In this document: positions 1 through 64,000 of the stretch, one piece after another
Layout of the letters: every line of letters begins with the position of its first letter
How positions within the stretch are numbered: the stretch's first letter is position 1
Assembly: GCF_022669155.1 (NCBI RefSeq)
Contig: NZ_JALBVB010000041.1
Span: forward strand, 1 to 64,000
Length of the DNA: 64,000 nt
DNA from: Kineococcus sp. TRM81007
GTDB taxonomy: Bacteria; Actinomycetota; Actinomycetes; Actinomycetales; Kineococcaceae
Reading direction: 5' to 3'
Translations under genes and position numbers: made by a program
The notes under the pieces: model-generated
The model's input: only the letters and a program-made list of their open reading frames with translations
Told to the model about the DNA's origin: nothing
The model's database searches: none

Positions 1-1059
<1,059 letters not shown>

Positions 1060-1444
1060 CGTCATCAGTCCTTCCACCGGCAGGTACGTGCCGGACGATC
1101 CGTAGTGGAACGGACCCGGTCGCTGCTGCTCCCGGGCGGTGTGGAGTTGTGACCGGTGCGGCGGGAGCTTCGCCGGGCCGACGGCCCGTGGAGTCACCCG
1201 CGACTCCGACCCCCGCGGCGTCGTCGCCTGCGTGGTCGCGGCGTCGCGGTGCCTCGGATACTGCCCCACGAACCACCGCCCGGCAAGGACTGTGACCAGC
1301 ACCACACCCGAGTGGCCGGTGGTGCGCGCGGGACGGGATGCGGCGGGAACCTCCCCGCGTTGAGCACGGTGGACGCTGCGGCGTCCGGGGGACAGCCGGT
1401 GCCCCTGTCACGGGCTCCCCTCGCCCTGGAGGACACTCCCTACC
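1060..1444. other. Divergent intergenic region
   Basis: About 380 bp separate the leftward ABC ATPase from the rightward antiporter regulator. It should hold both promoters, but I could not identify a convincing -35/-10 pair or operator. The open frames here are G+C artefacts without family features. Confidence 0.5.
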
Positions 1445-1927
1445 GTGGACCTGGAAGAGACCAAGCTGCCCGGCGTGGGGCTGCGGCACGACTTCACCAC
1501 CTCGCGCGGCCGGCGCGTCGGCGTCATCTCGACGCGCGGCGGGGAGCGCGAGCTGCTCGTCTACTCGCAGGACGACCCCGACGCCTGCCACTCCGTCGTG
1601 GACCTGGAGCCCGACGAGGCCGAGGTGCTCGCCGAGCTGCTCGGCCAGCAGCGCGTCGTCGAGCGCCTCGCCCGCCTGCGCGAGCAGATCGACGGCCTGG
1701 CCACCGAGGGCGTCTACGTCGAGCCCGGCTCGCCCTACGACGGCAGGACGCTGGCCGACGCCGCCATCCGCACCCGCACCGGCGCCTCCGTCGTCGCCCT
1801 CGTGCGCGACGGCGAGCTGATCCCGTCCCCGGCGCCGTCCCAGCGGTTCCGCGCGGGTGACAAGATCGTGGTCGTCGGCACCCAGGAGGGCGTGCGCGCT
1901 ACCGCCGAGGTGCTCGCCCGCGGCTGA
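1445..1927 (+). CDS. Cation:proton antiporter regulatory subunit (KhtT-like, RCK_C/TrkA-C domain)
   Basis: A 160-residue cytoplasmic protein expected to gate the antiporter encoded just downstream. The N-terminal half matches the regulatory subunits of CPA2 antiporters. The C-terminal half (about 75-160) is a TrkA-C domain, with GASVVALVRDGELIPSP followed by FRAGDKIVVVGT. The GTG start is preceded by GGAGGA about 11 nt upstream. The gap to the transporter is 60 bp, consistent with one transcription unit. In Bacillus, KhtT binds a nucleotide and regulates KhtU; the same role here is inferred from family and order. Confidence 0.88.
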   Translation: MDLEETKLPGVGLRHDFTTSRGRRVGVISTRGGERELLVYSQDDPDACHSVVDLEPDEAEVLAELLGQQRVVERLARLREQIDGLATEGVYVEPGSPYDGRTLADAAIRTRTGASVVALVRDGELIPSPAPSQRFRAGDKIVVVGTQEGVRATAEVLARG

Positions 1928-1987
1928 GTCCACCACGGGACGGAGCGGGCCGGCGGGCCCACGGGACACGGGGAGGCTGGTCGGCAA

Positions 1988-3175
1988 GTGCACGCCGCGG
2001 CCCTGCTCATCGAGCTCGGCGCGATCATCGTCGGCCTCGGCATCGTCGGGCGCCTCGCCGGTCGCCTCGGCATCTCACCCGTCCCGCTGTACCTGCTGGC
2101 GGGCCTGGCCTTCGGCGCCGGCGGCGTCCTCCCCCTGAACGCCCCCGAGGGCTTCCTGGAGGCGGCGTCGCAGATCGGCGTGGTCATGCTCCTGCTGCTG
2201 CTGGGGCTGGAGTACTCCGCGGGGGACCTGCTGGGCAACCTCAAGCGGCAGGCGCCGGTCGGGGTCCTGGACCTCTTCCTCAACGGCCTGCCCGGTGCCG
2301 CGGCCGGCCTGCTGCTGGGCTACGGGCCAGTCGGTGCGCTGGCGATGTTCGGCATCACCGCCGTCAGCTCCTCCGGCATCGTCGCCAAGGTGCTGGCCGA
2401 CACCGGCCGCCTGGGCAACCGGGAGACCCCCAGCGTCCTGGGGATCCTCGTGCTGGAGGACCTCGGCATGGCCGTGTACCTGCCGATCCTCACCGCCGTG
2501 CTCGCCGCCTCGGGCGTGTGGCAGGCCACCGGTTCGGTGCTCATCGCCCTGGCCTGCCTGGTCGTGGCGCTGTTCGTGGCGCTGCGGTGGGGCTCGTACG
2601 TCTCGCGCTTCGTCTCCGCCGGCACCGCCGAGGTCACGCTGCTGCGCGTGCTGGGCCTGGCGCTGCTGGTCGCCGGGATCGCCGAGGCCCTGCACGTGTC
2701 CGCCGCCGTCGGCGCGTTCCTGCTGGGCATCAGCCTGTCCAGCGACCTGGAGGAGGAGGCGCACCGCTCGCTGGAACCGCTGCGCGACCTGTTCGCCGCG
2801 GTCTTCTTCGTCTCCTTCGGGCTGACGACGAACCCCACGAGCCTGCCGCCGGTGCTGCTGCCCGCGCTCGCCCTCGTCGTGCTCGGCGTGGCCACCAAGC
2901 TCGTCACCGGCTGGGTCGCGGCACGCCGCATCGGCATCGCGGTGCCCGGCCGCATCCGCGCCGGCGCCGCGCTCATCCCCCGCGGGGAGTTCTCCATCGT
3001 CATCGCCGGCCTCGCCACGGCCGGTGGCCTGGACCCGCAGCTGGCGGCGCTGGCCGCCGCGTACGTGCTGTCGATGGCCGTGATCGGGCCGGTGCTGGCC
3101 CGCTACGCCGACCCCTTCGGGCGCTGGTGGGTGCGTCGGCAGCGGGACCGGGCAGCGGCCCTCACCGTCCGCTGA
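1988..3175 (+). CDS. KefB/KhtU-type monovalent cation:proton antiporter (CPA2)
   Basis: A 395-residue integral membrane protein with about 11-12 hydrophobic segments, which would exchange K+ (or Na+) for H+ across the cytoplasmic membrane. Family-typical stretches are LLLLGLEYS near residue 70, GITAVSSSGIVAKVL near 120, LEDLGMAVYLP near 158 and the late FFVSFGLTTNP. The protein ends soon after the last membrane segment and lacks a fused TrkA-N domain, so the separate regulator upstream fits. GTG start. The stop lies in a hairpin shared with the convergent otsB. Confidence 0.92.
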   Translation: MHAAALLIELGAIIVGLGIVGRLAGRLGISPVPLYLLAGLAFGAGGVLPLNAPEGFLEAASQIGVVMLLLLLGLEYSAGDLLGNLKRQAPVGVLDLFLNGLPGAAAGLLLGYGPVGALAMFGITAVSSSGIVAKVLADTGRLGNRETPSVLGILVLEDLGMAVYLPILTAVLAASGVWQATGSVLIALACLVVALFVALRWGSYVSRFVSAGTAEVTLLRVLGLALLVAGIAEALHVSAAVGAFLLGISLSSDLEEEAHRSLEPLRDLFAAVFFVSFGLTTNPTSLPPVLLPALALVVLGVATKLVTGWVAARRIGIAVPGRIRAGAALIPRGEFSIVIAGLATAGGLDPQLAALAAAYVLSMAVIGPVLARYADPFGRWWVRRQRDRAAALTVR

Positions 3176-3204
3176 GCCCACCGGGGGCGGGCGCGGGGCT
3201 CAGC
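3171..3204. terminator. Bidirectional hairpin between antiporter and otsB
   Basis: GCTGAGCCC (3171-3179) pairs with GGGCTCAGC (3196-3204), a perfect 9-bp stem overlapping the stop regions of the two convergent genes. No T-tract, as is common for actinomycete terminators. Confidence 0.6.
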
Positions 3205-3991
3205 GAGCGCGCAGGTCCGCCAGCCGCGCCAGCAGCACCGCCACGTCCTGCGGCGAGCCCACCCGCTGAGCCGCCGCGGTGTCGCCGTCGCCGACCTTCA
3301 CCGTCACGTCGCCGTCGCCGGGGGAGAGCACCGCGAAGGCGTCCTCGTCCGTGACGTCGTCGCCCGCGAACAGCACCGCCTCCACGGGCGCCCCCTCGGC
3401 CGAGAGGCGTTCGCGCAGCCGCCGCACCCCGGCGCCCTTGCCCAGCTCCACGGCGCCCAGCTCCACGACCTCCTTGCCGCGCAGGGCGTGCACCCCCGGC
3501 AGCGCCCCCGGCCCGGCCAGCGCCCGCTCGGTGACCTCCGCGGCCACGTCGCGCGCGGCGCGGCGGGTGTGCAGCACCGCCGACATCGGCTTGCGCTCCA
3601 CGTGAACCCCCTCGCGGCCGGCCGCCAGCGCGTCCAGCTCCTCGACCAGGCGGGCCAGCAGCTCCGCCCGCTCCGGCGGCAGCGGCGGCGCGTCGCCGTC
3701 CAGGGACGACTGGGTGCCGTGCCCGCCGACCAGCAGCACGCCGTCCGGCGGCTGCGCGCAGGCGCGCAGGTCGTCCAGCGCCCGGCCGGACACCAGTGCC
3801 ACGTCCGTGGTCGCGACCAGGCGGGCCAGCGCCGCCGACGCCTCCGGCAGCGCCCTGGCCGCCGACGGCTCGTCGACGATGGGGGCCAGCACACCGTCGA
3901 AGTCCAGCGCCACCAGCACCCGACCGCGGCCCGCGAACACCTCCAGCGCGCCGGCCAGCCCGGCGTCCAGCTCGGTGCCGGGCCCGCTCAC
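3200..3991 (-). CDS. otsB: Trehalose-6-phosphate phosphatase
   Basis: Dephosphorylates trehalose 6-phosphate to trehalose, the second step of the OtsA-OtsB pathway. It is a HAD-superfamily enzyme of 263 residues. Motif I is LDFDGVLAP with Asp30 and Asp32, followed by the substrate-region lysine in VERKPMSAVLHTR, and motif IV GDDVTDEDAF near residue 208. The GTG start overlaps the otsA stop as GTGA, so the two should be translationally coupled. Reading upstream in the same frame is open for more than 3 kb, but that is a G+C artefact; the overlap and the N-terminus of the HAD fold fix the start. Confidence 0.93.
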   Translation of the reverse strand: MSGPGTELDAGLAGALEVFAGRGRVLVALDFDGVLAPIVDEPSAARALPEASAALARLVATTDVALVSGRALDDLRACAQPPDGVLLVGGHGTQSSLDGDAPPLPPERAELLARLVEELDALAAGREGVHVERKPMSAVLHTRRAARDVAAEVTERALAGPGALPGVHALRGKEVVELGAVELGKGAGVRRLRERLSAEGAPVEAVLFAGDDVTDEDAFAVLSPGDGDVTVKVGDGDTAAAQRVGSPQDVAVLLARLADLRAR

Positions 3992-5445
3992 GCCGACGCC
4001 TCCGCGCTGGCCGCGACCTCCGCCGCGGTGCCGCGCGGGTCGGGGGCGTGCTCCGCCAGCGCCTCCAGGAACGAGGCCGCCCAGCGCTGCACGTCGTGGT
4101 CGCCCACGCGGCGGCGCATCGCACGCATCCGGCGCGCCGCCTCCCGCCGGGGCATCCGCAGCGCCCGCAGCACCGTCTCCTTCAGCCCGTCGATGTCGTG
4201 CGGGTTCACCATCAGCGCCTGCCCGCCCAGCTCGTCGGCGGCACCGGTGAACTCGCTGAGCACGAGCACGCCGCGCTCGTCGTGGCGGGAGGCCACGTAC
4301 TCCTTCGCGACCAGGTTCATCCCGTCGCGCAGCGCGGTCACCAGCATCACGTCGGCCGCCAGGTACAGCGCGGCCATCTCCTCGCGCCCGTAGGAGTGGT
4401 GCAGGTAGTGCACGGCGGTGTGGGCGATCGTGGAGTGCGCCCCGCTGATGCGCCCGACCGCGACCTCCACGTCCTGGCGCAGCTGCACGTACTGCTCCAC
4501 GCGCTCGCGGCTGGGCGTGGCGACCTGCACCAGCGAGACCTCGCCGGAGTCCACGCGCTTGTCCGCCAGCAGCTCCTCGAACGCCTTCAGCCGGTGCAGG
4601 ATGCCCTTGGTGTAGTCGAGGCGGTCGATCCCCAGCAGCAGGTGCTCGGGGTCGCCCAGGTCGCGGCGGATCTCCGCGGCGCGCGCCTTGACGTCCTCGC
4701 GCTGCGCGAGCTCGTCCAGCGCCTGGAAGTCGATGGAGATGGGGAAGGACGCCGCCCGCACCTCCCGGCCGCCCTCCGCGTCCAGGCGGATGCGGCCGGC
4801 GCGCGCCGGCAGGTTGCTGGCGCGACGGCAGGCGCGCGCGAAGTTGCTGGCGTCCGCGGCCCGCTGGAAGCCCACCAGGTCCGCGCCGAGCAGCCCGTCG
4901 ATGATCGCCTTGCGCCAGGGCAGCTGCGCGAAGATCTCGAACGGCGGGAACGGGATGTGGTTGAAGAACCCGATCTGCAGGTCCGGGCGGCGCTCGCGCA
5001 GCATCCGCGGCACCAGCTGCAGCTGGTAGTCCTGCACCCACACCGTCGCGCCCTGCGCGGCCTGCCCGGCCGCGGCCTCGGCGAAGCGCTCGTTGACCTT
5101 CACGTACGCGTCCCACCAGCTGCGGTGGTAGCCGGGCGCGACGATCACGTCGTGGTAGAGCGGCCACAGGGTGCCGTTGGAGAAGCCCTCGTAGTAGTGC
5201 TCGACCTCCTCCTCCGACAGGGGGATCGGCACGCAGCGCACGCCTTCGGCGTCGAAGGGCTCGGGCGCGTCGCCGGAGGTGCCGGCCCAGCCGACCCAGG
5301 CGCCGTCCTCGCGCTTCATGACGGGCTCCAGCGCGGTCACGAGGCCGCCGGGGCTGCGCCGCCAGGACGTCGAGCCGTCGGGTTCCTCGACGCGGTCCAC
5401 GGGGAGCCGGTTGGCCACCACCACGAGGTCGTAGTCTCCGGACAT
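3988..5445 (-). CDS. otsA: Alpha,alpha-trehalose-phosphate synthase (UDP-forming)
   Basis: GT20 glycosyltransferase of 485 residues that makes trehalose 6-phosphate from UDP-glucose and glucose 6-phosphate. Visible family motifs: VVVANRLPV at the N-terminus, PGYHRSWWDAYVKVNERFA, VWVQDYQLQLVP, FFNHIPFPPFEIF, RLDYTKGI and LRDGMNLVAKEYVA. The ATG start has GAGGAGGA about 9 nt upstream. Followed by otsB with a GTGA overlap. A run of 11-bp repeats lies just upstream in the region shared with a divergent kinase gene. Confidence 0.96.
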   Translation of the reverse strand: MSGDYDLVVVANRLPVDRVEEPDGSTSWRRSPGGLVTALEPVMKREDGAWVGWAGTSGDAPEPFDAEGVRCVPIPLSEEEVEHYYEGFSNGTLWPLYHDVIVAPGYHRSWWDAYVKVNERFAEAAAGQAAQGATVWVQDYQLQLVPRMLRERRPDLQIGFFNHIPFPPFEIFAQLPWRKAIIDGLLGADLVGFQRAADASNFARACRRASNLPARAGRIRLDAEGGREVRAASFPISIDFQALDELAQREDVKARAAEIRRDLGDPEHLLLGIDRLDYTKGILHRLKAFEELLADKRVDSGEVSLVQVATPSRERVEQYVQLRQDVEVAVGRISGAHSTIAHTAVHYLHHSYGREEMAALYLAADVMLVTALRDGMNLVAKEYVASRHDERGVLVLSEFTGAADELGGQALMVNPHDIDGLKETVLRALRMPRREAARRMRAMRRRVGDHDVQRWAASFLEALAEHAPDPRGTAAEVAASAEASA

Positions 5446-5504
5446 GGGGGATGGTCCTCCTCGGGGTCGCTGCCGCCGACCCTACCCGCAAGGTCACGCA
5501 CGGA

Positions 5505-5548
5505 CCCGTCCACGGCCCGTCCACGGCCCGTCCACGGCCCGTCCACGT
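5505..5548. repeat. Four tandem 11-bp repeats in the otsA/kinase divergent region
   Basis: The unit CCCGTCCACGG occurs four times head to tail (5505, 5516, 5527, 5538; the last unit ends CGT), with looser copies after it. A period of 11 bp is about one helical turn, so the units sit on one face of the DNA. They are 60-100 bp upstream of otsA and 140-180 bp upstream of the kinase gene. Confidence 0.8.
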
Positions 5549-5686
5549 CTCGCCCACGTCCCGCGCACGCCCCCTCCACGACCCGTGCGCGCTCGTGCCG
5601 GTGCCGCGCCCGCCCGGGCGGGCGCGGGCGTCCCGACCCGTGCGCGCACCTCGGCGCGGCGGGCCCGCTGCCGTACCGTGGGGGGC

Positions 5687-7642
5687 GTGGTCACCCCCTT
5701 CCCGCGCACCCCGGACGAGGCGCCGGCGCGCCCGCGGGAGGCCCTCGAGGACCACCGGTGGGACCGCCCGGCGCCGCACCTCGACGGCCGGTTCCCCGGG
5801 GCGGCGCCCGGGGCCGACCCGCGCACCCCGGCGACCGGCTGGCGGCCCGCCGCGCACGCGCCGGCGCCCGGCGACCGCCTCGGCGGCTACCGCCTGGACC
5901 GGGTGGTCGGCGAGGGCGGCATGGGCGTGGTGTGGCTGGCCCTGGACGACGAGCACCGCGCCGTCGCGCTGAAGGTGCTCAAGCCGCACATCGCGGCGGA
6001 CCCGGACGCCCGGGCGCGGCTGGCGCGGGAGGTGCAGAGCCTGGAGCGGGTGCGCTCCCCGCGCGTGGCCGAGGTCATCAGCGCCGACGTGGACTCCCCG
6101 TGGCCGCACCTGGTGACGCGGTACGTGCCGGGCCCGTCGCTGGAGGCGGTGGTCTCCTCCCGCGGCCCGCTGCGCGGCGGCCGCCTGCGCGACCTGGGCC
6201 ACGGCCTGGCCGAGGCGCTGGAGGCCATCCACGCGGCCGGCGTGGTGCACCGCGACCTCAAGCCCAGCAACGTGCTGCTGCTCGACGGTGCCCCCGTCGT
6301 CATCGACTTCGGCATCGCGCACGTGGCCGACGACGTCCGGCTGACCTCCACGGGGCTGGTCATGGGCACGCCCGGGTACCTGTCCCCGGAGGTCGTCGCG
6401 GGCGGGCGCGTGTCCACCGCGACCGACTGGTGGGGGTGGGCCGCCACCGTCGCCTACGCCGCCAGCGGGCGGCCGCCGTTCGGCACCGGCCCCATGGAGG
6501 TCGTCCTGGACCGGGTGCGGCGCGCCGACGTGGACCTGGCGGGGGTGCCCGCCGACCTGCGCGGGCCGCTGCTGGCCGCCCTGGCGGTCAACCCCGTGCA
6601 CCGCCCGCACCCCGAGCAGCTGCTGCGCGCGCTGGACGGCGCCACCACCGGCCCGCAGCCCGGGGCGACGGCGGCGGGCGCGGCGACCACGGCGGTGCCG
6701 GCTGCCGGGCCGGGCCGCACCGAGCGGCCCTCGCGCTTCTCCTCGCTCATCGGGCCGGACGCCCCGGCGGGGGAGACGACGGTGCTGCCGCCCGTGCCGC
6801 CCGTGCCGGCCCCCGAGCCCGCGGACTCCACGCGCGTGCTGCCGCCGGTGGCCCCGCCCACCACCCCGGTGCCGCGAGCGCCCGGGCGACCGGCCGGGCG
6901 GCAGGCGCCGCCCGGCTGGATCCCGCGCGTGCCCGGTCCCGGGAGCGTCCCCCCGCCGGCGGGCCGCCCGGCCCCGCCGGCGCCGTTCGCCCCGCGGCCG
7001 GGCGCGGGCCGCCCCGCTCAGCAGGACCCCCGCGCGCCGCGGCTGGGCACGAACGGCCAGCCGGCGCGCCCGCAGCGCACCTGGACGCTGTTCGCCGGGC
7101 TGCTCGCCCTCGTCGGGGTGTTCGCGGTGGCGCCGACGGCCGGCGTGGTCCTCGCGTTCGCCGGCGGTGTCGTGGCGCGCACGGTGGACCGCGCGTCCTC
7201 GGCCCTGTTCCGCCGGCGCTGGGAGGCGGGGCCGCGCTCCACGGACGCCCTGGCGGTGACGGCCGCGACGCCGTGGCACGTGCTGCGCGCCGCGGTGTCC
7301 ACCGCCTTCGCCTCGATCGTCCCGCTGCTGGTCGGCGTGAGCGTCGTCTTCATCGGCGGCACGGTGGCGGGCTGGCCGCTGGGCGCGGACCCGGGGGCGC
7401 CGAGGCTGCTGGCGCTCGGCGGCCTGGCGGGCACGCTCGTCGCGTGGTTCGGCCCGGGCAGCCGGTCGCTGCAGCGCGGTGCGCGCACCGCCGTGCGCTC
7501 GGTGCTGCGCGGTGAGCGCGAGACGGGGGTGGCGATCGGCGTGCTGCTGCTCGTCGCGCTGGCCGCGACCGTCATGGTCCTGCAGGGCGACACCCCGGAC
7601 TGGCGGCCGCTGGCGCAGTCGCCGTTCGACCGCTTGCAGTAG
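5687..7642 (+). CDS. Membrane-anchored Ser/Thr protein kinase (PknB-like catalytic domain)
   Basis: A 651-residue Hanks-type kinase. The glycine loop GEGGMGVVW is near residue 75, the catalytic lysine is in VALKVLKP, the catalytic loop HRDLKPSN is near 188, DFGIA follows, and the activation-segment end is GTPGYLSPE. A proline/alanine-rich linker (about 325-460) leads to four hydrophobic segments near 466-500, 540-565, 570-590 and 610-630. There are no PASTA repeats, so the C-terminal part is an unrecognised membrane module rather than a cell-wall sensor. Start GTG at 5687; GTG at 5678 is an in-frame alternative. Divergent from otsA. Confidence 0.9.
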   Translation: MVTPFPRTPDEAPARPREALEDHRWDRPAPHLDGRFPGAAPGADPRTPATGWRPAAHAPAPGDRLGGYRLDRVVGEGGMGVVWLALDDEHRAVALKVLKPHIAADPDARARLAREVQSLERVRSPRVAEVISADVDSPWPHLVTRYVPGPSLEAVVSSRGPLRGGRLRDLGHGLAEALEAIHAAGVVHRDLKPSNVLLLDGAPVVIDFGIAHVADDVRLTSTGLVMGTPGYLSPEVVAGGRVSTATDWWGWAATVAYAASGRPPFGTGPMEVVLDRVRRADVDLAGVPADLRGPLLAALAVNPVHRPHPEQLLRALDGATTGPQPGATAAGAATTAVPAAGPGRTERPSRFSSLIGPDAPAGETTVLPPVPPVPAPEPADSTRVLPPVAPPTTPVPRAPGRPAGRQAPPGWIPRVPGPGSVPPPAGRPAPPAPFAPRPGAGRPAQQDPRAPRLGTNGQPARPQRTWTLFAGLLALVGVFAVAPTAGVVLAFAGGVVARTVDRASSALFRRRWEAGPRSTDALAVTAATPWHVLRAAVSTAFASIVPLLVGVSVVFIGGTVAGWPLGADPGAPRLLALGGLAGTLVAWFGPGSRSLQRGARTAVRSVLRGERETGVAIGVLLLVALAATVMVLQGDTPDWRPLAQSPFDRLQ

Positions 7643-7660
7643 GCCCCTCGCGGGCGGCCC

Positions 7661-7680
7661 GCCCCGCCTCCCGGCGGGGC
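7661..7680. terminator. Bidirectional terminator hairpin
   Basis: GCCCCGCC (7661-7668), loop TCCC, GGCGGGGC (7673-7680): a perfect 8-bp stem between the convergent kinase and LacI genes. Confidence 0.7.
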
Positions 7681-7684
7681 CCGC

Positions 7685-8791
7685 TCACCGCAGCGGCGGG
7701 GTGCTCTCGCGCACCAGCACCCGGCCGGTGACGTGCTCCACCCGCCGCTGCGGCGCCGTCTCGTCCACCAGGTCGAAGGCGTGGCCGCCGATCTCGGCCA
7801 GCGGCAGGCGAACCGTCGTCAGCGACGGGCTGACGTCGCGCAGCGTGGGGATGTCGTCGAACCCGGCCACCGCCACGTCCCGCGGCACGTCCAGCCCCGC
7901 CTCCCGCACCGCCGCCATGGCACCCACCGCCATCACGTCGTTGGCGGCCAGCACGCACGGCGGCCGCCCGCCCGACGCCGGCAACCCGCGGGCCAGCACC
8001 TCGCCGAGCGCGCCGTGGGCGCCGTCGCGGGTGAACGCGCACTCCAGGTCCAGCACCGGCGGGTGGCCGCGCTCGGTCAGGGCCGCGCGGAAGCCGGAGG
8101 CCCGGTCCACGGCCGTGGCCACGCCCCGCGGGCCGCCCAGCAGCACGAACTCCCGGTAGCCCAGCCCGACCAGCTCCTCGGCGAGGCGGCGGGCCGCCCG
8201 GTGGTTGTCGATGAGCACGGTGTCCACGCCCAGCACGTCCTGGCTGATCGCGGCGACCCGGCCACCGCCGGCGCGGAAGGCGTTCAGCTCGTCGCGCAGC
8301 GCCGCCGTCGCCTCCTCGTCCTGCCAGCGGCTGCCGGCCAGCAGCAGCGCCCGCACCCGCTGCCGGCGCAGCGCCGCCACGTGCGTCACCTCCGTGTCCG
8401 GCGACGAACCGGTCACGGCCAGCGTCACGATGACGTCCGAGGCGGCGGCCCGCTGCATGACACCGGCCGCGATCGTGGAGAAGTACGGGTCGGCGATGTC
8501 GTGCACGACCAGGCCCACGATGTTCGAGCGGCCCCGCGCCATGGCCTGCGCCTGGGCGTTGGGGGAGTAGTCCAGCCGGGCCGCCGCGGCGAGGACCTTC
8601 TCGCGCAGCGGCTCGCCGACCACCCGGCTGCTGCCGTTGAGCACCCGGGACGCGGTCGCCAGGGACACCCCCGCGGCGGTGGCGACGTCGTGCAGGGTCA
8701 CCACGCCGGGGGCCGTGGCCCGCCGGGCGCGGCGCCGGACGGTGCGCTCGACGGTGGGGGCGGGTTCGGGCTCCTGCGGCACGGGACCCAT
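7685..8791 (-). CDS. LacI-family transcriptional regulator
   Basis: A 368-residue DNA-binding repressor. The helix-turn-helix is in VTLHDVATAAGVSLATASRV (about residues 30-50), followed by the hinge and a periplasmic-binding-protein-like effector domain (VGLVVHDIADPYFSTI; VAVAGFDDIPTLRDVSPSLT). A roughly 30-residue basic extension precedes the HTH, so the true start could be a little downstream. It sits about 400 bp from a GH51 arabinofuranosidase whose start region has a CG-centred palindrome, making that gene a plausible target. The sugar effector is unknown. Confidence 0.9.
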   Translation of the reverse strand: MGPVPQEPEPAPTVERTVRRRARRATAPGVVTLHDVATAAGVSLATASRVLNGSSRVVGEPLREKVLAAAARLDYSPNAQAQAMARGRSNIVGLVVHDIADPYFSTIAAGVMQRAAASDVIVTLAVTGSSPDTEVTHVAALRRQRVRALLLAGSRWQDEEATAALRDELNAFRAGGGRVAAISQDVLGVDTVLIDNHRAARRLAEELVGLGYREFVLLGGPRGVATAVDRASGFRAALTERGHPPVLDLECAFTRDGAHGALGEVLARGLPASGGRPPCVLAANDVMAVGAMAAVREAGLDVPRDVAVAGFDDIPTLRDVSPSLTTVRLPLAEIGGHAFDLVDETAPQRRVEHVTGRVLVRESTPPLR

Positions 8792-8810
8792 CCTGCCGTG
8801 CCCGAGGGGT

Positions 8811-9119
8811 TCAGAGGAGGTCCGCGTACCGCTCCGGGTGTCGCCGCACGTGCAGCTGCACGAACGAGCACGCGGGCACCACGCGGAGGCCGCGCTCGCG
8901 CACGTCCTCCAGCACCGCGTCCACCAGCGCGCTCGCCAGCCCCTCGTCCTGGTGCTCGGGCACCACCTCGGTGTGCACCAGCGCCAGCACCTCGCCGCGC
9001 TCGTCCCGCCGCGGGACGTAGTCGGCGATCGCCACGAGCTCGCCGTCCAGGCGGCCCTCCCAGCGCCGGCGGGCGTCGTCGCGGGTGACGGACAGGCGGT
9101 CGGCGGGGGTGCTCACCCC
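8811..9119 (-). CDS. Short GNAT-fold N-acetyltransferase (YjdJ/COG2388 type)
   Basis: A roughly 100-residue single-domain acetyltransferase. It shows ELVAIADYVPR, the acetyl-CoA loop region VVPEHQDEGLASALVDAVL and the terminal CSFVQLHVRRHPERYADLL that characterises this short family. I prefer the GTG at 9119 because the family begins near here; an ATG at 9158 would add 13 residues. Acceptor substrate unknown. Confidence 0.8.
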   Translation of the reverse strand, partial: GVSTPADRLSVTRDDARRRWEGRLDGELVAIADYVPRRDERGEVLALVHTEVVPEHQDEGLASALVDAVLEDVRERGLRVVPACSFVQLHVRRHPERYADLL

Positions 9120-9186
9120 GGTGGGAACGCCCCGGGGGCTGACGTGCTTCCCGGGCACCGGTAGCGTCGGTAGGGCCGGACCCTTA

Positions 9187-9194
9187 CAACGTTG
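9187..9194. promoter_or_regulatory. Possible LacI-type operator core at the abfA start
   Basis: CAACGTTG is a perfect 8-bp palindrome with a central CG, the usual core of LacI-family operators. It overlaps the ribosome-binding site TGGAGGAA of the arabinofuranosidase gene. The assignment rests on sequence form and the neighbouring LacI gene only. Confidence 0.4.
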
Positions 9195-9202
9195 GAGGAA
9201 CA

Positions 9203-10741
9203 GTGTCCGCAGCCGTCAGCGCCGTCGTCGATCTGGACGTGACCGGCCCCGTCATCTCCCCGCACGTCTACGGCCACTTCGCCGAGCACCTGGGGCGCTG
9301 CATCTACGAGGGGTTCTACGTCGGTGAGGACTCCGAGATCCCGAACGAGGCCGGCGTCCGCCTGGACGTGGTCGAGGCCCTGAAGGCCCTGGACATCCCG
9401 AACCTGCGCTGGCCCGGCGGGTGCTTCGCCGACGAGTACCACTGGATGAACGGCATCGGCCCCAAGGAGGACCGGCCGCGCATGGTGAACACCCACTGGG
9501 GCGACGTGGAGGAGAACAACCACTTCGGCACCCACGAGTTCATGGCGCTGTGCGAGCTGCTGGGCACCGAGCCGTACATCTCCGGCAACGTCGGCTCCGG
9601 CACCGTGCGCGAGATGAGCGAGTGGGTGGAGTACCTCACCCGCCGCGGGGACTCCCCGATGGCGCGGCTGCGCCGCGAGAACGGCCGCGAGGAGCCCTGG
9701 AAGGTGAAGTTCTGGGGCATCGGCAACGAGGCGTGGGGCTGCGGCGGCAACATGACCGCCGAGCAGTTCGCCGCCCAGGCGCGCACGTTCGCCACGTACT
9801 GCCGCGACCAGGAGGACAACCGGCTGTACCGGGTCGCCGCCGGCGCCAGCGACGACGACTACGCCTGGACCGAGGCGCTGATGAAGACCGTCAGCGGCCT
9901 GGGGGGCAGAGGCATGGACGAGCGCCACGGGCGCTCGCCGATCCAGGCGCTCTCCTTCCACTACTACACGTGGACCGGGCCGTCGTGGGAGCAGAAGGGC
10001 TCGGCGACGGAGTTCGGCACCGACGACTACTACCGCACCATGCTCAAGGCGCAGGACATGGAACGCGTCCTCGGCGGCCACGCGCGCGTCATGGACGCCT
10101 ACGACCCCGACAAGACCATCGGCCTCGTCTGCGACGAGTGGGGCACCTGGTTCGACGTCGAGCCCGGCACGAACCCGGGGTTCCTGTACCAGCAGAACAC
10201 CCTGCGCGACGCACTCGTGGCGAGCCTGCACTTCGACGTGTTCCACCGCTTCGCCGACCGGCTCGTCATGACGAACATCGCCCAGACCGTCAACGTGCTG
10301 CAGGCGGTGGTCCTCACCGACGGCGCCGACCTCGTCCTGACGCCGACGTACCACGTGTTCCGGATGAACCGCCGCCACCAGGGGGCGGCGACCCTGCCGC
10401 TGCACCTGCTCGGGGACGCTCCCGCGCGCGAGATCGACGGTGAGCAGCTGCGCACCTTCTCCGCCTCCGCGTCCGTCCGCGACGACGTGGCCCTGCTGTC
10501 GCTGACGAACCTGGACACCGAGGCGCCCGTCACCCTCACCGTGGACCTGCGCGGTCGCACCGTCGGCGAGCCCACCGGTGAGGTGCTCACCGCCGTCGAC
10601 CTGACCGCGCACAACGTGCCCGGGCAGGAGACGGCGGTCGAGCCGCGCGCCCTCGCCGGCGTCCGCCTGGAGGGTTCCACCCTCACCGTGGAGCTGCCGC
10701 CGCACTCCTTCGCGACGATGCAGCTGCCGCTGGTGGGCTGA
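9203..10741 (+). CDS. abfA: Alpha-N-arabinofuranosidase, GH51
   Basis: A 512-residue retaining glycosidase that removes alpha-L-arabinofuranosyl groups from arabinan or arabinoxylan oligomers. Acid/base Glu176 lies in [12 protein letters not shown] and nucleophile Glu312 in CDEWGTWFD. The N-terminal [15 protein letters not shown] and [14 protein letters not shown] are family hallmarks. No signal peptide, so it probably acts on imported oligosaccharides in the cytoplasm. GTG start with GGAGGAA close upstream. A close paralogue lies at 62470, past the integrated element. Confidence 0.95.
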
Positions 10742-10758
10742 GCCCCACCGGGTGCGGT

Positions 10759-10789
10759 GGGCCGGGGGGCCGGTGCGGACCCCCGGCCC
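10759..10789. terminator. Bidirectional terminator hairpin after abfA
   Basis: GGGCCGGGGG (10759-10768) pairs with CCCCCGGCCC (10780-10789), a perfect 10-bp stem between the convergent abfA and HAD genes. Confidence 0.72.
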
Positions 10790-10793
10790 GTGC

Positions 10794-11537
10794 TCAGGTG
10801 CGGGCCAGCAGCTGCTCGACCTCTTCCCAGGAGGACACCACCGCGAACGCCCCGGCCTCGCGCAGGGCCTCGGTGCGGGCCTGCCGCTCCTGCTCGGGCA
10901 CGAACTGCACGGTGCCGATCGTGCGCACCCCCGCGGCCACCGCGGACAGGGCCCCGTTGATGGAGTCCTCCACCGCCACGGCTTCGTCCGGGGTGATCCC
11001 CAGGTCCTTCAGGGCGTGCACGTACACCGCGGGATCGGGTTTGCTCGTGGGCTCCGGCAGGGAGTCCTCAGCGCTGTAGCGGCGCCCGGCGCCGAAGAAC
11101 CCGGCCAGGCCGGTGACGTCCAGGCAGGCGTCCAGGCGGGAGGAGGCGCTGGACGTGACGGCCGCGAGGGCGAAGCCCTCCGCCAACCGGGCCAGCGGGT
11201 CGCGCACCGCGGGGTCCTCGCGCAGCACCGTGCGCAGGTGCGCGGTGACGACGTCCTTCTCCTCGGCGACCCAGTGCTCCAGGTCGCCGGCCGCGAGGTC
11301 CCGGCCGTAGCCGCGGGCCAGCTCCTGCGCGGCGGCGCGGAAGTTCTTCCCGTTGGTCATGGACTGCAGCTCGGCGGGGGAGTACGGCCGCTCGGCGCCC
11401 AGTTCCGCGAGGAACCGGTTCGTCACGTCCGCGGAGGCGGCGTACGCGGGCTCCTCCGACGGGAACAACGTCCCGTCGGCGTCGCACAGCAGCGTGGTGA
11501 CCCCCGCGGGGTCGAATCCCGTGGAACGCGCGGTCAC
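10794..11537 (-). CDS. HAD-superfamily sugar phosphatase / phosphoglucomutase-like hydrolase
   Basis: 247 residues. HAD motif I is CDADGTLFPSE, where the first Asp is the nucleophile; motif II is in AVTSSASS; motif III lysine is in TSKPDPAVY; motif IV is AVEDSINGALSA. The cap and the KPDPxxY pattern fit the beta-phosphoglucomutase/GS1 subfamily of small sugar-phosphate phosphatases. The GTG start overlaps the stop of the upstream dehydrogenase as GTGA, so the two genes are coupled, suggesting a joint role in polyol or sugar-phosphate metabolism. Substrate not determined. Confidence 0.85.
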   Translation of the reverse strand: MTARSTGFDPAGVTTLLCDADGTLFPSEEPAYAASADVTNRFLAELGAERPYSPAELQSMTNGKNFRAAAQELARGYGRDLAAGDLEHWVAEEKDVVTAHLRTVLREDPAVRDPLARLAEGFALAAVTSSASSRLDACLDVTGLAGFFGAGRRYSAEDSLPEPTSKPDPAVYVHALKDLGITPDEAVAVEDSINGALSAVAAGVRTIGTVQFVPEQERQARTEALREAGAFAVVSSWEEVEQLLART

Positions 11538-13060
11538 GCGGCCCCCTCCTCGTCGAGCGTCAGGTACAGCTTGATCACCTCTCGCGGTCCCTGCTCCTCC
11601 AGGGCCCGCAGCGCCACCTCCACGGAGGCGACGAAGTGCTCGTCGCGGGAGAGGCTGTCGAACACCGCGCTCTCGCTGAGCAGGGCCTCGGGTTCCACGT
11701 CGCCCTCCCGGGCCAGGCCCACGAGGCGCTCGGACATCGGACCCTCCACCGGGAAGTCCTGCCCGGCGTAGTCGTACCCGCGCAGGAACCGCATCCAGCC
11801 CGCCACCGCGAGCACCAGGAGCTGGTGGGGCCGGTGCTCCTCCAGGGCGGCCCGCATCGAGGGGAAGACGTAGTTCGGCATCTTGCTCGAGCCGCGCCGG
11901 CACAGCCGCAGGAGCTGGTCGCCCATCCGCGGGTTGGACAGGCGCTGCACGAGGGAGCGCTGGTACTCCGCCAGGTCGATGCCCGGCACCTCGGGCAGCA
12001 GCGGGGCGATCTCCTCGCCCATGAGGCGCTCCAGGTACTCCCGGAAGACGTCGTCGGCCATGAGCTCGTCGATGGTGCGGTAGCCGGCGAGGTGGCCGAG
12101 GTAGCCGAGCGCGCAGTGGCTGGCGTTGAGCAGCCGGGTCTTCATCGTCTCGTACGGGGTGACGTCCTCGACGAACTGGACCCCGACCTCCTCCAGCGGG
12201 GGGCGCCCGGCGCAGAAGGAGTCCTCCACGACCCACTGGGTGAACGGCTCGGTGATCACCGGCCAGCGGTCGTCCACCCCGGTGGCGGCGGCGACCGCGT
12301 CGCGCTCCTCGGGCGTGGTGGTGGGGGTGATGCGGTCCACCATCGAGCTGGGGAAGGTGACGTTCTCCTCGATCCAGCCGGCGAGGTCGTCACCCAGCCG
12401 CTCGTCGCGCAGCCGGGCGAAGGACAGCACGGCGGTGCGGGCGGCCGCCCCGTTGTGCTGCATGTTGTCGCAGGAGAGCACGGTGAAGGGGCCGGTGCCG
12501 GCGTCGCGGCGCCGGGCCAGGGCACCGGTGATCAGGCCGAAGACGGTGCCGGGGCGCTCGGGGTGCTCCAGGTCGGCGCGGACGGCGTCGTCGTCGGCGT
12601 CGAACTCGCCGCTGTGCGGGTCGATCCGGTAACCGGTGCCGGTGACGGTCAGCGTCACCAGGCGGGTGCGCTCGTCGGCCAGGACGTCCAGCACCGCGCC
12701 GGGGTCGTCCGCGGCCAGCAGGTAGCGGGTCAGCACCCCCACCACGCGGGCGCTCTCCTCCTCGGCGCCCCGTTCGACCACCGTGTAGAGCCGGTCCTGC
12801 GCCTGGAGCACCTCGCCGATCTGCCGGCTGTGCATCCCGACGCCCACCAGGCCCCACTCGCGGTGGCCGCGGCGGGCCAGCTCGTCCAGGTACACGGCCT
12901 GGTGGGCCCGGTGGAAACCGCCGACACCGATGTGGACGACGGAGGGGACCAGCGCGGTGCGGTCGTAGCCGGGGACCGAGACGGCGCGCGGGAGGTCGTG
13001 CAGGGTGCTGTCCGAGAGGGGGACGGCCCGGTCGGGACCGGGGGTGGGCGCATCGATCAA
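11534..13060 (-). CDS. Mannitol dehydrogenase family oxidoreductase
   Basis: 508 residues of the long-chain polyol dehydrogenase family (mannitol 2-dehydrogenase, D-arabinitol 4-dehydrogenase, fructuronate reductase). The N-terminal Rossmann pattern is VVHIGVGGFHRAHQAVYLDE. The family catalytic block KTRLLNASHCALGYLG contains the lysine, asparagine and histidine expected at the active site. Coupled by GTGA overlap to a HAD phosphatase. The exact polyol cannot be read from sequence; arabinitol or mannitol are plausible given the arabinose-related neighbours. Confidence 0.88.
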   Translation of the reverse strand: MIDAPTPGPDRAVPLSDSTLHDLPRAVSVPGYDRTALVPSVVHIGVGGFHRAHQAVYLDELARRGHREWGLVGVGMHSRQIGEVLQAQDRLYTVVERGAEEESARVVGVLTRYLLAADDPGAVLDVLADERTRLVTLTVTGTGYRIDPHSGEFDADDDAVRADLEHPERPGTVFGLITGALARRRDAGTGPFTVLSCDNMQHNGAAARTAVLSFARLRDERLGDDLAGWIEENVTFPSSMVDRITPTTTPEERDAVAAATGVDDRWPVITEPFTQWVVEDSFCAGRPPLEEVGVQFVEDVTPYETMKTRLLNASHCALGYLGHLAGYRTIDELMADDVFREYLERLMGEEIAPLLPEVPGIDLAEYQRSLVQRLSNPRMGDQLLRLCRRGSSKMPNYVFPSMRAALEEHRPHQLLVLAVAGWMRFLRGYDYAGQDFPVEGPMSERLVGLAREGDVEPEALLSESAVFDSLSRDEHFVASVEVALRALEEQGPREVIKLYLTLDEEGAA

Positions 13061-13230
13061 CGTCGCTCCTCACAAGAGTGCCCGTGGTGCCCGCCGGTTG
13101 GAGCACTCGTGTCGTACCCGCTCCGGACGCGCGCAAACCGGGGGCGCCCAGGTGCATCGCCCGCCACCGAACGGGTACTTGCGGTCGGAGGGCGGACGCC
13201 AGCCGCCCCACCGGCACCTGAGGAGCACGC

Positions 13231-14037
13231 GTGTCCGACGACACCCCCGATCCCACGCAGGCACCGCCCAGCCCCGAACCGGAGGTCGAGAACGCCTTCG
13301 ACCGCCTCGTCAGCGAGGGCCACGACCGGCTGACGCGCCCCCTGCTGCCGATGGTCAGCACGGGGCTGCTCGGCGGCATCGACGTCGGCACCGGCGTCCT
13401 GGCGTACCTGCTGGTGCTGCACGCCACGGGCAGTCACCTGCTGGGGGGTCTGGCGTTCTCCATCGGTTTCGTGGCGCTGCTGCTGGCGCGCAGCGAGCTG
13501 TTCACCGAGGACTTCCTCGTCCCCGTCACGGCCGTCGTGGCGCGCGAGGGCACCGTCGCCGCCTTGCTGCGGTTGTGGGCGGTGACGCTGGTGACGAACC
13601 TCCTGGGCGGCTGGGTGATCACCTGGGTGGTCGTGACCGCGCTGCCCGACCTGCACGACACCGTGGTGGAGTCCGGCACCCACTACGCGACGATCCCCAT
13701 CGATCTGGAGTCCTTCTGCCTCGCGGTCCTCGCCGGTGTGGCCATCACCCTCATGACGCGCATGCAGCACTCCACCGAGAGCGTCGGGGTGCGGATCGTG
13801 CCGGGGATCCTGATCGGCGCCCTCCTCGTCGGCGGGCAGCTCTTCCACTCCGTCCTGGACTCGCTGCTGGTGTTCGCGGCGATCCACGCGGGCGCGCCCT
13901 TCGGGTACCTCGACTGGTGGCCCCGCCTGGGCTGGTCGATCCTGGGCAACCTCGTCGGCGGGCTGGTGTTCGTCACCGCGTTGCGGATGCTGCGGGTGCC
14001 GCACCGCATCGCCGAGGCGCAGCGCGAGCACTCCTGA
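13231..14037 (+). CDS. Formate/nitrite transporter (FNT) family protein
   Basis: 268 residues with six hydrophobic segments after a hydrophilic roughly 45-residue N-terminus. GGLAFSIGFVALLLARSELFTEDFLVPV matches the FNT repeat containing the pore-lining re-entrant loop (residues about 71-100). It resembles the YfdC-like branch more than FocA, so the transported species is uncertain. GTG start with GAGGAG upstream. Last protein gene before tRNA-Thr. Confidence 0.85.
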   Translation: MSDDTPDPTQAPPSPEPEVENAFDRLVSEGHDRLTRPLLPMVSTGLLGGIDVGTGVLAYLLVLHATGSHLLGGLAFSIGFVALLLARSELFTEDFLVPVTAVVAREGTVAALLRLWAVTLVTNLLGGWVITWVVVTALPDLHDTVVESGTHYATIPIDLESFCLAVLAGVAITLMTRMQHSTESVGVRIVPGILIGALLVGGQLFHSVLDSLLVFAAIHAGAPFGYLDWWPRLGWSILGNLVGGLVFVTALRMLRVPHRIAEAQREHS

Positions 14038-14127
14038 CGCCACCGGCCCGGTCGGTGACCCCGGACGACCGGCTCGCGGAGCAGGACAGCGGCTAGGATC
14101 GCCGTGCCGGCCGTGGAGGGCCGGCAT

Positions 14128-14200
14128 GCCGGCATGGCGCAACTGGTAGCGCACCCGACTTGTAATCGGGCGGTTAGGGGTTCAAGTCCCCTTGCCGGCT
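14128..14200 (+). tRNA. tRNA-Thr(TGT)
   Basis: A complete 73-nt cloverleaf. Acceptor GCCGGCA pairs with TGCCGGC; D-stem GCGC/GCGC; anticodon stem CCCGA/TCGGG around loop CTTGTAA with anticodon TGT; T-stem AGGGG/CCCCT; discriminator T. CCA is not encoded. The part 3' of the att core was supplied by the integrated element: the displaced host version lies at 59032-59073. Confidence 0.97.
14159..14175. other. attL core of the ICE
   Basis: CTTGTAATCGGGCGGTT, 17 bp, spans the anticodon loop, 3' anticodon stem and variable loop of tRNA-Thr. It is repeated identically at 59032-59048; the flanking bases differ on both sides (A/A here, C/C there), which defines the core exactly. Confidence 0.92.
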
Positions 14201-15466
14201 CACTGCCTGACCTGCGGTTTTGCCTTCCGGAGGGGCCCGCTCGTCGCCTTCGTCGGCCTGGCGGGACCACATCGGGACCACATCGGGCTTCCGGCTGTAC
14301 GCCACGGCCGCCGCGATGGTGTCCGCGGCCGTGCGCGCCAGCTCCGGCACGACGTGCATGTAGAGGTCGCGCGTGATTGCGCTCGTCGAGTGCCCGAGGC
14401 GGGCGCTCACGATCTTGACGTCGATGCCGGCAGCCAGGGCGAGGCTCGCGTGCGTGTGCCGCAGGTCGTGCAGCCGGATGACGGGTACACCGGCCTTGCG
14501 GACCAGGTCGATGAACAGGTGGGTGACGGCGTCCGGGCGCAGCAGGTCGCCGTTGTCACGAGCGAAGACGAGGCCGTGGTCGACGTAGCCGTCGCCCCAG
14601 GATCGCCGTTCCCGCTGCTGCCGCTCCCGGTGCTCACGCAGGACGTCGACGGTGGCGGCGTCGATCGGGACGACGCGGGCACCGGCGTGCGTCTTTGGAG
14701 CTCCCAGCTTCGGGCCGGCGCCTGCGTCGATCACCTGTGAGCGGACGGTGATGTGCCCGCGGTCGAGGTCGACGTCCTTCCAGTGGGTGCCGATCGCCTC
14801 ACCGCGGCGCATCCCGGTGAACGTCAGGACGTGGAAGAGCGCGTACAGGCGGTGGTGGCTGCAGGCGTCGAGGAAGCCCGCGATCTGCTGCGGTTCCCAG
14901 ACGGTCGTCTCAGCGCGGCGGTGTTCAGGGAGCTCGACCTGCAGGGCGGGGTTCCACTGGATCAGTCGACGCTTCAGCGCCGTGTTGAGGGCTGATCTCA
15001 AGGTGCGGTGCACGTGGTGCACGGTCGCCGTCCCGGTGCCGGTGTACCGGCCGTTCATCAGGTCGTTGTAAAGGGTGTCGATGTGGTCGGCGCGCAGCGC
15101 GTCGAGACGGTAGTGCCCCAGTGCCGGGGTGAGGTAGCGCCGGACGTGGGTCTCGTAGTTCCGTCGCGTCGTGTCACGCAGGTTCCGCTTGCCCCGCAGC
15201 CAGTCGTCCAGGAACCGCTGCACGGTGAGGGTGTGGTCCGAGGCGATGCCGGCTCGCTGCTTCTCGATCTCCGCGTCCAGCGCCTGCTGCGCCTCGCGCT
15301 TCGTCGAGAAGCCGGATCGAGTCACCTGCCGGCGTCCGCCGTCGGGGCGGCGACCGAAGTCCACCGTGAACTTCCACGGTCCCCGGCAACGGTGCGGCTG
15401 CAGCTCGCCGTTCTGATCGCGCGGGCACGATGCGACGTGTCGCTGGGTGACGTGCCCCTTTCTCAC
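14174..15466 (-). CDS. Tyrosine-family site-specific integrase
   Basis: 430 residues. It has an N-terminal arm-binding region, a SAM-like core-binding domain (about 78-165) and a catalytic domain with Arg220 (TGMRRGEA), His333-Asp-Leu-Arg336 (LHDLRHTH), Gly-His359 (RLGHSTS) and nucleophile Tyr369 (RDLYMHV). The stop codon TAA lies inside the tRNA-Thr gene and overlaps the att core by two bases, so the last residues are encoded by the T-arm and acceptor sequence. GTG start overlaps the xis stop (GTGA). It should catalyse integration at the adjacent tRNA and, with Xis, excision. Confidence 0.95.
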   Translation of the reverse strand: MRKGHVTQRHVASCPRDQNGELQPHRCRGPWKFTVDFGRRPDGGRRQVTRSGFSTKREAQQALDAEIEKQRAGIASDHTLTVQRFLDDWLRGKRNLRDTTRRNYETHVRRYLTPALGHYRLDALRADHIDTLYNDLMNGRYTGTGTATVHHVHRTLRSALNTALKRRLIQWNPALQVELPEHRRAETTVWEPQQIAGFLDACSHHRLYALFHVLTFTGMRRGEAIGTHWKDVDLDRGHITVRSQVIDAGAGPKLGAPKTHAGARVVPIDAATVDVLREHRERQQRERRSWGDGYVDHGLVFARDNGDLLRPDAVTHLFIDLVRKAGVPVIRLHDLRHTHASLALAAGIDVKIVSARLGHSTSAITRDLYMHVVPELARTAADTIAAAVAYSRKPDVVPMWSRQADEGDERAPPEGKTAGQAVSRQGDLNP

Positions 15467-15672
15467 CGCACGACACCGACGAGTTCGAGCAGCGGTGCCG
15501 ACGGGACCCGGATCAGCTTGCCGAGCCGCACGACCGGCGTCGGCCAGGCGTTGGTGCGGATGAGTTCGTAGGCGGCGGTGCGGCCGATGCCGAGGACCTT
15601 CGCTGCGGTCGGCACGTCGACGACGGGCGGCAGCTCGCGGATCTCGTCGGTGTTGAACTGCGGTCGCGTCAT
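15463..15672 (-). CDS. Excisionase-like MerR/HTH_17 DNA-binding protein
   Basis: 69 residues with one winged-helix motif: VPTAAKVLGIGRTAAYELIR (about 25-44) and wing VVRLGKLIRVP. Size, fold and position directly upstream of and overlapping int (GTGA) match recombination directionality factors of actinomycete elements. ATG start preceded by AGGAGAAGGAG. It probably binds near att and tips the reaction toward excision. Confidence 0.88.
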   Translation of the reverse strand: MTRPQFNTDEIRELPPVVDVPTAAKVLGIGRTAAYELIRTNAWPTPVVRLGKLIRVPSAPLLELVGVVR

Positions 15673-15694
15673 CGTGGGTCTCCTTCTCCTGTGC

Positions 15695-16786
15695 TCACTC
15701 GGCCATCGAGACGTGGATGTGGTCGTAGTGGCCGCCGGTGGCGTCCTGCGCGTCGTAGACCCCGCCGCCGGTGTAGGCGCGCCAGCCCTCGTCGGACCGG
15801 GCGCGCGACCAGATGCGGCCCTGCCAGATGACGTAGGACACGCGCAGGGCGTCGGCGTTGGTCTGCAGCCAGATCGCGGCCTGCCAGCCGAGGGCGACGT
15901 CCTCCTGGCCGGGGAACTTCCCGGGGGTGCCGTAGAAGATGTCGCAGCCCTTGCCCTTGGGGTGGTCGGACGTCGGGTTCCAGGCGTGGGCGTCCCAGCA
16001 CGAGGTGGACCGCTTGCCGAACGTGGTGCGGAACTGCGCGAGCATCCACGCCGTCGCCGGGGTGACGCACCCGCCGGTGCCGGTGGGGTCGGGCACGGTG
16101 CACCCGCTCGCCCCGCCGGGGAACGCGGCGGCCGCGCCGGCGGCGGTGAGAGCCGGTGCGGCGGTGTACTGCTCGACGTAGCCGTGGATGGCGTCGAGGT
16201 AGTCGGTGACCTCGCGGACGCACTGCGCACCGCAGCCGGCTTCGCCCGGCGTGGGGATGCCGGTCGCGGAGCCGGTGACGCGGAAGCACCCGGCGATGTG
16301 GCAGACGGCCAGGGCGTCCAGCGGGCTGAGGGCCTTGCCGGTGGCCTGCAGGTGCTCGGTCATCGTCCGCAGGTTCCGGCACATCCAGGGCAGCGCGACG
16401 GCGAAGTGGGTGCGCGGCGTCCACACGGGGTGGTCGTCCCTGGGGCCGCCGGCGACGTCCCAGCCGTCCCCACCTCCGCCGTCGACCCACGTGGAAGGCA
16501 TCAGCTGCAGCAGGCCGGCCGCACCGGCGGGGGAGTAGGCGTGCGGGTTCCAGCTCGACTCCGCCTGGACCTCGGCGACCAGCCACACGAGGGGCAGCTC
16601 GGGGCAGGCGGTGTCGCGGGCGGCCTCGAGGTCGCCGAGCGAGTCGCGCGCCGCCTCGGGCAGTGCTTCCACGTCGAGAGCCTGCCCGGTGACGGCCTGC
16701 GCGTCCTGCGCATCGCCCAGGAGTGCCCCGCCGAGCAGGACGACGCCGCAGATCAGCGCCGTGAGAGCGGCGGCGATCGTCCTCAC
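15695..16786 (-). CDS. Secreted lytic transglycosylase with C-terminal peptidase-like domain (VirB1-like)
   Basis: 363 residues. An N-terminal signal sequence (hydrophobic 5-25, then AQA) precedes a goose-type/SLT lysozyme fold with catalytic Glu in VQAESSWNP and the GAAGLLQLMPSTW motif (about 95-115). A Ser/Thr/Ala/Gly linker leads to a C-terminal region with SDHPKGKGCDIFYG and GGHYDHIHVSM. This resembles the metal-site pattern of D-Ala-D-Ala carboxypeptidase-like (ARB_07466/VanY-like) domains. It would open peptidoglycan for the conjugation channel. It is encoded far from the T4SS operon but in the same element. Confidence 0.85.
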   Translation of the reverse strand: MRTIAAALTALICGVVLLGGALLGDAQDAQAVTGQALDVEALPEAARDSLGDLEAARDTACPELPLVWLVAEVQAESSWNPHAYSPAGAAGLLQLMPSTWVDGGGGDGWDVAGGPRDDHPVWTPRTHFAVALPWMCRNLRTMTEHLQATGKALSPLDALAVCHIAGCFRVTGSATGIPTPGEAGCGAQCVREVTDYLDAIHGYVEQYTAAPALTAAGAAAAFPGGASGCTVPDPTGTGGCVTPATAWMLAQFRTTFGKRSTSCWDAHAWNPTSDHPKGKGCDIFYGTPGKFPGQEDVALGWQAAIWLQTNADALRVSYVIWQGRIWSRARSDEGWRAYTGGGVYDAQDATGGHYDHIHVSMAE

Positions 16787-17024
16787 GGCGGGGCTCCTCC
16801 CGGTAGCGTGACGCGCTCAACAGTCGATCCGTCCGTGCTCCCGAGCCGGGTGGTGTCGGCGGACGGGATGGGACGGGGAGGACAGGTCGGGCACCAAGCG
16901 CCACGGTTCGGCACCGTGGATGCCGTGGTGAGTCGATCGTCCACAACAGTCGACGTTCTGGTCTGAACCATAGACCAGCGTGGACACATGTCAAGGCGCG
17001 GCTGTGGGAGGGAGTGGACGACAC
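16787..17024. other. Divergent regulatory gap
   Basis: 238 bp between the leftward int-side genes and the rightward XRE regulator, so the likely location of the lysogeny-type control promoters. No operator repeat was clear enough to name. Confidence 0.4.
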
Positions 17025-17540
17025 ATGGGGGACGTACGCCCTCGTGGCGGTACGGACGACGAGGACGGCACTCCGCGGACCGCGCCGGACGTCTCCGCAT
17101 CCCGGCCCCGCACGCTGGCCGAGAAGGTCGACCTGCTCTTCCGCACCGTGCACCCCGCCAAGGGCGGCGAGTACAGCTACGAGCACGTCGCCAAGGCCAT
17201 CCGGGAGCGCGGTGGCCCGTCAATCTCCGCCAGCTACCTGTGGCTGCTGCGCAAGGGGGAGCGGGACAACCCGACGCTGCGGCACCTGGAGGCGCTGGCC
17301 GGCTTCTTCGGCGTCCCGCCCGGCTTCTTCTTCGACGACGAGCTGACGGACAGCGTCCACGACCAGCTCGCCCTGCTTGCGCTGCTGCGTGACGGTGACG
17401 TACGAAAGGTCGCGCTCCGAACGTCGGGACTGAGCCGCGAGAGCCTGCAGGCCCTCGGTGAGATGGTCGACCGCGTCCGGAAGCTGGAGGGTCTCCCGGA
17501 GGATCCGGACCTCGGTGGCGGTGACCCTCCTCGCTCGTGA
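17025..17540 (+). CDS. XRE-family transcriptional regulator
   Basis: 171 residues. A disordered N-terminus precedes a helix-turn-helix domain (about 30-105), with YEHVAKAIRERGGPSISASY and LWLLRKGERDNPTLRHLEAL, the Streptomyces-type XRE arrangement where a residue loop separates the helices. Its stop overlaps the start of an ImmA/IrrE peptidase gene (GTGA). In ICEBs1, the ImmR repressor is cleaved by ImmA to induce the element; the same circuit is the likely role here, though these genes face away from int. Confidence 0.88.
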   Translation: MGDVRPRGGTDDEDGTPRTAPDVSASRPRTLAEKVDLLFRTVHPAKGGEYSYEHVAKAIRERGGPSISASYLWLLRKGERDNPTLRHLEALAGFFGVPPGFFFDDELTDSVHDQLALLALLRDGDVRKVALRTSGLSRESLQALGEMVDRVRKLEGLPEDPDLGGGDPPRS

Positions 17541-18067
17541 CGAGAGGAGACGGTGTGCGGCTGTGGGCCACCCGGCGGCAGTGCCGGTCGACGCTGCAGG
17601 AGCTCGCGATCCCGCCGGGGACGACGCTGGAGGGCTTCGTCGACCTGGTGCGGGACCGGCGCGGGCGGCCGCTGACGATCCAGTCGTCACCGGCTGCGGT
17701 CGGGCTGTGCGGAGCGTGGGTCGCCGGCGAGGCGAGTGACCACATCTTCATCGCGCCCGCTGCCACCGGGGTCCGGCGCGCTCACACGCTGGCGCACGAG
17801 CTCGCGCACGTCGTCCTCGGCCACGACGACACCGACGAGGTCGTCGACCCGAACCTCATCCGTCAGTTCTTCCCCGACATCGACCCCTCCACGGTGCGGG
17901 CCGTACTGGGTCGTTCCACCTACACCTCGGCGCAGGAGCGGCAGGCGGAGGTCATGGCCTGGATGCTGCTGGAGACGCTCTCCGGTCCGGAGCCGGCCTC
18001 GCAGCCCGGTCTGGACGGCCCCGACGCGGTCCTCGCGGCGGCGTTCGGGCCCCGCCCGGCCGCCTGA
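17537..18067 (+). CDS. ImmA/IrrE-family zinc metallopeptidase
   Basis: 176 residues. The zinc site is THTLAHELAHVVLGH (HELAH, HExxH form, about residues 75-90), followed by the second-helix region QERQAEVMAWMLLETL, where the Glu is the expected third ligand. GTG start. In this family the protease cuts its cognate XRE repressor, here the coupled upstream gene. The following membrane protein gene starts within the stop codon (ATG overlap). Confidence 0.9.
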   Translation: MTRGDGVRLWATRRQCRSTLQELAIPPGTTLEGFVDLVRDRRGRPLTIQSSPAAVGLCGAWVAGEASDHIFIAPAATGVRRAHTLAHELAHVVLGHDDTDEVVDPNLIRQFFPDIDPSTVRAVLGRSTYTSAQERQAEVMAWMLLETLSGPEPASQPGLDGPDAVLAAAFGPRPAA

Positions 18068-19221
18068 TGCTGGAGCAGCTCTTCCCGCTCGTCGCCGTGC
18101 CCCTGCTGCTCAGCGCACTGCTGCGCGCCCGCGACATCGCGCCGGGCGGCAACGGGGAGCGGCGGGCCGTCGCCCTGGCTCTGCTGACCTTCGGCGTCGC
18201 GGTGCTGCTGGCCACTCCGTGGATCGGTGGGCGGGTCGCGGACGCGGTGGACGTGCCGCAGCTCGACGTGCTGCTCGGCCGCCTCGTCGTCGTCCTCGGG
18301 GTCTTCGCCATCCTCCGTGGTTTCCGGCTGACTCTCGGCCCCGGGCAGAAGCGGCTGCCGCTGGGGCTGGACATCGCCCTCGTGCTCGCGGTCGCCACCA
18401 CCATGACCGTGTCCTTCGTCGTCCAGGCCGTGCCCTACGGCGGTGACCTCATCATCGACCACGGCTACGAGCTGCCGGTGGCGCTCTTCGTGGGCAGCTT
18501 CTCGCTGTACCTGGCGTGGTGCTTCACGGCCATCCTCCGCGGCTGGCGCGGGCTGCGCCGCCAGCCCCACCTCGAGGCGCGTGCGGGGGTGCGGCTGACC
18601 GCCCTGGCCGCCGCGACCGGTCTCCTCTACGTCGCCTCTCGGGTGGCCGGCCAGGTCGCCCTCATGGCCACCGACGCGGCCGGCTTCGTCGAGGTCACCC
18701 GTGAGGTCTGCCTGGCCACCGGGGCCGTGGCCGCGGTGCTGCTGACGCTGGGTGCGTCGGCGTCCGGGCTCGTGGCGGTGGCGCGCCGGCTGCGCGACGA
18801 GGCCCGGCGAGCCGGCCACATGCTCCGGCTCTACCCGCTGTGGCGGGACGTCGTGGCCGTGGCGCCCGAGGTGGCGCTGGCGTCGCGGCGCTTCGCCCCG
18901 TGGCGGCTGGTCAACGGCCGCACGGACTTCTACCGCTACCGCATGGTCATCGAGGTCCTCGACGGCCGGTCGCTGCTGCGGGCCCGTGGCCACGGCCGTC
19001 CGGTGGTCGCCGGCGGCGTGGCGGGTGACGCCGCCGACCTCGTCGCGCTCGTCGACGATGCGCGCAACTGCGTGCGCCGTCGTACGGGTGATTCGGGTGC
19101 CATGGCCGATGACGTCCGCTCGACGATGGCCGATGAGACCGCGCACCTGCTCGCGGTGGCCGCCGAGTACCGCCGGCTGCGGCGTGGCCGGCGGCTGGCC
19201 GGACAGGCGGTGCGCGCGTGA
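18067..19221 (+). CDS. MAB_1171c-like integral membrane protein (DUF6545 C-terminus)
   Basis: 384 residues. About seven hydrophobic segments occupy residues 1-240, then a cytoplasmic region (about 245-384) with LRDEARRAGHMLRLYPLWRD and a conserved Arg/Tyr-rich FYRYRMVIEVLDGR segment. This architecture recurs in actinomycetes next to XRE and ImmA-like genes, and the function is unknown. Tight overlaps on both sides put it in a four-gene operon with XRE, ImmA and a PAP2-like protein. Confidence 0.75.
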   Translation: MLEQLFPLVAVPLLLSALLRARDIAPGGNGERRAVALALLTFGVAVLLATPWIGGRVADAVDVPQLDVLLGRLVVVLGVFAILRGFRLTLGPGQKRLPLGLDIALVLAVATTMTVSFVVQAVPYGGDLIIDHGYELPVALFVGSFSLYLAWCFTAILRGWRGLRRQPHLEARAGVRLTALAAATGLLYVASRVAGQVALMATDAAGFVEVTREVCLATGAVAAVLLTLGASASGLVAVARRLRDEARRAGHMLRLYPLWRDVVAVAPEVALASRRFAPWRLVNGRTDFYRYRMVIEVLDGRSLLRARGHGRPVVAGGVAGDAADLVALVDDARNCVRRRTGDSGAMADDVRSTMADETAHLLAVAAEYRRLRRGRRLAGQAVRA

Positions 19222-19826
19222 CCGCGCCGGAGCGCACGGCTGCTGTCCGTTCGCCACGTGGCCGCCGGCTGGCCGATGTGGTCAACGACGTCCTGGCGCC
19301 GTGGAACCTGGCCGTGACCGTCCCGCCGGTCGTCGGCGCCATGACTACCGTGCCGTGGCCGCGAGGGCTCGCGCTGGGGTTGGTGACGAGCCTGCTCGTC
19401 GGCGTCGTGCCGGGGCTGCTGATCTGGGCCGGCCGCCGCTCGGGCCGCTACGGCGACAAGTTCCTGCGCGACCGCCGGCACCGGCCGCGGTTTCTGGCCG
19501 TCGTGACCGGTCTCGTCGTCCTGGCGTGGGTGGTCACCTGGGCGCTGGGTGCCTCCGCCTCCTCCTTGGTCTTCCTCGGCGTCATGGTGCTCATGGCCGT
19601 CATCGCGGCCGTCGTCTCGCGCTGGTGGAAGATCTCGATGCACTCGATGGTCGTCACCGGCTCGGTCGTCCTGCTCGTGGTGCTGGACGTGCGGCTGGTG
19701 CCGATGCTCGTGCTGGTGCCGGCGGTGTGCTGGGCGCGCTTGGTGACCTCGGCGCACACGCCGGCGCAGCTCGCAGCAGGGGCGGTCGTAGGTGCGGTCC
19801 TCGGCGTCGTCGCGGGCATCGCCTGA
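19218..19826 (+). CDS. PAP2-like membrane protein
   Basis: 202 residues with about five to six transmembrane segments. KISMHSMVVTGSVV and RLVTSAHTPAQLAAGAVVG resemble the second and third phosphatase motifs of membrane PAP2 enzymes (SGH and SRxxxGxHxxxDxxxG), but the catalytic residues are only partly kept: His in MHS and His in SAH remain. Activity is therefore doubtful. GTG start overlapping the previous stop (GTGA). Confidence 0.7.
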   Translation: MTAPERTAAVRSPRGRRLADVVNDVLAPWNLAVTVPPVVGAMTTVPWPRGLALGLVTSLLVGVVPGLLIWAGRRSGRYGDKFLRDRRHRPRFLAVVTGLVVLAWVVTWALGASASSLVFLGVMVLMAVIAAVVSRWWKISMHSMVVTGSVVLLVVLDVRLVPMLVLVPAVCWARLVTSAHTPAQLAAGAVVGAVLGVVAGIA

Positions 19827-20346
19827 GCTCGACGTCGCGGAGTGGAGCCGGTAGGGACGCTGACGCGGCGGAGCAAGATATGCGTCTGCTCAGCAGACGC
19901 GGCTCCGCCGGCACCCACGGGGTGGACCGGGCGCGGTCGATGGAAGGTGGTGGGCGGCAGCTGTGCCGGGATTGCGGCTTCGAGACGTGACGCGCAAGAG
20001 GCGCTCAGCCCGGTCGCCGCTTTGTGGCCCTTCGGACCTGTGGCTAGGTAGGAACGCCACACATCCGCAGCGTCGAGAATGGGTTAGCCGCTCACGATCG
20101 CGCCATGAGAGAACGATCTCCTGGCACGATCAGGTGGTGTCCTAGAGCCCGCCGATGCATCAGAGGCCACCACGCGACGAGCGTGTGGAGGCGTGCCGGG
20201 TCCGTGGTGCGCACCTTCACCACGCCGACGGCCGGCGGGCGGTCTTGTACTGCCCGCATCGATACCGGCTGAACGTGTACGGGCGGGCACCTGTGGTGGC
20301 GGCGCTGGTCCGCGCCGCACTACCTGTTGCGGGACGTCTGGCTCGA
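19827..20346. other. Noncoding region with nested hairpin at 19867-19909
   Basis: About 520 bp without a supportable gene. Near its start is a nested hairpin: outer arms GGCGGAGC (19867-19874) and GCTCCGCC (19902-19909), inner arms GCGTCTGCT (19882-19890) and AGCAGACGC (19892-19900). It may terminate the preceding operon. A 65-codon frame at 20155-20352 has several Cys/His but no ribosome-binding site, so I do not call it. Confidence 0.6.
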
Positions 20347-20751
20347 CAATGAGCCTTTGTCAGTAGCGGTTCTCCAATTGACTGAGAACGAGGGCTGTGG
20401 CGACGATTGCGGAGATGCGCCAGGGGCAGAGGCTGACGCGGCGTAGCGCCCGCCAGCGGGTCTTGAGGTGGGCGATGCCGTGCTCGACGAAGGCACGGGT
20501 GGAGTTCACGTAGGAGTTCCACCCCCGCGTGCTTCGATCCAGTACCTGCCCACGTCGAGGACGTCGTACGGGGACGCGGATGCCGGCTCCGGCACCGGTG
20601 TAGGCCTTGTCAGCCAGCGTCGGAACGCCGCAGCCAGCGGCCACGTAGAGCAGTGGCAGAGCATGGATGCGTGCAGCGCTCAGATCGTGAGTGCCGCCCG
20701 GCTCGACGGGTGAGACCCATAACGGGCTTTTCGGATCTGCGGGGGGGTAGC

Positions 20752-22130
20752 TCACCCTGACCCGCGTCGTTGTCGTCGCCAGGGTCGGGTGCCGTCAGCG
20801 GCGAGCAGGATGCGGATGCGGTAGTTGCCGAAGTTGCGGAAGCCGTGGGCCAGGCGGCGGGTCTTCTCGATGATGAGGTTGATGGCTTCGGTGCCGCCGT
20901 TGCTGATGCCGCCGGTGTCGAAGTAGGCCAGCACCTCCGCCCGCCACGACCGCAACGTCCGCCCAAGGCGAGCGATCTCCGGGATCGGGCAGCGGTAGAA
21001 GGAATCGAGCACCCGCTTCGCGGTGGCTCGCCCCGCAGCCGGGGTGGAAGCGTGGAACATCGACCGCAGCTCCTGGTAGGCGTGCCAGGCCACGGTCACC
21101 TCCAAGCCGGGGTCACCGGCCTGCAGCGCGGCTTCGAGCCGGGCTCGGCCGCGGTCGGTGAGGTTCTCCCGCGCCGTGCTCAGCAGCCGCCTGATGCGGT
21201 AGAGCGGGTCCTTCTTGTGCCCGCGCCGGCCCAAGGTGGCCTGCTGGACGCGGCGGCGGACCTCGTCCATCGCGGTGGAGGCAAGCTTCACGACGTGGAA
21301 GGCATCCAGGACGGTCACGGTGTCGTCGGGCAACTCGGTGCGGATGGCGTTGGCGTAGCCGCGGAACGGGTCGAGTGAGGCGTGGGTGATGCCGTCGACG
21401 AACTCGCGGGTTCGGGCTCGGATCCAATCGGCGTAAACCGGCCCGGAGCGGCCGAGGGTGACGTCGAGCAGGCGGGCGTGGATCCGGCCGTCCTGGTCGC
21501 GGGTCAGGTCGACGATGGAGGTGACCGCCCGGTCGCGGTGGCGGGCTGACGGCTTCCAGATGTGCTCATCGACCCCGAGCGTGTCCACTCCGGCCAGCCG
21601 CGCGGCGCGGGCGGGTTCGTCGTTGAGGTCCTGGTGGGCTCGGGTGCGGATGGCGTCCATCAGGGTGTGCCAGTCCTCCCCCCGCAAGCGGGAGGTGCCC
21701 CCAGCCGAGCTGGCGGGCCAGGGCGGAGACGGTGGAGTCGTCCCACCGCAGCGTCTGCACGGCCCACTCAACAGCACGGGCGGTGAGCTTGGCCCGCGCG
21801 GGCAGGGCGGGGTGCTCCTCGGACCAGACGCCGGTGGGGCAGCGTTGTTCGCGGCAGCGCCAGCGTCGCTTGCGCCAGATCAGTTGCACTGGTGTGGCGA
21901 AGCAGGGTGCGTCGGCCAGTCGGTGTTCGCGCCGGCCGTGGTCGGCGGCGAGGGTTCCGCAGTCGCGGCAGGCGACGACCTCGGGTCGTTCGGTCTCAAC
22001 GGTCAGGCGCAGCAGCCCGCGCGAATGCTCGGCGTCGGTGCCGGGGTTGAGGCGCTCAACGGTGAGCAAGTGCAGGTTCTGCAGCCCCAGCAGTTGATCG
22101 GCGACGGAGCATGGCCCGGTGGTGTGGGCG
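20752..22130 (-). pseudogene. ISL3-family transposase, frameshifted
   Basis: The N-terminal portion has the zinc-binding pattern (VACRDCGTLAADHGRREHRL; RRWRCREQRCPTG) and an HTH region WDDSTVSALARQLG. The catalytic portion carries GVDTLGVDEHIWK, TVLDAFHVVKLAS and GGTEAINLIIEKTRRLAHGF, the DDE set of ISL3. The two parts are in different frames because about 28 bp of GC-rich palindromic sequence has been inserted after ARQLG (near 21675-21703), where the family continues directly to DWHTLMDAI. The start codon is not certain; coding resemblance begins near 22130. Confidence 0.85.
21675..21703. repeat. Small palindromic insertion in the ISL3 transposase
   Basis: On the minus strand the insertion reads TGGGGGCACCTCCCGC followed by TTGCGGGGGGAG, with CCGC/GCGG at its centre. 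GGGGGCACCTCCC-type motifs occur as dispersed short repeats in actinomycetes. Here one separates ARQLG from DWHTL and breaks the frame. Confidence 0.7.
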
Positions 22131-22200
22131 GGGGTGGTGGGGCTGCAGGAGGAGTGCAGGATGCAGCCGTTCGTTGGTCAGTGGCCGGGCCAGGAAGATC

Positions 22201-22241
22201 CGCGGCCGGGCTCGCCGCGGGAACGGTTGAGCCCGGCCGCG
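22201..22241 (-). terminator. Terminator hairpin of the hydrolase gene
   Basis: CGCGGCCGGGCTC (22201-22213) and GAGCCCGGCCGCG (22229-22241) form a perfect 13-bp stem just after the hydrolase stop. Confidence 0.75.
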
Positions 22242-22247
22242 TGGAAG

Positions 22248-23168
22248 CTACTTGCTGTCGATGCTGAAGGCGCCGGAACTCGCTGCGGCCTGCTCCTGCA
22301 GGTCCCGCCAGGCGGTGGTGTCACCGCTGAGGGCGTCGAGGAGGTAGGCGGCGACGGCGTCGGCGACGAGGGCGACGCGGGCGGGGTCCTCGTCGCTGGT
22401 CTCGCGAACGGCTTCGCCGGCGACGCCGCCGAGGGTGTGCTCGCCGTCGGTGATGGTGAGCATCCGCTTGGGGGCGGGGCTGAGGTGGAAGGCGTCGGTG
22501 AACCAGTCTGGTCCGCGGGTGGACATCGCCGACCGGTCCTTGCCGCCGGTGACGATGAGGGCGGGGGTGGTCATGGTGGAGTAGCCCGGGCGCATGAACG
22601 GCAGGTGCTCCAGCGCGAACGGGGTCAGCGTGTCACCGGTGCCGGTGGTCGCGATGAGCGCGCCCGCCTTCACGGCGGGGTGGGTGAAGTCCTCACCCGG
22701 GGTGCCGTCGGCGTCCAGGACGCGGGCTCCGAGCAGGGCGCCGGTGCTTTGACCGCCCCAGGAGTGCCCGACGACGGCGACGCGGCTCGCGTCGACGCGG
22801 GGAGGCAGTCCGGGGACTTGGTCGAGGACGACGCCGAGGTGGTCCAGGACGGCGTGCAGGTCGGCGATGCGGACCCGCCAGATGTCGGAGAAGCGGGGGT
22901 CGTCGAAGCCGATGCGGTTGCGGCGGGAGTCCAGGTGGGTGGGCTGGACGACGACGAACCCGGCGCCGGCCCAGCGGTCGACGAGGGGTTCGTAGCCGTC
23001 CATGGACCAGGCGTTGCCGTGGGAGAACACGATGACGGGCAGGTCCTGACCCTCGGCGGGTGCGGTGACCTTGACCTGCAGATCGAGGCTGCGTTCGATG
23101 CCGTGGCCGGTGGTGGGAACGGTGATGGGCTTGACCGCGATGAGCTGACGGTCGAGGGCTTCAGGCAT
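22248..23168 (-). CDS. Alpha/beta-hydrolase (PAF-acetylhydrolase/chlorophyllase-like)
   Basis: 306 residues from the ATG at 23168. Oxyanion region VIVFSHGNAWSMDGYEP, nucleophile Ser in VVGHSWGGQSTGAL (GHSWGG), acid Asp in TGGKDRSAMS and His in ITDGEHTLGG give a complete catalytic triad. No signal peptide. It is divergent from a TetR gene with paired operators between them, so it is probably the repressed target. Passenger of the ISL3-type transposon. Substrate, likely an ester, is unknown. Confidence 0.88.
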   Translation of the reverse strand: MPEALDRQLIAVKPITVPTTGHGIERSLDLQVKVTAPAEGQDLPVIVFSHGNAWSMDGYEPLVDRWAGAGFVVVQPTHLDSRRNRIGFDDPRFSDIWRVRIADLHAVLDHLGVVLDQVPGLPPRVDASRVAVVGHSWGGQSTGALLGARVLDADGTPGEDFTHPAVKAGALIATTGTGDTLTPFALEHLPFMRPGYSTMTTPALIVTGGKDRSAMSTRGPDWFTDAFHLSPAPKRMLTITDGEHTLGGVAGEAVRETSDEDPARVALVADAVAAYLLDALSGDTTAWRDLQEQAAASSGAFSIDSK

Positions 23169-23204
23169 GGGATGTCCTAGAAGGAGGGACCGGCTCTGCC
23201 ACAC

Positions 23205-23248
23205 TGGCGGAGCATCGTTCCGCCAAAGTTAGCGGAACATCGTTCCGC
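23205..23248. promoter_or_regulatory. Two TetR operators in the hydrolase/tetR divergent promoter
   Basis: Operator 2 at 23232-23248 is a perfect palindrome GCGGAAC-ATC-GTTCCGC. Operator 1 at 23205-23225 is the near copy TGGCGGAGCATCGTTCCGCCA split here as TGGCGGAG and CATCGTTCCGCCA, with arms TGGCGGA/TCCGCCA. Centres are 25 bp apart. Both lie between the divergent starts, so the regulator likely controls itself and the hydrolase. Confidence 0.85.
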
Positions 23249-23262
23249 GAGCAAGGGGGTGC

Positions 23263-23856
23263 GTGGTGGCCACCACGACCGGAGTACGCCAGGCCGGCAT
23301 GCAGCGCAGCCGTGAGGCGCTGCTGACCGCGGCGACGGCGGCGTTCGTCGAGCACGGTGTGCAGGCACCGGTGCGGGACATCGCCGAACGTGCCGGGGTC
23401 GGTGTGGGCACGGTCTACCGTCACTTCCCCACCCGCGCGGACCTCGTGGGCGCTGTCTACCGCCACCAGGTCCAGGAGTGCACGGCCCTCGCGGCGTCCC
23501 TGCTCGAGCAGCCGATCCCCGCAGCCGAGGCGCTGGAGCGGTGGATGGCGGCGTTCGTAGACTTCCTCGTCACCAAGCACGGACTCAGCGAGGCCCTGCT
23601 TTCAGAAGACCCGAGCCTGGCGAATCTGCACGCCTTGATCCTCGAGGAGCTGGTGCCGGCGTGCTCGTCCTTGCTTGCAGCCGGCCAGGACGCCGGGGAG
23701 GTCGACCCGCAGGTCACCGCGTTCACGTTGCTGCGCGCGGTGGGGAACCTGTCCATCCCCGGGCCGGGTTACGGCAGGGATGAGGCCCGACAGATGGTCA
23801 CCCGCCTCCTCGCCGGGTGCCGGACCGCGGTCACTCACTCCCCTCGCGAGGGATGA
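23263..23856 (+). CDS. TetR-family transcriptional repressor
   Basis: 197 residues. The N-terminal HTH is VRDIAERAGVGVGTVYRHFP (about 38-57), with the TetR hallmark preceding helix LLTAATAAFVEHG. The C-terminal ligand-binding domain is all-helical with LLRAVGNLSIPGPGYG, a form common in TetR_C_33-like regulators. GTG start; an in-frame GTG follows immediately. Autoregulation is expected from the two operators upstream. Confidence 0.92.
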   Translation: MVATTTGVRQAGMQRSREALLTAATAAFVEHGVQAPVRDIAERAGVGVGTVYRHFPTRADLVGAVYRHQVQECTALAASLLEQPIPAAEALERWMAAFVDFLVTKHGLSEALLSEDPSLANLHALILEELVPACSSLLAAGQDAGEVDPQVTAFTLLRAVGNLSIPGPGYGRDEARQMVTRLLAGCRTAVTHSPREG

Positions 23857-24633
23857 GCTGCACGGTCCTCACCGGATAGGTGGGCGGCCGGACCTGGCGA
23901 GTTGAGATCTCGGTCGTCGACGTGGAAGTGGTAGCCACACCTTCCCACCCGCAGATCCGAAGACCCCCATAACGGCCGGCCGTCGGCATCGGTGACGATC
24001 TGGACGAGACCGCCATGCTGGCGGTGCTTCCCGGAGTACCAACGATCCGGCTGACCACCGGAGTCGTGGACGCGGTCGGTGTCGATGAGGGTGCCATCGA
24101 GCAGCAGATGATCGCTTCCTGCGTTCACCGCCGCGGCGACGACCTCGGGTAGTTCGCGAGCCTGCTCAGCAAGCACATCGAGAGCCTCGTACAGGTAGCG
24201 GTAGGCGGTCTTCAAGCTGACCGCATTGTCGCGGGCCAAGTCGGCGACCGCAGCGCGCTGGCACATGAACCGCAGCAGCAGCACCGCCTGAGCGAAGCAG
24301 CCCAGCACGCGACGTCCTCGGCGAGTGCCGATCCGAGCGCGGTGAGAGGACAGCAGGCGGGCGACGGCTTGGGCGAGGTCGCGGGAGACGTCGAGGCTGG
24401 CACGATAGAAGAGCACGTAGGGTCCTGACGGGTACGGCGGTTGAGCTTGGTCGCCACCATCGTGACCGGCCAGGCCGTACGTGCCCCAACTCCTCCGGTT
24501 CCCGCCCCTAGCAGCTTCCTCACGACACTACTGAAAAAGCCTCATTGAGGGAAGTCAGAAGGGCCTGAACGAATCGGCAGGGGCTCGAGAGAAGACGTCG
24601 TCGGTGAAGACATTGCCGGTGGGTGCTGATATC

Positions 24634-24990
24634 GCGTTGAGCTAATCGTCCATCCAGCCAGGAGGAAACATGAACATAAACCAGCAGCGGGCGCAGCAGG
24701 CAGCGACGATGAAGGCCAACAACGATGCCGAGGCCGCGCGTCTGAAGCGGGAGCACTACGCGCGTCCGGGGCAGTCAAGGCCGGCGCGCCAGGCAGTCGC
24801 GCCCCCTCATCGACGGCCTCTCACCGACGACGAACTGCGGGGCCAGGCTGATGCTTGGGCCAAGTTGATGCTGGTCGTCTGCATTGGGGTCATCGTCGCC
24901 ATGGCGGTGGCGATGATTGCTGCGTTGAGCTGATCGTCCATCTAGCCAGGAGAAGACCTAGACATGAACCAGCAGCGGGCGCGGCAGGTA
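24634..24990. repeat. Direct repeat flanking a small membrane-protein gene
   Basis: 24634-24705 and 24922-24990 are about 85% identical, each running from a 3' coding end (GCGTTGAGC plus stop) through AGCCAGGAG to the start of the next reading frame (CAGCAGCGGGCGC). The 288-bp period equals one gene plus spacer, so this is the remnant of a tandem gene array. Confidence 0.75.
24670..24933 (+). CDS. Small single-pass membrane protein
   Basis: 87 residues: a basic, Gln/Arg-rich cytoplasmic part, then one hydrophobic segment LMLVVCIGVIVAMAVAMIAAL (residues about 66-86; written as LMLVVCIGVIV then AMAVAMIAAL) at the very C-terminus. The ATG is preceded by an excellent AGGAGGAAAC site. Member of a broken tandem array: the tail of an upstream copy and the head of a downstream copy are still visible. 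No recognised family. Confidence 0.65.
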   Translation: MNINQQRAQQAATMKANNDAEAARLKREHYARPGQSRPARQAVAPPHRRPLTDDELRGQADAWAKLMLVVCIGVIVAMAVAMIAALS

Positions 24991-25008
24991 GTGAGCCTTT
25001 GCCAGTAG
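24964..25008 (+). pseudogene. Truncated next copy of the small membrane-protein gene
   Basis: ATG followed by NQQRARQ matches NQQRAQQ of the complete copy. After nine codons the sequence runs into a 42-bp palindrome made of IS5-type ends, giving a stop after 14 codons. Confidence 0.7.
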
Positions 25009-25034
25009 CGGCCAGCCGCTACTGGCAAAGGCTC
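24993..25034. repeat. 42-bp palindrome of two IS5-type ends
   Basis: GAGCCTTTGCCAGTAGCGG (24993-25011), spacer CCAG, then its exact complement CCGCTACTGGCAAAGGCTC (25016-25034). The arm matches the left end of the IS5-family element at 20351 except for one base. It interrupts the small-gene copy. Confidence 0.9.
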
Positions 25035-25393
25035 AATGAGTTGACCAGCCACTTCGTCAGCTCCGGTGACGACCTGACCTCGACGCTCGATGGCTTCGAT
25101 CGAGGCGTCTTCGTCTTCATAGGTGAGGACTGGCAGGTGCAGTGGATAGGCGAGGATGCTTCCCGCGCCTTTCGCGATCGGCACGGCTTCGAGGTCCTGA
25201 CGCAGTGATCCGCCATTCACGTCGTTGAGGAGCCAGTGACAGCTGTCGCGGACTGCACGGACGGCGCTATGGCCGTGATGTCGCGCAGTGCGCGGCAAGG
25301 TCACCAAGTGGCATGTATCGCCACCGATGCAGCAGCAACCAACGCGTGCTGAACGTAAGGAATGCGGGCGCAGGGCGACTCGTTGATCTTGCG
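25035..25393. other. Possible gene fragment, unresolved
   Basis: A rightward frame to 25208 (starting NELTSHFVSSGDDL, ending RHGFEVLTQ) and a leftward frame from 25307 both read plausibly, and neither has a start with a ribosome-binding site. Probably decayed coding sequence cut by the adjacent palindrome. No product can be assigned. Confidence 0.3.
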
Positions 25394-27619
25394 TTAGCCA
25401 TCCTTTGCGTTAACGCGCCCATTGACAAGCAGTTCGGACAAGGCATACTGCATTTCAGGCGTCAGTTCGGGAATTTTTAGACTGACCACATCGACGCCCG
25501 CAAATGCCACATCAGGGCGTCCATGTACGCGAATGGTCACGGATCCTCTGCCTCCGGGCTGGCTGATCGCTACAATGCACTGGCGCTTAGAAATCTCCAG
25601 GGCGGCATCGAGCTTCTTGTCGGTAGTCCGTGCGGCAGCCAGGCGACTGTCACTGAAGTCCAGATAGAGCAGGGATGCGCCGACCCATAGCAACCTCAAA
25701 GTATGTCCAGAATTTTTGGTCACCTCGGCATCCAACTCGTCGAGCGTGGCGCTCAGTCTGCCTTCCCAATCTGCATCTCGAGAGAGAAGAATCGCCATTG
25801 CCGTTGTCCAGTGTTTGCGCTGCGAGGCGTTAATGTCGTTGATTAGGGCCCTTAGGCGTTGGGGCATGCGGAGAGCTGGGGGTGGCTCCTCGATCCCTTG
25901 GGATCTCTTCTCTCGCCATACATAAATCGACTGAAACTTCGATTCCACTGGCTTCTTTGGGTCGCTCTTTCGCCACTCGAGCCCGAAGTTTTGAGCAGTC
26001 TCTAGAGTCGCGGTCGACTGCCCTAGTCGTGAGCTCAAATATATGCTGAGAAGCCCAGCTTCGTCCTCCCAGAAGATGCTCCCGGTGCGGGCCCAGTACT
26101 GTCTTTGCAAGAAATAGTTCTGCAAGTAGGGGCCCCTCAATACCTGACATACGGTCAGCAAGTCCGTCAAGCCGAAAGAGATGGGAGTCGCGGCATCACT
26201 TCGCATCGGACGCCCCCGCAGCCTGCCGAGCATGGAGGGGAAACTACTCATCACCCCCAGATCATCAAGAGTCACGACGGCTTGAACAGTTAAAGGTGCA
26301 TTTAGGGCGGCGGCCAATGATCTACGCTCCTGGCGACTGAGCGGATTATTTTCCTTGTCGCGGAACTCAATACCATGCGAGCCATGGCTTTTCCAAGCCT
26401 CGGCGAAGCGCTGTAGCTGAGAGCTTGGTTTCCGTGCTAGCTCATCCAGCGAGTTGCTGACGGATTTTTGATCCGTCATCGAAAATACTCCCGACTTGCA
26501 TTCCGCGACAAGCAAGAAGTCATCTACATGGGCAATTACATCGAGCTCGCCAAGTCTGAGCCCGCTGCTAAGGTCGTGATAACTGATTCCGGCCCATATC
26601 TTCGACTGTCTTCCTAGTCCATCCTTCAAATAGGCGCTGACCGCCGCTTCGAGAGAGCTCGCTCGCTCTTCGAGAATTAAAGGACCTCGAGAGTCCGACT
26701 TGGCTGCATCCTTAATGGTCGCTGCTATGAGGCACTCCAGTGCATACGGCAACATATAAGGCCCGAAGCAGTACCACTCTCCCGATGCCTGATCGTGACG
26801 CATGGGCAACAAGACTTGCTGAGTTAAGTGATACGGATCTGTCAAGTATTCTAGGGTTAGGTCAATGGGTTCCTTCAGGATTGGTTCAGATAGGGCGTAG
26901 AGGAGATTCTCAATCTGCCCCATGTGAAGCGCGTAGTCACCTCCGTGAGCCATTCTCAGTGCATACGTGGTCATCTGGTGGACTTGTTGTAAGTTCACCT
27001 TGAAGGAGTCTTGAGCGTTGGTTTTATCCTCGGTCGAGGGCCCATAGAGGACCGCCGCCGCCACGGCTTCGATAATTCTGATCGCAACAACCGAAGTTAC
27101 CCCGAGACAATCCTCGATCAGGTACTCGCTTGCTGTGATCTCGGAGGCCAACTGGTTCGGATGTGTAAAGAAGTGAGCGCCGTATCCTAGGCGCACACCA
27201 ATTGAGTCAAATAGGTCATTTATGCTCCGAGGCACCACAGTGGTTGGGCCGATGAACTTGTGCAGGGCGTCCGCTGTGGCCGATTCGCCCACGAGATGCA
27301 GGTCAACGCGGCGTATGGCGTCGCTCACGAATGCTAGGCCCTCGAGAACCGTTGCGGCTTGCTTGGCCCGTCCAGGCTCCGAAGGAGCGGCTAGTCGTCG
27401 AACTCCACTTGATACGAGCCGCATAGCCATGAAGCTCGCCGACACGTGCGGCCCTTGGATATTGGCGGCAACATCGAATGGATTTACGTCTGAAAAATCC
27501 TCAACGAGCTCCCTGAACAGTCTCTTCTGCTCGATGACGAGATTGCGACGCAACTGCCCAAGCTCCGCGCGGCTCAAGGTCGGGGCATCCGTCATGGTCT
27601 GATGATGGCGCATCGACAC
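25394..27619 (-). CDS. Large protein with PD-(D/E)xK-like nuclease motif
   Basis: 741 residues, not recognised as a named family. The middle (about residues 355-380) contains LGELDVIAHVDDFLLVAECK, matching the Asp...Glu-x-Lys core of PD-(D/E)xK/NERD-like nucleases, preceded by a conserved Glu. The flanks are mostly alpha-helical, without membrane segments. GTG at 27619 has GGAG upstream; ATG 27613 and 27595 are alternatives. Base composition is clearly lower in G+C than the surroundings, and the gene sits alone between IS remnants next to other putative defence genes. DNA-targeting defence is an inference. Confidence 0.6.
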   Translation of the reverse strand: MSMRHHQTMTDAPTLSRAELGQLRRNLVIEQKRLFRELVEDFSDVNPFDVAANIQGPHVSASFMAMRLVSSGVRRLAAPSEPGRAKQAATVLEGLAFVSDAIRRVDLHLVGESATADALHKFIGPTTVVPRSINDLFDSIGVRLGYGAHFFTHPNQLASEITASEYLIEDCLGVTSVVAIRIIEAVAAAVLYGPSTEDKTNAQDSFKVNLQQVHQMTTYALRMAHGGDYALHMGQIENLLYALSEPILKEPIDLTLEYLTDPYHLTQQVLLPMRHDQASGEWYCFGPYMLPYALECLIAATIKDAAKSDSRGPLILEERASSLEAAVSAYLKDGLGRQSKIWAGISYHDLSSGLRLGELDVIAHVDDFLLVAECKSGVFSMTDQKSVSNSLDELARKPSSQLQRFAEAWKSHGSHGIEFRDKENNPLSRQERRSLAAALNAPLTVQAVVTLDDLGVMSSFPSMLGRLRGRPMRSDAATPISFGLTDLLTVCQVLRGPYLQNYFLQRQYWARTGSIFWEDEAGLLSIYLSSRLGQSTATLETAQNFGLEWRKSDPKKPVESKFQSIYVWREKRSQGIEEPPPALRMPQRLRALINDINASQRKHWTTAMAILLSRDADWEGRLSATLDELDAEVTKNSGHTLRLLWVGASLLYLDFSDSRLAAARTTDKKLDAALEISKRQCIVAISQPGGRGSVTIRVHGRPDVAFAGVDVVSLKIPELTPEMQYALSELLVNGRVNAKDG

Positions 27620-27678
27620 TTGAGCTCCACGGAGACCCCAACTGAGCCGTGCACTCTGCGGCTCACCTCCTTCCCATT

Positions 27679-28677
27679 AGTGAGGTTTTCTCATCAGCTT
27701 CTTGACCGCTGACGGCGGCGGTGAGGTGTGGGCGCAGGTCAGAGCGGTGCCAAGGGTGTGGAAGTGGGCTCCCAGGCGGAAGTGGATCTCGCCAAAGCCC
27801 CACCCTTCTCGACCCCGGGAGCCCGCCGTCTCTCGTCGTGCCCGCCTCGACGTTCCCGCGCCCACCCTGCGCACGGTGACCGGCTGGATCGCCGCCGCCC
27901 GCCACGGACGAGACCGACGGCCCTGGCAGCGCGCTGCCACGGTGCACCAGCCGTGCTGCTGGTGCTGCGCTGGCTGCGCCACCGCGCCGGCTCGGCCGAT
28001 CTCGCCCACGACGCGCACGTCTGCATCGCCACGGCGTACCGCTACCTGCACGAGGGCCTCGACGTGATCGCCGCTCACGCCCCGAAGCTGCACGACGTCC
28101 TCCTCGCGGCGCGGCAGACGTACATGACCCACATCTGCCTGGACGGCACCCTCATCCCCACTGACCGGGTCGCCGCCCGCACCGAACGTGGCAACGACTC
28201 CTGACACTCGGGCAAACACCACCGCCACGGCGGCAACGTCCAGGTCCTCGCCGACCCGGCCGGGCACCCCCTGTGGATCTCCGCTGTCCGTCCCGGCGCC
28301 CGCCATGACCTAGCCCGCGCCCGCGAACTCGTCCTGCCCGCGCTTTACCCCTTCTGCCGGCTGGGACCCGACCGGCACAGCCTCCTGCCGGCCCTCGCGG
28401 ACAAGGGATACATCGGTGCCGGGATCGGTGTCCGGGTGCCCTACCGGCGCCTGGCCGGCGGCCAACGCTTGGACCGCACCGCCCGGATCTACAACCGCTG
28501 CCACGCCGACTGCGGGCGCCCGCGGAGCGGGCCATCTGCCTGCTGGTCCACTGGAGGGCCCTGGAGCACGTCACGCTCGACCCGGCCGCCCTTACCAAGA
28601 TCGCAGCCGCCGCGCTCGTCCTCACCCGCCTTGTCCTCACCCGCCTTCAGCTACCAACCCGGGGAGAAAACCTCACT
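27679..28677. mobile_element. Degraded IS5-family element
   Basis: 14-bp perfect inverted repeats AGTGAGGTTTTCTC (27679-27692) and GAGAAAACCTCACT (28664-28677) bound about 1 kb with a broken transposase. The ends are related to those of the IS5-family element at 20347-24547. Confidence 0.82.
27760..28663 (+). pseudogene. IS5-family transposase, several disruptions
   Basis: Homologous blocks: TAYRYLHEGLDVIAAHAPKL, CLDGTLIPTDRVA, then an in-frame stop at 28202 before HSGKHHRHGGNVQVL, LADKGYIGAGIGVRVPYRR, and after a further frameshift near 28515 a C-terminal VHWRALEHVTL-type segment. The N-terminus is degenerate. Nonfunctional. Confidence 0.82.
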
Positions 28678-28782
28678 GTGGCACCACGGGGGAGTGAGCC
28701 AATCCTGTGCGCTCCTCGGCGACTCTACCGGCACGAAAGATGCCCCTCGTGGAAAAGGAAGCGAGCGTGTGCCGGTCCAACG

Positions 28783-30339
28783 TTAAAGCGCTCGGCTACT
28801 GAGTTCCGGGACCTGCCTAGTCAACAGCGCAACGGAGCGACGCCAAAGCAGAAATGCCGGAGACTCATCCAGTGCTGCGCCTAGTCCCTGCGACTCCCAC
28901 ACCTCAGATGCTTGACTCGTCCGATCGTTGCACAGGTCGAACAATTCGCTAAGGCTCATGCTCCTACGTAGCACTCGCCATTCGTCGGCGTCCGCCGAGC
29001 TCAGCAGGACAAGGTTGGCAAGGAGGCCAGCTCTTGAGGGCGCTTCGCTCGTCAAGCCCGTTAGCTCACTTCGACTGAAGAGCAAGCCGTGTAGCGCGTC
29101 TGCTTCCATCAGGGAATCACCGGACAGCAGCGAGCGCGCACCTGCATTGCGCAATAGCAGATCGAAGCCGGTCGCAACAGCAGAGCCAGCGCGACGACTT
29201 CTTTTCACGAAGAGGTCGGGCTCAATGACCTTTCGCACCTCAAGAGTCGGAGCATAGTTGCCGGCGCGCATCTCTCGTACAAGGCGAGTGACGTAGGATT
29301 CGGGCTTGCTCTGGTGCTCCTCGGCGAAGGTCGATCGCCAGAACCATTCCTCTAGCTCTTGGTCAGTAACTGGCGATTGGTACAGCTTCAGCGAGAAGAG
29401 CAACAGTCGCTGAACGTCATACGGGACCTCGCGCATGCCGCGGACTTGTAGGCGTGCCAGGAAGTCCGCCACCCTATCGAGTGCAGACTGCATTTCGGAA
29501 ATTTCTCGCGTGAGTCCATCCGGCCTATTCGACAGTGTTTTTAGCTGCCGAACGTCGCGAGCGTCCAGTGACAACCCTGCTGCGATCGAAAGGCATCGTA
29601 CTAGGAAGTCTTCCGTAATTCCTTCAAGCGGTGTTCCTTGGTACCTCTCCGCGAAGACGTCGAAGGTTTCTTCCAAGTCGAAGCTGGACTGCCATGTCAG
29701 GGCCCGCACGAAGTCGACTGACGACAGTGGGGTTCCGCTACTGTTGACTCTGCGAAAGACCTCCACGACGTCCTCTAGCACCGCATTTGAAATTGCGATG
29801 ATAGGAATTTGGTAGTCCTGGAAGGTGGAATACAACTCCAGGGCTCGCGGCAGGAGCTCCTCGCCATCTTCTAGGTCGGCAATAGCTGCTTGGACATCCA
29901 AAAACCGCCGACTATCGAACAGTGAATCCATGGGGATCTGCCACGGATCTGCCAGTGCGCTGGGTCCGTGCAAGAAGGTCCCGGAGCGTGCGTCGAAGAC
30001 GACTTGATATATCGGATTTGCCTCCGCATTTCGAAGACAGCCGTAGAGGCTCGATAGCCTCTGTGCTCCGTCGAGGACAACTTCAAAGGTTGCGACCGAA
30101 TCGTCTGCAACAGGAAAAGGATCGTGTCGAAAACCCGAAAAATAGTTGTCGCCAGCTTCGACTCGCCAGGTCAGAATACTGCCTATGGGGTATCCCCTCT
30201 GGATGCTGCCCAGCAGCTCGATGACGTCTCGCTCATCCCAGACGAAGTGACGTTGAAAACGCGGAATCCTGAGTGCAGTTCGAGCGATTTGGCGGAGTAC
30301 GATATTCAGGTACTGTGCCCGCGGCTCAGGATTGTCCAT
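28783..30339 (-). CDS. DUF262 (ParB-like/GmrS-type) protein with degenerate HNH end
   Basis: 518 residues. The DUF262 core shows IPRFQRHFVWDERDVIELL (about 24-42) and LDGAQRLSSLYG, a variant of the usual DGQQR. A helical region follows. Near the C-terminus (about 410-455) ALHGLLFSRSEL and ANLVLLSSADADEW align by pattern with the HNH/DUF1524 block (HHIFP and NLxxL), but only one His and the Asn remain, so nuclease activity looks lost. Its ATG lies 14 nt inside the upstream RelA/SpoT-like gene, so the pair is coupled. Low G+C cargo. Confidence 0.8.
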   Translation of the reverse strand: MDNPEPRAQYLNIVLRQIARTALRIPRFQRHFVWDERDVIELLGSIQRGYPIGSILTWRVEAGDNYFSGFRHDPFPVADDSVATFEVVLDGAQRLSSLYGCLRNAEANPIYQVVFDARSGTFLHGPSALADPWQIPMDSLFDSRRFLDVQAAIADLEDGEELLPRALELYSTFQDYQIPIIAISNAVLEDVVEVFRRVNSSGTPLSSVDFVRALTWQSSFDLEETFDVFAERYQGTPLEGITEDFLVRCLSIAAGLSLDARDVRQLKTLSNRPDGLTREISEMQSALDRVADFLARLQVRGMREVPYDVQRLLLFSLKLYQSPVTDQELEEWFWRSTFAEEHQSKPESYVTRLVREMRAGNYAPTLEVRKVIEPDLFVKRSRRAGSAVATGFDLLLRNAGARSLLSGDSLMEADALHGLLFSRSELTGLTSEAPSRAGLLANLVLLSSADADEWRVLRRSMSLSELFDLCNDRTSQASEVWESQGLGAALDESPAFLLWRRSVALLTRQVPELSSRAL

Positions 30340-31237
30340 TTTCGTAACCCTTCAATCCCAGAAGCCGATTCTTGAGGTCCACGATGGAGGACTCGACGAA
30401 GTGGCCGGCGTGCCCGATGTAGGATGCTAAGAAATCCGGTGATTCAAACTGCCAAGCCAATTTGCGCTTTGCTACGGACTCAAGCTGCCCCGTCCTCTTC
30501 TTCTCATAAAGCAGGTGAGTCAGCTCGCCCAAGGTGTCCTGTGCTTTAGTTAGCACCTTTACTTCGAGTGCCACAGTCGTTTCCTGCCCGTCGTAACCAG
30601 GAACGGGTATTAGGATATAATGGTGACGCGCATGGTACCCCGAGTCTTTCGCATGGAAGCGAATAAAGCGTGGCAGTCCACACTCATTCGTCGCCGCAGA
30701 TATGCGTTCGCTGACGTCGACGACTCCGTCCGCGAATGGAACGACGAATTTTGTGCGAATCAGATCGTCGGCGACTTCATGGGCGCACTCAGGAGTGATC
30801 CATCGTTGCATTGACGCAGGCTTCTTCTGTGCCGATTCCATGATGGTGGGTACGAGTGGCGGCTGCGAGTACTGTGCATTCTCTTCGATGTTAATGCGAT
30901 AGAGCTTGTCGATCACGGAAGGCCACGTCTTCGGAACTATTCGGAAGCTCTGCTCCCCGTTGGCCCATGCCTCGACGCTGCTTATGCTTCCGACTATGCG
31001 CTCGCTCGAGAGCTTCGCGTGGATGTCCAATAGGGCGTCAAAGAACTTAGACTCTTGTACCCCCGACTCGACGCCCGTCATGAACGTTCGGTATCGGCTC
31101 TCCGAGCGGGCGAAGTCTGTTCCTGTCACTCGCCTCAGTTCCGTCAGCATGCTTTGATAGCCAGCTTGACCGACGACCGTCTCCGACGTAATGGCCGTGG
31201 CTTCGTCGGCGTCATCGCTGTCGGGGACGCTGCTCAT
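30326..31237 (-). CDS. RelA/SpoT-like nucleotide pyrophosphokinase-domain protein
   Basis: 303 residues. The region about 150-265 follows the alarmone-synthetase pattern: ADDLIRTKFVVPFADGVVDV matches the strand carrying the metal-binding Asp, AKDSGYHARHHYILI matches the GYRSxH nucleotide-stacking loop, and VALEVKVLTKAQDTLGELTH matches ExQxRT with the following His. The Gln and Arg of ExQxRT are Lys and Leu here, so substrate or activity may differ from (p)ppGpp synthesis. No HD hydrolase domain. First gene of a two-gene operon with a DUF262 protein; a toxSAS-like effector role is inferred. Confidence 0.65.
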   Translation of the reverse strand: MSSVPDSDDADEATAITSETVVGQAGYQSMLTELRRVTGTDFARSESRYRTFMTGVESGVQESKFFDALLDIHAKLSSERIVGSISSVEAWANGEQSFRIVPKTWPSVIDKLYRINIEENAQYSQPPLVPTIMESAQKKPASMQRWITPECAHEVADDLIRTKFVVPFADGVVDVSERISAATNECGLPRFIRFHAKDSGYHARHHYILIPVPGYDGQETTVALEVKVLTKAQDTLGELTHLLYEKKRTGQLESVAKRKLAWQFESPDFLASYIGHAGHFVESSIVDLKNRLLGLKGYENGQS

Positions 31238-31418
31238 TGCCAGCAGTCTGCCCTGCTACAGGTCACCTGTCAGCCAAACGGGATGGCCGACGTTGCCGAC
31301 CGTGGTGGCGTCGTCGGGCGCATCCGGGCCGCGCTAACGCCCTCGTCTGGCCCTGAGGTCGTGAAGCTGGAGCTCGGCGGGAACCGCATCGCCTCCGTGG
31401 GTGTGAGCTGGTGCAGAT

Positions 31419-32002
31419 GTGGCAGGTTCAACAGCGGCGGATGGCGGCTGGTCACAGGACGTGGCACGCACGGAGCACTCCGGCGGTAGTTACGACGCGG
31501 TGAAGTTCGCCGTCGCCCTGTTCACCGTCCTCGCCTTGTCCGGCACCGCTGGAGCGGTCCGCGCCTGGCTGGCGATCTGGAGTCTCCTGCTGACCCTGGC
31601 CGGTGCGTTACTCGTCGTGGTGCTGACCTGGCGGGTCGTGGCACTGCGCCGGAGCACTCGCCGGCTCGCAGCGCACCAGGACGCGCTGGACCGCCAACTT
31701 GCCACTACCGACGGCATAAGCGGGCTTGACTTCGAGCAGGTGGTGGCCCGGTTGCTGCATCGCGACGGGTGGCACCAGGTCAGCGACAACGCTGGAGCCG
31801 GTGACCTCGGCGTCGACGTCAGCGCTCGCCACCCCGTTGATCACGCCCTGTATGTCACCATCAGCTCCTACTCCCGCCCCGCGCAGGCTCTGGCCGCCAG
31901 CAGCGGCGCGTGCACCTGCTCGACCGCCGGGACCTGGCGGCCTGGATGGCCGGTAAGCCACTGACGGTAGGTACCAACGGCAGGTCCACGGCGCCTCGCT
32001 GA
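31419..32002 (+). pseudogene. Membrane-anchored Mrr-type nuclease, disrupted
   Basis: Two hydrophobic helices (about residues 27-70) precede an Mrr-like start, GLDFEQVVARLLHRDGWHQV and GAGDLGVDVSAR, which supplies the nuclease Asp. The expected QxK strand is missing because the sequence jumps to TISSYSRPAQALA. The C-terminal VHLLDRRDLAAWMAG is in another frame. Internal deletion plus frameshift; inactive. Confidence 0.75.
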
Positions 32003-32057
32003 TGTCATGTGGCGACACGGTCGTGACGACCGCGTTAGGTACTGACGCCGCGACACG

Positions 32058-32513
32058 GTGGCAATCTCATCTGGGGCCTTACAGGCGGCAGGAGCAGATG
32101 CCGATGTTCTGGCGGTGATCCCCGACCAGGCCCTCGCACCAGTCCCTGCGCAGGGCGCCCAGGAGGTCCCGACGGAGCCGGTGGCGCGGCTGCTGCCGAG
32201 CGAGGCGCGCGACATGGTGCCCTCAGCGGTGCGCTGGGCCCAGGCCGTGCACACCGCGGTAGGAGCGGTGCCGCGGCAGGTGATGCTGCGCCCGGCACGC
32301 GAATCGATGAGCGCGATCGTCTGGGCGCTGGCCGCGGCGGCGGACTTCGAGGACCGCATCCCGCCGACCTTCACCGCCGCGGTGCTGGCCCGCGAGGCGG
32401 GTGTGGGGGCGAGGGTGTGGCAAAAGCGCACCGCATGGCTGCGCGAGCACGGCTGGCTCGAGCACGACGGCGACCACGCCTGGTCCGGATGGCGGCTGCG
32501 GATGCCGGCATGA
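32058..32513 (+). CDS. Hypothetical winged-helix-like protein
   Basis: 151 residues. The C-terminal half has FTAAVLAREAGVGARVWQKR and AWLREHGWLEHD, which reads as a winged helix with a wing near the end. No ligand or enzyme motif. GTG start without a strong ribosome-binding site, so the N-terminus is uncertain. Possibly an element regulator. Confidence 0.5.
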   Translation: MAISSGALQAAGADADVLAVIPDQALAPVPAQGAQEVPTEPVARLLPSEARDMVPSAVRWAQAVHTAVGAVPRQVMLRPARESMSAIVWALAAAADFEDRIPPTFTAAVLAREAGVGARVWQKRTAWLREHGWLEHDGDHAWSGWRLRMPA

Positions 32514-32576
32514 GCACCCACGACGTCAGGAGCACCCACACCGTGACGTCCGAGAGCGGGGGATGGTGAGGCGGGC

Positions 32577-32792
32577 ATGAGGCGCGGGCACGAGCACCCC
32601 GAGGGCCGCCGGCCCTTCACCCTGGAGCAGACCCACGCCTTCCCACATCAGGTGTGCCCCACCTGCGGGCAGTGCAGCGAGTGGTGGACCTGGTGGCGCC
32701 ACCAGGGCGACGGCGCCTGGTACCTGGCGGTGGGGCACTGCCCGCAGTGCGACCGTACGAGCACAGAGCCGGAGGACCGGACACCCGGGTAG
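32577..32792 (+). CDS. Small zinc-ribbon protein
   Basis: 71 residues with two CxxC pairs, CPTCG (about 29-33) and CPQCD (about 57-61), separated by a Trp-rich stretch EWWTWWRHQGDGAWYLAVGH. This is the pattern of a single zinc ribbon. ATG start with GGTGAGG upstream. Function unknown. Confidence 0.6.
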   Translation: MRRGHEHPEGRRPFTLEQTHAFPHQVCPTCGQCSEWWTWWRHQGDGAWYLAVGHCPQCDRTSTEPEDRTPG

Positions 32793-32849
32793 AGCGCATC
32801 CCTGGACGCGTTCGGCCCGTGCAGGATCGAGTGGCAGGAGCCAGCCCGC

Positions 32850-34007
32850 ATGAAGCCCAGCAGCCCGCTCCACGGGCCGGACACCGGGCGCGAGGCCGCC
32901 ATGGCCACCGCGCGACCGGCCACGGCCCGGTCGGCCACGGTGCGACCGGCCACGCTGCGATCGGCTGCAGCCGGCAGGCGGTGGCACCGGGCCGGGCGGG
33001 CACTGCTCAGCACGGCCGCTCTCACGCTCGTGGTGGCCTGTGCACCCGCCCCGGAGCAGCCGCAGGAAGCCGCGGGCGCGAGCACCTCGAGCACTTCCGC
33101 GTCCCCGGCACCGGCGGCATCGACGGCGACGACACCGTCCGCCTCGCCCAGCACCGCGCCCCCTGCACAGACGAACACTGCGGAGGACGGCACCGCGCTG
33201 GCGGGTACGGCCCTGGCGCTGCTGGACACGCTGCAGGTCAAGGGCCGCGCCCCGAAGACCGGCTACTCGCGCGAGGCCTTCGGCGACGGCTGGGTCGACA
33301 CCGACCACAACGGCTGCGACACGAGGAACGACGTCCTGGCCCGCGACCTGGACGCCGAGACGTTCAAGCCCGGCACCCGCGACTGCGTCGTGGCCACCGG
33401 CACCCTGGCCGACCCCTACAGCGGCACCACCATCGCCTTCACCCGCGGGCAGGACACCTCCTCCGACGTGCAGATCGACCACGTCGTGGCCCTCTCGGAC
33501 GCCTGGCAGAAGGGCGCGCAGCAGTGGGACGACGCCACGCGGGTCGCCTTCGCCAACGACGGCCTGGAGTTGCTGGCCGTGGACGGGCCACTGAACGGAC
33601 AGAAGGGCGATGGGGACGCGGCCACCTGGCTGCCGCCGAACCGTGCTTACCGGTGCAGCTACGTGGCGAGGCAGGTGGCCATCAAGGCCACCTGGGGCCT
33701 GTGGGTCACTGCTGCGGAGAAGGACGCCATCGCCGCCGTCCTGGCCACCTGCCCGCAGCAGCCGGTGCCCACCACCGTCACCGCGCCCGCCCAGCCCACC
33801 GCCACTGCCACTGCCACTGCCACTGCCCAACCCTCCGCCGACGCGCAGCCCTCCGCCGACGTGCCCGAGCCGGCACCGGCTGACGAGGCCGTCTCCTACG
33901 CCAACTGCGACGCGGTGCGCGCTGCCGGTGCGGATCCGATCCGCACCGGTGAGCCCGGCTACAGCCGCCAGCTGGACCGCGACGGAGACGGCATCGGCTG
34001 CGAGTAG
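32850..34007 (+). CDS. Secreted HNH nuclease lipoprotein with Excalibur domain
   Basis: 385 residues. A long basic N-terminus leads to a signal sequence ending in lipobox LVVAC (Cys about residue 64; ATG 32901 is an alternative start). A Ser/Thr/Pro linker follows, then an HNH/DUF1524-type domain with VQIDHVVALSDAWQKG, NDGLELLAVDGPLNGQKGD and the late CSYVARQVAIK. After another Thr/Ala repeat linker, a C-terminal Excalibur calcium-binding-like module ends DRDGDGIGCE. Predicted extracellular nuclease on the cell surface. The Excalibur module is duplicated in the gene at 34514. Confidence 0.88.
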   Translation: MKPSSPLHGPDTGREAAMATARPATARSATVRPATLRSAAAGRRWHRAGRALLSTAALTLVVACAPAPEQPQEAAGASTSSTSASPAPAASTATTPSASPSTAPPAQTNTAEDGTALAGTALALLDTLQVKGRAPKTGYSREAFGDGWVDTDHNGCDTRNDVLARDLDAETFKPGTRDCVVATGTLADPYSGTTIAFTRGQDTSSDVQIDHVVALSDAWQKGAQQWDDATRVAFANDGLELLAVDGPLNGQKGDGDAATWLPPNRAYRCSYVARQVAIKATWGLWVTAAEKDAIAAVLATCPQQPVPTTVTAPAQPTATATATATAQPSADAQPSADVPEPAPADEAVSYANCDAVRAAGADPIRTGEPGYSRQLDRDGDGIGCE

Positions 34008-34226
34008 GACCGCGCGCTCACCTCGCGCTGGTGCGCTCAGCGAGGTGGGGCACGTGGTGGTGAGCGTGGCGATCAAGATCGCGCCGTGGTGGCGCGCCAG
34101 CGCGCACAGGGCGGTGCGGCGACTTCGCTGAAGTTGCCCCACCGCAACGGTGTGGCTGTGAGACTGCGGTGAGCACGAGCAGCACCGCCAGCAGCACGGC
34201 ACGCGATCGAGACGCGATGGAGCGGC

Positions 34227-34517
34227 ATGTCCCACCCAGCACCGCCCGCCCGACCCCGGCGGGCCGGGTTCGTCCTGGCCACCATCGCGGTGGGTCTGCT
34301 CGCGGCCCTGGTCGGCTGCACCGCCGGCTTCGCCGCCACCAGCCCTGATGCCGGTCCCACCCCGACCACCACGGTGACCGCCACGCCCTCGCCGGCGGCG
34401 ACGGTGACGGTGACGGTGACGCCGCCGGCGGCCACGACCACCGTGCCGGCCCCACCCGTGGTGATCACCCCGCCGGTGCAGACCATCACCCCGCCGGCTG
34501 TGACGGTGACGCGATGA
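34227..34517 (+). CDS. Small Thr/Pro-rich lipoprotein
   Basis: 96 residues: a signal sequence with lipobox ALVGC (Cys about 31), then an extended Thr/Val/Pro repeat region (TVTVTVTPPAATTT). No folded domain. Overlaps the next gene by ATGA, so it is in an operon with the Excalibur protein. Likely surface spacer or stalk; function unknown. Confidence 0.65.
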   Translation: MSHPAPPARPRRAGFVLATIAVGLLAALVGCTAGFAATSPDAGPTPTTTVTATPSPAATVTVTVTPPAATTTVPAPPVVITPPVQTITPPAVTVTR

Positions 34518-34954
34518 CCCGCGCCCGCAAGCTCACCCTGGCCGGTGTCGGCGTCGGCTGCCTGGTCCTCTTCGGTGCCTGCGGCGCCGGCCTGGGCGCC
34601 CTGGGCGATGACGCGCCCACCCCGGCGGTCACGCGCACCGTGGCCGCCTCCCCGCTGCCGACGGTGACGAGCACCGCTGCTGCCGAGCCGGTGGTGATCA
34701 CTGCACCGCCGGAAACGAGCACCGCACCGGCGCCGCCGCCGGTGACCGCCCCGGCGCCCACGGTCTACGTCGACGCTCCCGCCGCACCCGAAGCCGGCGG
34801 TGACTCCGGCAGCGGCTCAGGCTCCGGTGGTGGGGCGGTGTACTACGCCAACTGCACCGCGGTGCGTGCTGCTGGTGCGGACCCAATCCGGGCGGGGGAT
34901 CCCGGCTACAGCAGCAAGCTCGACCGCGACGGCGACGGGATCGGCTGCGAGTAG
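34514..34954 (+). CDS. Excalibur-domain lipoprotein
   Basis: 146 residues. Signal sequence with lipobox LFGAC (Cys about 23), a Thr/Pro/Ala linker and Ser-Gly run, then an Excalibur module with YYANCTAVRAAGADPIRAGD and terminal DRDGDGIGCE. The module is about 80% identical in DNA to the end of the HNH protein at 32850, so one arose from the other by duplication. Confidence 0.8.
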   Translation: MTRARKLTLAGVGVGCLVLFGACGAGLGALGDDAPTPAVTRTVAASPLPTVTSTAAAEPVVITAPPETSTAPAPPPVTAPAPTVYVDAPAAPEAGGDSGSGSGSGGGAVYYANCTAVRAAGADPIRAGDPGYSSKLDRDGDGIGCE

Positions 34955-35170
34955 ACGGTGCGAAGCGCACGCCCATCGTTCTCGCCCGTGCGCACGCCGA
35001 CAGCGCGGTGAACTCATGCGCGTCGCAGGGACGAGGAGTTGGTGGATCCACGAGGGCATCGATCAGAATCCGGAGCTTGACCCGGTTCCCCGGACAGGTT
35101 GATCATGATCCACTTCTCCGGACTCGCGTGTCGAGAGACGGCACCACTCGGACACCCGAGAAGATCACTC

Positions 35171-35330
35171 ATGCCTAGGTCCTACCCGCCGGCATCAGGC
35201 GCTGGTGCTGCTCGCTGCCGGCCGCACCGTGAGCGACGTCGCTGAGTCGCTCGGCATCGCGCAGTCGTGTCTGTACCGCTGGCGCAGGCAGGACCTCATC
35301 GACCGCGGCCAGGTCGATGGTGTCATTGCC
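35171..35330 (+). pseudogene. IS3-family OrfA remnant
   Basis: MPRSYPP then, after a one-base shift, HQALVLLAAGRTVSDVAESL and GIAQSCLYRWRRQDLIDRGQ, the HTH of an IS3-type OrfA. No OrfB follows. The remaining bases to 35611 show no gene. Confidence 0.75.
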
Positions 35331-35611
35331 CAAGTGCGCTGCGAGGACCTCGGCGGTGCGCAAGACGAGCAGCGCGGGGTAGTGCTGGGCGTGTCCGAGG
35401 GCCTCGTTGAAGGTGCCAGTTGGCAGGGTGTGGACTGACAGGAGGCGTTGCAAGACGTCGATCCACACGTCGGGTGTGCTTCGGTGGAGAGCGCGGCAGG
35501 GGCCTTGGGTGCGCCGTCCGGGTGGTCCTGCCACCCGAGCGCCAAGCTTGTTGGGCTGGATGGGTGAGCGGCACCCCGATGGTGTCGTAGCCCGTCTCGA
35601 GCCTAGCTGGA

Positions 35612-36886
35612 GTGACGACTCAGACACCGCAGTTGGAGCACCCCTCGCACTTGAGGATGGCCGTCGTCGACGGCCCGGACGGCACGCTGGCCCGGCAAGC
35701 GCCGGCCGATCGGAACCTGGCGATCGAGCTGCGGCTGCAGCACGCGAACGGCTTCTGGTGCAGCACGCTCGCCGGGGGATGCGGCGGGACGCTGCTACTG
35801 GCCGCCGGTGCGGTGCTGCGGCCGCACTTCCGCCACCGCGGCGAGGTGGGCTCGTGCGCACTGGCGCGCGATCCAGCGCGAGCCGAGCGATCCTACGAGC
35901 ACGTGCGCTACCAGCGGGTGCTGTTGGACTGGCTCACCGACCAGGGGCTAAGCGGGCGGGCCGAGCACACGATGGGTTCCGACGGCCGCGCGGACCTGCA
36001 TGTGCTCGTCGACGGGGTGGCGCACAGCATCGAGGTCCAGCTGTCGCCGCTGAACGACCGCGCGTGGCTACAGCGCGACGAGAAGTACCGGCGGCGGGTG
36101 CGGCACGTGACGTGGCTGTACGGGCCGCTGGTGGATGCGGCCGCGGCGCGCGAGCAGGCGGTGCGCGGGATCGCGCTCCGCGTTCGCGGCGACGTCGAGA
36201 GCGGCGACGTCGAGATCGGCGTGCAAGGCCACACCGAGACGGCGTGGGCCCCGCTGTCGCAGTGCCGCCTGCCCGCTGACGGGTTCTGGACACCGCACCT
36301 GCTGGCCGCTCAGCGCGAGCACGAGCGGGTGCTGCGCCAGCGCGCCGAGCAGGTCGAGCACGAGGCGCGCGAGAGGCTCGAGTGCGAGCGAGCGGCACGG
36401 GTCCAGAGGGAGCGGGTAGCGCGCGAGCGGTCGGTGCGACGGCAGGCTGCTCTGGCGCGAGTCACCAGAGCAGCCCTGCCGCTGCGGCCGGTCCACGAGG
36501 TTGCTGTGATGCCACCGGACAACAACCTGGCCCGAGGCGGCTTGGCACAGCATGAGGGTGCCGGCGGATCCGCCTCGGCGGCCGCAGTCGTCGAAGCGGC
36601 CAGGTGGCCGAGGTCGACGGCAGAATGGCGAGAGCTGCACCCGGAGGCCGACGAGTGGAGCGCACGCCAGGACTGGAGTTGGCTGGCCGTGATCGGCGAG
36701 CCGTACCGCAAGGTGGTGCAGTTCCTGGCATACCTGACACAGCGGATCTACCTCAACGGGCCAACAGCGATGTTCGACCTGCCCGACACGTCAAATCTCG
36801 AGGAAGTGCTGGTTCTGATGCAACGAGCCGGGCTGATCCGACGCTTCGAGCGGGCCGGGGTCGAGCGGTGGGAGCGCGCAGGCTGA
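35612..36886 (+). CDS. CoiA-like competence/nuclease-fold protein
   Basis: 424 residues. GGTLLLAAGAVLRPHFRHRG matches the N-terminal zinc/His region of CoiA-like proteins. SDGRADLHVLVDGVAHSIEV followed by Gln (about residues 122-142) is a PD-(D/E)xK-type core (Asp, Glu, Gln), and RHVTWLYG ends the domain. A long Arg/Glu-rich coiled coil (about 225-290) and a helical C-terminus follow. GTG start. CoiA acts in recombination during natural transformation; relatives on mobile elements may process incoming DNA. Confidence 0.72.
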   Translation: MTTQTPQLEHPSHLRMAVVDGPDGTLARQAPADRNLAIELRLQHANGFWCSTLAGGCGGTLLLAAGAVLRPHFRHRGEVGSCALARDPARAERSYEHVRYQRVLLDWLTDQGLSGRAEHTMGSDGRADLHVLVDGVAHSIEVQLSPLNDRAWLQRDEKYRRRVRHVTWLYGPLVDAAAAREQAVRGIALRVRGDVESGDVEIGVQGHTETAWAPLSQCRLPADGFWTPHLLAAQREHERVLRQRAEQVEHEARERLECERAARVQRERVARERSVRRQAALARVTRAALPLRPVHEVAVMPPDNNLARGGLAQHEGAGGSASAAAVVEAARWPRSTAEWRELHPEADEWSARQDWSWLAVIGEPYRKVVQFLAYLTQRIYLNGPTAMFDLPDTSNLEEVLVLMQRAGLIRRFERAGVERWERAG

Positions 36887-37235
36887 CACGGTGCTGCATC
36901 GGCACCGGTGAATGCTGTTGACGGTGAGCACTGGTCCACGAGTATTCTGCCGTCGCGCCTACCGTCCGCAGCACACTACTGCGATGCTTCTGTGCTTGTG
37001 ACATTTGGTGTCGTGGCGTTGTCCGTGGTCTCGGTGGGCAGCGCCGACCGGGTTGCCGGCACGAGCAATTCGTCATCCACGGTCGCCGCCCGAGCGGCAC
37101 AGAATCTTCTTCTGTGCAGTAGACGTTAGCTCCCACGAAGACGCCGAGGTCGATGCGCCACCATTCGAAACTTGGAAGAGGGTCATGACCTGACCCCCGC
37201 CGGCCAGGCCCGATAAGTGCAGCCGTGCGTGTTCG
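36887..37235. other. No gene seen
   Basis: About 350 bp between the CoiA-like gene and a small leftward frame. No supported coding sequence, RNA or repeat. Confidence 0.5.
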
Positions 37236-37424
37236 TTAGCGCCGCTGACACTGAATGGGAGCCACGTTCCGTCCGGGGGAGGGGGCCGCCGAGGCAGGTG
37301 TCGCGATGCCCGCGCTGATGAGGCCGGTCACTAGCGCGGTCGCCAAGGTCGGGCGAGTTCTACCGCGTCCGGGGCGCTCGACCCGTTCGTGCGGGGAGTG
37401 CGGTCGGTGCGAGTAGGCGAACAT
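37236..37424 (-). CDS. Possible small secreted peptide
   Basis: 62 residues from an ATG at 37424: basic N-terminus, hydrophobic TLATALVTGLISAGIATPASA resolved as TLATALVTGLISAG and IATPASA with an AxA cleavage site, and a mature part of about 18 residues. Only a weak AGAAGAA precedes the start. Could be chance. Confidence 0.35.
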   Translation of the reverse strand: MFAYSHRPHSPHERVERPGRGRTRPTLATALVTGLISAGIATPASAAPSPGRNVAPIQCQRR

Positions 37425-37510
37425 TACGATGGTTCTTCTGCTGAGATTGGTGTGACGGAGGTAAGGTGAGGGGCGGGGTCGCGCACAGAGGCAGTGGGAT
37501 GCGATACCCG

Positions 37511-38750
37511 TCAGCGGGTTGGCACGACGGGTGTCCGCCTCTGGTCGGGTCCGCGTCTGCTGACCTGCGCGATGGTCAGGGTTGTCGTTGACGCGGCCAG
37601 GATAGACAGGGCGCCTCTGAGCTGAGGCGCGTGCAGACCGCGGGCGATGTGCCAGAACTGTTGTCCGTTCGAGTGTTCCGGGATCGACGCGGTGACCCAC
37701 GCGCCCGCGCGGACCTGCCGGTCAACGGCGCGGTGCAGCGCAGGCACCAGTGCGGTCACCTGCTGCGCCAGTCGCTCGATGTCCTGTCGGGTCGGCCTCG
37801 TGGTGGCGTGCAGGTGGCGCAGGCACTCCCCGGCCTGCAGCGCCGGGCGCGGGTCCGTCGGCGACATCGCGCGCAGGTTGCCGTCCTCGCGCCCCCCCCG
37901 TCTCGGCGAGCCGGTGGGCGTGGGTGGTCATGGTCTCGGCGGTGACGAGCAGGCGCGGATCGCCCGTGGCTCGAGCGCCGACGCGGGCGTGGTCGGCCAG
38001 GATCAGGCTCATCCGCATCTGCGCGGTCAGCAGCAGCGCGGTGTGCTGGGGGCTGATGGCGGCTCCGGCGTCGAGCTGCTCGCCGATGCGGCGCAAGCCG
38101 GCGCTCAAGCTCGCGCCGTCCGAGACGGGGACGACGTGGAGGTCCTCCAGCTTCGGCGCGGCGGCGGCTGACCAGGCGACCGTCGGCGTTGACCGCAGCA
38201 GCCGCTCGGCGTGGAAGGCGAGCCCGTCACCCCGGCCTGCGTCGAGCGCGTCGACGACGTCGTGCCGCCCGGCGCGCTGGGCAGCACGGTGCAGGTGCGG
38301 ATCGAGGTGGACGACAGCGAGCACCATGACGGCGGCGTCGCCGGCCGCGGAGCGGCCGACCTCAACGCGGGGCAGCTGCGCCGCCGTGGACCAGTGGCGG
38401 TGGGCCTCGGTGGCGAGGGCGCCGATGGCCTCCCACGCCCGGGGCAGCGAACCCGGGCGCGAGGACGCATGCACGTCGAGCGGGCTCTGCCGGGGAGTCG
38501 GCCCCACCGTGCTGTGCAGCGCAATCTGCAGGCCCAGCTGAGGGCTGAACCTGCCCTCCCGCAGGGCGCGGCCCCGCGTCGGTGTCCTGCTGTTGGCGTC
38601 TTCCAGGATCTGGCAGGCCAACCCGAGGGTCGCGGCGCGTCCGTGCAGAGCGGCATCGACACCTCGGGATGTCGGTTCCACCGCCGTCGTCCGCAACGCC
38701 AGGTCGGCCAGCCGCGATGTCACCTCGGTCGCAGCGAGTTCGGCACTCAC
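37511..38750 (-). pseudogene. Helical hypothetical protein, frameshifted at a C8 run
   Basis: A mainly helical, Ala/Leu/Arg-rich protein of about 413 residues, not recognised. The first part reads from GTG 38750 to LAETGGA; the second reads from near 37890 (AMSPTDPRPALQAGECLRHL) to 37511. They are joined by a frame change in a run of eight C (37892-37899 on the plus strand), where a one-base change restores one frame. The GTG start overlaps the upstream gene (GTGA). Could be true phase variation, a mutation, or a sequencing error. Confidence 0.65.
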
Positions 38751-39049
38751 GCCCAAATCCCCTGCAACGGCGTCGTCAGCTCCTGTAGCGCCAGGACGGC
38801 TCGTCCACGCTCGACCGGGTCCGGGTGCTCAGTCAGCCGGACGACCGCCAGCAGGCAGGAGCGCAGCAGGTCGTGCTCGACGTCCCGGTCCGAGGGGCTT
38901 GCCGCGCGGGGCCGTGGCGGGTGCACGTCCTCCAGGTGGGACAGGGCCGCTGCGTACGTGAGGCGCTGCAGGGCGTCGGGGCACGTTTCGACCAGGTCGG
39001 TCAGGAGTGCGCGGGCGCGATCGACGTTCACGTCGGGGGAGTAGGGCAT
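38747..39049 (-). CDS. Hypothetical helical protein
   Basis: 100 residues from ATG 39049 (MPYSPDVNVDRARALL), all helical, no known motif. GGAAGGACC is upstream. Coupled by GTGA overlap to the frameshifted gene that follows. The pair is divergent from the T4SS operon and may belong to the conjugation module. Confidence 0.6.
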   Translation of the reverse strand: MPYSPDVNVDRARALLTDLVETCPDALQRLTYAAALSHLEDVHPPRPRAASPSDRDVEHDLLRSCLLAVVRLTEHPDPVERGRAVLALQELTTPLQGIWA

Positions 39050-39265
39050 CTGCGGGGTCCTTCCTCGTCTCTCGGTGTGGGCGACGTCACGTTTCCGGAC
39101 GACAGCGGGCGGTCGGTCGCCGTTCGTATCGCCTCGTCCGCGCAGGACCGGCACGTGCCGTCGGGTGTTCCTCGATCCGGTTCATCCACACGGCGCCGGA
39201 GCGGTCGCCGTCCACAGTTCTGCGTCCGGTTCGGTGCGCCGTGTGCTGGGCGGTGACACAACCGA

Positions 39266-39294
39266 TTGAGTTCCGCTAACGTCCGGGATATCAA
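39266..39294 (+). promoter_or_regulatory. Promoter of the T4SS operon
   Basis: TTGAGT (39266-39271), 17-bp spacer, TATCAA (39289-39294): a sigma-70-like pair about 25 bp before the first operon start. TGAGTT and AACTCA here also form a short inverted repeat that could be an operator. Confidence 0.5.
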
Positions 39295-39319
39295 CTCATG
39301 TGGCTGGAGGTTATGTCCA

Positions 39320-39916
39320 GTGTCAACCAATGACAAGAGCAGGGAACTCGGCGAGCGTGCCGCCCTCAAGCTTCCAGAGGGGAACTTCCACGGAGCTGGT
39401 GCCCGGTCCGTTGCAGCGCAGGCGCCGTTCGGGTTTCTCGTCCCTGCCCACGGGGGATGCGGGGCAACCACCTTGGCGAACCACCCGTCGATCCGCCCAG
39501 CGCTGCGTGAGACGACACTCACGCAGTCGCTGTCGCACCAGGCCGTGGTCGACCCCGCCTACGTCGTCGTCGCCAGCGCCACGGCGTGGGGGACGAGCAG
39601 GGCGGTGCGATGCCTGCACCGACTGGAACTCGCCGGTGTGGACGGGCACGACCTGTTCCTCGTCATGGTGCGTGACGGCAGGGGACCGATGCCGGTCGCA
39701 GCCCGTGCGAGGTTGCGCCTCCTCGCGTCGGTGGTCACCGACATCGTGCTCCTGCCCCACGTTCTGCGGTGGCGCTACGACGCCGCAGAGCCCCCGTCAC
39801 GGTCTGCCCGCTACGACCGCGCCGTCGACGACCTGCTGCGGCGCCTCACAAACCGCCACCCCACCACCCTGGCCGCCTCGAACGCGGCCGAACTCACGAC
39901 AGGAGTCGAACAGTGA
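39320..39916 (+). CDS. DUF6668-like P-loop protein, first gene of the T4SS operon
   Basis: 198 residues from GTG 39320 (TGGAGG upstream). HGGCGATTLANH (about 45-56) is a deviant Walker A of the ParA/MinD kind, and VVVASATAWGTSRAVRCL and DLFLVMVRDG follow in the order of such folds, but the protein is short. It opens a run of eight genes each overlapping the next by ATGA or GTGA. Possibly a positioning ATPase or regulator for the secretion system. Confidence 0.6.
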   Translation: MSTNDKSRELGERAALKLPEGNFHGAGARSVAAQAPFGFLVPAHGGCGATTLANHPSIRPALRETTLTQSLSHQAVVDPAYVVVASATAWGTSRAVRCLHRLELAGVDGHDLFLVMVRDGRGPMPVAARARLRLLASVVTDIVLLPHVLRWRYDAAEPPSRSARYDRAVDDLLRRLTNRHPTTLAASNAAELTTGVEQ

Positions 39917-40218
39917 TGGTTCTCGACCTCGTGCACGCCGGAGACGTCCTCGCCGTCGCTCAGGGAGCGATCCCGAACCCGCCGGCCGTGGCGCCCCCAG
40001 GCGTCGGCGACAAGATCTCCACCCTTCTGGGGTGGGGCAAGTGGGGCGGCCTCATCGCCGGCATCGTCGGCCTCATCGCCTGCGGCATCATGATGGCCGT
40101 CGGACGGCGGAACCGCTCCTCCATGGCAGCCGACGGGGCGTCCGGCATCCCCTGGGTGCTCGCCGGACTGACCGTGGTGTCGTTCTCCACGAGCATCGTG
40201 TCGGCGACGGTGGCGTGA
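39916..40218 (+). CDS. Small two-helix membrane protein, VirB2/TrbC-like pilin candidate
   Basis: 100 residues with two hydrophobic helices, GGLIAGIVGLIACGIMMAVG and IPWVLAGLTVVSFSTSIVSA, separated by a short basic loop. Size, topology and position before the VirB8- and VirB6-like genes fit VirB2. Start overlaps the previous stop (ATGA). Confidence 0.65.
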   Translation: MVLDLVHAGDVLAVAQGAIPNPPAVAPPGVGDKISTLLGWGKWGGLIAGIVGLIACGIMMAVGRRNRSSMAADGASGIPWVLAGLTVVSFSTSIVSATVA

Positions 40219-41075
40219 TGGTCGCCCGCGTCATCCAGCTCCGTCCCGGGGCGCCACCCGACGGTCCGCGGGAACTGACCGACGCCGACGTCGCCGCGGT
40301 CTACGCGCGACGAGCCGATACGTCACGGACACGGACCACCCACCGTCCCGCCCGTCGGCGCCTCATCGCCGCCGGTGCCGCCATCGTCGTGGGTCTGACG
40401 ACGGCAGTCCTGGCGTTCCAGACCGACGACAACACGCCGAGGCTTCCGGCCCCCGCGCCCAGCGCGAGTGCCGACTCCTCCGAGCGCGAGTTGCGCTGGC
40501 AGCAGATCGACGGTGTCTGGTTCCCGGTGTCACCGGTCGCCGGCCCCACCACGCTGGACAACGAGCGCGCCGCGGGCTTCGCCGACTCCGACCTCGGCGC
40601 CGCGCTGGCGGCGGTGCACCTCGTCTACCGGGCCAGTGCAGCACCCGGCCCGTCGTCCTTCGACATCGCCCTGCGGGAGCAGGTAGCTGGTCCGGCAGCC
40701 GCGCAGCTCACCGAGTCGGTCCGCCGCGACTACGACGAAGCCCGCCGCACGGCTGGCCTGGCCGAGGGGGAACCGCTGCCGCCCGGTGCTGCGACGTTCC
40801 TCGGGTACCGAGTCTCCGCGCTGCCGGACGGCAACCGCGCCGTGCAGATCGTCGAGCAGGCGCCGGACGCCAACGGGGTCCTCCAGCCCTTCGCCTTCGA
40901 CGTCGTGATGACGCGGGTGCGCAGCACCACTGCCAGTACCACGGTCGAGGACTGGAAGGTGGTGGCGCCCTCCACCGGGACGTGGAGTGCGGCGTTCAGC
41001 CAGCTCCCGAACGTGCCCGAGGACATGGTGCCCTTCTCGCCGTCGGCTCCGACCGCGTCGTTGGGGGTCCGCTGA
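40218..41075 (+). CDS. VirB8/TcpC-like T4SS bitopic protein
   Basis: 285 residues: cytoplasmic N-terminus, one membrane helix (RLIAAGAAIVVGLTTAVLAF, about 50-69), then an extracellular NTF2-like region with LAAVHLVYRASAAPGPSSFD. TcpC and VirB8 have this topology and scaffold the channel. No catalytic motif. ATGA overlaps on both sides. Confidence 0.65.
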   Translation: MVARVIQLRPGAPPDGPRELTDADVAAVYARRADTSRTRTTHRPARRRLIAAGAAIVVGLTTAVLAFQTDDNTPRLPAPAPSASADSSERELRWQQIDGVWFPVSPVAGPTTLDNERAAGFADSDLGAALAAVHLVYRASAAPGPSSFDIALREQVAGPAAAQLTESVRRDYDEARRTAGLAEGEPLPPGAATFLGYRVSALPDGNRAVQIVEQAPDANGVLQPFAFDVVMTRVRSTTASTTVEDWKVVAPSTGTWSAAFSQLPNVPEDMVPFSPSAPTASLGVR

Positions 41076-42250
41076 TGCCGTGCACTCCGACGACCCCGCT
41101 GGGGTGCGCAACGGACGTTGTCGGTGGGCTCGTGAGCTCCGCGGCGACGGCCGCGACCCAGTCCACCGGGAGCGCCTTCGCGGATGCGATGCGCGACGGA
41201 GCCACCTGGGTCATCAAGACGACGGTCGGCTGGTGGCTGGAGGTCCCGTCGATCGACCTCGCCGGGTCCCCGGCGGTGCAGCTGCGCGAGTACGTGTGGT
41301 GGCTCGCCATCGCCGTCGCTGCTGGCAGCGCCATCTGGCAGGGCGTGCGGATGGCCGCGACCCGGCGCGCCGAGCCCCTCCTGGACGTCGGCCGGGGTCT
41401 GGTCACGCTCGCGCTGTGGGCCGGCATCGGCATCACCGGGCCCGCTCTCGCCCTGCAGGCGGGGGACGCGTTCTCCGTCTACGTCCTCGACAAGGCCGCC
41501 AGCGGTCGCATCGCCGACCGGCTGGTCCAGCTCGCCAGCCTCACCGGGGTGAACTCGGCGGGAGCCGTCATTCTCCTGGGCCTGATCGCCATGCTAGCCG
41601 GCCTCGTCCAGGCCGTGCTGATGATCTTCCGGGAGGGGGCGGTCGTCGTCCTCGCCGGAACTCTGGTGCTCGCCGCCGCGGGCAACGCGACCCAGTTCGG
41701 CCGTCCCTGGCTGATGAAGCTCCTCGGCTGGATGCTCGCCCTCGTCTGCTTCAAGCCCGTCGCCGCGCTCGTGTACGCGACGGCGCTGGTGATGACCGGG
41801 GAGGGGACCGACCCGCGGACGGTCATCGTCGGCCTCACGATGATGGTGCTGGCCGTCGCGGCCCTGCCCGTGTTGATGAAGCTGTTCAGCTGGGCGACGG
41901 GCAGTGCCGGCCACTCCGGCAGCCTCGCCGGCGCAGCGGCGTCCGGGCTGGGGGCGACAGCTACCGGGGTCCAGGTGGGAGGCGCCCTGCGGTCCCGGTC
42001 CGGTGCTGCCGCGTCCGCCTCCACCCCGGCGACCGGTCAGGCGCAGAACATCACCCGCGACCTCGGGGCCTTCGGCGGCGGACCGACCGGGGCCGCGGCG
42101 ACCGCCGGAGCTGGCGCGTCCGCAGCGGCGGGCGTCGCCGGGGTCGCCGTCGCGGCTGCCGGGAAGGCCGTCGACCTCACGAAGAAGGCCGGCAGCACCG
42201 CCGCCACCACCCTCACCGAACGCTCCGACGGGACGGACCGCAGCGCATGA
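41075..42250 (+). CDS. VirB6/TrbL-like polytopic T4SS membrane protein
   Basis: 391 residues, six transmembrane helices between about 75 and 290 (for example YVWWLAIAVAAGSAIWQGV and GAVILLGLIAMLAGLVQAVL), followed by a long Ala/Gly-rich tail. Matches VirB6/TrbL-type inner-membrane channel proteins of Gram-positive conjugation systems. Stop overlaps the next start. Confidence 0.8.
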   Translation: MPCTPTTPLGCATDVVGGLVSSAATAATQSTGSAFADAMRDGATWVIKTTVGWWLEVPSIDLAGSPAVQLREYVWWLAIAVAAGSAIWQGVRMAATRRAEPLLDVGRGLVTLALWAGIGITGPALALQAGDAFSVYVLDKAASGRIADRLVQLASLTGVNSAGAVILLGLIAMLAGLVQAVLMIFREGAVVVLAGTLVLAAAGNATQFGRPWLMKLLGWMLALVCFKPVAALVYATALVMTGEGTDPRTVIVGLTMMVLAVAALPVLMKLFSWATGSAGHSGSLAGAAASGLGATATGVQVGGALRSRSGAAASASTPATGQAQNITRDLGAFGGGPTGAAATAGAGASAAAGVAGVAVAAAGKAVDLTKKAGSTAATTLTERSDGTDRSA

Positions 42251-43782
42251 CCGCCACCACCGAGCCCTCGACCACCACCCGTGCCCGTGCCGCCACCGAC
42301 CCGAACGGCATCCGCACGTACGGCGGCTGGCGCCGCACCCGCGGCATCGGGCTGTTCGGCCTCGGCGCCACGGCGACCCTCGTCGTCCTGGCCTGCGCCG
42401 TCGTCCCGCTCCTGGGCCTCGCCGTGAGCGTGCGGGCCGGACTGGTCCTCGCGGTCCCGTGCGCGCTCGTCGCCACCGTCACCTGCCTGCGCGTCGACGG
42501 CGTGCCGTTCAGCCATCTCGTCGTCCGCCGCTGCCAGTGGCGGTGGGCGGTCGCCCGCGGCTACACCTCCCTGCGCGCCGGCGTCGTCAGCGAGCACCCG
42601 TCCGCCTGGCAGCTCCCCGGGGTCCTCGCCTCGACGGAGCTGCTGTCCGTCGAGGACGGCCGCGGCGGCCGCTTCGGTCTGGTGCGCGACCGCTCTTCGG
42701 GGCTGCTCACCGCGACGCTGCGGTGCGCGTCCACGTCGACGTGGCTCGTCGACGGCGCGGACGCCGATGCGTGGGTGGCGAACTGGCACTCGTGGCTGGC
42801 CTCGCGGGGCTTCGACCCGCTGGTCCGCTGGGTCGCCGTGACCGTCGACACCGCTCCCGAGCCCGGGTCGACGCTGGCGCGCAACGTGACCCAGCGCCTC
42901 GACGCCGACGCACCCGCCGACGCCCGGGACCTCATGGCCGAACTCGTGGCCCGATCGCCCTCCGCGTCGGCCGACGTGGACACGCGGGTCTCCATCACCT
43001 TCGACCCCTCCCGGGCCGGCGACCGCCTCGAGGACCTCGCCGACCAGGCCGCCGAGGTGTCCCGATCCCTCGCCGGGATGGAATCCGCACTGGGGGAGTG
43101 CGGTGTCACCGTGCTCGCCCGCTGCACCGCGACCGAGCTCGCCGGGTGCGTGCGGGTGGCGTTCGACCCGGCCAGCCGCGGCGACGTCGAGTCGGTCATC
43201 GGCACCGGTACGACGGTGGAGGAGGGCGGTCCGCTGTCCTGGGAGACCGCCGGCCCCGTCGCGGCCGAGGAAGCCTGGGACCACTACCGGCACGACTCCG
43301 GCACGTCCGTGTCCTGGTCGTGGCACGAGGCCCCGCGCCAGCAGGTGACGTCGAACGTCCTCGTCCGGCTGATGTCCCCGTCGCGGTACCCCAAGCGCGT
43401 CACGATGCTCTACAAGCCGATGAGCGCCGGCTCCGCCGCCCGGATGCTCGAGGGGCAGGTGAACGCCGCCGAGTTCCGCGAGGCGTACCGGCGCAGTCAG
43501 GGCCGTGACGCGACCGCCCGCGACCAGGCCGACCACGAACGCGCCCTCGCCGCCGCCCGCGAGGAGGCGATGGGCGCCGGCGTCGTCGTCATGAGCCTCT
43601 ACGTCACCGTCACCGTGACCGACCTTGACGAACTGCCCGCGGCCGTCGCCGACCTCGAGTCGCGGGCCGACCAGTCGAAGGTTCAGGTCCGCCGGCTCTT
43701 CGGCGCCCAGTCCGTCGGCTTCGCGACCACCCTGCCCGCTGGCATCTACCCGCCGTTCGTGGCGGGAAGGAGCACCCGATGA
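42247..43782 (+). CDS. SCO6880-family T4SS protein
   Basis: 511 residues. Two adjacent membrane helices (about 33-78) resemble a PrgI/VirB3 segment fused to a VirB4-like N-terminal domain lacking the ATPase. Conserved blocks: LPGVLASTELLSVEDGRGG, YPKRVTMLYKPMSAGSAARM, and the terminal QVRRLFGAQSVGFATTLPAG. Directly precedes the VirB4-like ATPase, the usual order in actinobacterial T4SS loci. Confidence 0.88.
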   Translation: MTATTEPSTTTRARAATDPNGIRTYGGWRRTRGIGLFGLGATATLVVLACAVVPLLGLAVSVRAGLVLAVPCALVATVTCLRVDGVPFSHLVVRRCQWRWAVARGYTSLRAGVVSEHPSAWQLPGVLASTELLSVEDGRGGRFGLVRDRSSGLLTATLRCASTSTWLVDGADADAWVANWHSWLASRGFDPLVRWVAVTVDTAPEPGSTLARNVTQRLDADAPADARDLMAELVARSPSASADVDTRVSITFDPSRAGDRLEDLADQAAEVSRSLAGMESALGECGVTVLARCTATELAGCVRVAFDPASRGDVESVIGTGTTVEEGGPLSWETAGPVAAEEAWDHYRHDSGTSVSWSWHEAPRQQVTSNVLVRLMSPSRYPKRVTMLYKPMSAGSAARMLEGQVNAAEFREAYRRSQGRDATARDQADHERALAAAREEAMGAGVVVMSLYVTVTVTDLDELPAAVADLESRADQSKVQVRRLFGAQSVGFATTLPAGIYPPFVAGRSTR

Positions 43783-45251
43783 ACCTCCTCCGCCCCCAAC
43801 CCCGAGCCCGCGCCGTTCCACCAGCGTGGGGCTGGCGCGCACCACGTGCCGGCCGTGTGGCGCACGTGGCCAGCGCCCCCGAGTACCAGGCCACGACCGT
43901 GCAGGCGTGCGGGCTGTTCCCCTTCGTCGCCGGCTCCGGCTCGCCCTCGGTGGGCGTTCCCGTCGGCCGACACATGATGTGGGGCGAGGTCGTCTGCATG
44001 GACCCCTTCGCCTGGCTCGACGCGGGCCTCGTCACCAACCGCGGCCTCACCGTCCTCGGGCAGCCCGGCACCGGCAAGTCCGCCATGCTCAAGCGGCTGT
44101 CCCGGGGGATGCTCGCCTTCGGCGTCCGGCCGCTGTTCCTCGGCGACCTCAAACCCGACTACTCATCCGTCGTAACCGCCGCGGGTGGGCAGGTGCTGCG
44201 GGTGGGGCGTGGCCTCGACCGCATCAACCCCCTCGACGCCGGGCCGCTCGGCGCCGCGCTGACGCGCCTGTCCGGCAGCGCCGCGCAACGCCTCCGCCTG
44301 GAGGTCCGCGGACGCCGCCTGTCGGCCACCCTGGCACTCTGCTCGCTCGTCCGGCGCCACGACCGCGTCAACAACGGCGAGGAAACCGTCCTCGGTGCAG
44401 CCGTCGACCTGCTCACCGACCGCCTGCCCGACGGCGTCGACCCCACCATCCCGGATGTGCTGTGCGTCATTCGGGAGAGCCCGGACCGCCTCGTGGCCGC
44501 CGCCGAGGTGGACGACGGACCGGCCTACCGCGCCGAGACGAAGGAGCTGCGCCAGACCCTCAACCTGCTCTGCGAGGGATCGCTCAAGGGCGTGTTCGAC
44601 GGCCCGACCTCTCGTCCGATCGACCTCGACGCACCCGCCGTGAGCGTCGACATCTCCGCCGTCGCCGCGTCCGGGGACACCCTCGTCGCCGCAGCGATGC
44701 TGTCGACCTGGTCCTACGGGTTCGCCGTCATCGACGCCTCCACCGCGCTGGCCGAGGCGGGCCTCGCCCCGCGCCGGCGGTACTTCGCCGTCATGGACGA
44801 GCTCTGGCGAGCCCTGCGCGGAGCGCCCGGCCTCGTCGACCACGCAGACGCCTTGACCCGCGTCTACCGCGGCCGGGACGTCGCGCACGCCATGGCCACG
44901 CACTCCCTCGACGACCTCGCTGCGCTGCCGAGCGAGGAGGACCGCTCCAAGGCCCGTGGATTCATCGAGCGCAACGCCATCACGGTCCTGGCCGGCCTGC
45001 CGCCGCGGGAGCTGGAAGAAGTCACCCGGGTCGTCTCGCTGTCCAGCCGCGAGGTGTCGATGGTCTCGTCGTGGTCGGCGCCGGAGTCCTGGCAGACCGG
45101 CGCCCGCCACCCCGGCCGCGGGAAGTACCTGCTCAAGACCGGCCAGCGTGTCGGCATCCCCGTCGAGATGGAACTCGTCGGCAACGAACCCGCCCTCTAC
45201 GACACCGATAGCAGCCACCGGGCCGTTGTCCAGAGGGAGGAGGAGGCGTGA
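43779..45251 (+). CDS. VirB4/TraE-like T4SS ATPase
   Basis: 490 residues: Walker A GQPGTGKSAM (about 92-101), LKPDYSSVV, Walker B YFAVMDELWRAL (about 332-343) and a following Arg-rich segment. It lacks the VirB4 N-terminal domain, which is in the preceding gene, so ATPase and N-domain are encoded separately. It would power channel assembly and substrate transfer. ATGA overlap on both sides. Confidence 0.9.
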   Translation: MNLLRPQPRARAVPPAWGWRAPRAGRVAHVASAPEYQATTVQACGLFPFVAGSGSPSVGVPVGRHMMWGEVVCMDPFAWLDAGLVTNRGLTVLGQPGTGKSAMLKRLSRGMLAFGVRPLFLGDLKPDYSSVVTAAGGQVLRVGRGLDRINPLDAGPLGAALTRLSGSAAQRLRLEVRGRRLSATLALCSLVRRHDRVNNGEETVLGAAVDLLTDRLPDGVDPTIPDVLCVIRESPDRLVAAAEVDDGPAYRAETKELRQTLNLLCEGSLKGVFDGPTSRPIDLDAPAVSVDISAVAASGDTLVAAAMLSTWSYGFAVIDASTALAEAGLAPRRRYFAVMDELWRALRGAPGLVDHADALTRVYRGRDVAHAMATHSLDDLAALPSEEDRSKARGFIERNAITVLAGLPPRELEEVTRVVSLSSREVSMVSSWSAPESWQTGARHPGRGKYLLKTGQRVGIPVEMELVGNEPALYDTDSSHRAVVQREEEA

Positions 45252-47032
45252 GCCGCCCGCTCGAACCCTCCGGCGGGTTCCTGCCGCCGGAGAGCCGCTT
45301 CCCGATGCTGCTCGTCGCCGCCGTCTGGGGTGGTGTCGTCCTCGCTGGCGCGGCGTGGTCGGGGGGTGCGGCCGCGAGCTGGATCACCGGGCACGGCTGG
45401 CAGGGACCGGCCTTCGGGGTGGACTTCGCACGGGCCCTCCTGACCGAGGGGCCGCCCCGGTTGTGGCCGGCGGCCCCAGCGGCCGTCGTGTGGGCGGGCG
45501 TGCTGACGGCCGTCGTCGCCGTCGTAATGCTCGGAGTGGGGCTCGTGCTCGCCTGGCGGCGGACGGTCGGTACGACCAGCCCGCACGGCCTGGCCGGACC
45601 GCGCGACCTCGCGAACCTGTTGCCGCCGGCCAGCGTGCAGCGGGCCCGGTCGCTGCGGCCGTCGCTGGCAGCCTCCGCGGAGGAACCGTCCGGGGCTGCC
45701 CTCGGGATCACCCTTGGCGTCTTGGCAGGAACGTCGCACCGGCGACGGGGCGATCGGACGGTGCGGGCGTCGTGGGAGGACGTCCTGCTGGCCGTCATGG
45801 CACCCCGGGCAGGGAAGACCACCTCCCTGGCCGTTCCGACGGTGCTGGACGCGCCCGGTGCGGTGGTGGCGACGTCGAACAAGTCCGACCTGTGGGCCGC
45901 GACCGCGACGCTGCGGGCCGCTGACACCGGCGAGGCGGTGTGGACGTTCGACCCGCAGGCCATCACCGGCACCGCGCAGACGTGGTGGTGGAACCCGCTG
46001 ACGGCTGTGACGTCGGTGGAGGAGGCGTCCCGGCTGGCCGGGCACTTCGTGCAGGAGGTCCGCGGGGAGAAGTCCGCCCGCGACTTCTGGAGCTCCGCCG
46101 CGCACGACCTGCTGACCGCCCTGCTGCTGGCAGCCGCGGCGTCGCAGCGCACGCTGCACGACGTCTACGAGTGGCTCAACGACCCCGTCATCCCCACCCC
46201 GGCCGCGCTGCTGCGCGAGCACGGCTACCACGCCATCGCCGCCTCCCTCACCGGCCGGCAGAACGGTGCTCCGGAGACCCGTGACGGCGTCTACGAGACC
46301 GCCCGCACCGCGGCGCAGTGCCTGCGCGACGACGCCATCATGGCCTGGGTCACCCCACCGGCCACAGACCTGCCGCAGCTGGACACCGCCGGCTTCGCGA
46401 CCTCGCGGCAGACACTGTTCCTGCTGTCCAAGGACGGGGCGGGCGCCGCCGGGCCGCTGGTGGCGGCACTGACCGACCGGGTCATGCGCGACGGGGTACG
46501 TGCCGCGGAACGCCGCGGTGGGCGACTGGACCCGCCGATGGTCGTCGTTCTCGACGAGGCCGCCAACGTGTGCCGCATCTCCGACCTGCCCGACCTGTAC
46601 AGCCACCTCGGCTCCCGCGGCATCGTGCCGCTGACGATCCTGCAGTCGTACCGCCAGGGCGTGCGGGTGTGGGGGGAGACGGGCATGGACACGTTGTGGT
46701 CGGCGGCCACGGTGAAGCTGCTCGGGGCCGGCATCGACGATGCCAAGCTCGCCGAGGACGTCTCCCGCCTCATCGGCGACCACGACGTGACCGTCCGCTC
46801 CTTCTCCGACGGCGACCGCCGGCGCAGCACTTCCACGTCGCTGCGCCGCCAGCGGATCCTGCCGCCGGAAGACGTCCGGGCACTCGATCGCGGGACGGCC
46901 CTGCTGCTCGCGACGGGGCTGCGGGTGGCGAGGCTGACGTTGCTGCCGTACTACCGGGGACCGCGGGCCGCGGAGATCACTGCTGCGCTGGAGAAGGCGA
47001 CCGCCGACGCCGTCACGGCGGGTCCGCGGTGA
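45248..47032 (+). CDS. VirD4/TraG-like type IV coupling protein
   Basis: 594 residues. Two N-terminal membrane helices (about 18-40 and 78-100), then the coupling-protein ATPase: Walker A MAPRAGKTTSLAVP (about 184-197), TSNKSDLW, Walker B PMVVVLDEAANVCRI (about 427-441) and the TraM-recognition-like ILQSYRQGVRVWGE. It would deliver the relaxase-DNA complex to the channel. GTG start overlapping the previous stop. Confidence 0.92.
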   Translation: MSRPLEPSGGFLPPESRFPMLLVAAVWGGVVLAGAAWSGGAAASWITGHGWQGPAFGVDFARALLTEGPPRLWPAAPAAVVWAGVLTAVVAVVMLGVGLVLAWRRTVGTTSPHGLAGPRDLANLLPPASVQRARSLRPSLAASAEEPSGAALGITLGVLAGTSHRRRGDRTVRASWEDVLLAVMAPRAGKTTSLAVPTVLDAPGAVVATSNKSDLWAATATLRAADTGEAVWTFDPQAITGTAQTWWWNPLTAVTSVEEASRLAGHFVQEVRGEKSARDFWSSAAHDLLTALLLAAAASQRTLHDVYEWLNDPVIPTPAALLREHGYHAIAASLTGRQNGAPETRDGVYETARTAAQCLRDDAIMAWVTPPATDLPQLDTAGFATSRQTLFLLSKDGAGAAGPLVAALTDRVMRDGVRAAERRGGRLDPPMVVVLDEAANVCRISDLPDLYSHLGSRGIVPLTILQSYRQGVRVWGETGMDTLWSAATVKLLGAGIDDAKLAEDVSRLIGDHDVTVRSFSDGDRRRSTSTSLRRQRILPPEDVRALDRGTALLLATGLRVARLTLLPYYRGPRAAEITAALEKATADAVTAGPR

Positions 47033-47478
47033 GCGGCGCACTTGCCGACGGTGAGCCGGACTGGGCTGCTGAGGAGACGGCGGCCCGCATCGCTCGCCTC
47101 GAGCTGCGTGTCGACGAGCTCGACGCCCTGTTCCCTGAGCCTGGCGGTCAGCCCGCCCGGACCGGTGTGCCCGTCGCCTACGACAGCCTGGACGCGTGGG
47201 TGGAGGACTACTTCGCCACCACCTTCACGCGCCCGCTCGGTGGGGAGTGGCGCTGGTGCGCCCGCTGGCGCGAGCACCCCGAGGCCGTCGTCCGGCTGAA
47301 TGCGCTGTGGCACGCGTTCGAGGCGCTGCGCCGCGACCCGGACACCGGCATGGCGATCTGGCTCCGTGATCACCTCGACCATCAGCTCACCGTTCTGCTG
47401 GGGTCGAGGGGGCCGTTCGCGCAGTGCTCGATCACACGACACGAGGGGCTGCGCCCTTTACCCATCGATGCGATCTAA
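47029..47478 (+). CDS. DUF4913 protein
   Basis: 149 residues. VAYDSLDAWVEDYFATTFTR and WRWCARWREHPEAVVRLNAL are the DUF4913 signature seen at the end of actinomycete conjugation operons. It has an N-terminal coiled coil (about 10-35). Function unknown. GTGA overlap with the coupling protein gene; last member of the T4SS operon. Confidence 0.85.
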   Translation: MSGALADGEPDWAAEETAARIARLELRVDELDALFPEPGGQPARTGVPVAYDSLDAWVEDYFATTFTRPLGGEWRWCARWREHPEAVVRLNALWHAFEALRRDPDTGMAIWLRDHLDHQLTVLLGSRGPFAQCSITRHEGLRPLPIDAI

Positions 47479-47538
47479 GACGAGTCCGTAAGGCTAGGGC
47501 GCTACGCGATCGAGTGGTGCTGCTGACACAATCAGCAC

Positions 47539-47793
47539 ATGTCGCCGCTTGCCCCCAGGCTCCATGTCTTGGCCACCGCTTACGCGGGCGCTCACACCTT
47601 GAGTAAGGACGACATGGAGAGCGCCGAGACCTATGTGCGCATCCAGGCGATGAAGAATCTCTTTTCGGCGCCCACCACCGTCCGCAAGGATAACGCTATT
47701 GCGTCGACGGTCCTATGGGACGACAGCAAGCCGAAGCTCGGCTTGCTTCCTGAAAAATGCATGCGCCCGCTTCGCGAGATTGCTCTAAATTGA
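47539..47793 (+). CDS. Small first component of the Avs-like operon
   Basis: 84 residues: RLHVLATAYAGAHTLSKDDM and ETYVRIQAMKNLFSAP, ending MRPLREIALN. Helical, no known family. Its stop overlaps the ATG of the giant STAND gene (ATGA), so the two are translationally coupled. It resembles in size and placement the small middle components of three-gene defence systems, but I see no sequence match. Confidence 0.6.
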   Translation: MSPLAPRLHVLATAYAGAHTLSKDDMESAETYVRIQAMKNLFSAPTTVRKDNAIASTVLWDDSKPKLGLLPEKCMRPLREIALN

Positions 47794-50700
47794 TGGCACA
47801 GGCGGATCTTCTCAGGGATAGTCGAGATGGAGATCAGTTCCACTACCACTGGGCTGCCCGGCAAGCCCTTCGACTGTTGCAGCCTGGTACCGACCTAGCC
47901 GCCATCGTCATCGAGGGCGTTTCCACTGACGATACGGCCGATACGAGCGGCGATGAGGTAGTCGATCTCGCCGAGTACTGGGGGTCCCTTGCCCTCGGCA
48001 GCGCAACCAAAGTCATCTACAAACAACTGAAGCACTCCACCGAGGCCCCTGACAAGGAACGCACCTCTTCATACCTCCGAAAAACCCTGATCGGATTTGC
48101 CAAGAAGTATCGATCGGTGCTGGAGGAGTATCCAAGCGCCGCCGATCGGGTGTGGTTCGAGTTCGTATCCGTACCTCCGCTCGCTGACCAGGTAAGGACA
48201 GCGCTGGAAGACATCCAAACAGGACGGGATGCACTCGCCCCTCGCGCCGCTCAATACATCCGAGAACAACTAGGAACGTCACTGACCGACGAGCAGTCGC
48301 GCTCCTTCGTTAGTCGGCTTATTCTCCGCGACCGTGAACCCGGGCTCGTAAGCCTGCGCCAGGAACTTCGATCCCAGGTTTCGTCGTTCCTACCCGGAGC
48401 TGCTGCAGCGCACGATCTGCTTTTGCGGGAAATGGTTTCGACCCGCGCATCGTCCATCGCAGGCTTCGATCCCATCATCACCCGCACGACCGTCCTGAGC
48501 ACTCTTCAAGCAACTGAAGATGATCTTCTTCCTGCGCCGAACTTGATCGACACCCCTGCACCAGTGATCGAGCTGCCGCAGGTCGCCGAGTTGGCGCAGA
48601 TTCTCGTCGACGCGTCAGCGCCGGTGCTGGCTCACGCCACCGGGGGCATGGGCAAGAGCGTGCTTGCGTCAACCATCGGAGGCTCGCTACCGCGAGGGTC
48701 GGTGACACTGGTCTACGACTGCTTCGGCGCTGGGACGTACCGCCGGCTGAGCAGTAGGCGGCACGAACACCGCCAAGCCTTTTTGCAACTTTCCAACGAG
48801 CTGGCCGCGAAAGGCCTGTGCGGACCGGTTCTTCCGTCGGACACCGCGAACTCACGCGCCTACATGCGGATCTTTCTGGATCGAGTCGCCACCGCCGCAC
48901 GTACCGTGGCCGAGAATTCGCCTGAAGCGATCCTCCTTCTGGTCATCGACGCTGCCGACAACGCGGTGATGGCAGCTGGCGATGCCGGTACCGCAGCGTT
49001 CGTCTCTGACCTCATCCGAGAAGACCTCCCTTCATGCACCCGCCTCCTCATCCTGTGCCGGACCGAGCGCCGGAGCCTGCTGAACCCGCCGCCCGCCTGC
49101 ATCGATGTGCCTCTGCGCGGCTTCAACGAGGAGCACAGTACCGCTCACCTGACGAGCCGCTTCGGTCCGGCAAGTAAAGCCGACGGCGCAGAATTCCATC
49201 GCCTCACCCATGGCAACCCGCGGGTGCAGGCCCTGGTGATGCAGAACGCATCGAGCGTCGAGAGTGTCTTGCAATCCCTGGGGGAAGTGCAGCACGACGG
49301 TAGCGACCTCTTCGCGGACCTGATGACGCGCAGACTGAATGAGATCCGAGAGGAGTTCGGTGGAGCGGCCGACCAGATCGACCGCCTCTGCCGAGCCATG
49401 GCAGCGCTGCGTCCTCGCATTCCCGTCGACGTACTCGCCGCGATCGCCGGCGTCGAGCCGACGTTCATCCGCTCCTTCGCCGCCGAGTTCGACCGATCCA
49501 TATTCTTCGATCAGGACACCGTTCAGTTCCGAGACGAGCCGACCGAGACGTGGTTCCGTTCCACATTTCGTCCAAGCAGAGACGCGCTGCTGTCCTTGAT
49601 CGGAGACGTCCGCCCGCTCGCCGAAGTGCACCCGTACCTGTCGGCGACACTGCCTCAGTTGCTCTACGAGGCAGGTCTGGTCCGAGAGCTCGTGGATCTA
49701 GCCTTGTCATCCGACGGTCTGGCCGCCGCAAGTGACTTAGAGCAACGCGAGATCGCTCACCAGCGCGCTCAGTTCGCCCTCAAGGCCGCGCTGCGCGACG
49801 GCCGCGAGGTTGATGCCGCCCGACTTGCATGGACCGCTGGTGGCTTGCACGCCGGGGAGACGCGTCGCGTGAAGCTCATCAGGGGCAACACGGACCTGGC
49901 TGGGGAGTTCCTCGACGGGGAGACCATCGACTCCCTCCTGGCAGGCCGAGCGCTGGCTGGCGAGTGGCCGGGCTCGCACTTGCACATGGAAGGAGCCTTG
50001 CTGGCCGCCACCGGTGATGTACACCTGGCCAGGAACCGTTTGCGCAGCGCTCAGGACTGGATGCGGCAGTGGATCCGGCAGGCCGTCGCCAGGGGCGAAG
50101 ATCATAAAGTCTCCGACGACGACATCGCCGAGCTCGCCTACGGAATCCTAACCGTCTCCGGTGCAGCTGCGTGTGTGGACTTCCTGGGCGCCTGGTCCCC
50201 CTCGTGGGTGGCGTATCAAGTGGGACGGCGAGTTGCGGGCCGCCTCGTCGATCGCAACAAGGTCGGAGAGCTCGAGGAGCTCGCCGTCGCCGCAGGCAAG
50301 GTCGAGCGCCTGCAGCTCGCGGTGGTCAGTGTCGCGCTCGAAGCAGGCGTCCTGCTGGGACCCGCAGCGGTTCGGCGCACGATCCGGATGCTCAAGAAGC
50401 ACCGCGCTCCGATCAACCTCGGCGCCGAGGAGCTCACCGGACTCGGTGCTGGCCACCGCGCTGGCATGGGCGCACTCCCCATCGCATGGGTTTTGAGTTT
50501 AGGTACGCGCCACGGTGTGGTGGACATGACGCAAGCCCGTAGAATCATAATGCGGTATTTGCCCGCGACTTTGGGCCACGATGCCGGTAGCTGGTTCGAC
50601 CACGGTGCAGGAACACGAGGCCTGTTGTTCGCCTTCACCCTCGACTCGGTGCTGCGCGATGAAGAGCTCGATGTCTCATCCATCGCCCCGCCAGGCGTGC

Positions 50701-53700
50701 GCAAGGATTGGAAGGCGAGCGGAGCACCCCGCACCCGCCAACTGGCGGACTTCACCTCCAACGTCCTTCCTCTCACTCGGTGGATGAGGCTGTACGTGGA
50801 AGCGGTCACCAGAGAGGCACCCGACGCAGCTGCACTTTCAAGCCAGTTCGACGCTCTCGCCGGGGCTGATTTCAAGACCTACGGTGACTACGAGACTCCG
50901 CGTCTGCTGATCAACAGCATCGCCCGCCTCGCTGTCCGTCTCCTGTCCCAGCTGCCAGTACGCGTCGAGCGCAATGACTTCTTCAATCGTTGGGCGACTG
51001 AAAACTTCCGGCACCTCACCTGGGCCACGGTCATTGACGTGGTGCGCATCAGCTCACGCTGCGAGGACTTGCACGAGCTGAACGTGGAGCTGGCTGCTCT
51101 GCTGCGCGACGCGTTGCAGAGAGATGACTCACCGGCCGAAGAACGCTATGAAGCGCTGGTGTCCCTCGCGCGAGCCACCTACGCGTTCGATCCGGAGGAG
51201 TCGCGTGCCGACTTCGACAGGGCGCTGGAGATCACCTCCCGCCTCGGGGAGGACGTGCACGACCGCTGGAGGGCTCTGGGGCGCATCGCCGAGCACGCGT
51301 GCGGTTCCCAGGAGCAGCCGGCACAGGCTTACCGCCTGGCGCAAGTCGCTGAAAGCCTGCAGTCCTACCTGGGTGGGGACTCCACCGTCGCGATCGACGT
51401 GCTCCCCCAGATTCAGGGGTTTAGCGCTGCCGCCGGTGTCGCGATAGCCGCACGCTGGCGCGACCGCCGGGTGGCATCCCTTGGCCAGCTCGCGCGCGCT
51501 TTGACCAGCAGTGACGCTGCTCCCACCAGCGCTGACCCGCGGTGGGCCCTGGGCATGCTCCCGATGGGAGCTGAAGTCAGCCACGCCCACCTCAACAGAC
51601 TTGGCCCGCCTGGGAGTGCAGCACGCGCGGATGCTGAGGCTGTGATCGATGAGTGGTTCCGGCCCCTCAAGTCCAGTGGATCAGCGATGAGCTCCACTGC
51701 ACTCGGCGGAACCGCCGACTCATCTCACATCACCGCGGATGCTTTTAGATCGGATCCCGAGGAGCTTCTGACTGCTGAGCTGTTCGCCGACTTCGACCTG
51801 ACCACACCCGCCAGTTGGGACGCTGCAGTACGCGTGGCCGGTGATGGTAGGCGCGAGTGGCTTCGTAAGGAGCTGCTGTTGGACCACGCCGCGAGATGTC
51901 CGCTAAACAGGTTGAGGACGGTGCTTGAGGCAGCCGCGGACTCATCCCTGATGCAGCCCCATGACTACAACGGGGTCATCGAGCGGCTCGCCGCGCGACC
52001 TGGCCGACTGCCGCAAGCAGCGCGTGGAGCAGTTGCACAGCTGATCGACCGGCTTGTCGAGCGATTCGCCAAGAAGATGACCGCGAGCGGGTACGACCCG
52101 ATCGATCTTCAGGCTGTCGAGTCGCTGTGTGGCCGTACGCCTGCCTCGGTGGGTGCGGAGGCGCTCCGCCAGCTCGGCTCCGTGCCCGAGCTGCTCACCT
52201 CGCGCGAGTGCTACGAGCTCGTCGCCCGGTTGACTAGCCGGGCACACCCGTCAGACAACGCTGCGGTTCTGACCGATGCGCTCGAGAGCTTTTCGCAGGT
52301 CGCAGCCGCTGACGCGTGCGACGGATCCTTCGAGCACCTACCTGTTCCTCCTGAAGACCTGGCCGTGTGCATCGCAGCGTTCGTGTGGTGCGCCGCTGGC
52401 GACCCCGCGAAGACCACGCGCTGGAACGCTGCGCACACCATCCGGCTCTGGGTGGCCCTTGGCTGTACGGACCTGGTGGAGTCGCTGGTGCGTTGCGCCA
52501 TCGGTGACGTGGACGTGACTGCGTTCGTCGGGTCAGGTCTCGTCTTCTACGACAAGCACGCGCTGATGTGGACCGTAATGGCCCTGGCGCGCGCCTGTGA
52601 TGATCACCGGTCCCTCGCCAGTCTGATCAAGGTGACACCGCTGGTTCCCTTGCTGCACCGCATCATTTTCACTGATCCTCCGAACGCTGTGTTGCAGCAC
52701 AGCGCTCGCGACGTGCTAAGGCGCTTGCACGAGGTCGGTGACATCGCCCTGACACCGGAAGAGCTCCAGCACCTGATTACGATCAATCGTCCTGCTGTGA
52801 TCGTCGAAGAGCAGTATGGATCGCGACCCATGGCGACGTCGGTGCGGCTGGACGGACCTAGCACCGCCGCGGACCCGTCGTTAGCCGGTGAGAAACCACA
52901 ACTGTCAGGGAGGTCGGAGGCTGACACGCGCTTCTCGTTCTTCATGGACTTCCAAGATCACTGGTGTGGTCAGCTGGGTCGTGCCTTCGGCGTCACCGGC
53001 CAGCGCGTCCTGCAGCTGGTCGACGAGGTAATCGTCGACAGGTGGAGATCGCCGTTCAGGGGTGGCATTGACGACGACCACCGCCATGGGCTGAAGTTGT
53101 ACGGCGACGGCGGCACGTATGTGCACAAGTTCAGCTGGCCCGAAGAGGAAGATCTCGACTTCTACCTCGCCCTTCACGCCCTCTACCAAGTCGCCGGACA
53201 CCTCGCACGCCACTACCCGGTCTATCGGTCGTCGAAGGACGACCGGGACGACTTCGCGCAGTGGCTCGACGACCACGTCCCCACTCGCCACGACGGACGG
53301 TGGGTCTTCGACCGCCGCGACCCCGTGCCGGCCCATCTCGCGCGCACCGACCCCTCCTCGCAGGCCGGTTCTTCCGAGCTGAGCAGGAGTGAGTGGCTCT
53401 GCGACGTCCCTGCGTCTCGGTTCACCCCAATTCTCGCGCCCAGCGACGGGTGGGTGACCCTCGACGGGAACTGGACCGCGACCTTCTGGGACCGCTACGA
53501 AACGGTGACGGTACGCAGCGCACTCGTCGAGCAGGGTGTTGCTCGCGCTCTCGTGGCCGCCCTTCGCACCGCACCCGACCTGCACGCCATCCACTTGCCG
53601 AGCGAATCCGACCACGATGACATCCCTACTGATCTTGCTAAGCACTACTGCGTCTTGGACGCCGTCGAAGACAGCCACCCGGGTGCAGGCATCGACACCC

Positions 53701-54074
53701 ATGACCCGAACGCGGCCGGCATCAACTGGCCCCCCACGCGGCCGTCCGGCACGGTCGTCGCAGCGCTGGAGCTCACCGCGGATCGCGACCTGCGCGAATG
53801 GGGGAACGCACGAGGACATCAGGTCACGACATCAGTGTGGAGCACCGGGTCCGAGCGGGGTTCCTCCGGACACCGGATCCAGATCCGCGGTTCAGCGCTA
53901 GCGCAACTGCTGACCAGCGAGCAGCGCGCTCTCATCGTCTCGATCAGGATCAGCAGAAGCATCGACAGCAGGTACCGACCCGCGGACGAGGACGATGCCA
54001 CGCAAGCTCGCCAACCCCACATCAAGTTCTTCCTCCTTCGAGCAGACGGGACCGACGTTGAGTTCGTCGACTGA
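47793..54074 (+). CDS. Avs-like STAND NTPase with N-terminal Cap4/DUF4297-like nuclease
   Basis: 2,093 residues from ATG 47793. The N-terminus reads as a Cap4-type PD-(D/E)xK nuclease: GDQFHYHWAARQALRLL, an acidic IEG near 40, and YKQLKHS near 76-82, corresponding to the QxK strand. The STAND NTPase has Walker A ATGGMGKSVLA near 285 and Walker B ILLLVIDAADNA near 385-395. A very long helical, repeat-like sensor region follows, then a distinct C-terminal domain (about 1700-2093, FFMDFQDHWCGQLGRAFGV). Avs proteins detect phage proteins and then cleave DNA. Homology to a specific Avs class is not shown. Lower G+C than the T4SS genes. Confidence 0.75.
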   Translation: MAQADLLRDSRDGDQFHYHWAARQALRLLQPGTDLAAIVIEGVSTDDTADTSGDEVVDLAEYWGSLALGSATKVIYKQLKHSTEAPDKERTSSYLRKTLIGFAKKYRSVLEEYPSAADRVWFEFVSVPPLADQVRTALEDIQTGRDALAPRAAQYIREQLGTSLTDEQSRSFVSRLILRDREPGLVSLRQELRSQVSSFLPGAAAAHDLLLREMVSTRASSIAGFDPIITRTTVLSTLQATEDDLLPAPNLIDTPAPVIELPQVAELAQILVDASAPVLAHATGGMGKSVLASTIGGSLPRGSVTLVYDCFGAGTYRRLSSRRHEHRQAFLQLSNELAAKGLCGPVLPSDTANSRAYMRIFLDRVATAARTVAENSPEAILLLVIDAADNAVMAAGDAGTAAFVSDLIREDLPSCTRLLILCRTERRSLLNPPPACIDVPLRGFNEEHSTAHLTSRFGPASKADGAEFHRLTHGNPRVQALVMQNASSVESVLQSLGEVQHDGSDLFADLMTRRLNEIREEFGGAADQIDRLCRAMAALRPRIPVDVLAAIAGVEPTFIRSFAAEFDRSIFFDQDTVQFRDEPTETWFRSTFRPSRDALLSLIGDVRPLAEVHPYLSATLPQLLYEAGLVRELVDLALSSDGLAAASDLEQREIAHQRAQFALKAALRDGREVDAARLAWTAGGLHAGETRRVKLIRGNTDLAGEFLDGETIDSLLAGRALAGEWPGSHLHMEGALLAATGDVHLARNRLRSAQDWMRQWIRQAVARGEDHKVSDDDIAELAYGILTVSGAAACVDFLGAWSPSWVAYQVGRRVAGRLVDRNKVGELEELAVAAGKVERLQLAVVSVALEAGVLLGPAAVRRTIRMLKKHRAPINLGAEELTGLGAGHRAGMGALPIAWVLSLGTRHGVVDMTQARRIIMRYLPATLGHDAGSWFDHGAGTRGLLFAFTLDSVLRDEELDVSSIAPPGVRKDWKASGAPRTRQLADFTSNVLPLTRWMRLYVEAVTREAPDAAALSSQFDALAGADFKTYGDYETPRLLINSIARLAVRLLSQLPVRVERNDFFNRWATENFRHLTWATVIDVVRISSRCEDLHELNVELAALLRDALQRDDSPAEERYEALVSLARATYAFDPEESRADFDRALEITSRLGEDVHDRWRALGRIAEHACGSQEQPAQAYRLAQVAESLQSYLGGDSTVAIDVLPQIQGFSAAAGVAIAARWRDRRVASLGQLARALTSSDAAPTSADPRWALGMLPMGAEVSHAHLNRLGPPGSAARADAEAVIDEWFRPLKSSGSAMSSTALGGTADSSHITADAFRSDPEELLTAELFADFDLTTPASWDAAVRVAGDGRREWLRKELLLDHAARCPLNRLRTVLEAAADSSLMQPHDYNGVIERLAARPGRLPQAARGAVAQLIDRLVERFAKKMTASGYDPIDLQAVESLCGRTPASVGAEALRQLGSVPELLTSRECYELVARLTSRAHPSDNAAVLTDALESFSQVAAADACDGSFEHLPVPPEDLAVCIAAFVWCAAGDPAKTTRWNAAHTIRLWVALGCTDLVESLVRCAIGDVDVTAFVGSGLVFYDKHALMWTVMALARACDDHRSLASLIKVTPLVPLLHRIIFTDPPNAVLQHSARDVLRRLHEVGDIALTPEELQHLITINRPAVIVEEQYGSRPMATSVRLDGPSTAADPSLAGEKPQLSGRSEADTRFSFFMDFQDHWCGQLGRAFGVTGQRVLQLVDEVIVDRWRSPFRGGIDDDHRHGLKLYGDGGTYVHKFSWPEEEDLDFYLALHALYQVAGHLARHYPVYRSSKDDRDDFAQWLDDHVPTRHDGRWVFDRRDPVPAHLARTDPSSQAGSSELSRSEWLCDVPASRFTPILAPSDGWVTLDGNWTATFWDRYETVTVRSALVEQGVARALVAALRTAPDLHAIHLPSESDHDDIPTDLAKHYCVLDAVEDSHPGAGIDTHDPNAAGINWPPTRPSGTVVAALELTADRDLREWGNARGHQVTTSVWSTGSERGSSGHRIQIRGSALAQLLTSEQRALIVSIRISRSIDSRYRPADEDDATQARQPHIKFFLLRADGTDVEFVD

Positions 54075-54810
54075 CAAGATCCTTGAACTCGGCAAGCAAC
54101 TGGCCGCTGCCATGGAGGATTGGGACGTCCTGGGGCGCTGGATGGCGCACTACGTCGCTGAACTGATCGTCACTGCGGATGAAGCGAGCGGCGAGCACGA
54201 AGCTCTAGCAGCGAAATCCCGAGCAGCTCAGGAGATCCGCTTACTATGGTCCCACCGTGCAGCGATGCGCCGACCTTACCCGATGGAGAACTTTGATCGA
54301 ATCCTCACTGCTTTGGACCATCTTGAAGATCCCACGGCCCGAAGCCCTTTGAGACGTTACTTCGGTGACGATGCGCCGAGTGAGGCTGACCTCAGGATGA
54401 CGCCGCTCTTAGAGATCGCCGTCCACCTCGACGAAGAAATCAGCGCTGTCATCGCCTGCTTGATTGCTGAAGCGGCCGCCACCGCGGAGAACGCGGAGGC
54501 ACGCTGGGTGCCGGCCGCGGTAGAGCTCGAGGAGGTCCAGCGAAGGCTAGCCCTACGCAAGCTGAGATCGATGGTCCGCCGCAGTCATCTGGGGACACGA
54601 GAACAGCCGCTGGCTCTCGACACCTACACAGCTGGAATAGCGCCAGCCGACGAGGCGGCCACCGACGAGGCATTGGTCGATGAATCAGCGAACGAGCAAC
54701 TGGACCAGGAGAACACTGCCGCCAGGAAAGAAGCCTTGATGGAAGCGCTCGACCAAGTGATCGAGACGTTGAGCCAGCTGCGATCCACCGTATCTGATAC
54801 GGCCTCGTAG
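53995..54810 (+). CDS. Third component of the Avs-like operon, hypothetical
   Basis: 271 residues from ATG 53995, which overlaps the STAND gene by 80 bp in another frame. ATG 54112 (MEDWDVLGRWMAHYVAELIV) is a shorter alternative. All helical, with an acidic C-terminal region (DEAATDEALVDESANEQLDQ). No recognised family. The overlap indicates that it belongs to the same transcript. Confidence 0.65.
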   Translation: MPRKLANPTSSSSSFEQTGPTLSSSTDKILELGKQLAAAMEDWDVLGRWMAHYVAELIVTADEASGEHEALAAKSRAAQEIRLLWSHRAAMRRPYPMENFDRILTALDHLEDPTARSPLRRYFGDDAPSEADLRMTPLLEIAVHLDEEISAVIACLIAEAAATAENAEARWVPAAVELEEVQRRLALRKLRSMVRRSHLGTREQPLALDTYTAGIAPADEAATDEALVDESANEQLDQENTAARKEALMEALDQVIETLSQLRSTVSDTAS

Positions 54811-54943
54811 GCATGCCTGAGGCTCTTTTCATTACGGCCTGCGGAGTAGTCGCGGTGGCTCGAGGCTGCGGCCATGGCCAAGGATGGAGCGCCAACCTTC
54901 CGATGGCGACGTCGGTTGCTTCGAACCAAGCTGATGGCCCACT

Positions 54944-54990
54944 GAGGCGTTGTCAGTAGCGGCGCGATCAGCCGCTATTGACAGTTCCTC
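54944..54990. repeat. Second IS5-end palindrome
   Basis: GAGGCGTTGTCAGTAGCGGC (54944-54963), spacer GCGATCA, GCCGCTATTGACAGTTCCTC (54971-54990); the arms match at 16 of 20 positions. Flanked on both sides by ACT. Related to the palindrome at 24993 and to the IS5-family ends. Lies between the convergent Avs-like and relaxase operons; no gene in 54811-54996. Confidence 0.8.
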
Positions 54991-54996
54991 ACTCTG

Positions 54997-56355
54997 CTAC
55001 TTGCCTATGCTGCTAATCTTGTGACCCTTTTCGCCAAGGAATGAGTTGCGGCGAGCGCGTGTGGCATTTTTGTCCTGGAGTGAAGATGTAAGATGGCGCT
55101 GATTATTCCCGTCGAATTTCTTTCGGGTATCGACCAGGTGCTCGACGGTGTCGAGTACCTCGACGACAATCGAGGTGAGGTCGTTCGCTCGGCTGATCGG
55201 GTTTCTGATGAGGGCACGCGCTGCAACTATCACATGATCGTGTCTCGCGGCCTTGGGTCTGCGCGAAGCGCGTGACACGCGATCAAGGTGATCGGCTCGC
55301 TGCGTCAAGGGCCCTCCCCGGATTCCTTCGAGAGAGCGGGCAAGGACGAGTGCCAGGGTGATCGCCGAGCGGCGGATGTGTTGGATGTCGTTCGGCGCGT
55401 AGTGACCGGCGCGCAGTCGGCGGATCGTGGAGCGAAGCGCCACGACGTGCCGCTCGAAGTCCTCGTTGCTGAAGTCAGTGGTGATTCCCTTGGCGGTTCT
55501 CCTCACGCCGGGCGGCTTCGTCCACCGCTGCTCAAGGCGGCTCAGGCTGAGGTCGGCGGCGAGCTTGGACCCGCCGAACCACACCGGCGCGCCCGAACTG
55601 TTGTGGTCGCCCGGGCGGGCGACGGAGTAGCCCGTCACCTGGCCGGGGTCCTGGGTGCTGTAGCGGGGGCGGACGAGCAGACCGACGCGGCGCAGTCGGT
55701 CGAAGAAGTCCGCGGGACCGTCGGCGGCGACCGCGGCGAGGCGGACCTCGCGGCGCAGGAAGTCGCGACTGGTCTCGCGCCGGCCCGCGCGCTGGTGCTT
55801 CTCGGTCTCGGCGCGGGTGGGAAGGCGGGGGCCGGTGCGGTCGCGGGGTGCGGTGCGCCGCAGGTCGTAGTGGACTTCGAGGTCTCGGCAGGCGGCACCG
55901 ACGGCGTAGAAGTCGTTGCGGGTGCGCGCGGGCTGGCCGTCTTGGCGGGCGAGGGTGACGGCGAGGTGGATGTGGTCCTCGGCGTGGCGGACGGCGACCC
56001 ACCGGCACCCGTCGGCGTCGTCGCGCGGGGCGAGGCCGACGCGGTCGAGGACGGTGCGGGCGACGTGGTCCCACTCGGCGTTGCTCAGCTGGCGATCCTC
56101 TGGAGCCAGACGTAGGGAGCAGTGCCACACGCTCGTCGACGGCTGGCGCACGAGGGCGGCCAGCGGCTGGTCGAGCAGGTCGGCGAGCGGGCGGACGTCG
56201 TGCCGGCCGCCACGGAAAGCGGGTTCCAGCGCCTGCAGGTCATCGCTCCAGGCGGCGACGAGATGCGGGTCGGTGTGCTCGTTGGTGCGGCCGGGGCCGT
56301 ACAGGTACCACAGCAGCTTGCGGACGCCGTTGCCCTTGGTGACCTTGCCAATCAC
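54997..56355 (-). CDS. Conjugative relaxase
   Basis: 452 residues from GTG 56355, which overlaps the upstream stop (GTGA). The N-terminal KGNGVRKLLWYLYGPGRTNE carries candidate catalytic tyrosines (Tyr17, Tyr19). Metal-binding motif RHAEDHIHLAV has His124, His128 and His130, the HxxxHxH arrangement of MOBP/MOBQ-like relaxases. It should nick oriT and pilot the DNA to the VirD4-like protein. The C-terminal 150 residues are basic, with lower G+C, near the IS-end palindrome. Confidence 0.88.
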   Translation of the reverse strand: MIGKVTKGNGVRKLLWYLYGPGRTNEHTDPHLVAAWSDDLQALEPAFRGGRHDVRPLADLLDQPLAALVRQPSTSVWHCSLRLAPEDRQLSNAEWDHVARTVLDRVGLAPRDDADGCRWVAVRHAEDHIHLAVTLARQDGQPARTRNDFYAVGAACRDLEVHYDLRRTAPRDRTGPRLPTRAETEKHQRAGRRETSRDFLRREVRLAAVAADGPADFFDRLRRVGLLVRPRYSTQDPGQVTGYSVARPGDHNSSGAPVWFGGSKLAADLSLSRLEQRWTKPPGVRRTAKGITTDFSNEDFERHVVALRSTIRRLRAGHYAPNDIQHIRRSAITLALVLARSLEGIRGGPLTQRADHLDRVSRASRRPKAARHDHVIVAARALIRNPISRANDLTSIVVEVLDTVEHLVDTRKKFDGNNQRHLTSSLQDKNATRARRNSFLGEKGHKISSIGK

Positions 56356-57215
56356 GGCGTGGCTGCCTCGTCGGGCACGGCGAGCTGCTCGCGGGCCTCC
56401 TGCCGGATGCGCTGGGCGGTACGCACCGAGACGGGGAAACCGGCAGCGTCCAGTGCCTGCGCCAGGGCGGCCGCGGTGACGTCCGGCTGGTCGCGGACGA
56501 TCGCCGCGGCGACGGAGAGGCGGTCCGCCTTCCCGGATGTGCTGGGTCGCGGGCGGGAAGGGTGTTCCGGTGCTGTCGGCTGAGGGAGCGGGCGCGGCAG
56601 CGCTGCCTCTGCGGCGGGTAGCGGCGTGGGCTCGGGGCGCGCAACGGCGGGTGCAGGCTCCGCGGGGTCGGTGAGGACGCTGGTGCGCCAGGTCGTCCAC
56701 GTCTGCCGGGGCGCCAGAGCCCACCGCACGGGGCGGAAGCGCGCGTCGGTGGCGTCACTGCCGCGCTCACGCAGGGCCTGGCGGCGGGCGGCGGTGACGA
56801 CGGTCTCGAAGCACACGACGAACATCGCCGAGGGCACCGCGTGCAGGAGCCGGCCGACGAGGTGGGGGGAGGAGGCGCCGTTGGCGAGCACGGTGGCGAT
56901 CGACAGGATCAGGACGAGGGCGCGCAGCACCGGCGCGGTGCGCCCGGCGCGGGCGGCCAGCAGCACCTTCAAGCTGAGCACGACGATCCCCACGTCGAAG
57001 GACAGCGGGACGACCGGCGCCAGCCAGCCCGGGAACTGCCCGACCTCGACGGCCAGGTCGCGCAGGGTCGTGTAGCTGGAGACGAACCCGGTGACGATGA
57101 GCACCGCCACCCCGACGCCGGCGGCGCGTTCGGCGAGCACGTCGAACGACGCGGCCGGGGAACGGGACGCCGAGGCGCGGTGGGTGAGCCAGTCGTCGGC
57201 GTTCGCGGTGCTCAC
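56352..57215 (-). CDS. DUF2637 (Spd-like) membrane protein with HTH end
   Basis: 287 residues from GTG 57215. Four membrane helices (about 30-150: VGVAVLIVTGFVSSYTTL; PVVPLSFDVGIVVLSLKVLL; ALVLILSIATVLANG; AMFVVCFETVV), then a Pro/Ala-rich linker and a C-terminal helix-turn-helix-like stretch, VAAAIVRDQPDVTAAALAQA. DUF2637 proteins are typical of actinomycete plasmids and ICEs, where Spd relatives affect intramycelial spread. GTGA overlaps with neighbours. Confidence 0.85.
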   Translation of the reverse strand: MSTANADDWLTHRASASRSPAASFDVLAERAAGVGVAVLIVTGFVSSYTTLRDLAVEVGQFPGWLAPVVPLSFDVGIVVLSLKVLLAARAGRTAPVLRALVLILSIATVLANGASSPHLVGRLLHAVPSAMFVVCFETVVTAARRQALRERGSDATDARFRPVRWALAPRQTWTTWRTSVLTDPAEPAPAVARPEPTPLPAAEAALPRPLPQPTAPEHPSRPRPSTSGKADRLSVAAAIVRDQPDVTAAALAQALDAAGFPVSVRTAQRIRQEAREQLAVPDEAATP

Positions 57216-57730
57216 GAGGTCGGTCCTTCCTGCGGACGGGGCTGATCGGGGGTGGTGCGCCGGCGTGCCGGGCGCTGCGCGGAGCGGGTGGCGGCGGCGA
57301 GCTGCTGCGCGCTCTCGTCGAGGCGCTGCACCGCACGGCTGGTGAGGGCGACCGCGTCGGCCAGCCACACCGGCGGCTCGCCGAGCCCGTTGAGCTGGGC
57401 GACGGCCTGGTTGACGTTGGTGGCGAACCGGCGGACCTGGGTGCGGGCGTTCATCACCTCCACCAGCGCCGCCCGAAGGGGAGCGGTCGAGGGTGGGTCG
57501 GCGGCGCGGGAAGCCGCCAGGGCGGCCTCGGCGACGTAGCCGGTCACGGTGAGGCCGGCCAGGCGGGCGGCGGCGGCCAGGTCGGCGTACTCGCCCTCGG
57601 TGTAGCGCAGCTGCACCTGCCGGGAGCGGCCCGGGTAGGCGTGCACGCGGTCACGGCCGGGGGAGCGGCGCCGCCGCGGCGCACCGCTCGGGCCGTCGCC
57701 AGTGGGAGTGGTGTGGGTCTCCTCGCTCAC
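57212..57730 (-). CDS. MobC-like relaxosome accessory protein
   Basis: 172 residues from GTG 57730. A ribbon-helix-helix-like start, VQLRYTEGEYADLAAAARLA, then GLTVTGYVAEAALA, then the MobC signature TQVRRFATNVNQAVAQLNGL. Binds oriT and assists the relaxase in related plasmids. Overlaps both neighbouring genes by GTGA-type junctions. Confidence 0.88.
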   Translation of the reverse strand: MSEETHTTPTGDGPSGAPRRRRSPGRDRVHAYPGRSRQVQLRYTEGEYADLAAAARLAGLTVTGYVAEAALAASRAADPPSTAPLRAALVEVMNARTQVRRFATNVNQAVAQLNGLGEPPVWLADAVALTSRAVQRLDESAQQLAAATRSAQRPARRRTTPDQPRPQEGPTS

Positions 57731-58848
57731 CGGGTGGGCCCCTGCCGGTCGAGGATCTGGCAGGCCCGGCGCACGACGGTGGAGCGGGTCACCGGCATCC
57801 CCTCGGCGGCCAGCTCCCGGCGGGCGCTGGCCTGGATCGCGGGGCGTCGTCCGCCGAGCTCGGCCAGGCGCTCCTCCAGCCCGGCCAGCTCGGCGGCAGC
57901 CTGCGGATCGGCAGCCGCCGCGGCGGCGCGCGGGTCGACGTCCCACCACGGCCCGGCCTCGGCCAGGCGCATCGGCGACTGCGTCTGCGGGTCGGCCGCG
58001 ACGGCCAGCAGCGCCGGTACGGCTGCTTCCGCCGGCCAGCCGCGACCACGCACCGCCAGGTGCAGGGCCGCGGCGAGGCAGTGCTCGGCCCAGCGGTTCG
58101 TGGGCTTGCCCAGCGCCCGACGGGCGTTCTGACACCGCCCCGTGAGGTCGCTCAGGTCCGTGATGCCGCAGTCGGACAGCAGTGCAGCAGCTCCCTCCTC
58201 CACCTCCCGCCGGCCCGCCCGCGCCGACGGCGCAGCGGGGGCAGGGGGAGGAGAGGTGCTCTGGGTAGAGAACTCTGGGTCGTGCCGCACATCTGCGGCC
58301 ACCCTCCCCGCAGGAGCGCGGCCAGGGGTGGCCGCAGTCGCGCGGCCACCGGTAGCCGCAGGAGTGCGGCCACCGATCTCCTCGTCGACGGTGGCCGCAT
58401 CCGTGCGGCCACCCGGGGTCTGCGACGCGGTCTCGGTCCGGGTGGCCGCGGATCCGCGGCCACCCTCCGCGGCGCCGTCCAGCGCCGGCGGGGAGGTGCG
58501 CACGTGGTAGCGGTTGGTGAGGTTCTGCTGGCCGTTGCGGCGGTGCTCGACGCGGACGATGCCGGCGTCGACGAGGGCCCGCATCGCGCGGTCGACGGCG
58601 TCGACGGAGCGGTTCATCCGCCGCGCCAGCGTCGCGCGCGAGGGCATCCGGGTGCCGGAGGAGCCGCCGTAGCGCAGCAGTAGGGAGTACAGGCGGAACG
58701 AGGAGTCGGGGATCTTCGCGTCGATGACCCACTCCGGGACCAGGGCGAAGCGGGGTTCCTCGATGACGAGGGAGGTGTCGTCGGGGGCGGGACGCGGCGC
58801 GTCGGGGGTCGGTGGGCGGTTGCTCAAGGGGATCTCCGCGGGCATCAC
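57727..58848 (-). CDS. Winged-helix protein of the mobilization operon (possible replication initiator)
   Basis: 373 residues, first gene of the leftward operon. The N-terminal winged helix (about 25-105) has FALVPEWVIDAKIPDSSFRL, MPSRATLARRMNRSVDAVDR and ALVDAGIVRVEHRRNG, the form found in plasmid replication and helix-turn-helix proteins of ICEs. Residues about 125-175 are low-complexity GGRT(D/P)AAT repeats, encoded by four 24-bp near-palindromes. The C-terminal domain has WAEHCLAAALHLAVRGRGWP. No helicase or primase motif, so a Rep role is only possible. Confidence 0.72.
   Translation of the reverse strand: MMPAEIPLSNRPPTPDAPRPAPDDTSLVIEEPRFALVPEWVIDAKIPDSSFRLYSLLLRYGGSSGTRMPSRATLARRMNRSVDAVDRAMRALVDAGIVRVEHRRNGQQNLTNRYHVRTSPPALDGAAEGGRGSAATRTETASQTPGGRTDAATVDEEIGGRTPAATGGRATAATPGRAPAGRVAADVRHDPEFSTQSTSPPPAPAAPSARAGRREVEEGAAALLSDCGITDLSDLTGRCQNARRALGKPTNRWAEHCLAAALHLAVRGRGWPAEAAVPALLAVAADPQTQSPMRLAEAGPWWDVDPRAAAAAADPQAAAELAGLEERLAELGGRRPAIQASARRELAAEGMPVTRSTVVRRACQILDRQGPTR
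58327..58464. repeat. Four 24-bp near-palindromic repeats inside the winged-helix gene
   Basis: Units start at 58327, 58351, 58390 and 58441. Each has a 10-nt arm GGTGGCCGC(A/G) (GGTAGCCGCA in unit 2), a 4-nt centre (GTCG, GGAG, TCCG, GATC), and an arm (T/C)GCGGCCACC. Units 3 and 4 are perfect inverted repeats. Confidence 0.85.
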
Positions 58849-59031
58849 GAGGGCAGCCGCGGTGCGGGCGGGGGACTCCGGCAGGAGGGGACCTTGCGCT
58901 CACACCGCGCTAACGGATGCGCCGGGACCGCCCGGCCACGACGGCCGGGACGGCACCAGGCGAACGGTGAAACCGCAGGTCACGCCCCGTGCCGCGACGG
59001 TGCGGCACGGGGCGGACGGTGAGCGTGTTCC
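58849..59031. other. Element right end with two hairpins
   Basis: No gene. CCCGGCC (58931-58937)/GGCCGGG (58943-58949) is a 7-bp stem with a 5-nt loop. CGCCCCGTGCCGC (58983-58995)/GCGGCACGGGGCG (59002-59014) is a perfect 13-bp stem with loop GACGGT, ending 17 bp before the att core. These could be recombinase or Xis arm sites, an oriT hairpin, or the promoter-distal boundary of the mobilization operon. Confidence 0.6.
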
Positions 59032-59048
59032 CTTGTAATCGGGCGGTT
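59032..59048. other. attR core of the ICE
   Basis: CTTGTAATCGGGCGGTT, identical to 14159-14175. Left neighbours are element sequence, right neighbours are the displaced host tRNA 3' part. Confidence 0.92.
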
Positions 59049-59073
59049 CTCGGTTCGAGTCCGAGTGTCGGCT
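59032..59073 (+). pseudogene. Displaced 3' half of the original tRNA-Thr
   Basis: After the att core come T-stem CTCGG, loop TTCGAGT, CCGAG, acceptor strand TGTCGGC and discriminator T. Joined to the 5' half at 14128-14158 it forms a full tRNA-Thr with one G-U pair in the acceptor stem. No D-arm or 5' acceptor is present here, so it is not functional. Confidence 0.9.
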
Positions 59074-59262
59074 CCCCACCACCGCGGATCAGCGTTCTCC
59101 GAGGACGACCGGCGAGGTCTCGTCCTGCGGCGCTACGCCTCGTTGGCGTCGTACCCACCCGCAGGAGGGCGTGGACAGCAGAGCCGTGCACCCCGCCGTC
59201 GCTGTGTTCTGCAGGCACGGACTGTGCCCGGACGACAAGGGTCGAGCATCGAGCGGATCGCA

Positions 59263-59289
59263 GAAAGTATTGGCTTTCTTATCGAAAGT
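59263..59289 (+). promoter_or_regulatory. Likely promoter/operator of the AbiE pair
   Basis: An AT-rich patch with GAAAGT (59263), CTTTC (59274) and GAAAGT (59284), giving inverted and direct copies of one motif 45-70 bp before abiEi. AbiEi antitoxins bind inverted repeats in their own promoters. Confidence 0.4.
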
Positions 59290-59334
59290 GCTAACCTCCT
59301 CCGTACGCACGCCACCTGGTGTGAGGAGGAGTCG

Positions 59335-60051
59335 ATGGCGGCCCTGCCGGAGGAGATCACCCGCGCGCCCTTGCGGACCTTCAAGACCCAGGCCCTCGCG
59401 CACCGCTACACCCAGCCTGCCGTGCAGCTGCACCGCCTGCGCAAGCAGGGCCGGGTGCGCAGAGCCGCCCGTGGGCTGCACTACGCCGTCCCGGAGGGCG
59501 CTGCCGCCTCGTGGCGGCCCAGCCTGGAGGCGCTGGCAGCCGGGGTGGCCACCGCCCTGTACGGCGAGCGCGTACCGGTCCTGATGCACCTGTCCGCCGC
59601 CCGCCTGCACGGGGCGACTCCGCGTGCACTGGCCCGCGCCGTCGTCGCCGTACCACAGCAACACCCCGCCGTTGCCCTGGAAGATCGCGAGGAGGCGCAG
59701 GTGCTGTTCGTCAAGCGCGACACCGACGCCCTGGATGCGCAGTCGATGACCACCGACCTCGGCCCCGTCCTGGTCACCGGGCCGGAGCAGACGCTGCTGG
59801 ACCTGGCCCGCCGCCCGGACCTGCTGGACCTGCCCGGCGAGGTGTGGGAGGCCGTGCGCGGGTTGTGGCCGCGCTGCGACGAGGAGCTGCTCGAGCACCT
59901 CGCCGAGGACCAACGCGGACGTTCGGCGCTGCGCCGCGCCCGGCGGGTGCGCCAGGGCGCTCACCCCGGCCCGGAGCCACGCGTCGCCGCGCACACGGAC
60001 GCCCAGGACGTCCCCGGTGGCGGCGTGGTGAGGATCGGCAGGCGCGAGTGA
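59335..60051 (+). CDS. abiEi: AbiEi-type antitoxin/autorepressor
   Basis: 238 residues. N-terminal winged helix (FKTQALAHRYTQPAVQLHRL; RVRRAARGLHYAVPEG) followed by the AbiEi antitoxin domain (VPVLMHLSAARLHGATPR; VTGPEQTLLDLARRPDL). The ATG has TGAGGAGGAG upstream. It neutralises the coupled AbiEii toxin and represses the operon in related systems. Stop overlaps the toxin GTG start. Located just outside the ICE, after attR. Confidence 0.82.
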   Translation: MAALPEEITRAPLRTFKTQALAHRYTQPAVQLHRLRKQGRVRRAARGLHYAVPEGAAASWRPSLEALAAGVATALYGERVPVLMHLSAARLHGATPRALARAVVAVPQQHPAVALEDREEAQVLFVKRDTDALDAQSMTTDLGPVLVTGPEQTLLDLARRPDLLDLPGEVWEAVRGLWPRCDEELLEHLAEDQRGRSALRRARRVRQGAHPGPEPRVAAHTDAQDVPGGGVVRIGRRE

Positions 60052-61127
60052 CCGCCGCCGACGAGGAGGTCGCCGACCTGCGGCTGCGCTACGAGCAGGC
60101 GGTGCCCGAGGGTGCCTGGTGGACGGACGTGACGTGGGAGCAGCCGGGCTGGATGGACGCCACCTGGTTCGACGTGGCCAGCGCCTACGCCAGCACTCCC
60201 GCGGGCCGTGAGCACCTGCGCCGTGAGCAGGAGGAAGCGCACCTGGTCGGTCAGGACGCCGCGGTGGCGCGCCTGAGCGCCGCGCTGCTGCGCGGGGAGA
60301 CCGTCCAGGCCGAGCGTGCGGAGAGCCTGCGCCGAACGCTCGCGCCGCGCCCGCGCGCGCTGCAGCCGCAGGAGCTCATCGACGTGGCCGAGCGGTTCGG
60401 CGCTGCGCCCGAGCAGGTGCTGCGCGACCACGCCATCAGCCACGTTCTCGCCGCCTTGGCCACCGTGGACGGTGCGGCCAGGCGCGACGGCGACCTGGTG
60501 TTCTTCGGCGGCACCGCGTTGGCGCGCACCGTGCTGCCCACGTTGCGCCTGAGCGAGGACATCGACCTGCTCACCTACGCCCCGCGCCGGGAGATGGCCG
60601 CGGCCATCGAGCAGGTCCTGCGGCGCCGCCTGCGGCGCACGCACGGCGCCCTGACCTGGGCCGGTCCCAGCCTCGGCGAGGTCGCCGACACCGAGGCGGC
60701 CGTGGCGGTCTTCGGCGACGTCCGGGTGCGCATCCAACTGCTGCCCGGTGCCTCCTACCCGCCTTGGCCCCGGCAGGTGCGGACGCTGCACCAGCGCTAC
60801 TCCGATGCCCCGCCCGCGTCCCTGGCCACGCTGAGCACCCCGGCTTTCGTGGCCGGCAAGTTGAGCGCCTGGCACGACCGACGTTCCCCGCGCGACCTGT
60901 ACGACCTGTGGGCACTGGGGCTGAGCGGCTGCTTCGACTCCGAGGCGGCGACGTTGTTCACGCGTCACGGGCCGCTCGGACGCTCTGCACCTACCTTCAC
61001 CCCGCCGCCGGACGAGGGTGCCTGGCGGACGGCCCTGGCTCACCAGGGCCGCGTCCGCGTCGCGGCCGCCGACGCCGCGCGCGAGGTGGAGAGGATGTGG
61101 CGCTGGACCACGGGGGACGACGCCTGA
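60048..61127 (+). CDS. abiEii: AbiEii-type nucleotidyltransferase toxin
   Basis: 359 residues from GTG 60048. The catalytic core is FFGGTALARTVLPTLRLSED followed by IDLLTY, the GGTxxR and SEDIDL motifs of AbiEii/MenT-type nucleotidyltransferases, and later LSTPAFVAGKLSAWHDRRSP and RDLYDLWAL. Such toxins block growth, for MenT enzymes by modifying tRNA acceptor ends. The N-terminal 120 residues are an extension beyond the minimal domain. GTGA overlap with abiEi. Confidence 0.85.
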   Translation: MTAADEEVADLRLRYEQAVPEGAWWTDVTWEQPGWMDATWFDVASAYASTPAGREHLRREQEEAHLVGQDAAVARLSAALLRGETVQAERAESLRRTLAPRPRALQPQELIDVAERFGAAPEQVLRDHAISHVLAALATVDGAARRDGDLVFFGGTALARTVLPTLRLSEDIDLLTYAPRREMAAAIEQVLRRRLRRTHGALTWAGPSLGEVADTEAAVAVFGDVRVRIQLLPGASYPPWPRQVRTLHQRYSDAPPASLATLSTPAFVAGKLSAWHDRRSPRDLYDLWALGLSGCFDSEAATLFTRHGPLGRSAPTFTPPPDEGAWRTALAHQGRVRVAAADAAREVERMWRWTTGDDA

Positions 61128-61182
61128 CGGGGAGGACAGAGACAGGCGCAGCGCTTCGGCCGACCCGTCGCCCGCCGGCCAC

Positions 61183-62217
61183 CTACTCGTGGACGCGTTC
61201 CGCGGGACGGGTGGTGGACTCCCGTTCGACCAGCTGGAACCCGACGGTCACGTCCCGGGGTTCCGCAGACGGGTCGGCGATGCGCCGGTTCAGCAGCTGC
61301 ACCGCTTGGTCGACGAGCTGCGCGTGGTCCGGGGCGATGGAGGACAGCGAGGGGATGTGGTACCGCGCGTCCTCGACGTCGTCGAAACCGACGACGAGGA
61401 CGTCGTCGGGCACACGGACGCCGTGGTCGGCCAGGCCGCGCACGACCCCGAAGGCGAGGGTGTCGGTGACGCAGAAGATCCCGTCGGGGGTTTCCGGTTG
61501 CTGCAGCAGCAGGCGGGCGCAGTGCGCGCCGGCGGCCTGGGTGACACCGCTGTGGACCGCGGTGGCTTCCACCCCGCTGTCCCGGACGACGTGGCGGAAA
61601 CCGTGGGCGCGCAGCGTGAAGGCGGGGCCCTCGGGGATCGTGGTCCCTTCCAGGTCGTCCAGCGGGGGAGAACCCACGACGGCGAGCCGGCGGCACCCGC
61701 GCTCCACCAGCAGGCGGGTGGCGGCCTCCGCCCCCTCGACGTTGGGCATGCTCACGTGGTCGACGGTCTGGTGCAGTTCCTGCTCACCGAGCACGACGAC
61801 CGGCACCTCGCGGCTGAGGGCGTTGATCTCGCGCTCGGTCAGGCCGAGGGCCGCGATGACGAGACCGTCGTAGGCGTTCAGGCGCGAGTCGCGGAAGGCG
61901 GCCAGTTCGCCCTCCCTGCTGGCGTGCGTCTCTTCCACCACCGTGGCCAGCCCGGCCTGGGAGAACGCGCGCACGAGCCGGTGGCTGAGCTGGCTGTAGT
62001 AGTGGCTGTCCAGGGTGGGGACCGCGATGCCCACGACACCGGTGCGGCCCTGCCGCAGGCTGCGGGCGGCGACGTTGACCTGGTAGCCGAGGCGCTCGAC
62101 GGTCTCCATCACCAGTTGCCGCGTGCGCGCGCTGACGGGGCGCCTGCCGGTCAGCGCGTTGGAGACGGTCATGGGGGAGACGCCCGCCTCCGTCGCGACG
62201 TCGCGCATGGTGACCAC
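61183..62217 (-). CDS. LacI-family transcriptional regulator
   Basis: 344 residues starting VTMRDVATEAGVSPMTVSNA (HTH about 2-21), hinge LGYQVNVAARSLRQG, effector domain VGIAVPTLDSHYYSQLSHRL and VLVVGFDDVEDARYHIPSLS. Divergent from a GH51 arabinofuranosidase, with a CG-centred palindrome overlapping the likely -10 between them, so it probably represses that gene and responds to arabinose-type sugars. Confidence 0.93.
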   Translation of the reverse strand: MVTMRDVATEAGVSPMTVSNALTGRRPVSARTRQLVMETVERLGYQVNVAARSLRQGRTGVVGIAVPTLDSHYYSQLSHRLVRAFSQAGLATVVEETHASREGELAAFRDSRLNAYDGLVIAALGLTEREINALSREVPVVVLGEQELHQTVDHVSMPNVEGAEAATRLLVERGCRRLAVVGSPPLDDLEGTTIPEGPAFTLRAHGFRHVVRDSGVEATAVHSGVTQAAGAHCARLLLQQPETPDGIFCVTDTLAFGVVRGLADHGVRVPDDVLVVGFDDVEDARYHIPSLSSIAPDHAQLVDQAVQLLNRRIADPSAEPRDVTVGFQLVERESTTRPAERVHE

Positions 62218-62309
62218 GTCACACCTCTTCTCGTGCCCTCGGCCGCCGCGACCGTCCGCGGGGGGCCCGCGCTCCAGAATCTACAGGCGGTGCACGTGGG
62301 GCGACATGC

Positions 62310-62345
62310 TTGACAGCGCCCGGCGCCGTCCTCACTATATCGATA
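62310..62345 (+). promoter_or_regulatory. Promoter and LacI-type operator of the second arabinofuranosidase
   Basis: TTGACA (62310-62315) followed after about 18 bp by ACTATA, overlapped by TATCGATA (62338-62345), a perfect palindrome with central CG. Divergent LacI gene starts at 62217. Confidence 0.55.
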
Positions 62346-62469
62346 CACGCCGACTCGACCGGGTCTCCGACGAAGGAGGTCCACCAGTACCGGCGCGACG
62401 ACGTCGAAGGCCCCACCCCCGACGTCGGAGCTGCCGCACCGACCGGCCCACCGACCCCGTGAGGACCCC

Positions 62470-64000
62470 GTGCTCATCGACGACGAACGAGCCGCCGCAG
62501 CGCCGACCCCCGCGCCCCCCGCTGCGGCCGCCGCGAGCGTGCTGACCGCCGCCGCCGCTCCCGCCCAGCGGGTCCAGGCGGTGCTGGACGTGGACCTGCC
62601 CGGCCCGCGCATCAACCGCCACCTGTACGGCCACTTCGCCGAGCACCTCGGCCGGTGCGTCTACGGCGGGTTCTGGGTGGGGGAGGACTCCGCGGTCCCG
62701 AACGAGGCCGGCATCCGCCTCGACGTCGTGGAGGCGCTGCGCGCGCTGGACATCCCGAACCTGCGCTGGCCGGGGGGGTGCTTCGCCGACACCTACCACT
62801 GGCGTGACGGCGTCGGCCCGCGCGAGCAGCGCCCGACGATGGTGAACTCGCACTGGGGCGACGTCGTGGAGGACAACTCCTTCGGCACCCACGAGTTCAT
62901 GGCCCTGTGCGAACTGCTGGGCGCCGCCCCGTACGTCTCGGCCAACGTGGGCAGCGGCACGGTGCGCGAGGCCGCGGAGTGGATCGAGTACCTCACCCGG
63001 GCCGACGACTCACCCATGGCGCGCCTGCGGCGGGCCAACGGGCGCGACGAACCCTGGTCCGTGCCCTTCTGGGGGCTCGGCAACGAACCGTGGGGCTGCG
63101 GCGGGGGGATGGGTGCCGCAGCCTACGCGGAACTGGCCCGCCAGTTCGGCACCTACAGCCTCGACCACGGCGACAACCACCTGTACCGCATCGCCGCCGG
63201 CGCCGCGGACGCCGACTACCGCTGGACCGAGGTGCTCATGCAGAACCTCGGCCGCTACCTGGGCGCGGGCCCGGTCAGCGGGCACGGCACGAACACCTAC
63301 CAGGCGATCTCGTTCCACCACTACACGATCACCGGACCGACGTGGGACGAGAAGGGCTCGGCGACCGCCTTCGACGTCGGCGAGTACTACCGCACGATGC
63401 TGAAGGCCCGCGGCGTCGAGCGCATCATCGCCGGGCACGCGAACGTCATGGACGCCTACGACCCCGACAAGCGGGTCGGTCTCGTCCTCGACGAGTGGGG
63501 CACGTGGTTCGACGTGGAGCCCGGCACCAACCCCGGGTTCCTGTTCCAGCAGAACACGGTGCGCGACGCGCTCGTCGCCGCCGTCCACTTCGACGCCTTC
63601 CACCGACACGCCGACCGTCTCGTGATGGCCAACATCGCCCAGACCGTCAACGTGCTGCAGGCCGTGCTGCTCACCGACGGCGACACGCTGGTCCTGACCC
63701 CCACCTACCACGTGTTCGCGATGAACAAGGGGCACCAGGACGCGACCTCCCTGCCGCTGACCGTGCGCGGGGCGGCCCCGAGCCGCCGCGTGGGCGAGGA
63801 GGAGCTGACGACCTTCTCCGCCTCCGCCAGCACCAAGGACGGGCAGGTGCTCGTCTCGCTGAGCAACCTCGACGCCGAGGCGCCCCTGGAGGTGTCGCTG
63901 CACGTGCGCGGCGGCGCCGTCAGCGCACCACACGCCCGGGTGCTGACCGCGGACCGCGTCAGCGACCACAACACCGCCGCGTCCACCCCGGTGGCCGTGC
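62470..64000 (+). CDS. abfA: Alpha-N-arabinofuranosidase, GH51 (3' end cut by window)
   Basis: Paralogue of the enzyme at 9203, with a roughly 30-residue Ala/Pro-rich N-terminal extension from GTG 62470 (GTG 62541 is an alternative). Acid/base Glu206 in [12 protein letters not shown] and nucleophile Glu342 in LDEWGTWFD. The extension is low-complexity and not a clear signal peptide. The readable 510 residues reach the C-terminal beta domain, so only the last few residues are missing. Regulated probably by the divergent LacI protein. Confidence 0.94.

What the first reader, a model, noticed from the sequence alone, without database searches (positions are those of the whole stretch)
17025..19826. 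XRE-ImmA pair extended by two membrane proteins
The repressor/protease switch of ICEs is here coupled by overlaps to a MAB_1171c-like and a degenerate PAP2-like membrane protein, hinting at a membrane signal feeding the protease or at a separate defence or signalling cassette rather than ICE induction.
Basis: partly seen in the sequence, partly recalled or inferred. Interest (0 to 1): 0.5.

Follow-up and report, generated by a model that had tools for sequence, protein, structure and literature searches.

The report
Protease switch with seven-helix membrane receptor
Four overlapping genes on a bacterial mobile element look like a signalling circuit in which a receptor-like membrane protein switches on a protein-cutting enzyme that destroys a gene repressor; the parts fit and occur together in many actinobacteria, but the circuit itself has not been tested.

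Summary
In detail: 17025-19826 holds four overlapping genes. (1) The XRE is EspR-family (match to EspR structures over residues 26-157, E about 1e-18). (2) An ImmA/M78-like zinc peptidase with invariant HExxH...E. (3) The MAB_1171c/DUF6545 protein, annotated as a transporter, is confidently predicted as an N-out/C-in seven-helix protein with GPCR-like packing and a conserved juxtamembrane cytosolic part: a receptor architecture. (4) A PAP2-fold protein keeping Ser, Arg and both His of the active site, with Gln for the usual Asp.

Of 113 distinct DUF6545 genes examined, 111 have ImmA directly upstream and 104 the EspR-like gene nearby; 34 have PAP2 directly downstream. But EspR-like genes also occur alone, even on such an element. 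Best explanation (inferred): a signal-gated repressor-cleaving switch, like a split BlaR1 or an ICEBs1 ImmR/ImmA with a membrane receptor. Signal, cleavage and repression are untested.

The parts
17025..17540 (+). EspR-family XRE regulator (171 aa), putative repressor and protease substrate
   Evidence: phmmer to EspR structures 4ndw, 3r1f, 3qf3, 3qwg over about residues 26-157; alignment A2
17537..18067 (+). ImmA/IrrE-like M78 zinc peptidase (176 aa; start may be GTG 17537 or GTG 17555)
   Evidence: PF06114 22.2 bits; invariant HExxH, E134 and E138 in 20 sequences
18067..19221 (+). MAB_1171c/DUF6545 seven-helix receptor-like membrane protein (384 aa): TM1-7 at about 2-240, TM7 helix running to 265, helical cytosolic part to 383
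   Evidence: NF042915 and PF20182; AlphaFold2 pLDDT 89.6; VIA-align Z 16.5 to GPCRs; positive-inside topology
19218..19826 (+). PAP2-fold membrane protein (202 aa) with conserved S140, H142, R174, H180 and Q184 in the place of the usual Asp
16941..17001 (.). promoter/operator-like block between the divergent operons; minus-strand TTGACA (16994-16989), N16, TATGGT (16972-16967)
   Evidence: seven of eight related regions hold TTGACA-N16-TAnnnT on this strand, K. siccus does not
15695..16786 (-). SLT lytic-transglycosylase-like secreted protein, first gene of the divergent slt-xis-int set
   Evidence: PF01464 33.8 bits; in a cluster of seven homologous divergent genes
15463..15672 (-). xis-like small HTH protein (69 aa)
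   Evidence: PF12728 20.9 bits, below its cut-off of 27; name inferred from position beside the integrase
14174..15466 (-). tyrosine integrase of the element
   Evidence: PF00589 78.7 bits; 3' end overlaps tRNA-Thr
14128..14201 (+). tRNA-Thr, apparent integration site
   Evidence: no second copy of its 3' end found

Best explanation
The four genes are one signal-transduction cassette. SHOWN by computation: the EspR-like regulator, ImmA-like peptidase and seven-helix DUF6545 protein form a conserved, often overlapping unit; the seven-helix protein has a receptor-like predicted fold and N-out/C-in topology; the fourth gene is optional and variable. INFERRED: the EspR-like protein represses its own promoter and the divergent slt-xis-int operon. 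The seven-helix protein binds a small or lipid-like ligand, and its TM7 helix and cytosolic part hold or release the ImmA-like peptidase. Activated peptidase cleaves the EspR-like repressor, so slt, xis and int are expressed and the element excises and transfers. The PAP2-fold protein makes, removes or tunes the ligand (for example a prenyl or lipid phosphate) or is a second sensor subunit. In chromosomes and plasmids the same trio is wired to other outputs and other enzymes.
For: Linkage: of 113 distinct DUF6545 genes, ImmA directly upstream in 111, XRE within four genes in 104. By selection route (ImmA, XRE): MAB-selected 38 and 36 of 39; XRE-selected 62 and 60 of 63 DUF6545-bearing loci. 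In 297 genomes, 44 of 44 strong ImmA matches have an EspR-like XRE within 3 kb and 40 of 44 a MAB match (the XRE and ImmA profiles were built from MAB-selected loci). Structure: pLDDT 89.6, pTM 0.81, seven TM helices; the 50 VIA-align rows shown are all GPCRs, Z 16.5 to 14.8, rmsd 3.7-4.8 A over 211-245 residues. Loops 1-2, 3-4 and 5-6 are net positive in 58, 58 and 60 of 62 sequences. The TM helices are less conserved (0.32-0.44) than cytosolic 241-310 (0.51-0.55). ICE wiring: int-xis-SLT/XRE arrangement in Kineococcus and Quadrisphaera-type loci, eight elements beside tRNA-Thr, -Lys, -Phe or one of two -Arg genes; TTGACA-N16-TAnnnT in seven of eight intergenic regions; the window's region matches the other three Kineococcus regions beyond 500 of 500 shuffles each. 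Precedent: in ICEBs1, ImmA cleaves ImmR, which represses the excisionase (PMC6540685 passages).
Against: No experiment shows cleavage, ligand binding or repression. Seven loci carry the EspR-like XRE with no ImmA, MAB or PAP2 frame in the stretch held (L165-L171, the shortest 6 and 8 kb), among them a Kineococcus element with int-xis-SLT-XRE: ICE control can do without the cassette. In all, 21 of 61 strong XRE matches lacked MAB within 3 kb; closer reading found a seven-helix gene beside five of these (L177 two, L181, L182, L183). The window's intergenic region does not match the Quadrisphaera-type regions beyond shuffles (117 to 369 of 500 shuffles as good), although two other Kineococcus regions do. 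The GPCR resemblance is structural only: Foldseek's best E is 0.012 and its top 50 also hold rhodopsins, Kv4 channels and a respiratory complex chain; no significant sequence match; helical bundles can score high by common arrangement. Cytosolic residues 311-384 are no more conserved than the TM helices (0.37). The M78 match of the window's peptidase is 0.2 bits above cut-off. EspR is known as a nucleoid-associated regulator (recalled), not as a protease substrate. Correlated gene distances (Spearman 0.78-0.80) are also expected from plain shared descent. The PAP2-mobile link uses related loci and markers from this element.
Confidence: 0.55

Rival explanations
1. The DUF6545 protein is a transporter and the PAP2 protein an envelope enzyme; XRE and ImmA merely regulate this envelope operon in response to an internal signal (DNA damage, redox, zinc), as in IrrE/DdrO (recalled).
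For: NCBI names the family 'putative transporter'; a M. abscessus MAB_1171c mutant makes about half the biofilm (PMC8707978 passages).
Against: Seven helices, N-out, with a conserved juxtamembrane part; the only transporter family among the 25 of 36 Pfam families shown is MFS_MOT1, 2 of 62 members, best E 0.12; ImmA directly upstream in 111 of 113 loci while the fourth gene varies.
Confidence: 0.21
2. A toxin-antitoxin or anti-phage cassette: the membrane proteins are effectors released when ImmA destroys the XRE, as in CapH/CapP-controlled CBASS.
For: Weak capH (E 0.0007) and capP (E 0.0001) resemblance; two plasmid copies of the peptidase are annotated 'toxin'; other possible conflict genes lie on the same element.
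Against: No PADLOC match at E<=1 for either membrane protein; the XRE matches EspR beyond the HTH; other copies adjoin enzyme and RiPP genes.
Confidence: 0.1
3. A conjugation-immunity or exclusion module: the membrane proteins sense or block a second copy of the element.
For: PAP2-bearing copies favour loci with mobile-element markers.
Against: The trio also sits in chromosomal contigs without window-type markers (L083, L124, L131) and beside P450, amidase and lanthipeptide genes.
Confidence: 0.07

Closest known systems
ICEBs1 and TnSmu1 ImmR/ImmA repressor-protease switch
   Same: HTH regulator plus ImmA-type metalloprotease controlling an ICE (PMC6540685 passages; PMC10233336 abstract and outline)
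   Different: Here the regulator is EspR-family, the linked candidate activator is a seven-helix membrane protein instead of cytosolic RapI or RecA, and a PAP2-fold gene follows
BlaR1/BlaI and MecR1/MecI (recalled)
   Same: Membrane sensor signals to a zinc protease that inactivates a repressor
   Different: In BlaR1 sensor and protease are one polypeptide with an extracellular binding domain; here they are two genes and the sensor is a seven-helix bundle
EspR (M. tuberculosis)
   Same: Sequence match of the XRE over residues 26-157, E 8e-19
   Different: EspR is not known to me to be paired with an ImmA protease or DUF6545 protein (recalled)
7TMR-DISM and other bacterial 7TM receptors
   Same: Seven helices followed by a cytosolic signalling part (mentioned in PMC1592074, passages)
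   Different: Those carry intracellular signalling modules in the same chain; the DUF6545 protein shows no known catalytic domain and pairs with a separate protease gene
CBASS CapH/CapP
   Same: HTH regulator and metallopeptidase; weak HMM resemblance
   Different: None of the four proteins matches a CBASS cyclase or effector model; seven-helix protein present

Membership tests
ImmR/ImmA ICE repressor-protease switch | HTH regulator gene paired with an ImmA-type HExxH metallopeptidase | tested here: met
   pair within 3 kb in 44 of 44 strong ImmA matches
ImmR/ImmA ICE repressor-protease switch | Regulator divergent from, or adjacent to, excision genes | tested here: met
   slt-xis-int on the opposite strand, 238 bp away
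ImmR/ImmA ICE repressor-protease switch | Protease cleaves the regulator | not testable with these tools
   needs biochemistry
ImmR/ImmA ICE repressor-protease switch | RapI/PhrI-type cytosolic activator | not tested
   I did not search the element for a Rap-like gene
EspR family | Homology over HTH and C-terminal region | tested here: met
   residues 26-157 align to EspR chains, E 8e-19
EspR family | Nucleoid-associated, long-range DNA binding | not testable with these tools
   needs binding experiments
MAB_1171c family (NF042915) | Score over the curated cut-off | tested here: met
   108.8 bits against 100
GPCR superfamily | Seven TM helices, N-out, GPCR-like packing | tested here: met
   (a predicted model)
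GPCR superfamily | Significant sequence homology to a known GPCR or rhodopsin | tested here: not met
   best profile match to PDB sequences is E 0.24, to a free fatty acid receptor 2 fusion; not filed as a GPCR
PAP2 superfamily | PAP2 fold | tested here: met
   12 best VIA rows are PAP2-type enzymes, Z 8.8-11.5; best unrelated row 7.0, a ferritin
PAP2 superfamily | Catalytic motifs Kx6RP, PSGH, SRx5Hx3D (recalled) | tested here: inconclusive
   SxH and Rx5H invariant; Asp is Gln (Q184 invariant in 23 close sequences, not in the wider set of 19), first motif altered
CBASS CapH/CapP | CBASS cyclase and effector genes in the operon | tested here: not met
   the four proteins of this operon give only weak capH/capP hits

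The most novel reading that the evidence does not exclude
This is a bacterial chemical-communication system built from a GPCR-like receptor: the fourth gene (PAP2, cytochrome P450, alpha/beta-hydrolase, MpaB/Lcp oxygenase, FAD monooxygenase, amidase) makes or removes a lipophilic, perhaps isoprenoid, signal; the seven-helix DUF6545 receptor reads it; and the receptor activates a soluble metalloprotease that destroys an EspR-type repressor, controlling conjugation on mobile elements and natural-product or envelope genes elsewhere.
Probability: 0.25. Interest if true: 0.9.

Novelty: new variant of a known kind. Interest (0 to 1): 0.7.

Why it matters
Repressor-protease switches are known, but what tells the protease to cut is often unclear. 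A dedicated membrane receptor beside the protease would make that directly testable and would be a receptor-to-protease-to-repressor pathway in bacteria. It would also re-annotate a 'putative transporter' family present in, among others, Streptomyces, Amycolatopsis, Kineococcus and Mycobacterium plasmids, give EspR-type regulators a candidate means of regulated removal, and suggest how one group of actinobacterial integrative elements is induced.

Tried and rejected
Defence or toxin-antitoxin reading: PADLOC gave only weak capH, capP and RmrA hits. Transporter reading: see rival 1 (only 25 of 36 families were shown). GPCR homology by sequence: nothing significant. ImmA against PDB: no relative (single sequence) and only weak generic metalloprotease hits (profile). 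PAP2 profile against PDB sequences: best E 0.093, glucose-6-phosphatase. Phages and plasmids: tblastn with the window's DUF6545 protein found none, but that search is blind to divergent members, since plasmids found through the XRE (68 records) do carry them; I opened 10 of those 68. XRE in phages: none. Right end of the element: no second copy of the tRNA-Thr 3' end in the window or genome, so attR is unresolved. Stand-alone PAP2 relatives: neighbours differ between lineages in the gene lists I could see; the middle of that output was cut.

Claim weakened on rechecking: I had read the intergenic block as shared by all eight elements. Shuffle tests show the window's region matching the other three Kineococcus regions (0 of 500 shuffles as good) but not the three Quadrisphaera-type regions tested (117-369 of 500); K. 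indalonis and K. rubinsiae do match those (0-2 of 500 in five of six pairs, 15 of 500 in one). The common feature is a TTGACA-N16-TAnnnT on the minus strand in seven of eight.

Rows dropped before counts. One search used 41 of 56 MAB rows, 61 of 83 XRE rows, 44 of 73 ImmA rows and 54 of 65 PAP rows (strong matches; second pieces of a gene removed). Only 17 of the 297 genomes have a MAB match over the curated cut-off, so many members are below it. One search kept the best 80 of 117 loci. In one search, 12 of 81 loci showed only the XRE, some because the contig ends; two further loci had no called XRE. The 37 PAP2 counts include three genes on the other strand (L128, L144, L159); 34 lie directly downstream. 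My simple gene caller misses genes, for example ImmA of L059 (found) and DUF6545 of L160 (annotated, missing; seen).
Full report
OBSERVATION. Searches confirm four plus-strand genes at 17025-19826, overlapping by 4, 1 and 4 bases with the longest starts. Upstream on the minus strand lie, in order of transcription, an SLT-domain protein (16786-15695), a small HTH xis-like protein (15672-15463) and a tyrosine integrase (15466-14174) whose 3' end overlaps tRNA-Thr. A TraG/TraD-type coupling protein lies further right (45248-47032). The genus is Kineococcus by inference: contigs of G014, G032 and G134, given as the same genus, have the lengths and gene positions of named records of K. siccus, K. 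indalonis and K. rubinsiae.

THE PROTEINS. The XRE is of the EspR family: phmmer against PDB sequences gives EspR chains at E 8e-19 to 4e-16 over about residues 26-157, beyond the HTH. The peptidase is a short M78 member; H87, E88, H91, E134 and E138 are invariant in 20 aligned sequences, and 9 of 20 match Peptidase_M78 at E<=0.01. The third protein is a MAB_1171c/DUF6545 member. The fourth is PAP2-like: S140, H142, R174 and H180 are invariant in 19 aligned sequences and in 23 of a closer set, where Q184 is invariant in the place where PAP2 enzymes usually have Asp (motif recalled). 19 of 23 match PF01569. The AlphaFold2 model (pLDDT 91.1) has PAP2-type enzymes as its 12 best VIA-align rows, Z 8.8-11.5; row 13 is a soluble acid phosphatase (7.2) and the best unrelated row a ferritin (7.0).

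THE SEVEN-HELIX PROTEIN. AlphaFold2 on 62 sequences gives pLDDT 89.6 and pTM 0.81: seven membrane helices, the last continuing as one helix to residue 265, then a helical cytosolic part. The 50 VIA-align rows shown are all GPCRs, Z 16.5 to 14.8, over about residues 1-245. The tool warns that helical bundles can reach about 14 by common arrangement; the PAP2 model, another helical membrane protein, scored at most 7.0 against unrelated chains, a rough control. Foldseek's best E is only 0.012, and its top 50 also contain rhodopsins, Kv4 channels and a respiratory-complex chain. No sequence relation is found. I therefore claim a GPCR-like arrangement, not GPCR membership. Loops 1-2, 3-4 and 5-6 are net positive in 58, 58 and 60 of 62 sequences; loops 2-3 and 4-5 in 9 and 8; loop 6-7 is undecided (20 positive, 16 negative), which together fits N-out/C-in. 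The membrane helices are less conserved (mean 0.32-0.44) than residues 241-310 (0.51-0.55); residues 311-384 are at 0.37. 'Putative transporter' rests on little in the library: the only paper naming MAB_1171c is a M. abscessus mutant study (passages read), and DUF6545 occurs in none.

CO-CONSERVATION. Starting from the MAB family in 297 genomes of the order (47 with a match at E<=0.001, 17 over the curated cut-off) I fetched 40 of 56 matches; 39 distinct genes remained after calling: ImmA directly upstream in 38, XRE within four genes in 36, PAP2 in 19. Starting from the XRE, the best 80 of 117 GTDB loci and 3 viral contigs were fetched; 67 of 81 loci with a called XRE hold XRE, ImmA and MAB, 23 of them also PAP2, and 12 only the XRE. 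Pooled with the viral and plasmid stretches: 113 distinct MAB genes (39, 63, 1 and 10 by source), ImmA directly upstream in 111, XRE in 104, PAP2 within four genes in 37. Searching the same 297 genomes with each gene separately: MAB 39 of 41 with ImmA and XRE within 3 kb; ImmA 40 of 44 with MAB and 44 of 44 with XRE; XRE 40 of 61 with MAB; PAP2 20 of 54 with MAB. These profiles were built from MAB-selected loci, which favours linkage. Closer reading of apparent exceptions found a seven-helix gene in L177, L181, L182 and L183 but none in L179. ImmA and MAB overlap or abut (gap <=0) in 32 of 38 and 41 of 62 loci.

THE FOURTH GENE VARIES. Directly downstream of MAB (113): PAP2 34, another gene within 100 bp 24, XRE 6, opposite strand 32, same strand further away 15, contig end 2. 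Of 24 other downstream genes scanned (a slightly different set, A6), Pfam finds alpha/beta-hydrolase domains in 6, P450 in 4, MpaB/Lcp oxygenase in 3, amidase in 2, amidohydrolase in 2, FAD-binding monooxygenase-type domain in 2, polysaccharide deacetylase in 1 and an Rrf2 regulator in 1. Plasmid annotation agrees: P450 in three Mycobacterium plasmids, followed by a methyltransferase in two; FAD monooxygenase; and ImmA ('ParH-like'), MAB_1171c and the XRE near an LxmA-type RiPP gene in S. clavuligerus. Enzymes of small-molecule type are frequent, but 32 loci have no downstream partner and I made no statistical control, so this is a lead.

ICE OR NOT. PAP2-bearing cassettes have markers related to this element in 20 of 36 loci against 5 of 67 without PAP2 (Fisher p 1.3e-7); the loci are related and the markers come from this element, so the p-value is optimistic. 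The int-xis-SLT/XRE arrangement recurs in Kineococcus and Quadrisphaera-type loci; the eight elements lie beside tRNA-Thr, -Lys (two), -Phe, -Arg ACG (three) and -Arg TCT. The window's intergenic region matches those of K. siccus, K. indalonis and K. rubinsiae (0 of 500 shuffles as good), the latter two over the part nearest the XRE, but not the Quadrisphaera-type regions. A minus-strand TTGACA-N16-TAnnnT is present in seven of the eight, not in K. siccus; the promoter scan finds it in the window (10 of 12 bases; 1 found, 0.2 expected). A Rhodococcus plasmid has the trio divergent from a transglycosylase/C40 gene in a run that includes an SCO6880-family gene, a conjugation component by recall. 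Against: seven loci (L165-L171), among them the K. rubinsiae element with int-xis-SLT-XRE, have no ImmA, MAB or PAP2 frame in the stretch held, so the cassette is an add-on to an EspR-controlled element.

MECHANISM. In ICEBs1 ImmR represses the excisionase and ImmA, stimulated by RapI, cleaves it (PMC6540685, passages); TnSmu1 has an immR-immA module too (PMC10233336, abstract and outline). By analogy the EspR-like protein is the repressor, ImmA the anti-repressor and the seven-helix protein the receptor that gates ImmA. This works like a BlaR1 whose sensor and protease are separate genes (recalled comparison). Nothing here proves cleavage, and the ligand is unknown; PAP2 as ligand enzyme is the boldest step.

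NOVELTY. Searches of the paper library (listings, with passages of five papers or their abstracts) showed no description of this trio or of DUF6545 as a receptor; the library holds open-licence papers only and long lists were cut. I call it a new variant of the repressor-protease switch.

Noticed in passing
window 47757-54074 (+): A 2105-aa protein with a weak NACHT match (21.0 bits, cut-off 26.7) on the same element; possibly a NACHT-type defence gene.
   Followed up: no
window 59335-61127 (+): AbiEii-type nucleotidyltransferase toxin gene (60048-61127, PF08843 78.3 bits) with a 238-aa gene overlapping it upstream, which looks like an AbiE pair.
   Followed up: no
window 32850-34007 (+): 385-aa protein with GmrSD_C nuclease-like and Excalibur domains.
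   Followed up: no
L155 (Streptomyces clavuligerus plasmid): ImmA-like, MAB_1171c and EspR-like genes near an LxmA-type RiPP precursor and other genes, suggesting control of a lanthipeptide cluster.
   Followed up: partly
L161 (Mycobacterium intracellulare subsp. chimaera plasmid): Two tandem HTH-ImmA-DUF6545-cytochrome P450 cassettes side by side, the first followed by a methyltransferase.
   Followed up: partly
L062 and L063: Two PAP2-like genes flank one ImmA-DUF6545 pair, with the XRE last.
   Followed up: no
L043, L046, L055, L135, L140: The genes divergent from the XRE form one cluster, and five of the 66 divergent genes scanned carry an ArdC N-terminal domain, an anti-restriction family; this suggests mobile-element origin of these cassettes too.
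   Followed up: partly
L159 (Rhodococcus antarcticus plasmid), 7996-8526: A PAP2-like gene (E 1e-42) next to the DUF6545 gene but on the opposite strand, so PAP2 can be linked without being in the operon.
   Followed up: no

Follow-up and report, generated by a model that had tools for sequence, protein, structure and literature searches.

An avs3a–avs3b operon as a probable divergent AVAST type 3 defence system in a cargo slot of a putative actinobacterial conjugative element

Introduction

The window, that is, the whole stretch of 64,000 nucleotides of Kineococcus sp. TRM81007 DNA that was analysed, carries three consecutive ORFs on its plus strand that encode proteins of 84, 2,093 and 271 amino acids. 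A preliminary description had placed these ORFs at the positions at which they are found here, and had proposed that coupling of a small and a third gene to a giant Avs-like protein makes a variant defence system. The locus thus raises the question of whether the operon encodes such a variant or a copy of a system that is already known. The genes concerned are as follows.

47539-47793, plus strand: 84-aa orphan ORF with a coding-like base pattern, a possible leader cistron
47793-54074, plus strand: avs3a, encoding a 2,093-aa AVAST type 3 nuclease/STAND protein with PADLOC, NCBIfam and PDB 8dgc matches
53995-54810, plus strand: avs3b, encoding a 271-aa all-helical partner with PADLOC and NCBIfam Avs3b matches

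The operon of avs3a and avs3b very probably represents a divergent actinobacterial member of the AVAST type 3 (Avs3) defence systems, lodged in a slot of variable cargo in a putative integrative conjugative element.

Organization of the operon

The 84-aa ORF and avs3a are joined by a TGATG sequence with an overlap of 1 nucleotide, in which the TGA stop codon occupies 47791-47793 and the ATG start codon 47793-47795, and not by the ATGA overlap described previously. The 80-bp overlap reported between the second and third ORFs is correct and covers 53995-54074. The avs3a product would be 2,105 aa long if an upstream ATG at 47757 is the start. At 0.61-0.66, the G+C content of the operon is distinctly below the 0.73-0.75 of the flanking conjugation genes.

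A scan for promoter and terminator consensus sequences gave no match at either end of the operon, as would be expected if the operon were decayed or silent cargo. However, such scans are weak for actinobacterial promoters, the avs3a and avs3b frames are both intact and every catalytic motif is present, so that decay or silence of the operon is highly improbable.

Structure and conservation of Avs3a

Avs3a gives 1358.5 bits against the PADLOC Avs3a model and 1472.5 bits against NCBIfam NF041816 (AVAST type 3 nuclease/ATPase Avs3a), below the cut-off of 2800 bits, and it aligns with the sequence of PDB 8dgc (SeAvs3) at 883 bits in two stretches, residues 4-1229 and 1411-2088. These family models and the PDB match confirm the N-terminal nuclease and the STAND/NACHT part, in line with the Cap4-like nuclease/STAND protein of the preliminary description. 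The N-terminus is a PD-(D/E)xK-like nuclease with residues E41, D58, Q78 and K80, and the STAND NTPase contains Walker A (GGMGKS, 284-289) and Walker B (VIDAADN, 384-390) motifs. The remainder consists of a helical-repeat sensor followed by a C-terminal region.

A comparison of 70 Avs3a proteins shows that E41, D58 and Q78 are present in all of them and K80 in 69, and that the G-x-G-K residues of Walker A (G285, G287 and K288) and D386 of Walker B are invariant. Sensor regions 801-1100 and 1201-1500 are among the least conserved parts, with 16-24% identity, and about 30% identity is kept in the C-terminal region. The domain at about 1700-2093, formerly regarded as unassigned, aligns with SeAvs3 and is conserved in the 70 proteins. 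A new C-terminal domain has been ruled out, as the region is the regular Avs3 C-terminus (8dgc alignment, 1411-2088).

The nearest full-length relatives of Avs3a are found in Streptomyces and are only about 40% identical to it, and the protein falls within a well-supported clade of actinobacterial Avs3a. The NCBIfam equivalog cut-offs of 2800 bits for Avs3a and 200 bits for Avs3b are naming thresholds rather than biological defining features. In the class, seven genomes were found to bear Avs3a and all of them score below its cut-off, which thus appears to fit near relatives of the seed proteins. The scores of Avs3a and Avs3b below these cut-offs therefore point to divergent members of the family, and, together with a best identity of about 40%, they suggest that the trigger may differ from that of the studied Avs3 proteins.

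Comparison with known systems

The locus shares with AVAST type 3 (NF041816/NF041817; PADLOC Avs3a/Avs3b) the gene order, the gene overlap, the nuclease and Walker motifs, protein sizes of about 2,090 aa and 210-270 aa, and a full-length alignment of Avs3a. A Cap4/DUF4297-type nuclease, a STAND NTPase and a long C-terminal sensor are all found in the large protein with intact residues, and avs3b lies downstream. The window copy differs from the type in being at best about 40% identical to its Streptomyces relatives, in scoring below the equivalog cut-offs, in its weakly conserved sensor and in having an extra orphan 84-aa ORF upstream. The nuclease and STAND motifs of SeAvs3 from Salmonella enterica (PDB 8dgc) align with those of Avs3a, whereas residues 1230-1410 align poorly. 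Cap4/DUF4297-type proteins such as those of HerA-DUF4297 and CBASS Cap4 have the same kind of N-terminal nuclease. In the window, however, this nuclease is fused to a STAND NTPase and a large sensor, and a CD-NTase or HerA gene is absent nearby.

Pairing of Avs3a with Avs3b

The 271-aa protein matches the PADLOC Avs3b model with 82.3 bits (E = 1e-23) and NCBIfam NF041817 also with 82.3 bits, below the cut-off of 200. Because homology to Avs3b starts only at about residue 25-32 of the 271-aa ORF, an internal start, for example the TTG at 54058, is possible. The AF2 model is all helix (pLDDT 77), in agreement with the earlier reading of the protein as helical, and a fold search with this model among solved and viral structures (PDB and BFVD) gave no significant match.

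An Avs3a alignment run against about 85,000 species genomes yielded 80 loci, 75 of which have an Avs3a frame and room downstream and form the base of the adjacency count. Avs3b lies directly downstream of Avs3a in 73 of these 75 loci, mostly overlapping it; counted from the first possible start, the overlap spans 11 to 194 bases, with two exceptions among the 73. The pairwise identities of Avs3a and Avs3b are tightly correlated over 68 pairs (Mantel r = 0.934, a value matched by 0 of 2000 permutations), a correlation to which shared host descent adds. Such constant adjacency and tight co-divergence indicate that the pair is the rule. On this sequence evidence the type 3 system ordinarily consists of Avs3a together with Avs3b, and the pair is not a variant. 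The view that Avs proteins usually act alone does not apply here, because type 3 is annotated as an Avs3a and Avs3b pair in both NCBIfam and PADLOC, in keeping with the adjacency count. Family membership, intact motifs, the A–B pairing and the mobile context of avs3a–avs3b are established here, and the two genes are a divergent actinobacterial copy of the known two-gene Avs3 system, not a new system.

No published discussion of Avs3b was found in the literature searched. Made from an overlapping frame, Avs3b would be a co-inherited helical partner that most likely binds or regulates Avs3a. Given its near-universal pairing with Avs3a, what Avs3b does is a question that lends itself to clean testing.

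Nature of the upstream 84-aa ORF

The 84-aa ORF starts 60 bases past the DUF4913 gene, inside the cargo slot. Its G+C content by codon position is coding-like (0.56/0.45/0.75), and its third-position excess equals that of avs3a and was not reproduced in 20,000 shuffles. There is no obvious Shine-Dalgarno sequence before the start of this ORF or before that of avs3a. The encoded protein has no match in Pfam, PADLOC, NCBIfam or PHROGs, and no relative of it was found in plasmids, phages or IMG/VR viral contigs. About 790 genome searches within its order and class gave only weak matches running through stop codons; those in G458, G463 and G076, two of which were read out, all cross stop codons and were taken as chance. 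An ABC-3C-like middle component was considered as the identity of the protein and rejected for want of a Pfam match. The AF2 model of the protein is of low confidence (pLDDT 50).

Conservation of the genes flanking the STAND gene, expected for a variant system, holds for only one of the two: Avs3b is regularly adjacent, whereas a relative of the 84-aa protein is present among the ORFs of none of the 80 other Avs3a loci. At other loci the ORFs preceding avs3a bear no relation to the 84-aa ORF and mostly none to each other, and some loci lack a coupled upstream ORF. The coding-like base pattern, the position past the DUF4913 stop codon within the cargo slot and the one-base junction with avs3a would all suit an Avs3 variant of three components, with the 84-aa protein serving as a working subunit such as a sensor adaptor, an inhibitor or an antitoxin-like guard. 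However, no relative stands beside any of the 80 Avs3a genes or in any collection searched, the upstream ORFs of other loci are unrelated or uncoupled, and the fold model is of low confidence, so that a working subunit is unlikely and a three-component Avs variant is unsupported. Even less probable is a role of the 84-aa protein as third functional subunit, or as guard, in a lineage-specific Avs3 subtype with a sensor trigger other than terminase. The proposal of a variant system built from coupled small and third genes thus loses its ground, because the third gene is a standard avs3b and the small one, the only truly unusual part of the locus, is not conserved.

The lack of relatives, of a visible Shine-Dalgarno sequence and of a promoter match, together with the low-confidence fold model, would also fit an 84-aa ORF that is open by chance or is left over from an unrelated cargo gene. 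This is a serious possibility, though not the favoured one; against it stand the third-position G+C excess, which is as large as in avs3a and absent from the shuffles, and the exact TGATG junction. Because neither start has an obvious Shine-Dalgarno sequence, the most likely role of the 84-aa ORF is that of a leader cistron specific to its lineage, which would feed the translation of avs3a through the TGATG junction, rather than that of a working component.

Proposed mechanism of Avs3a action

The nucleases of Avs1-Avs4 cleave phage and host DNA upon recognition of the terminase large subunit or portal (PMC12931631), and dimerisation of the Avs3 nuclease domain is mediated by the STAND domain (PMC12198126). 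The intact motifs make the mechanism of these relatives likely for the avs3a copy, to which its trigger, oligomerisation and DNA cutting are carried over by analogy. In the most likely course, the C-terminal helical sensor of Avs3a would bind some conserved phage protein, which by analogy would be the large terminase subunit. Oligomerisation of the STAND NTPase in the bound protein would then bring the N-terminal nuclease domains together, and the joined nucleases may cut phage and host DNA, thereby stopping the infection.

The putative conjugative element and its cargo slot

The element and the backbone genes around the operon are as follows.

14128-59048, no strand assigned: integrated, putatively conjugative element with a tRNA-Thr attachment site, an integrase, TraG and a 17-bp direct repeat
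14128-14201: tRNA-Thr, adjoining the integrase, a likely element end
14174-15466, minus strand: tyrosine integrase
45248-47032: TraG-type coupling protein
47044-47478, plus strand: DUF4913 backbone gene, left boundary of the slot (Pfam PF16259, 111.9 bits)
54997-56388, minus strand: relaxase-like backbone gene, right boundary of the slot, named by an HxxxHIH-type motif and its neighbours

The integrase, TraG, tRNA-Thr and the direct repeat are all present, and the relaxase is named by its motif and synteny only. The 17-bp repeat occurs at 14159 and again 45 kb away at 59032 (59032-59048) and is a piece of the tRNA-Thr anticodon region. The tRNA-Thr/integrase and this repeat likely mark the ends of the element. 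The flanks of the element are adjacent in a relative of the same genus (G464) with another tRNA-Thr between them; because the joined flanks are separated by a different tRNA-Thr, G464 was rejected as an exact empty site and taken as supporting synteny only.

The relaxase-like gene product has no match in Pfam. Of 297 genomes of the order, 41 contain relatives of the gene, and in seven relatives it keeps a collinear arrangement with TraG and accessory transfer genes. DUF4913-kind genes come after TraG in the related elements that were read. Related elements within the order keep the ATPase-TraG-DUF4913 block and the relaxase-like gene but vary in what lies between DUF4913 and the latter: L134 has a HATPase protein, L135 Lamassu LmuA/LmuB, L136 a PIN-TPR-GreABC-type protein, and L137 DUF6119 and GIY-YIG proteins. 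Such variable content supports the operon as cargo and points to a defence-rich slot. With the lower G+C content and the location within an integrated element, it bears out the preliminary description of the operon as cargo, here of a T4SS-bearing element. Lamassu shares this slot with Avs3, but its ATPase and effector are unrelated to those of the window system. A complete, divergent Avs3a–Avs3b pair is hereby placed on a putative actinobacterial conjugative element, and the slot that DUF4913 and the relaxase-like gene enclose offers a lead for mining other defence systems.

The slot, at 47478-54997 in the window, is filled differently not only in L134-L137 but also in L129, L131 and L132, its contents including Lamassu and several defence-like genes. 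A second island of low G+C content lies within the element on the minus strand (25394-31237) and may be an uncharacterised defence operon. It encodes a GmrSD_N/DUF262 protein (28783-30339), whose best PADLOC match is PDC-M55C with 164.6 bits, a 303-aa protein whose gene overlaps that of the GmrSD_N/DUF262 protein, and a 741-aa protein; neither of the latter two matches Pfam or PADLOC. Also in the element, on the plus strand at 35612-36886, is a gene whose product contains a CoiA-like nuclease domain (Pfam PF06054, 32.9 bits).
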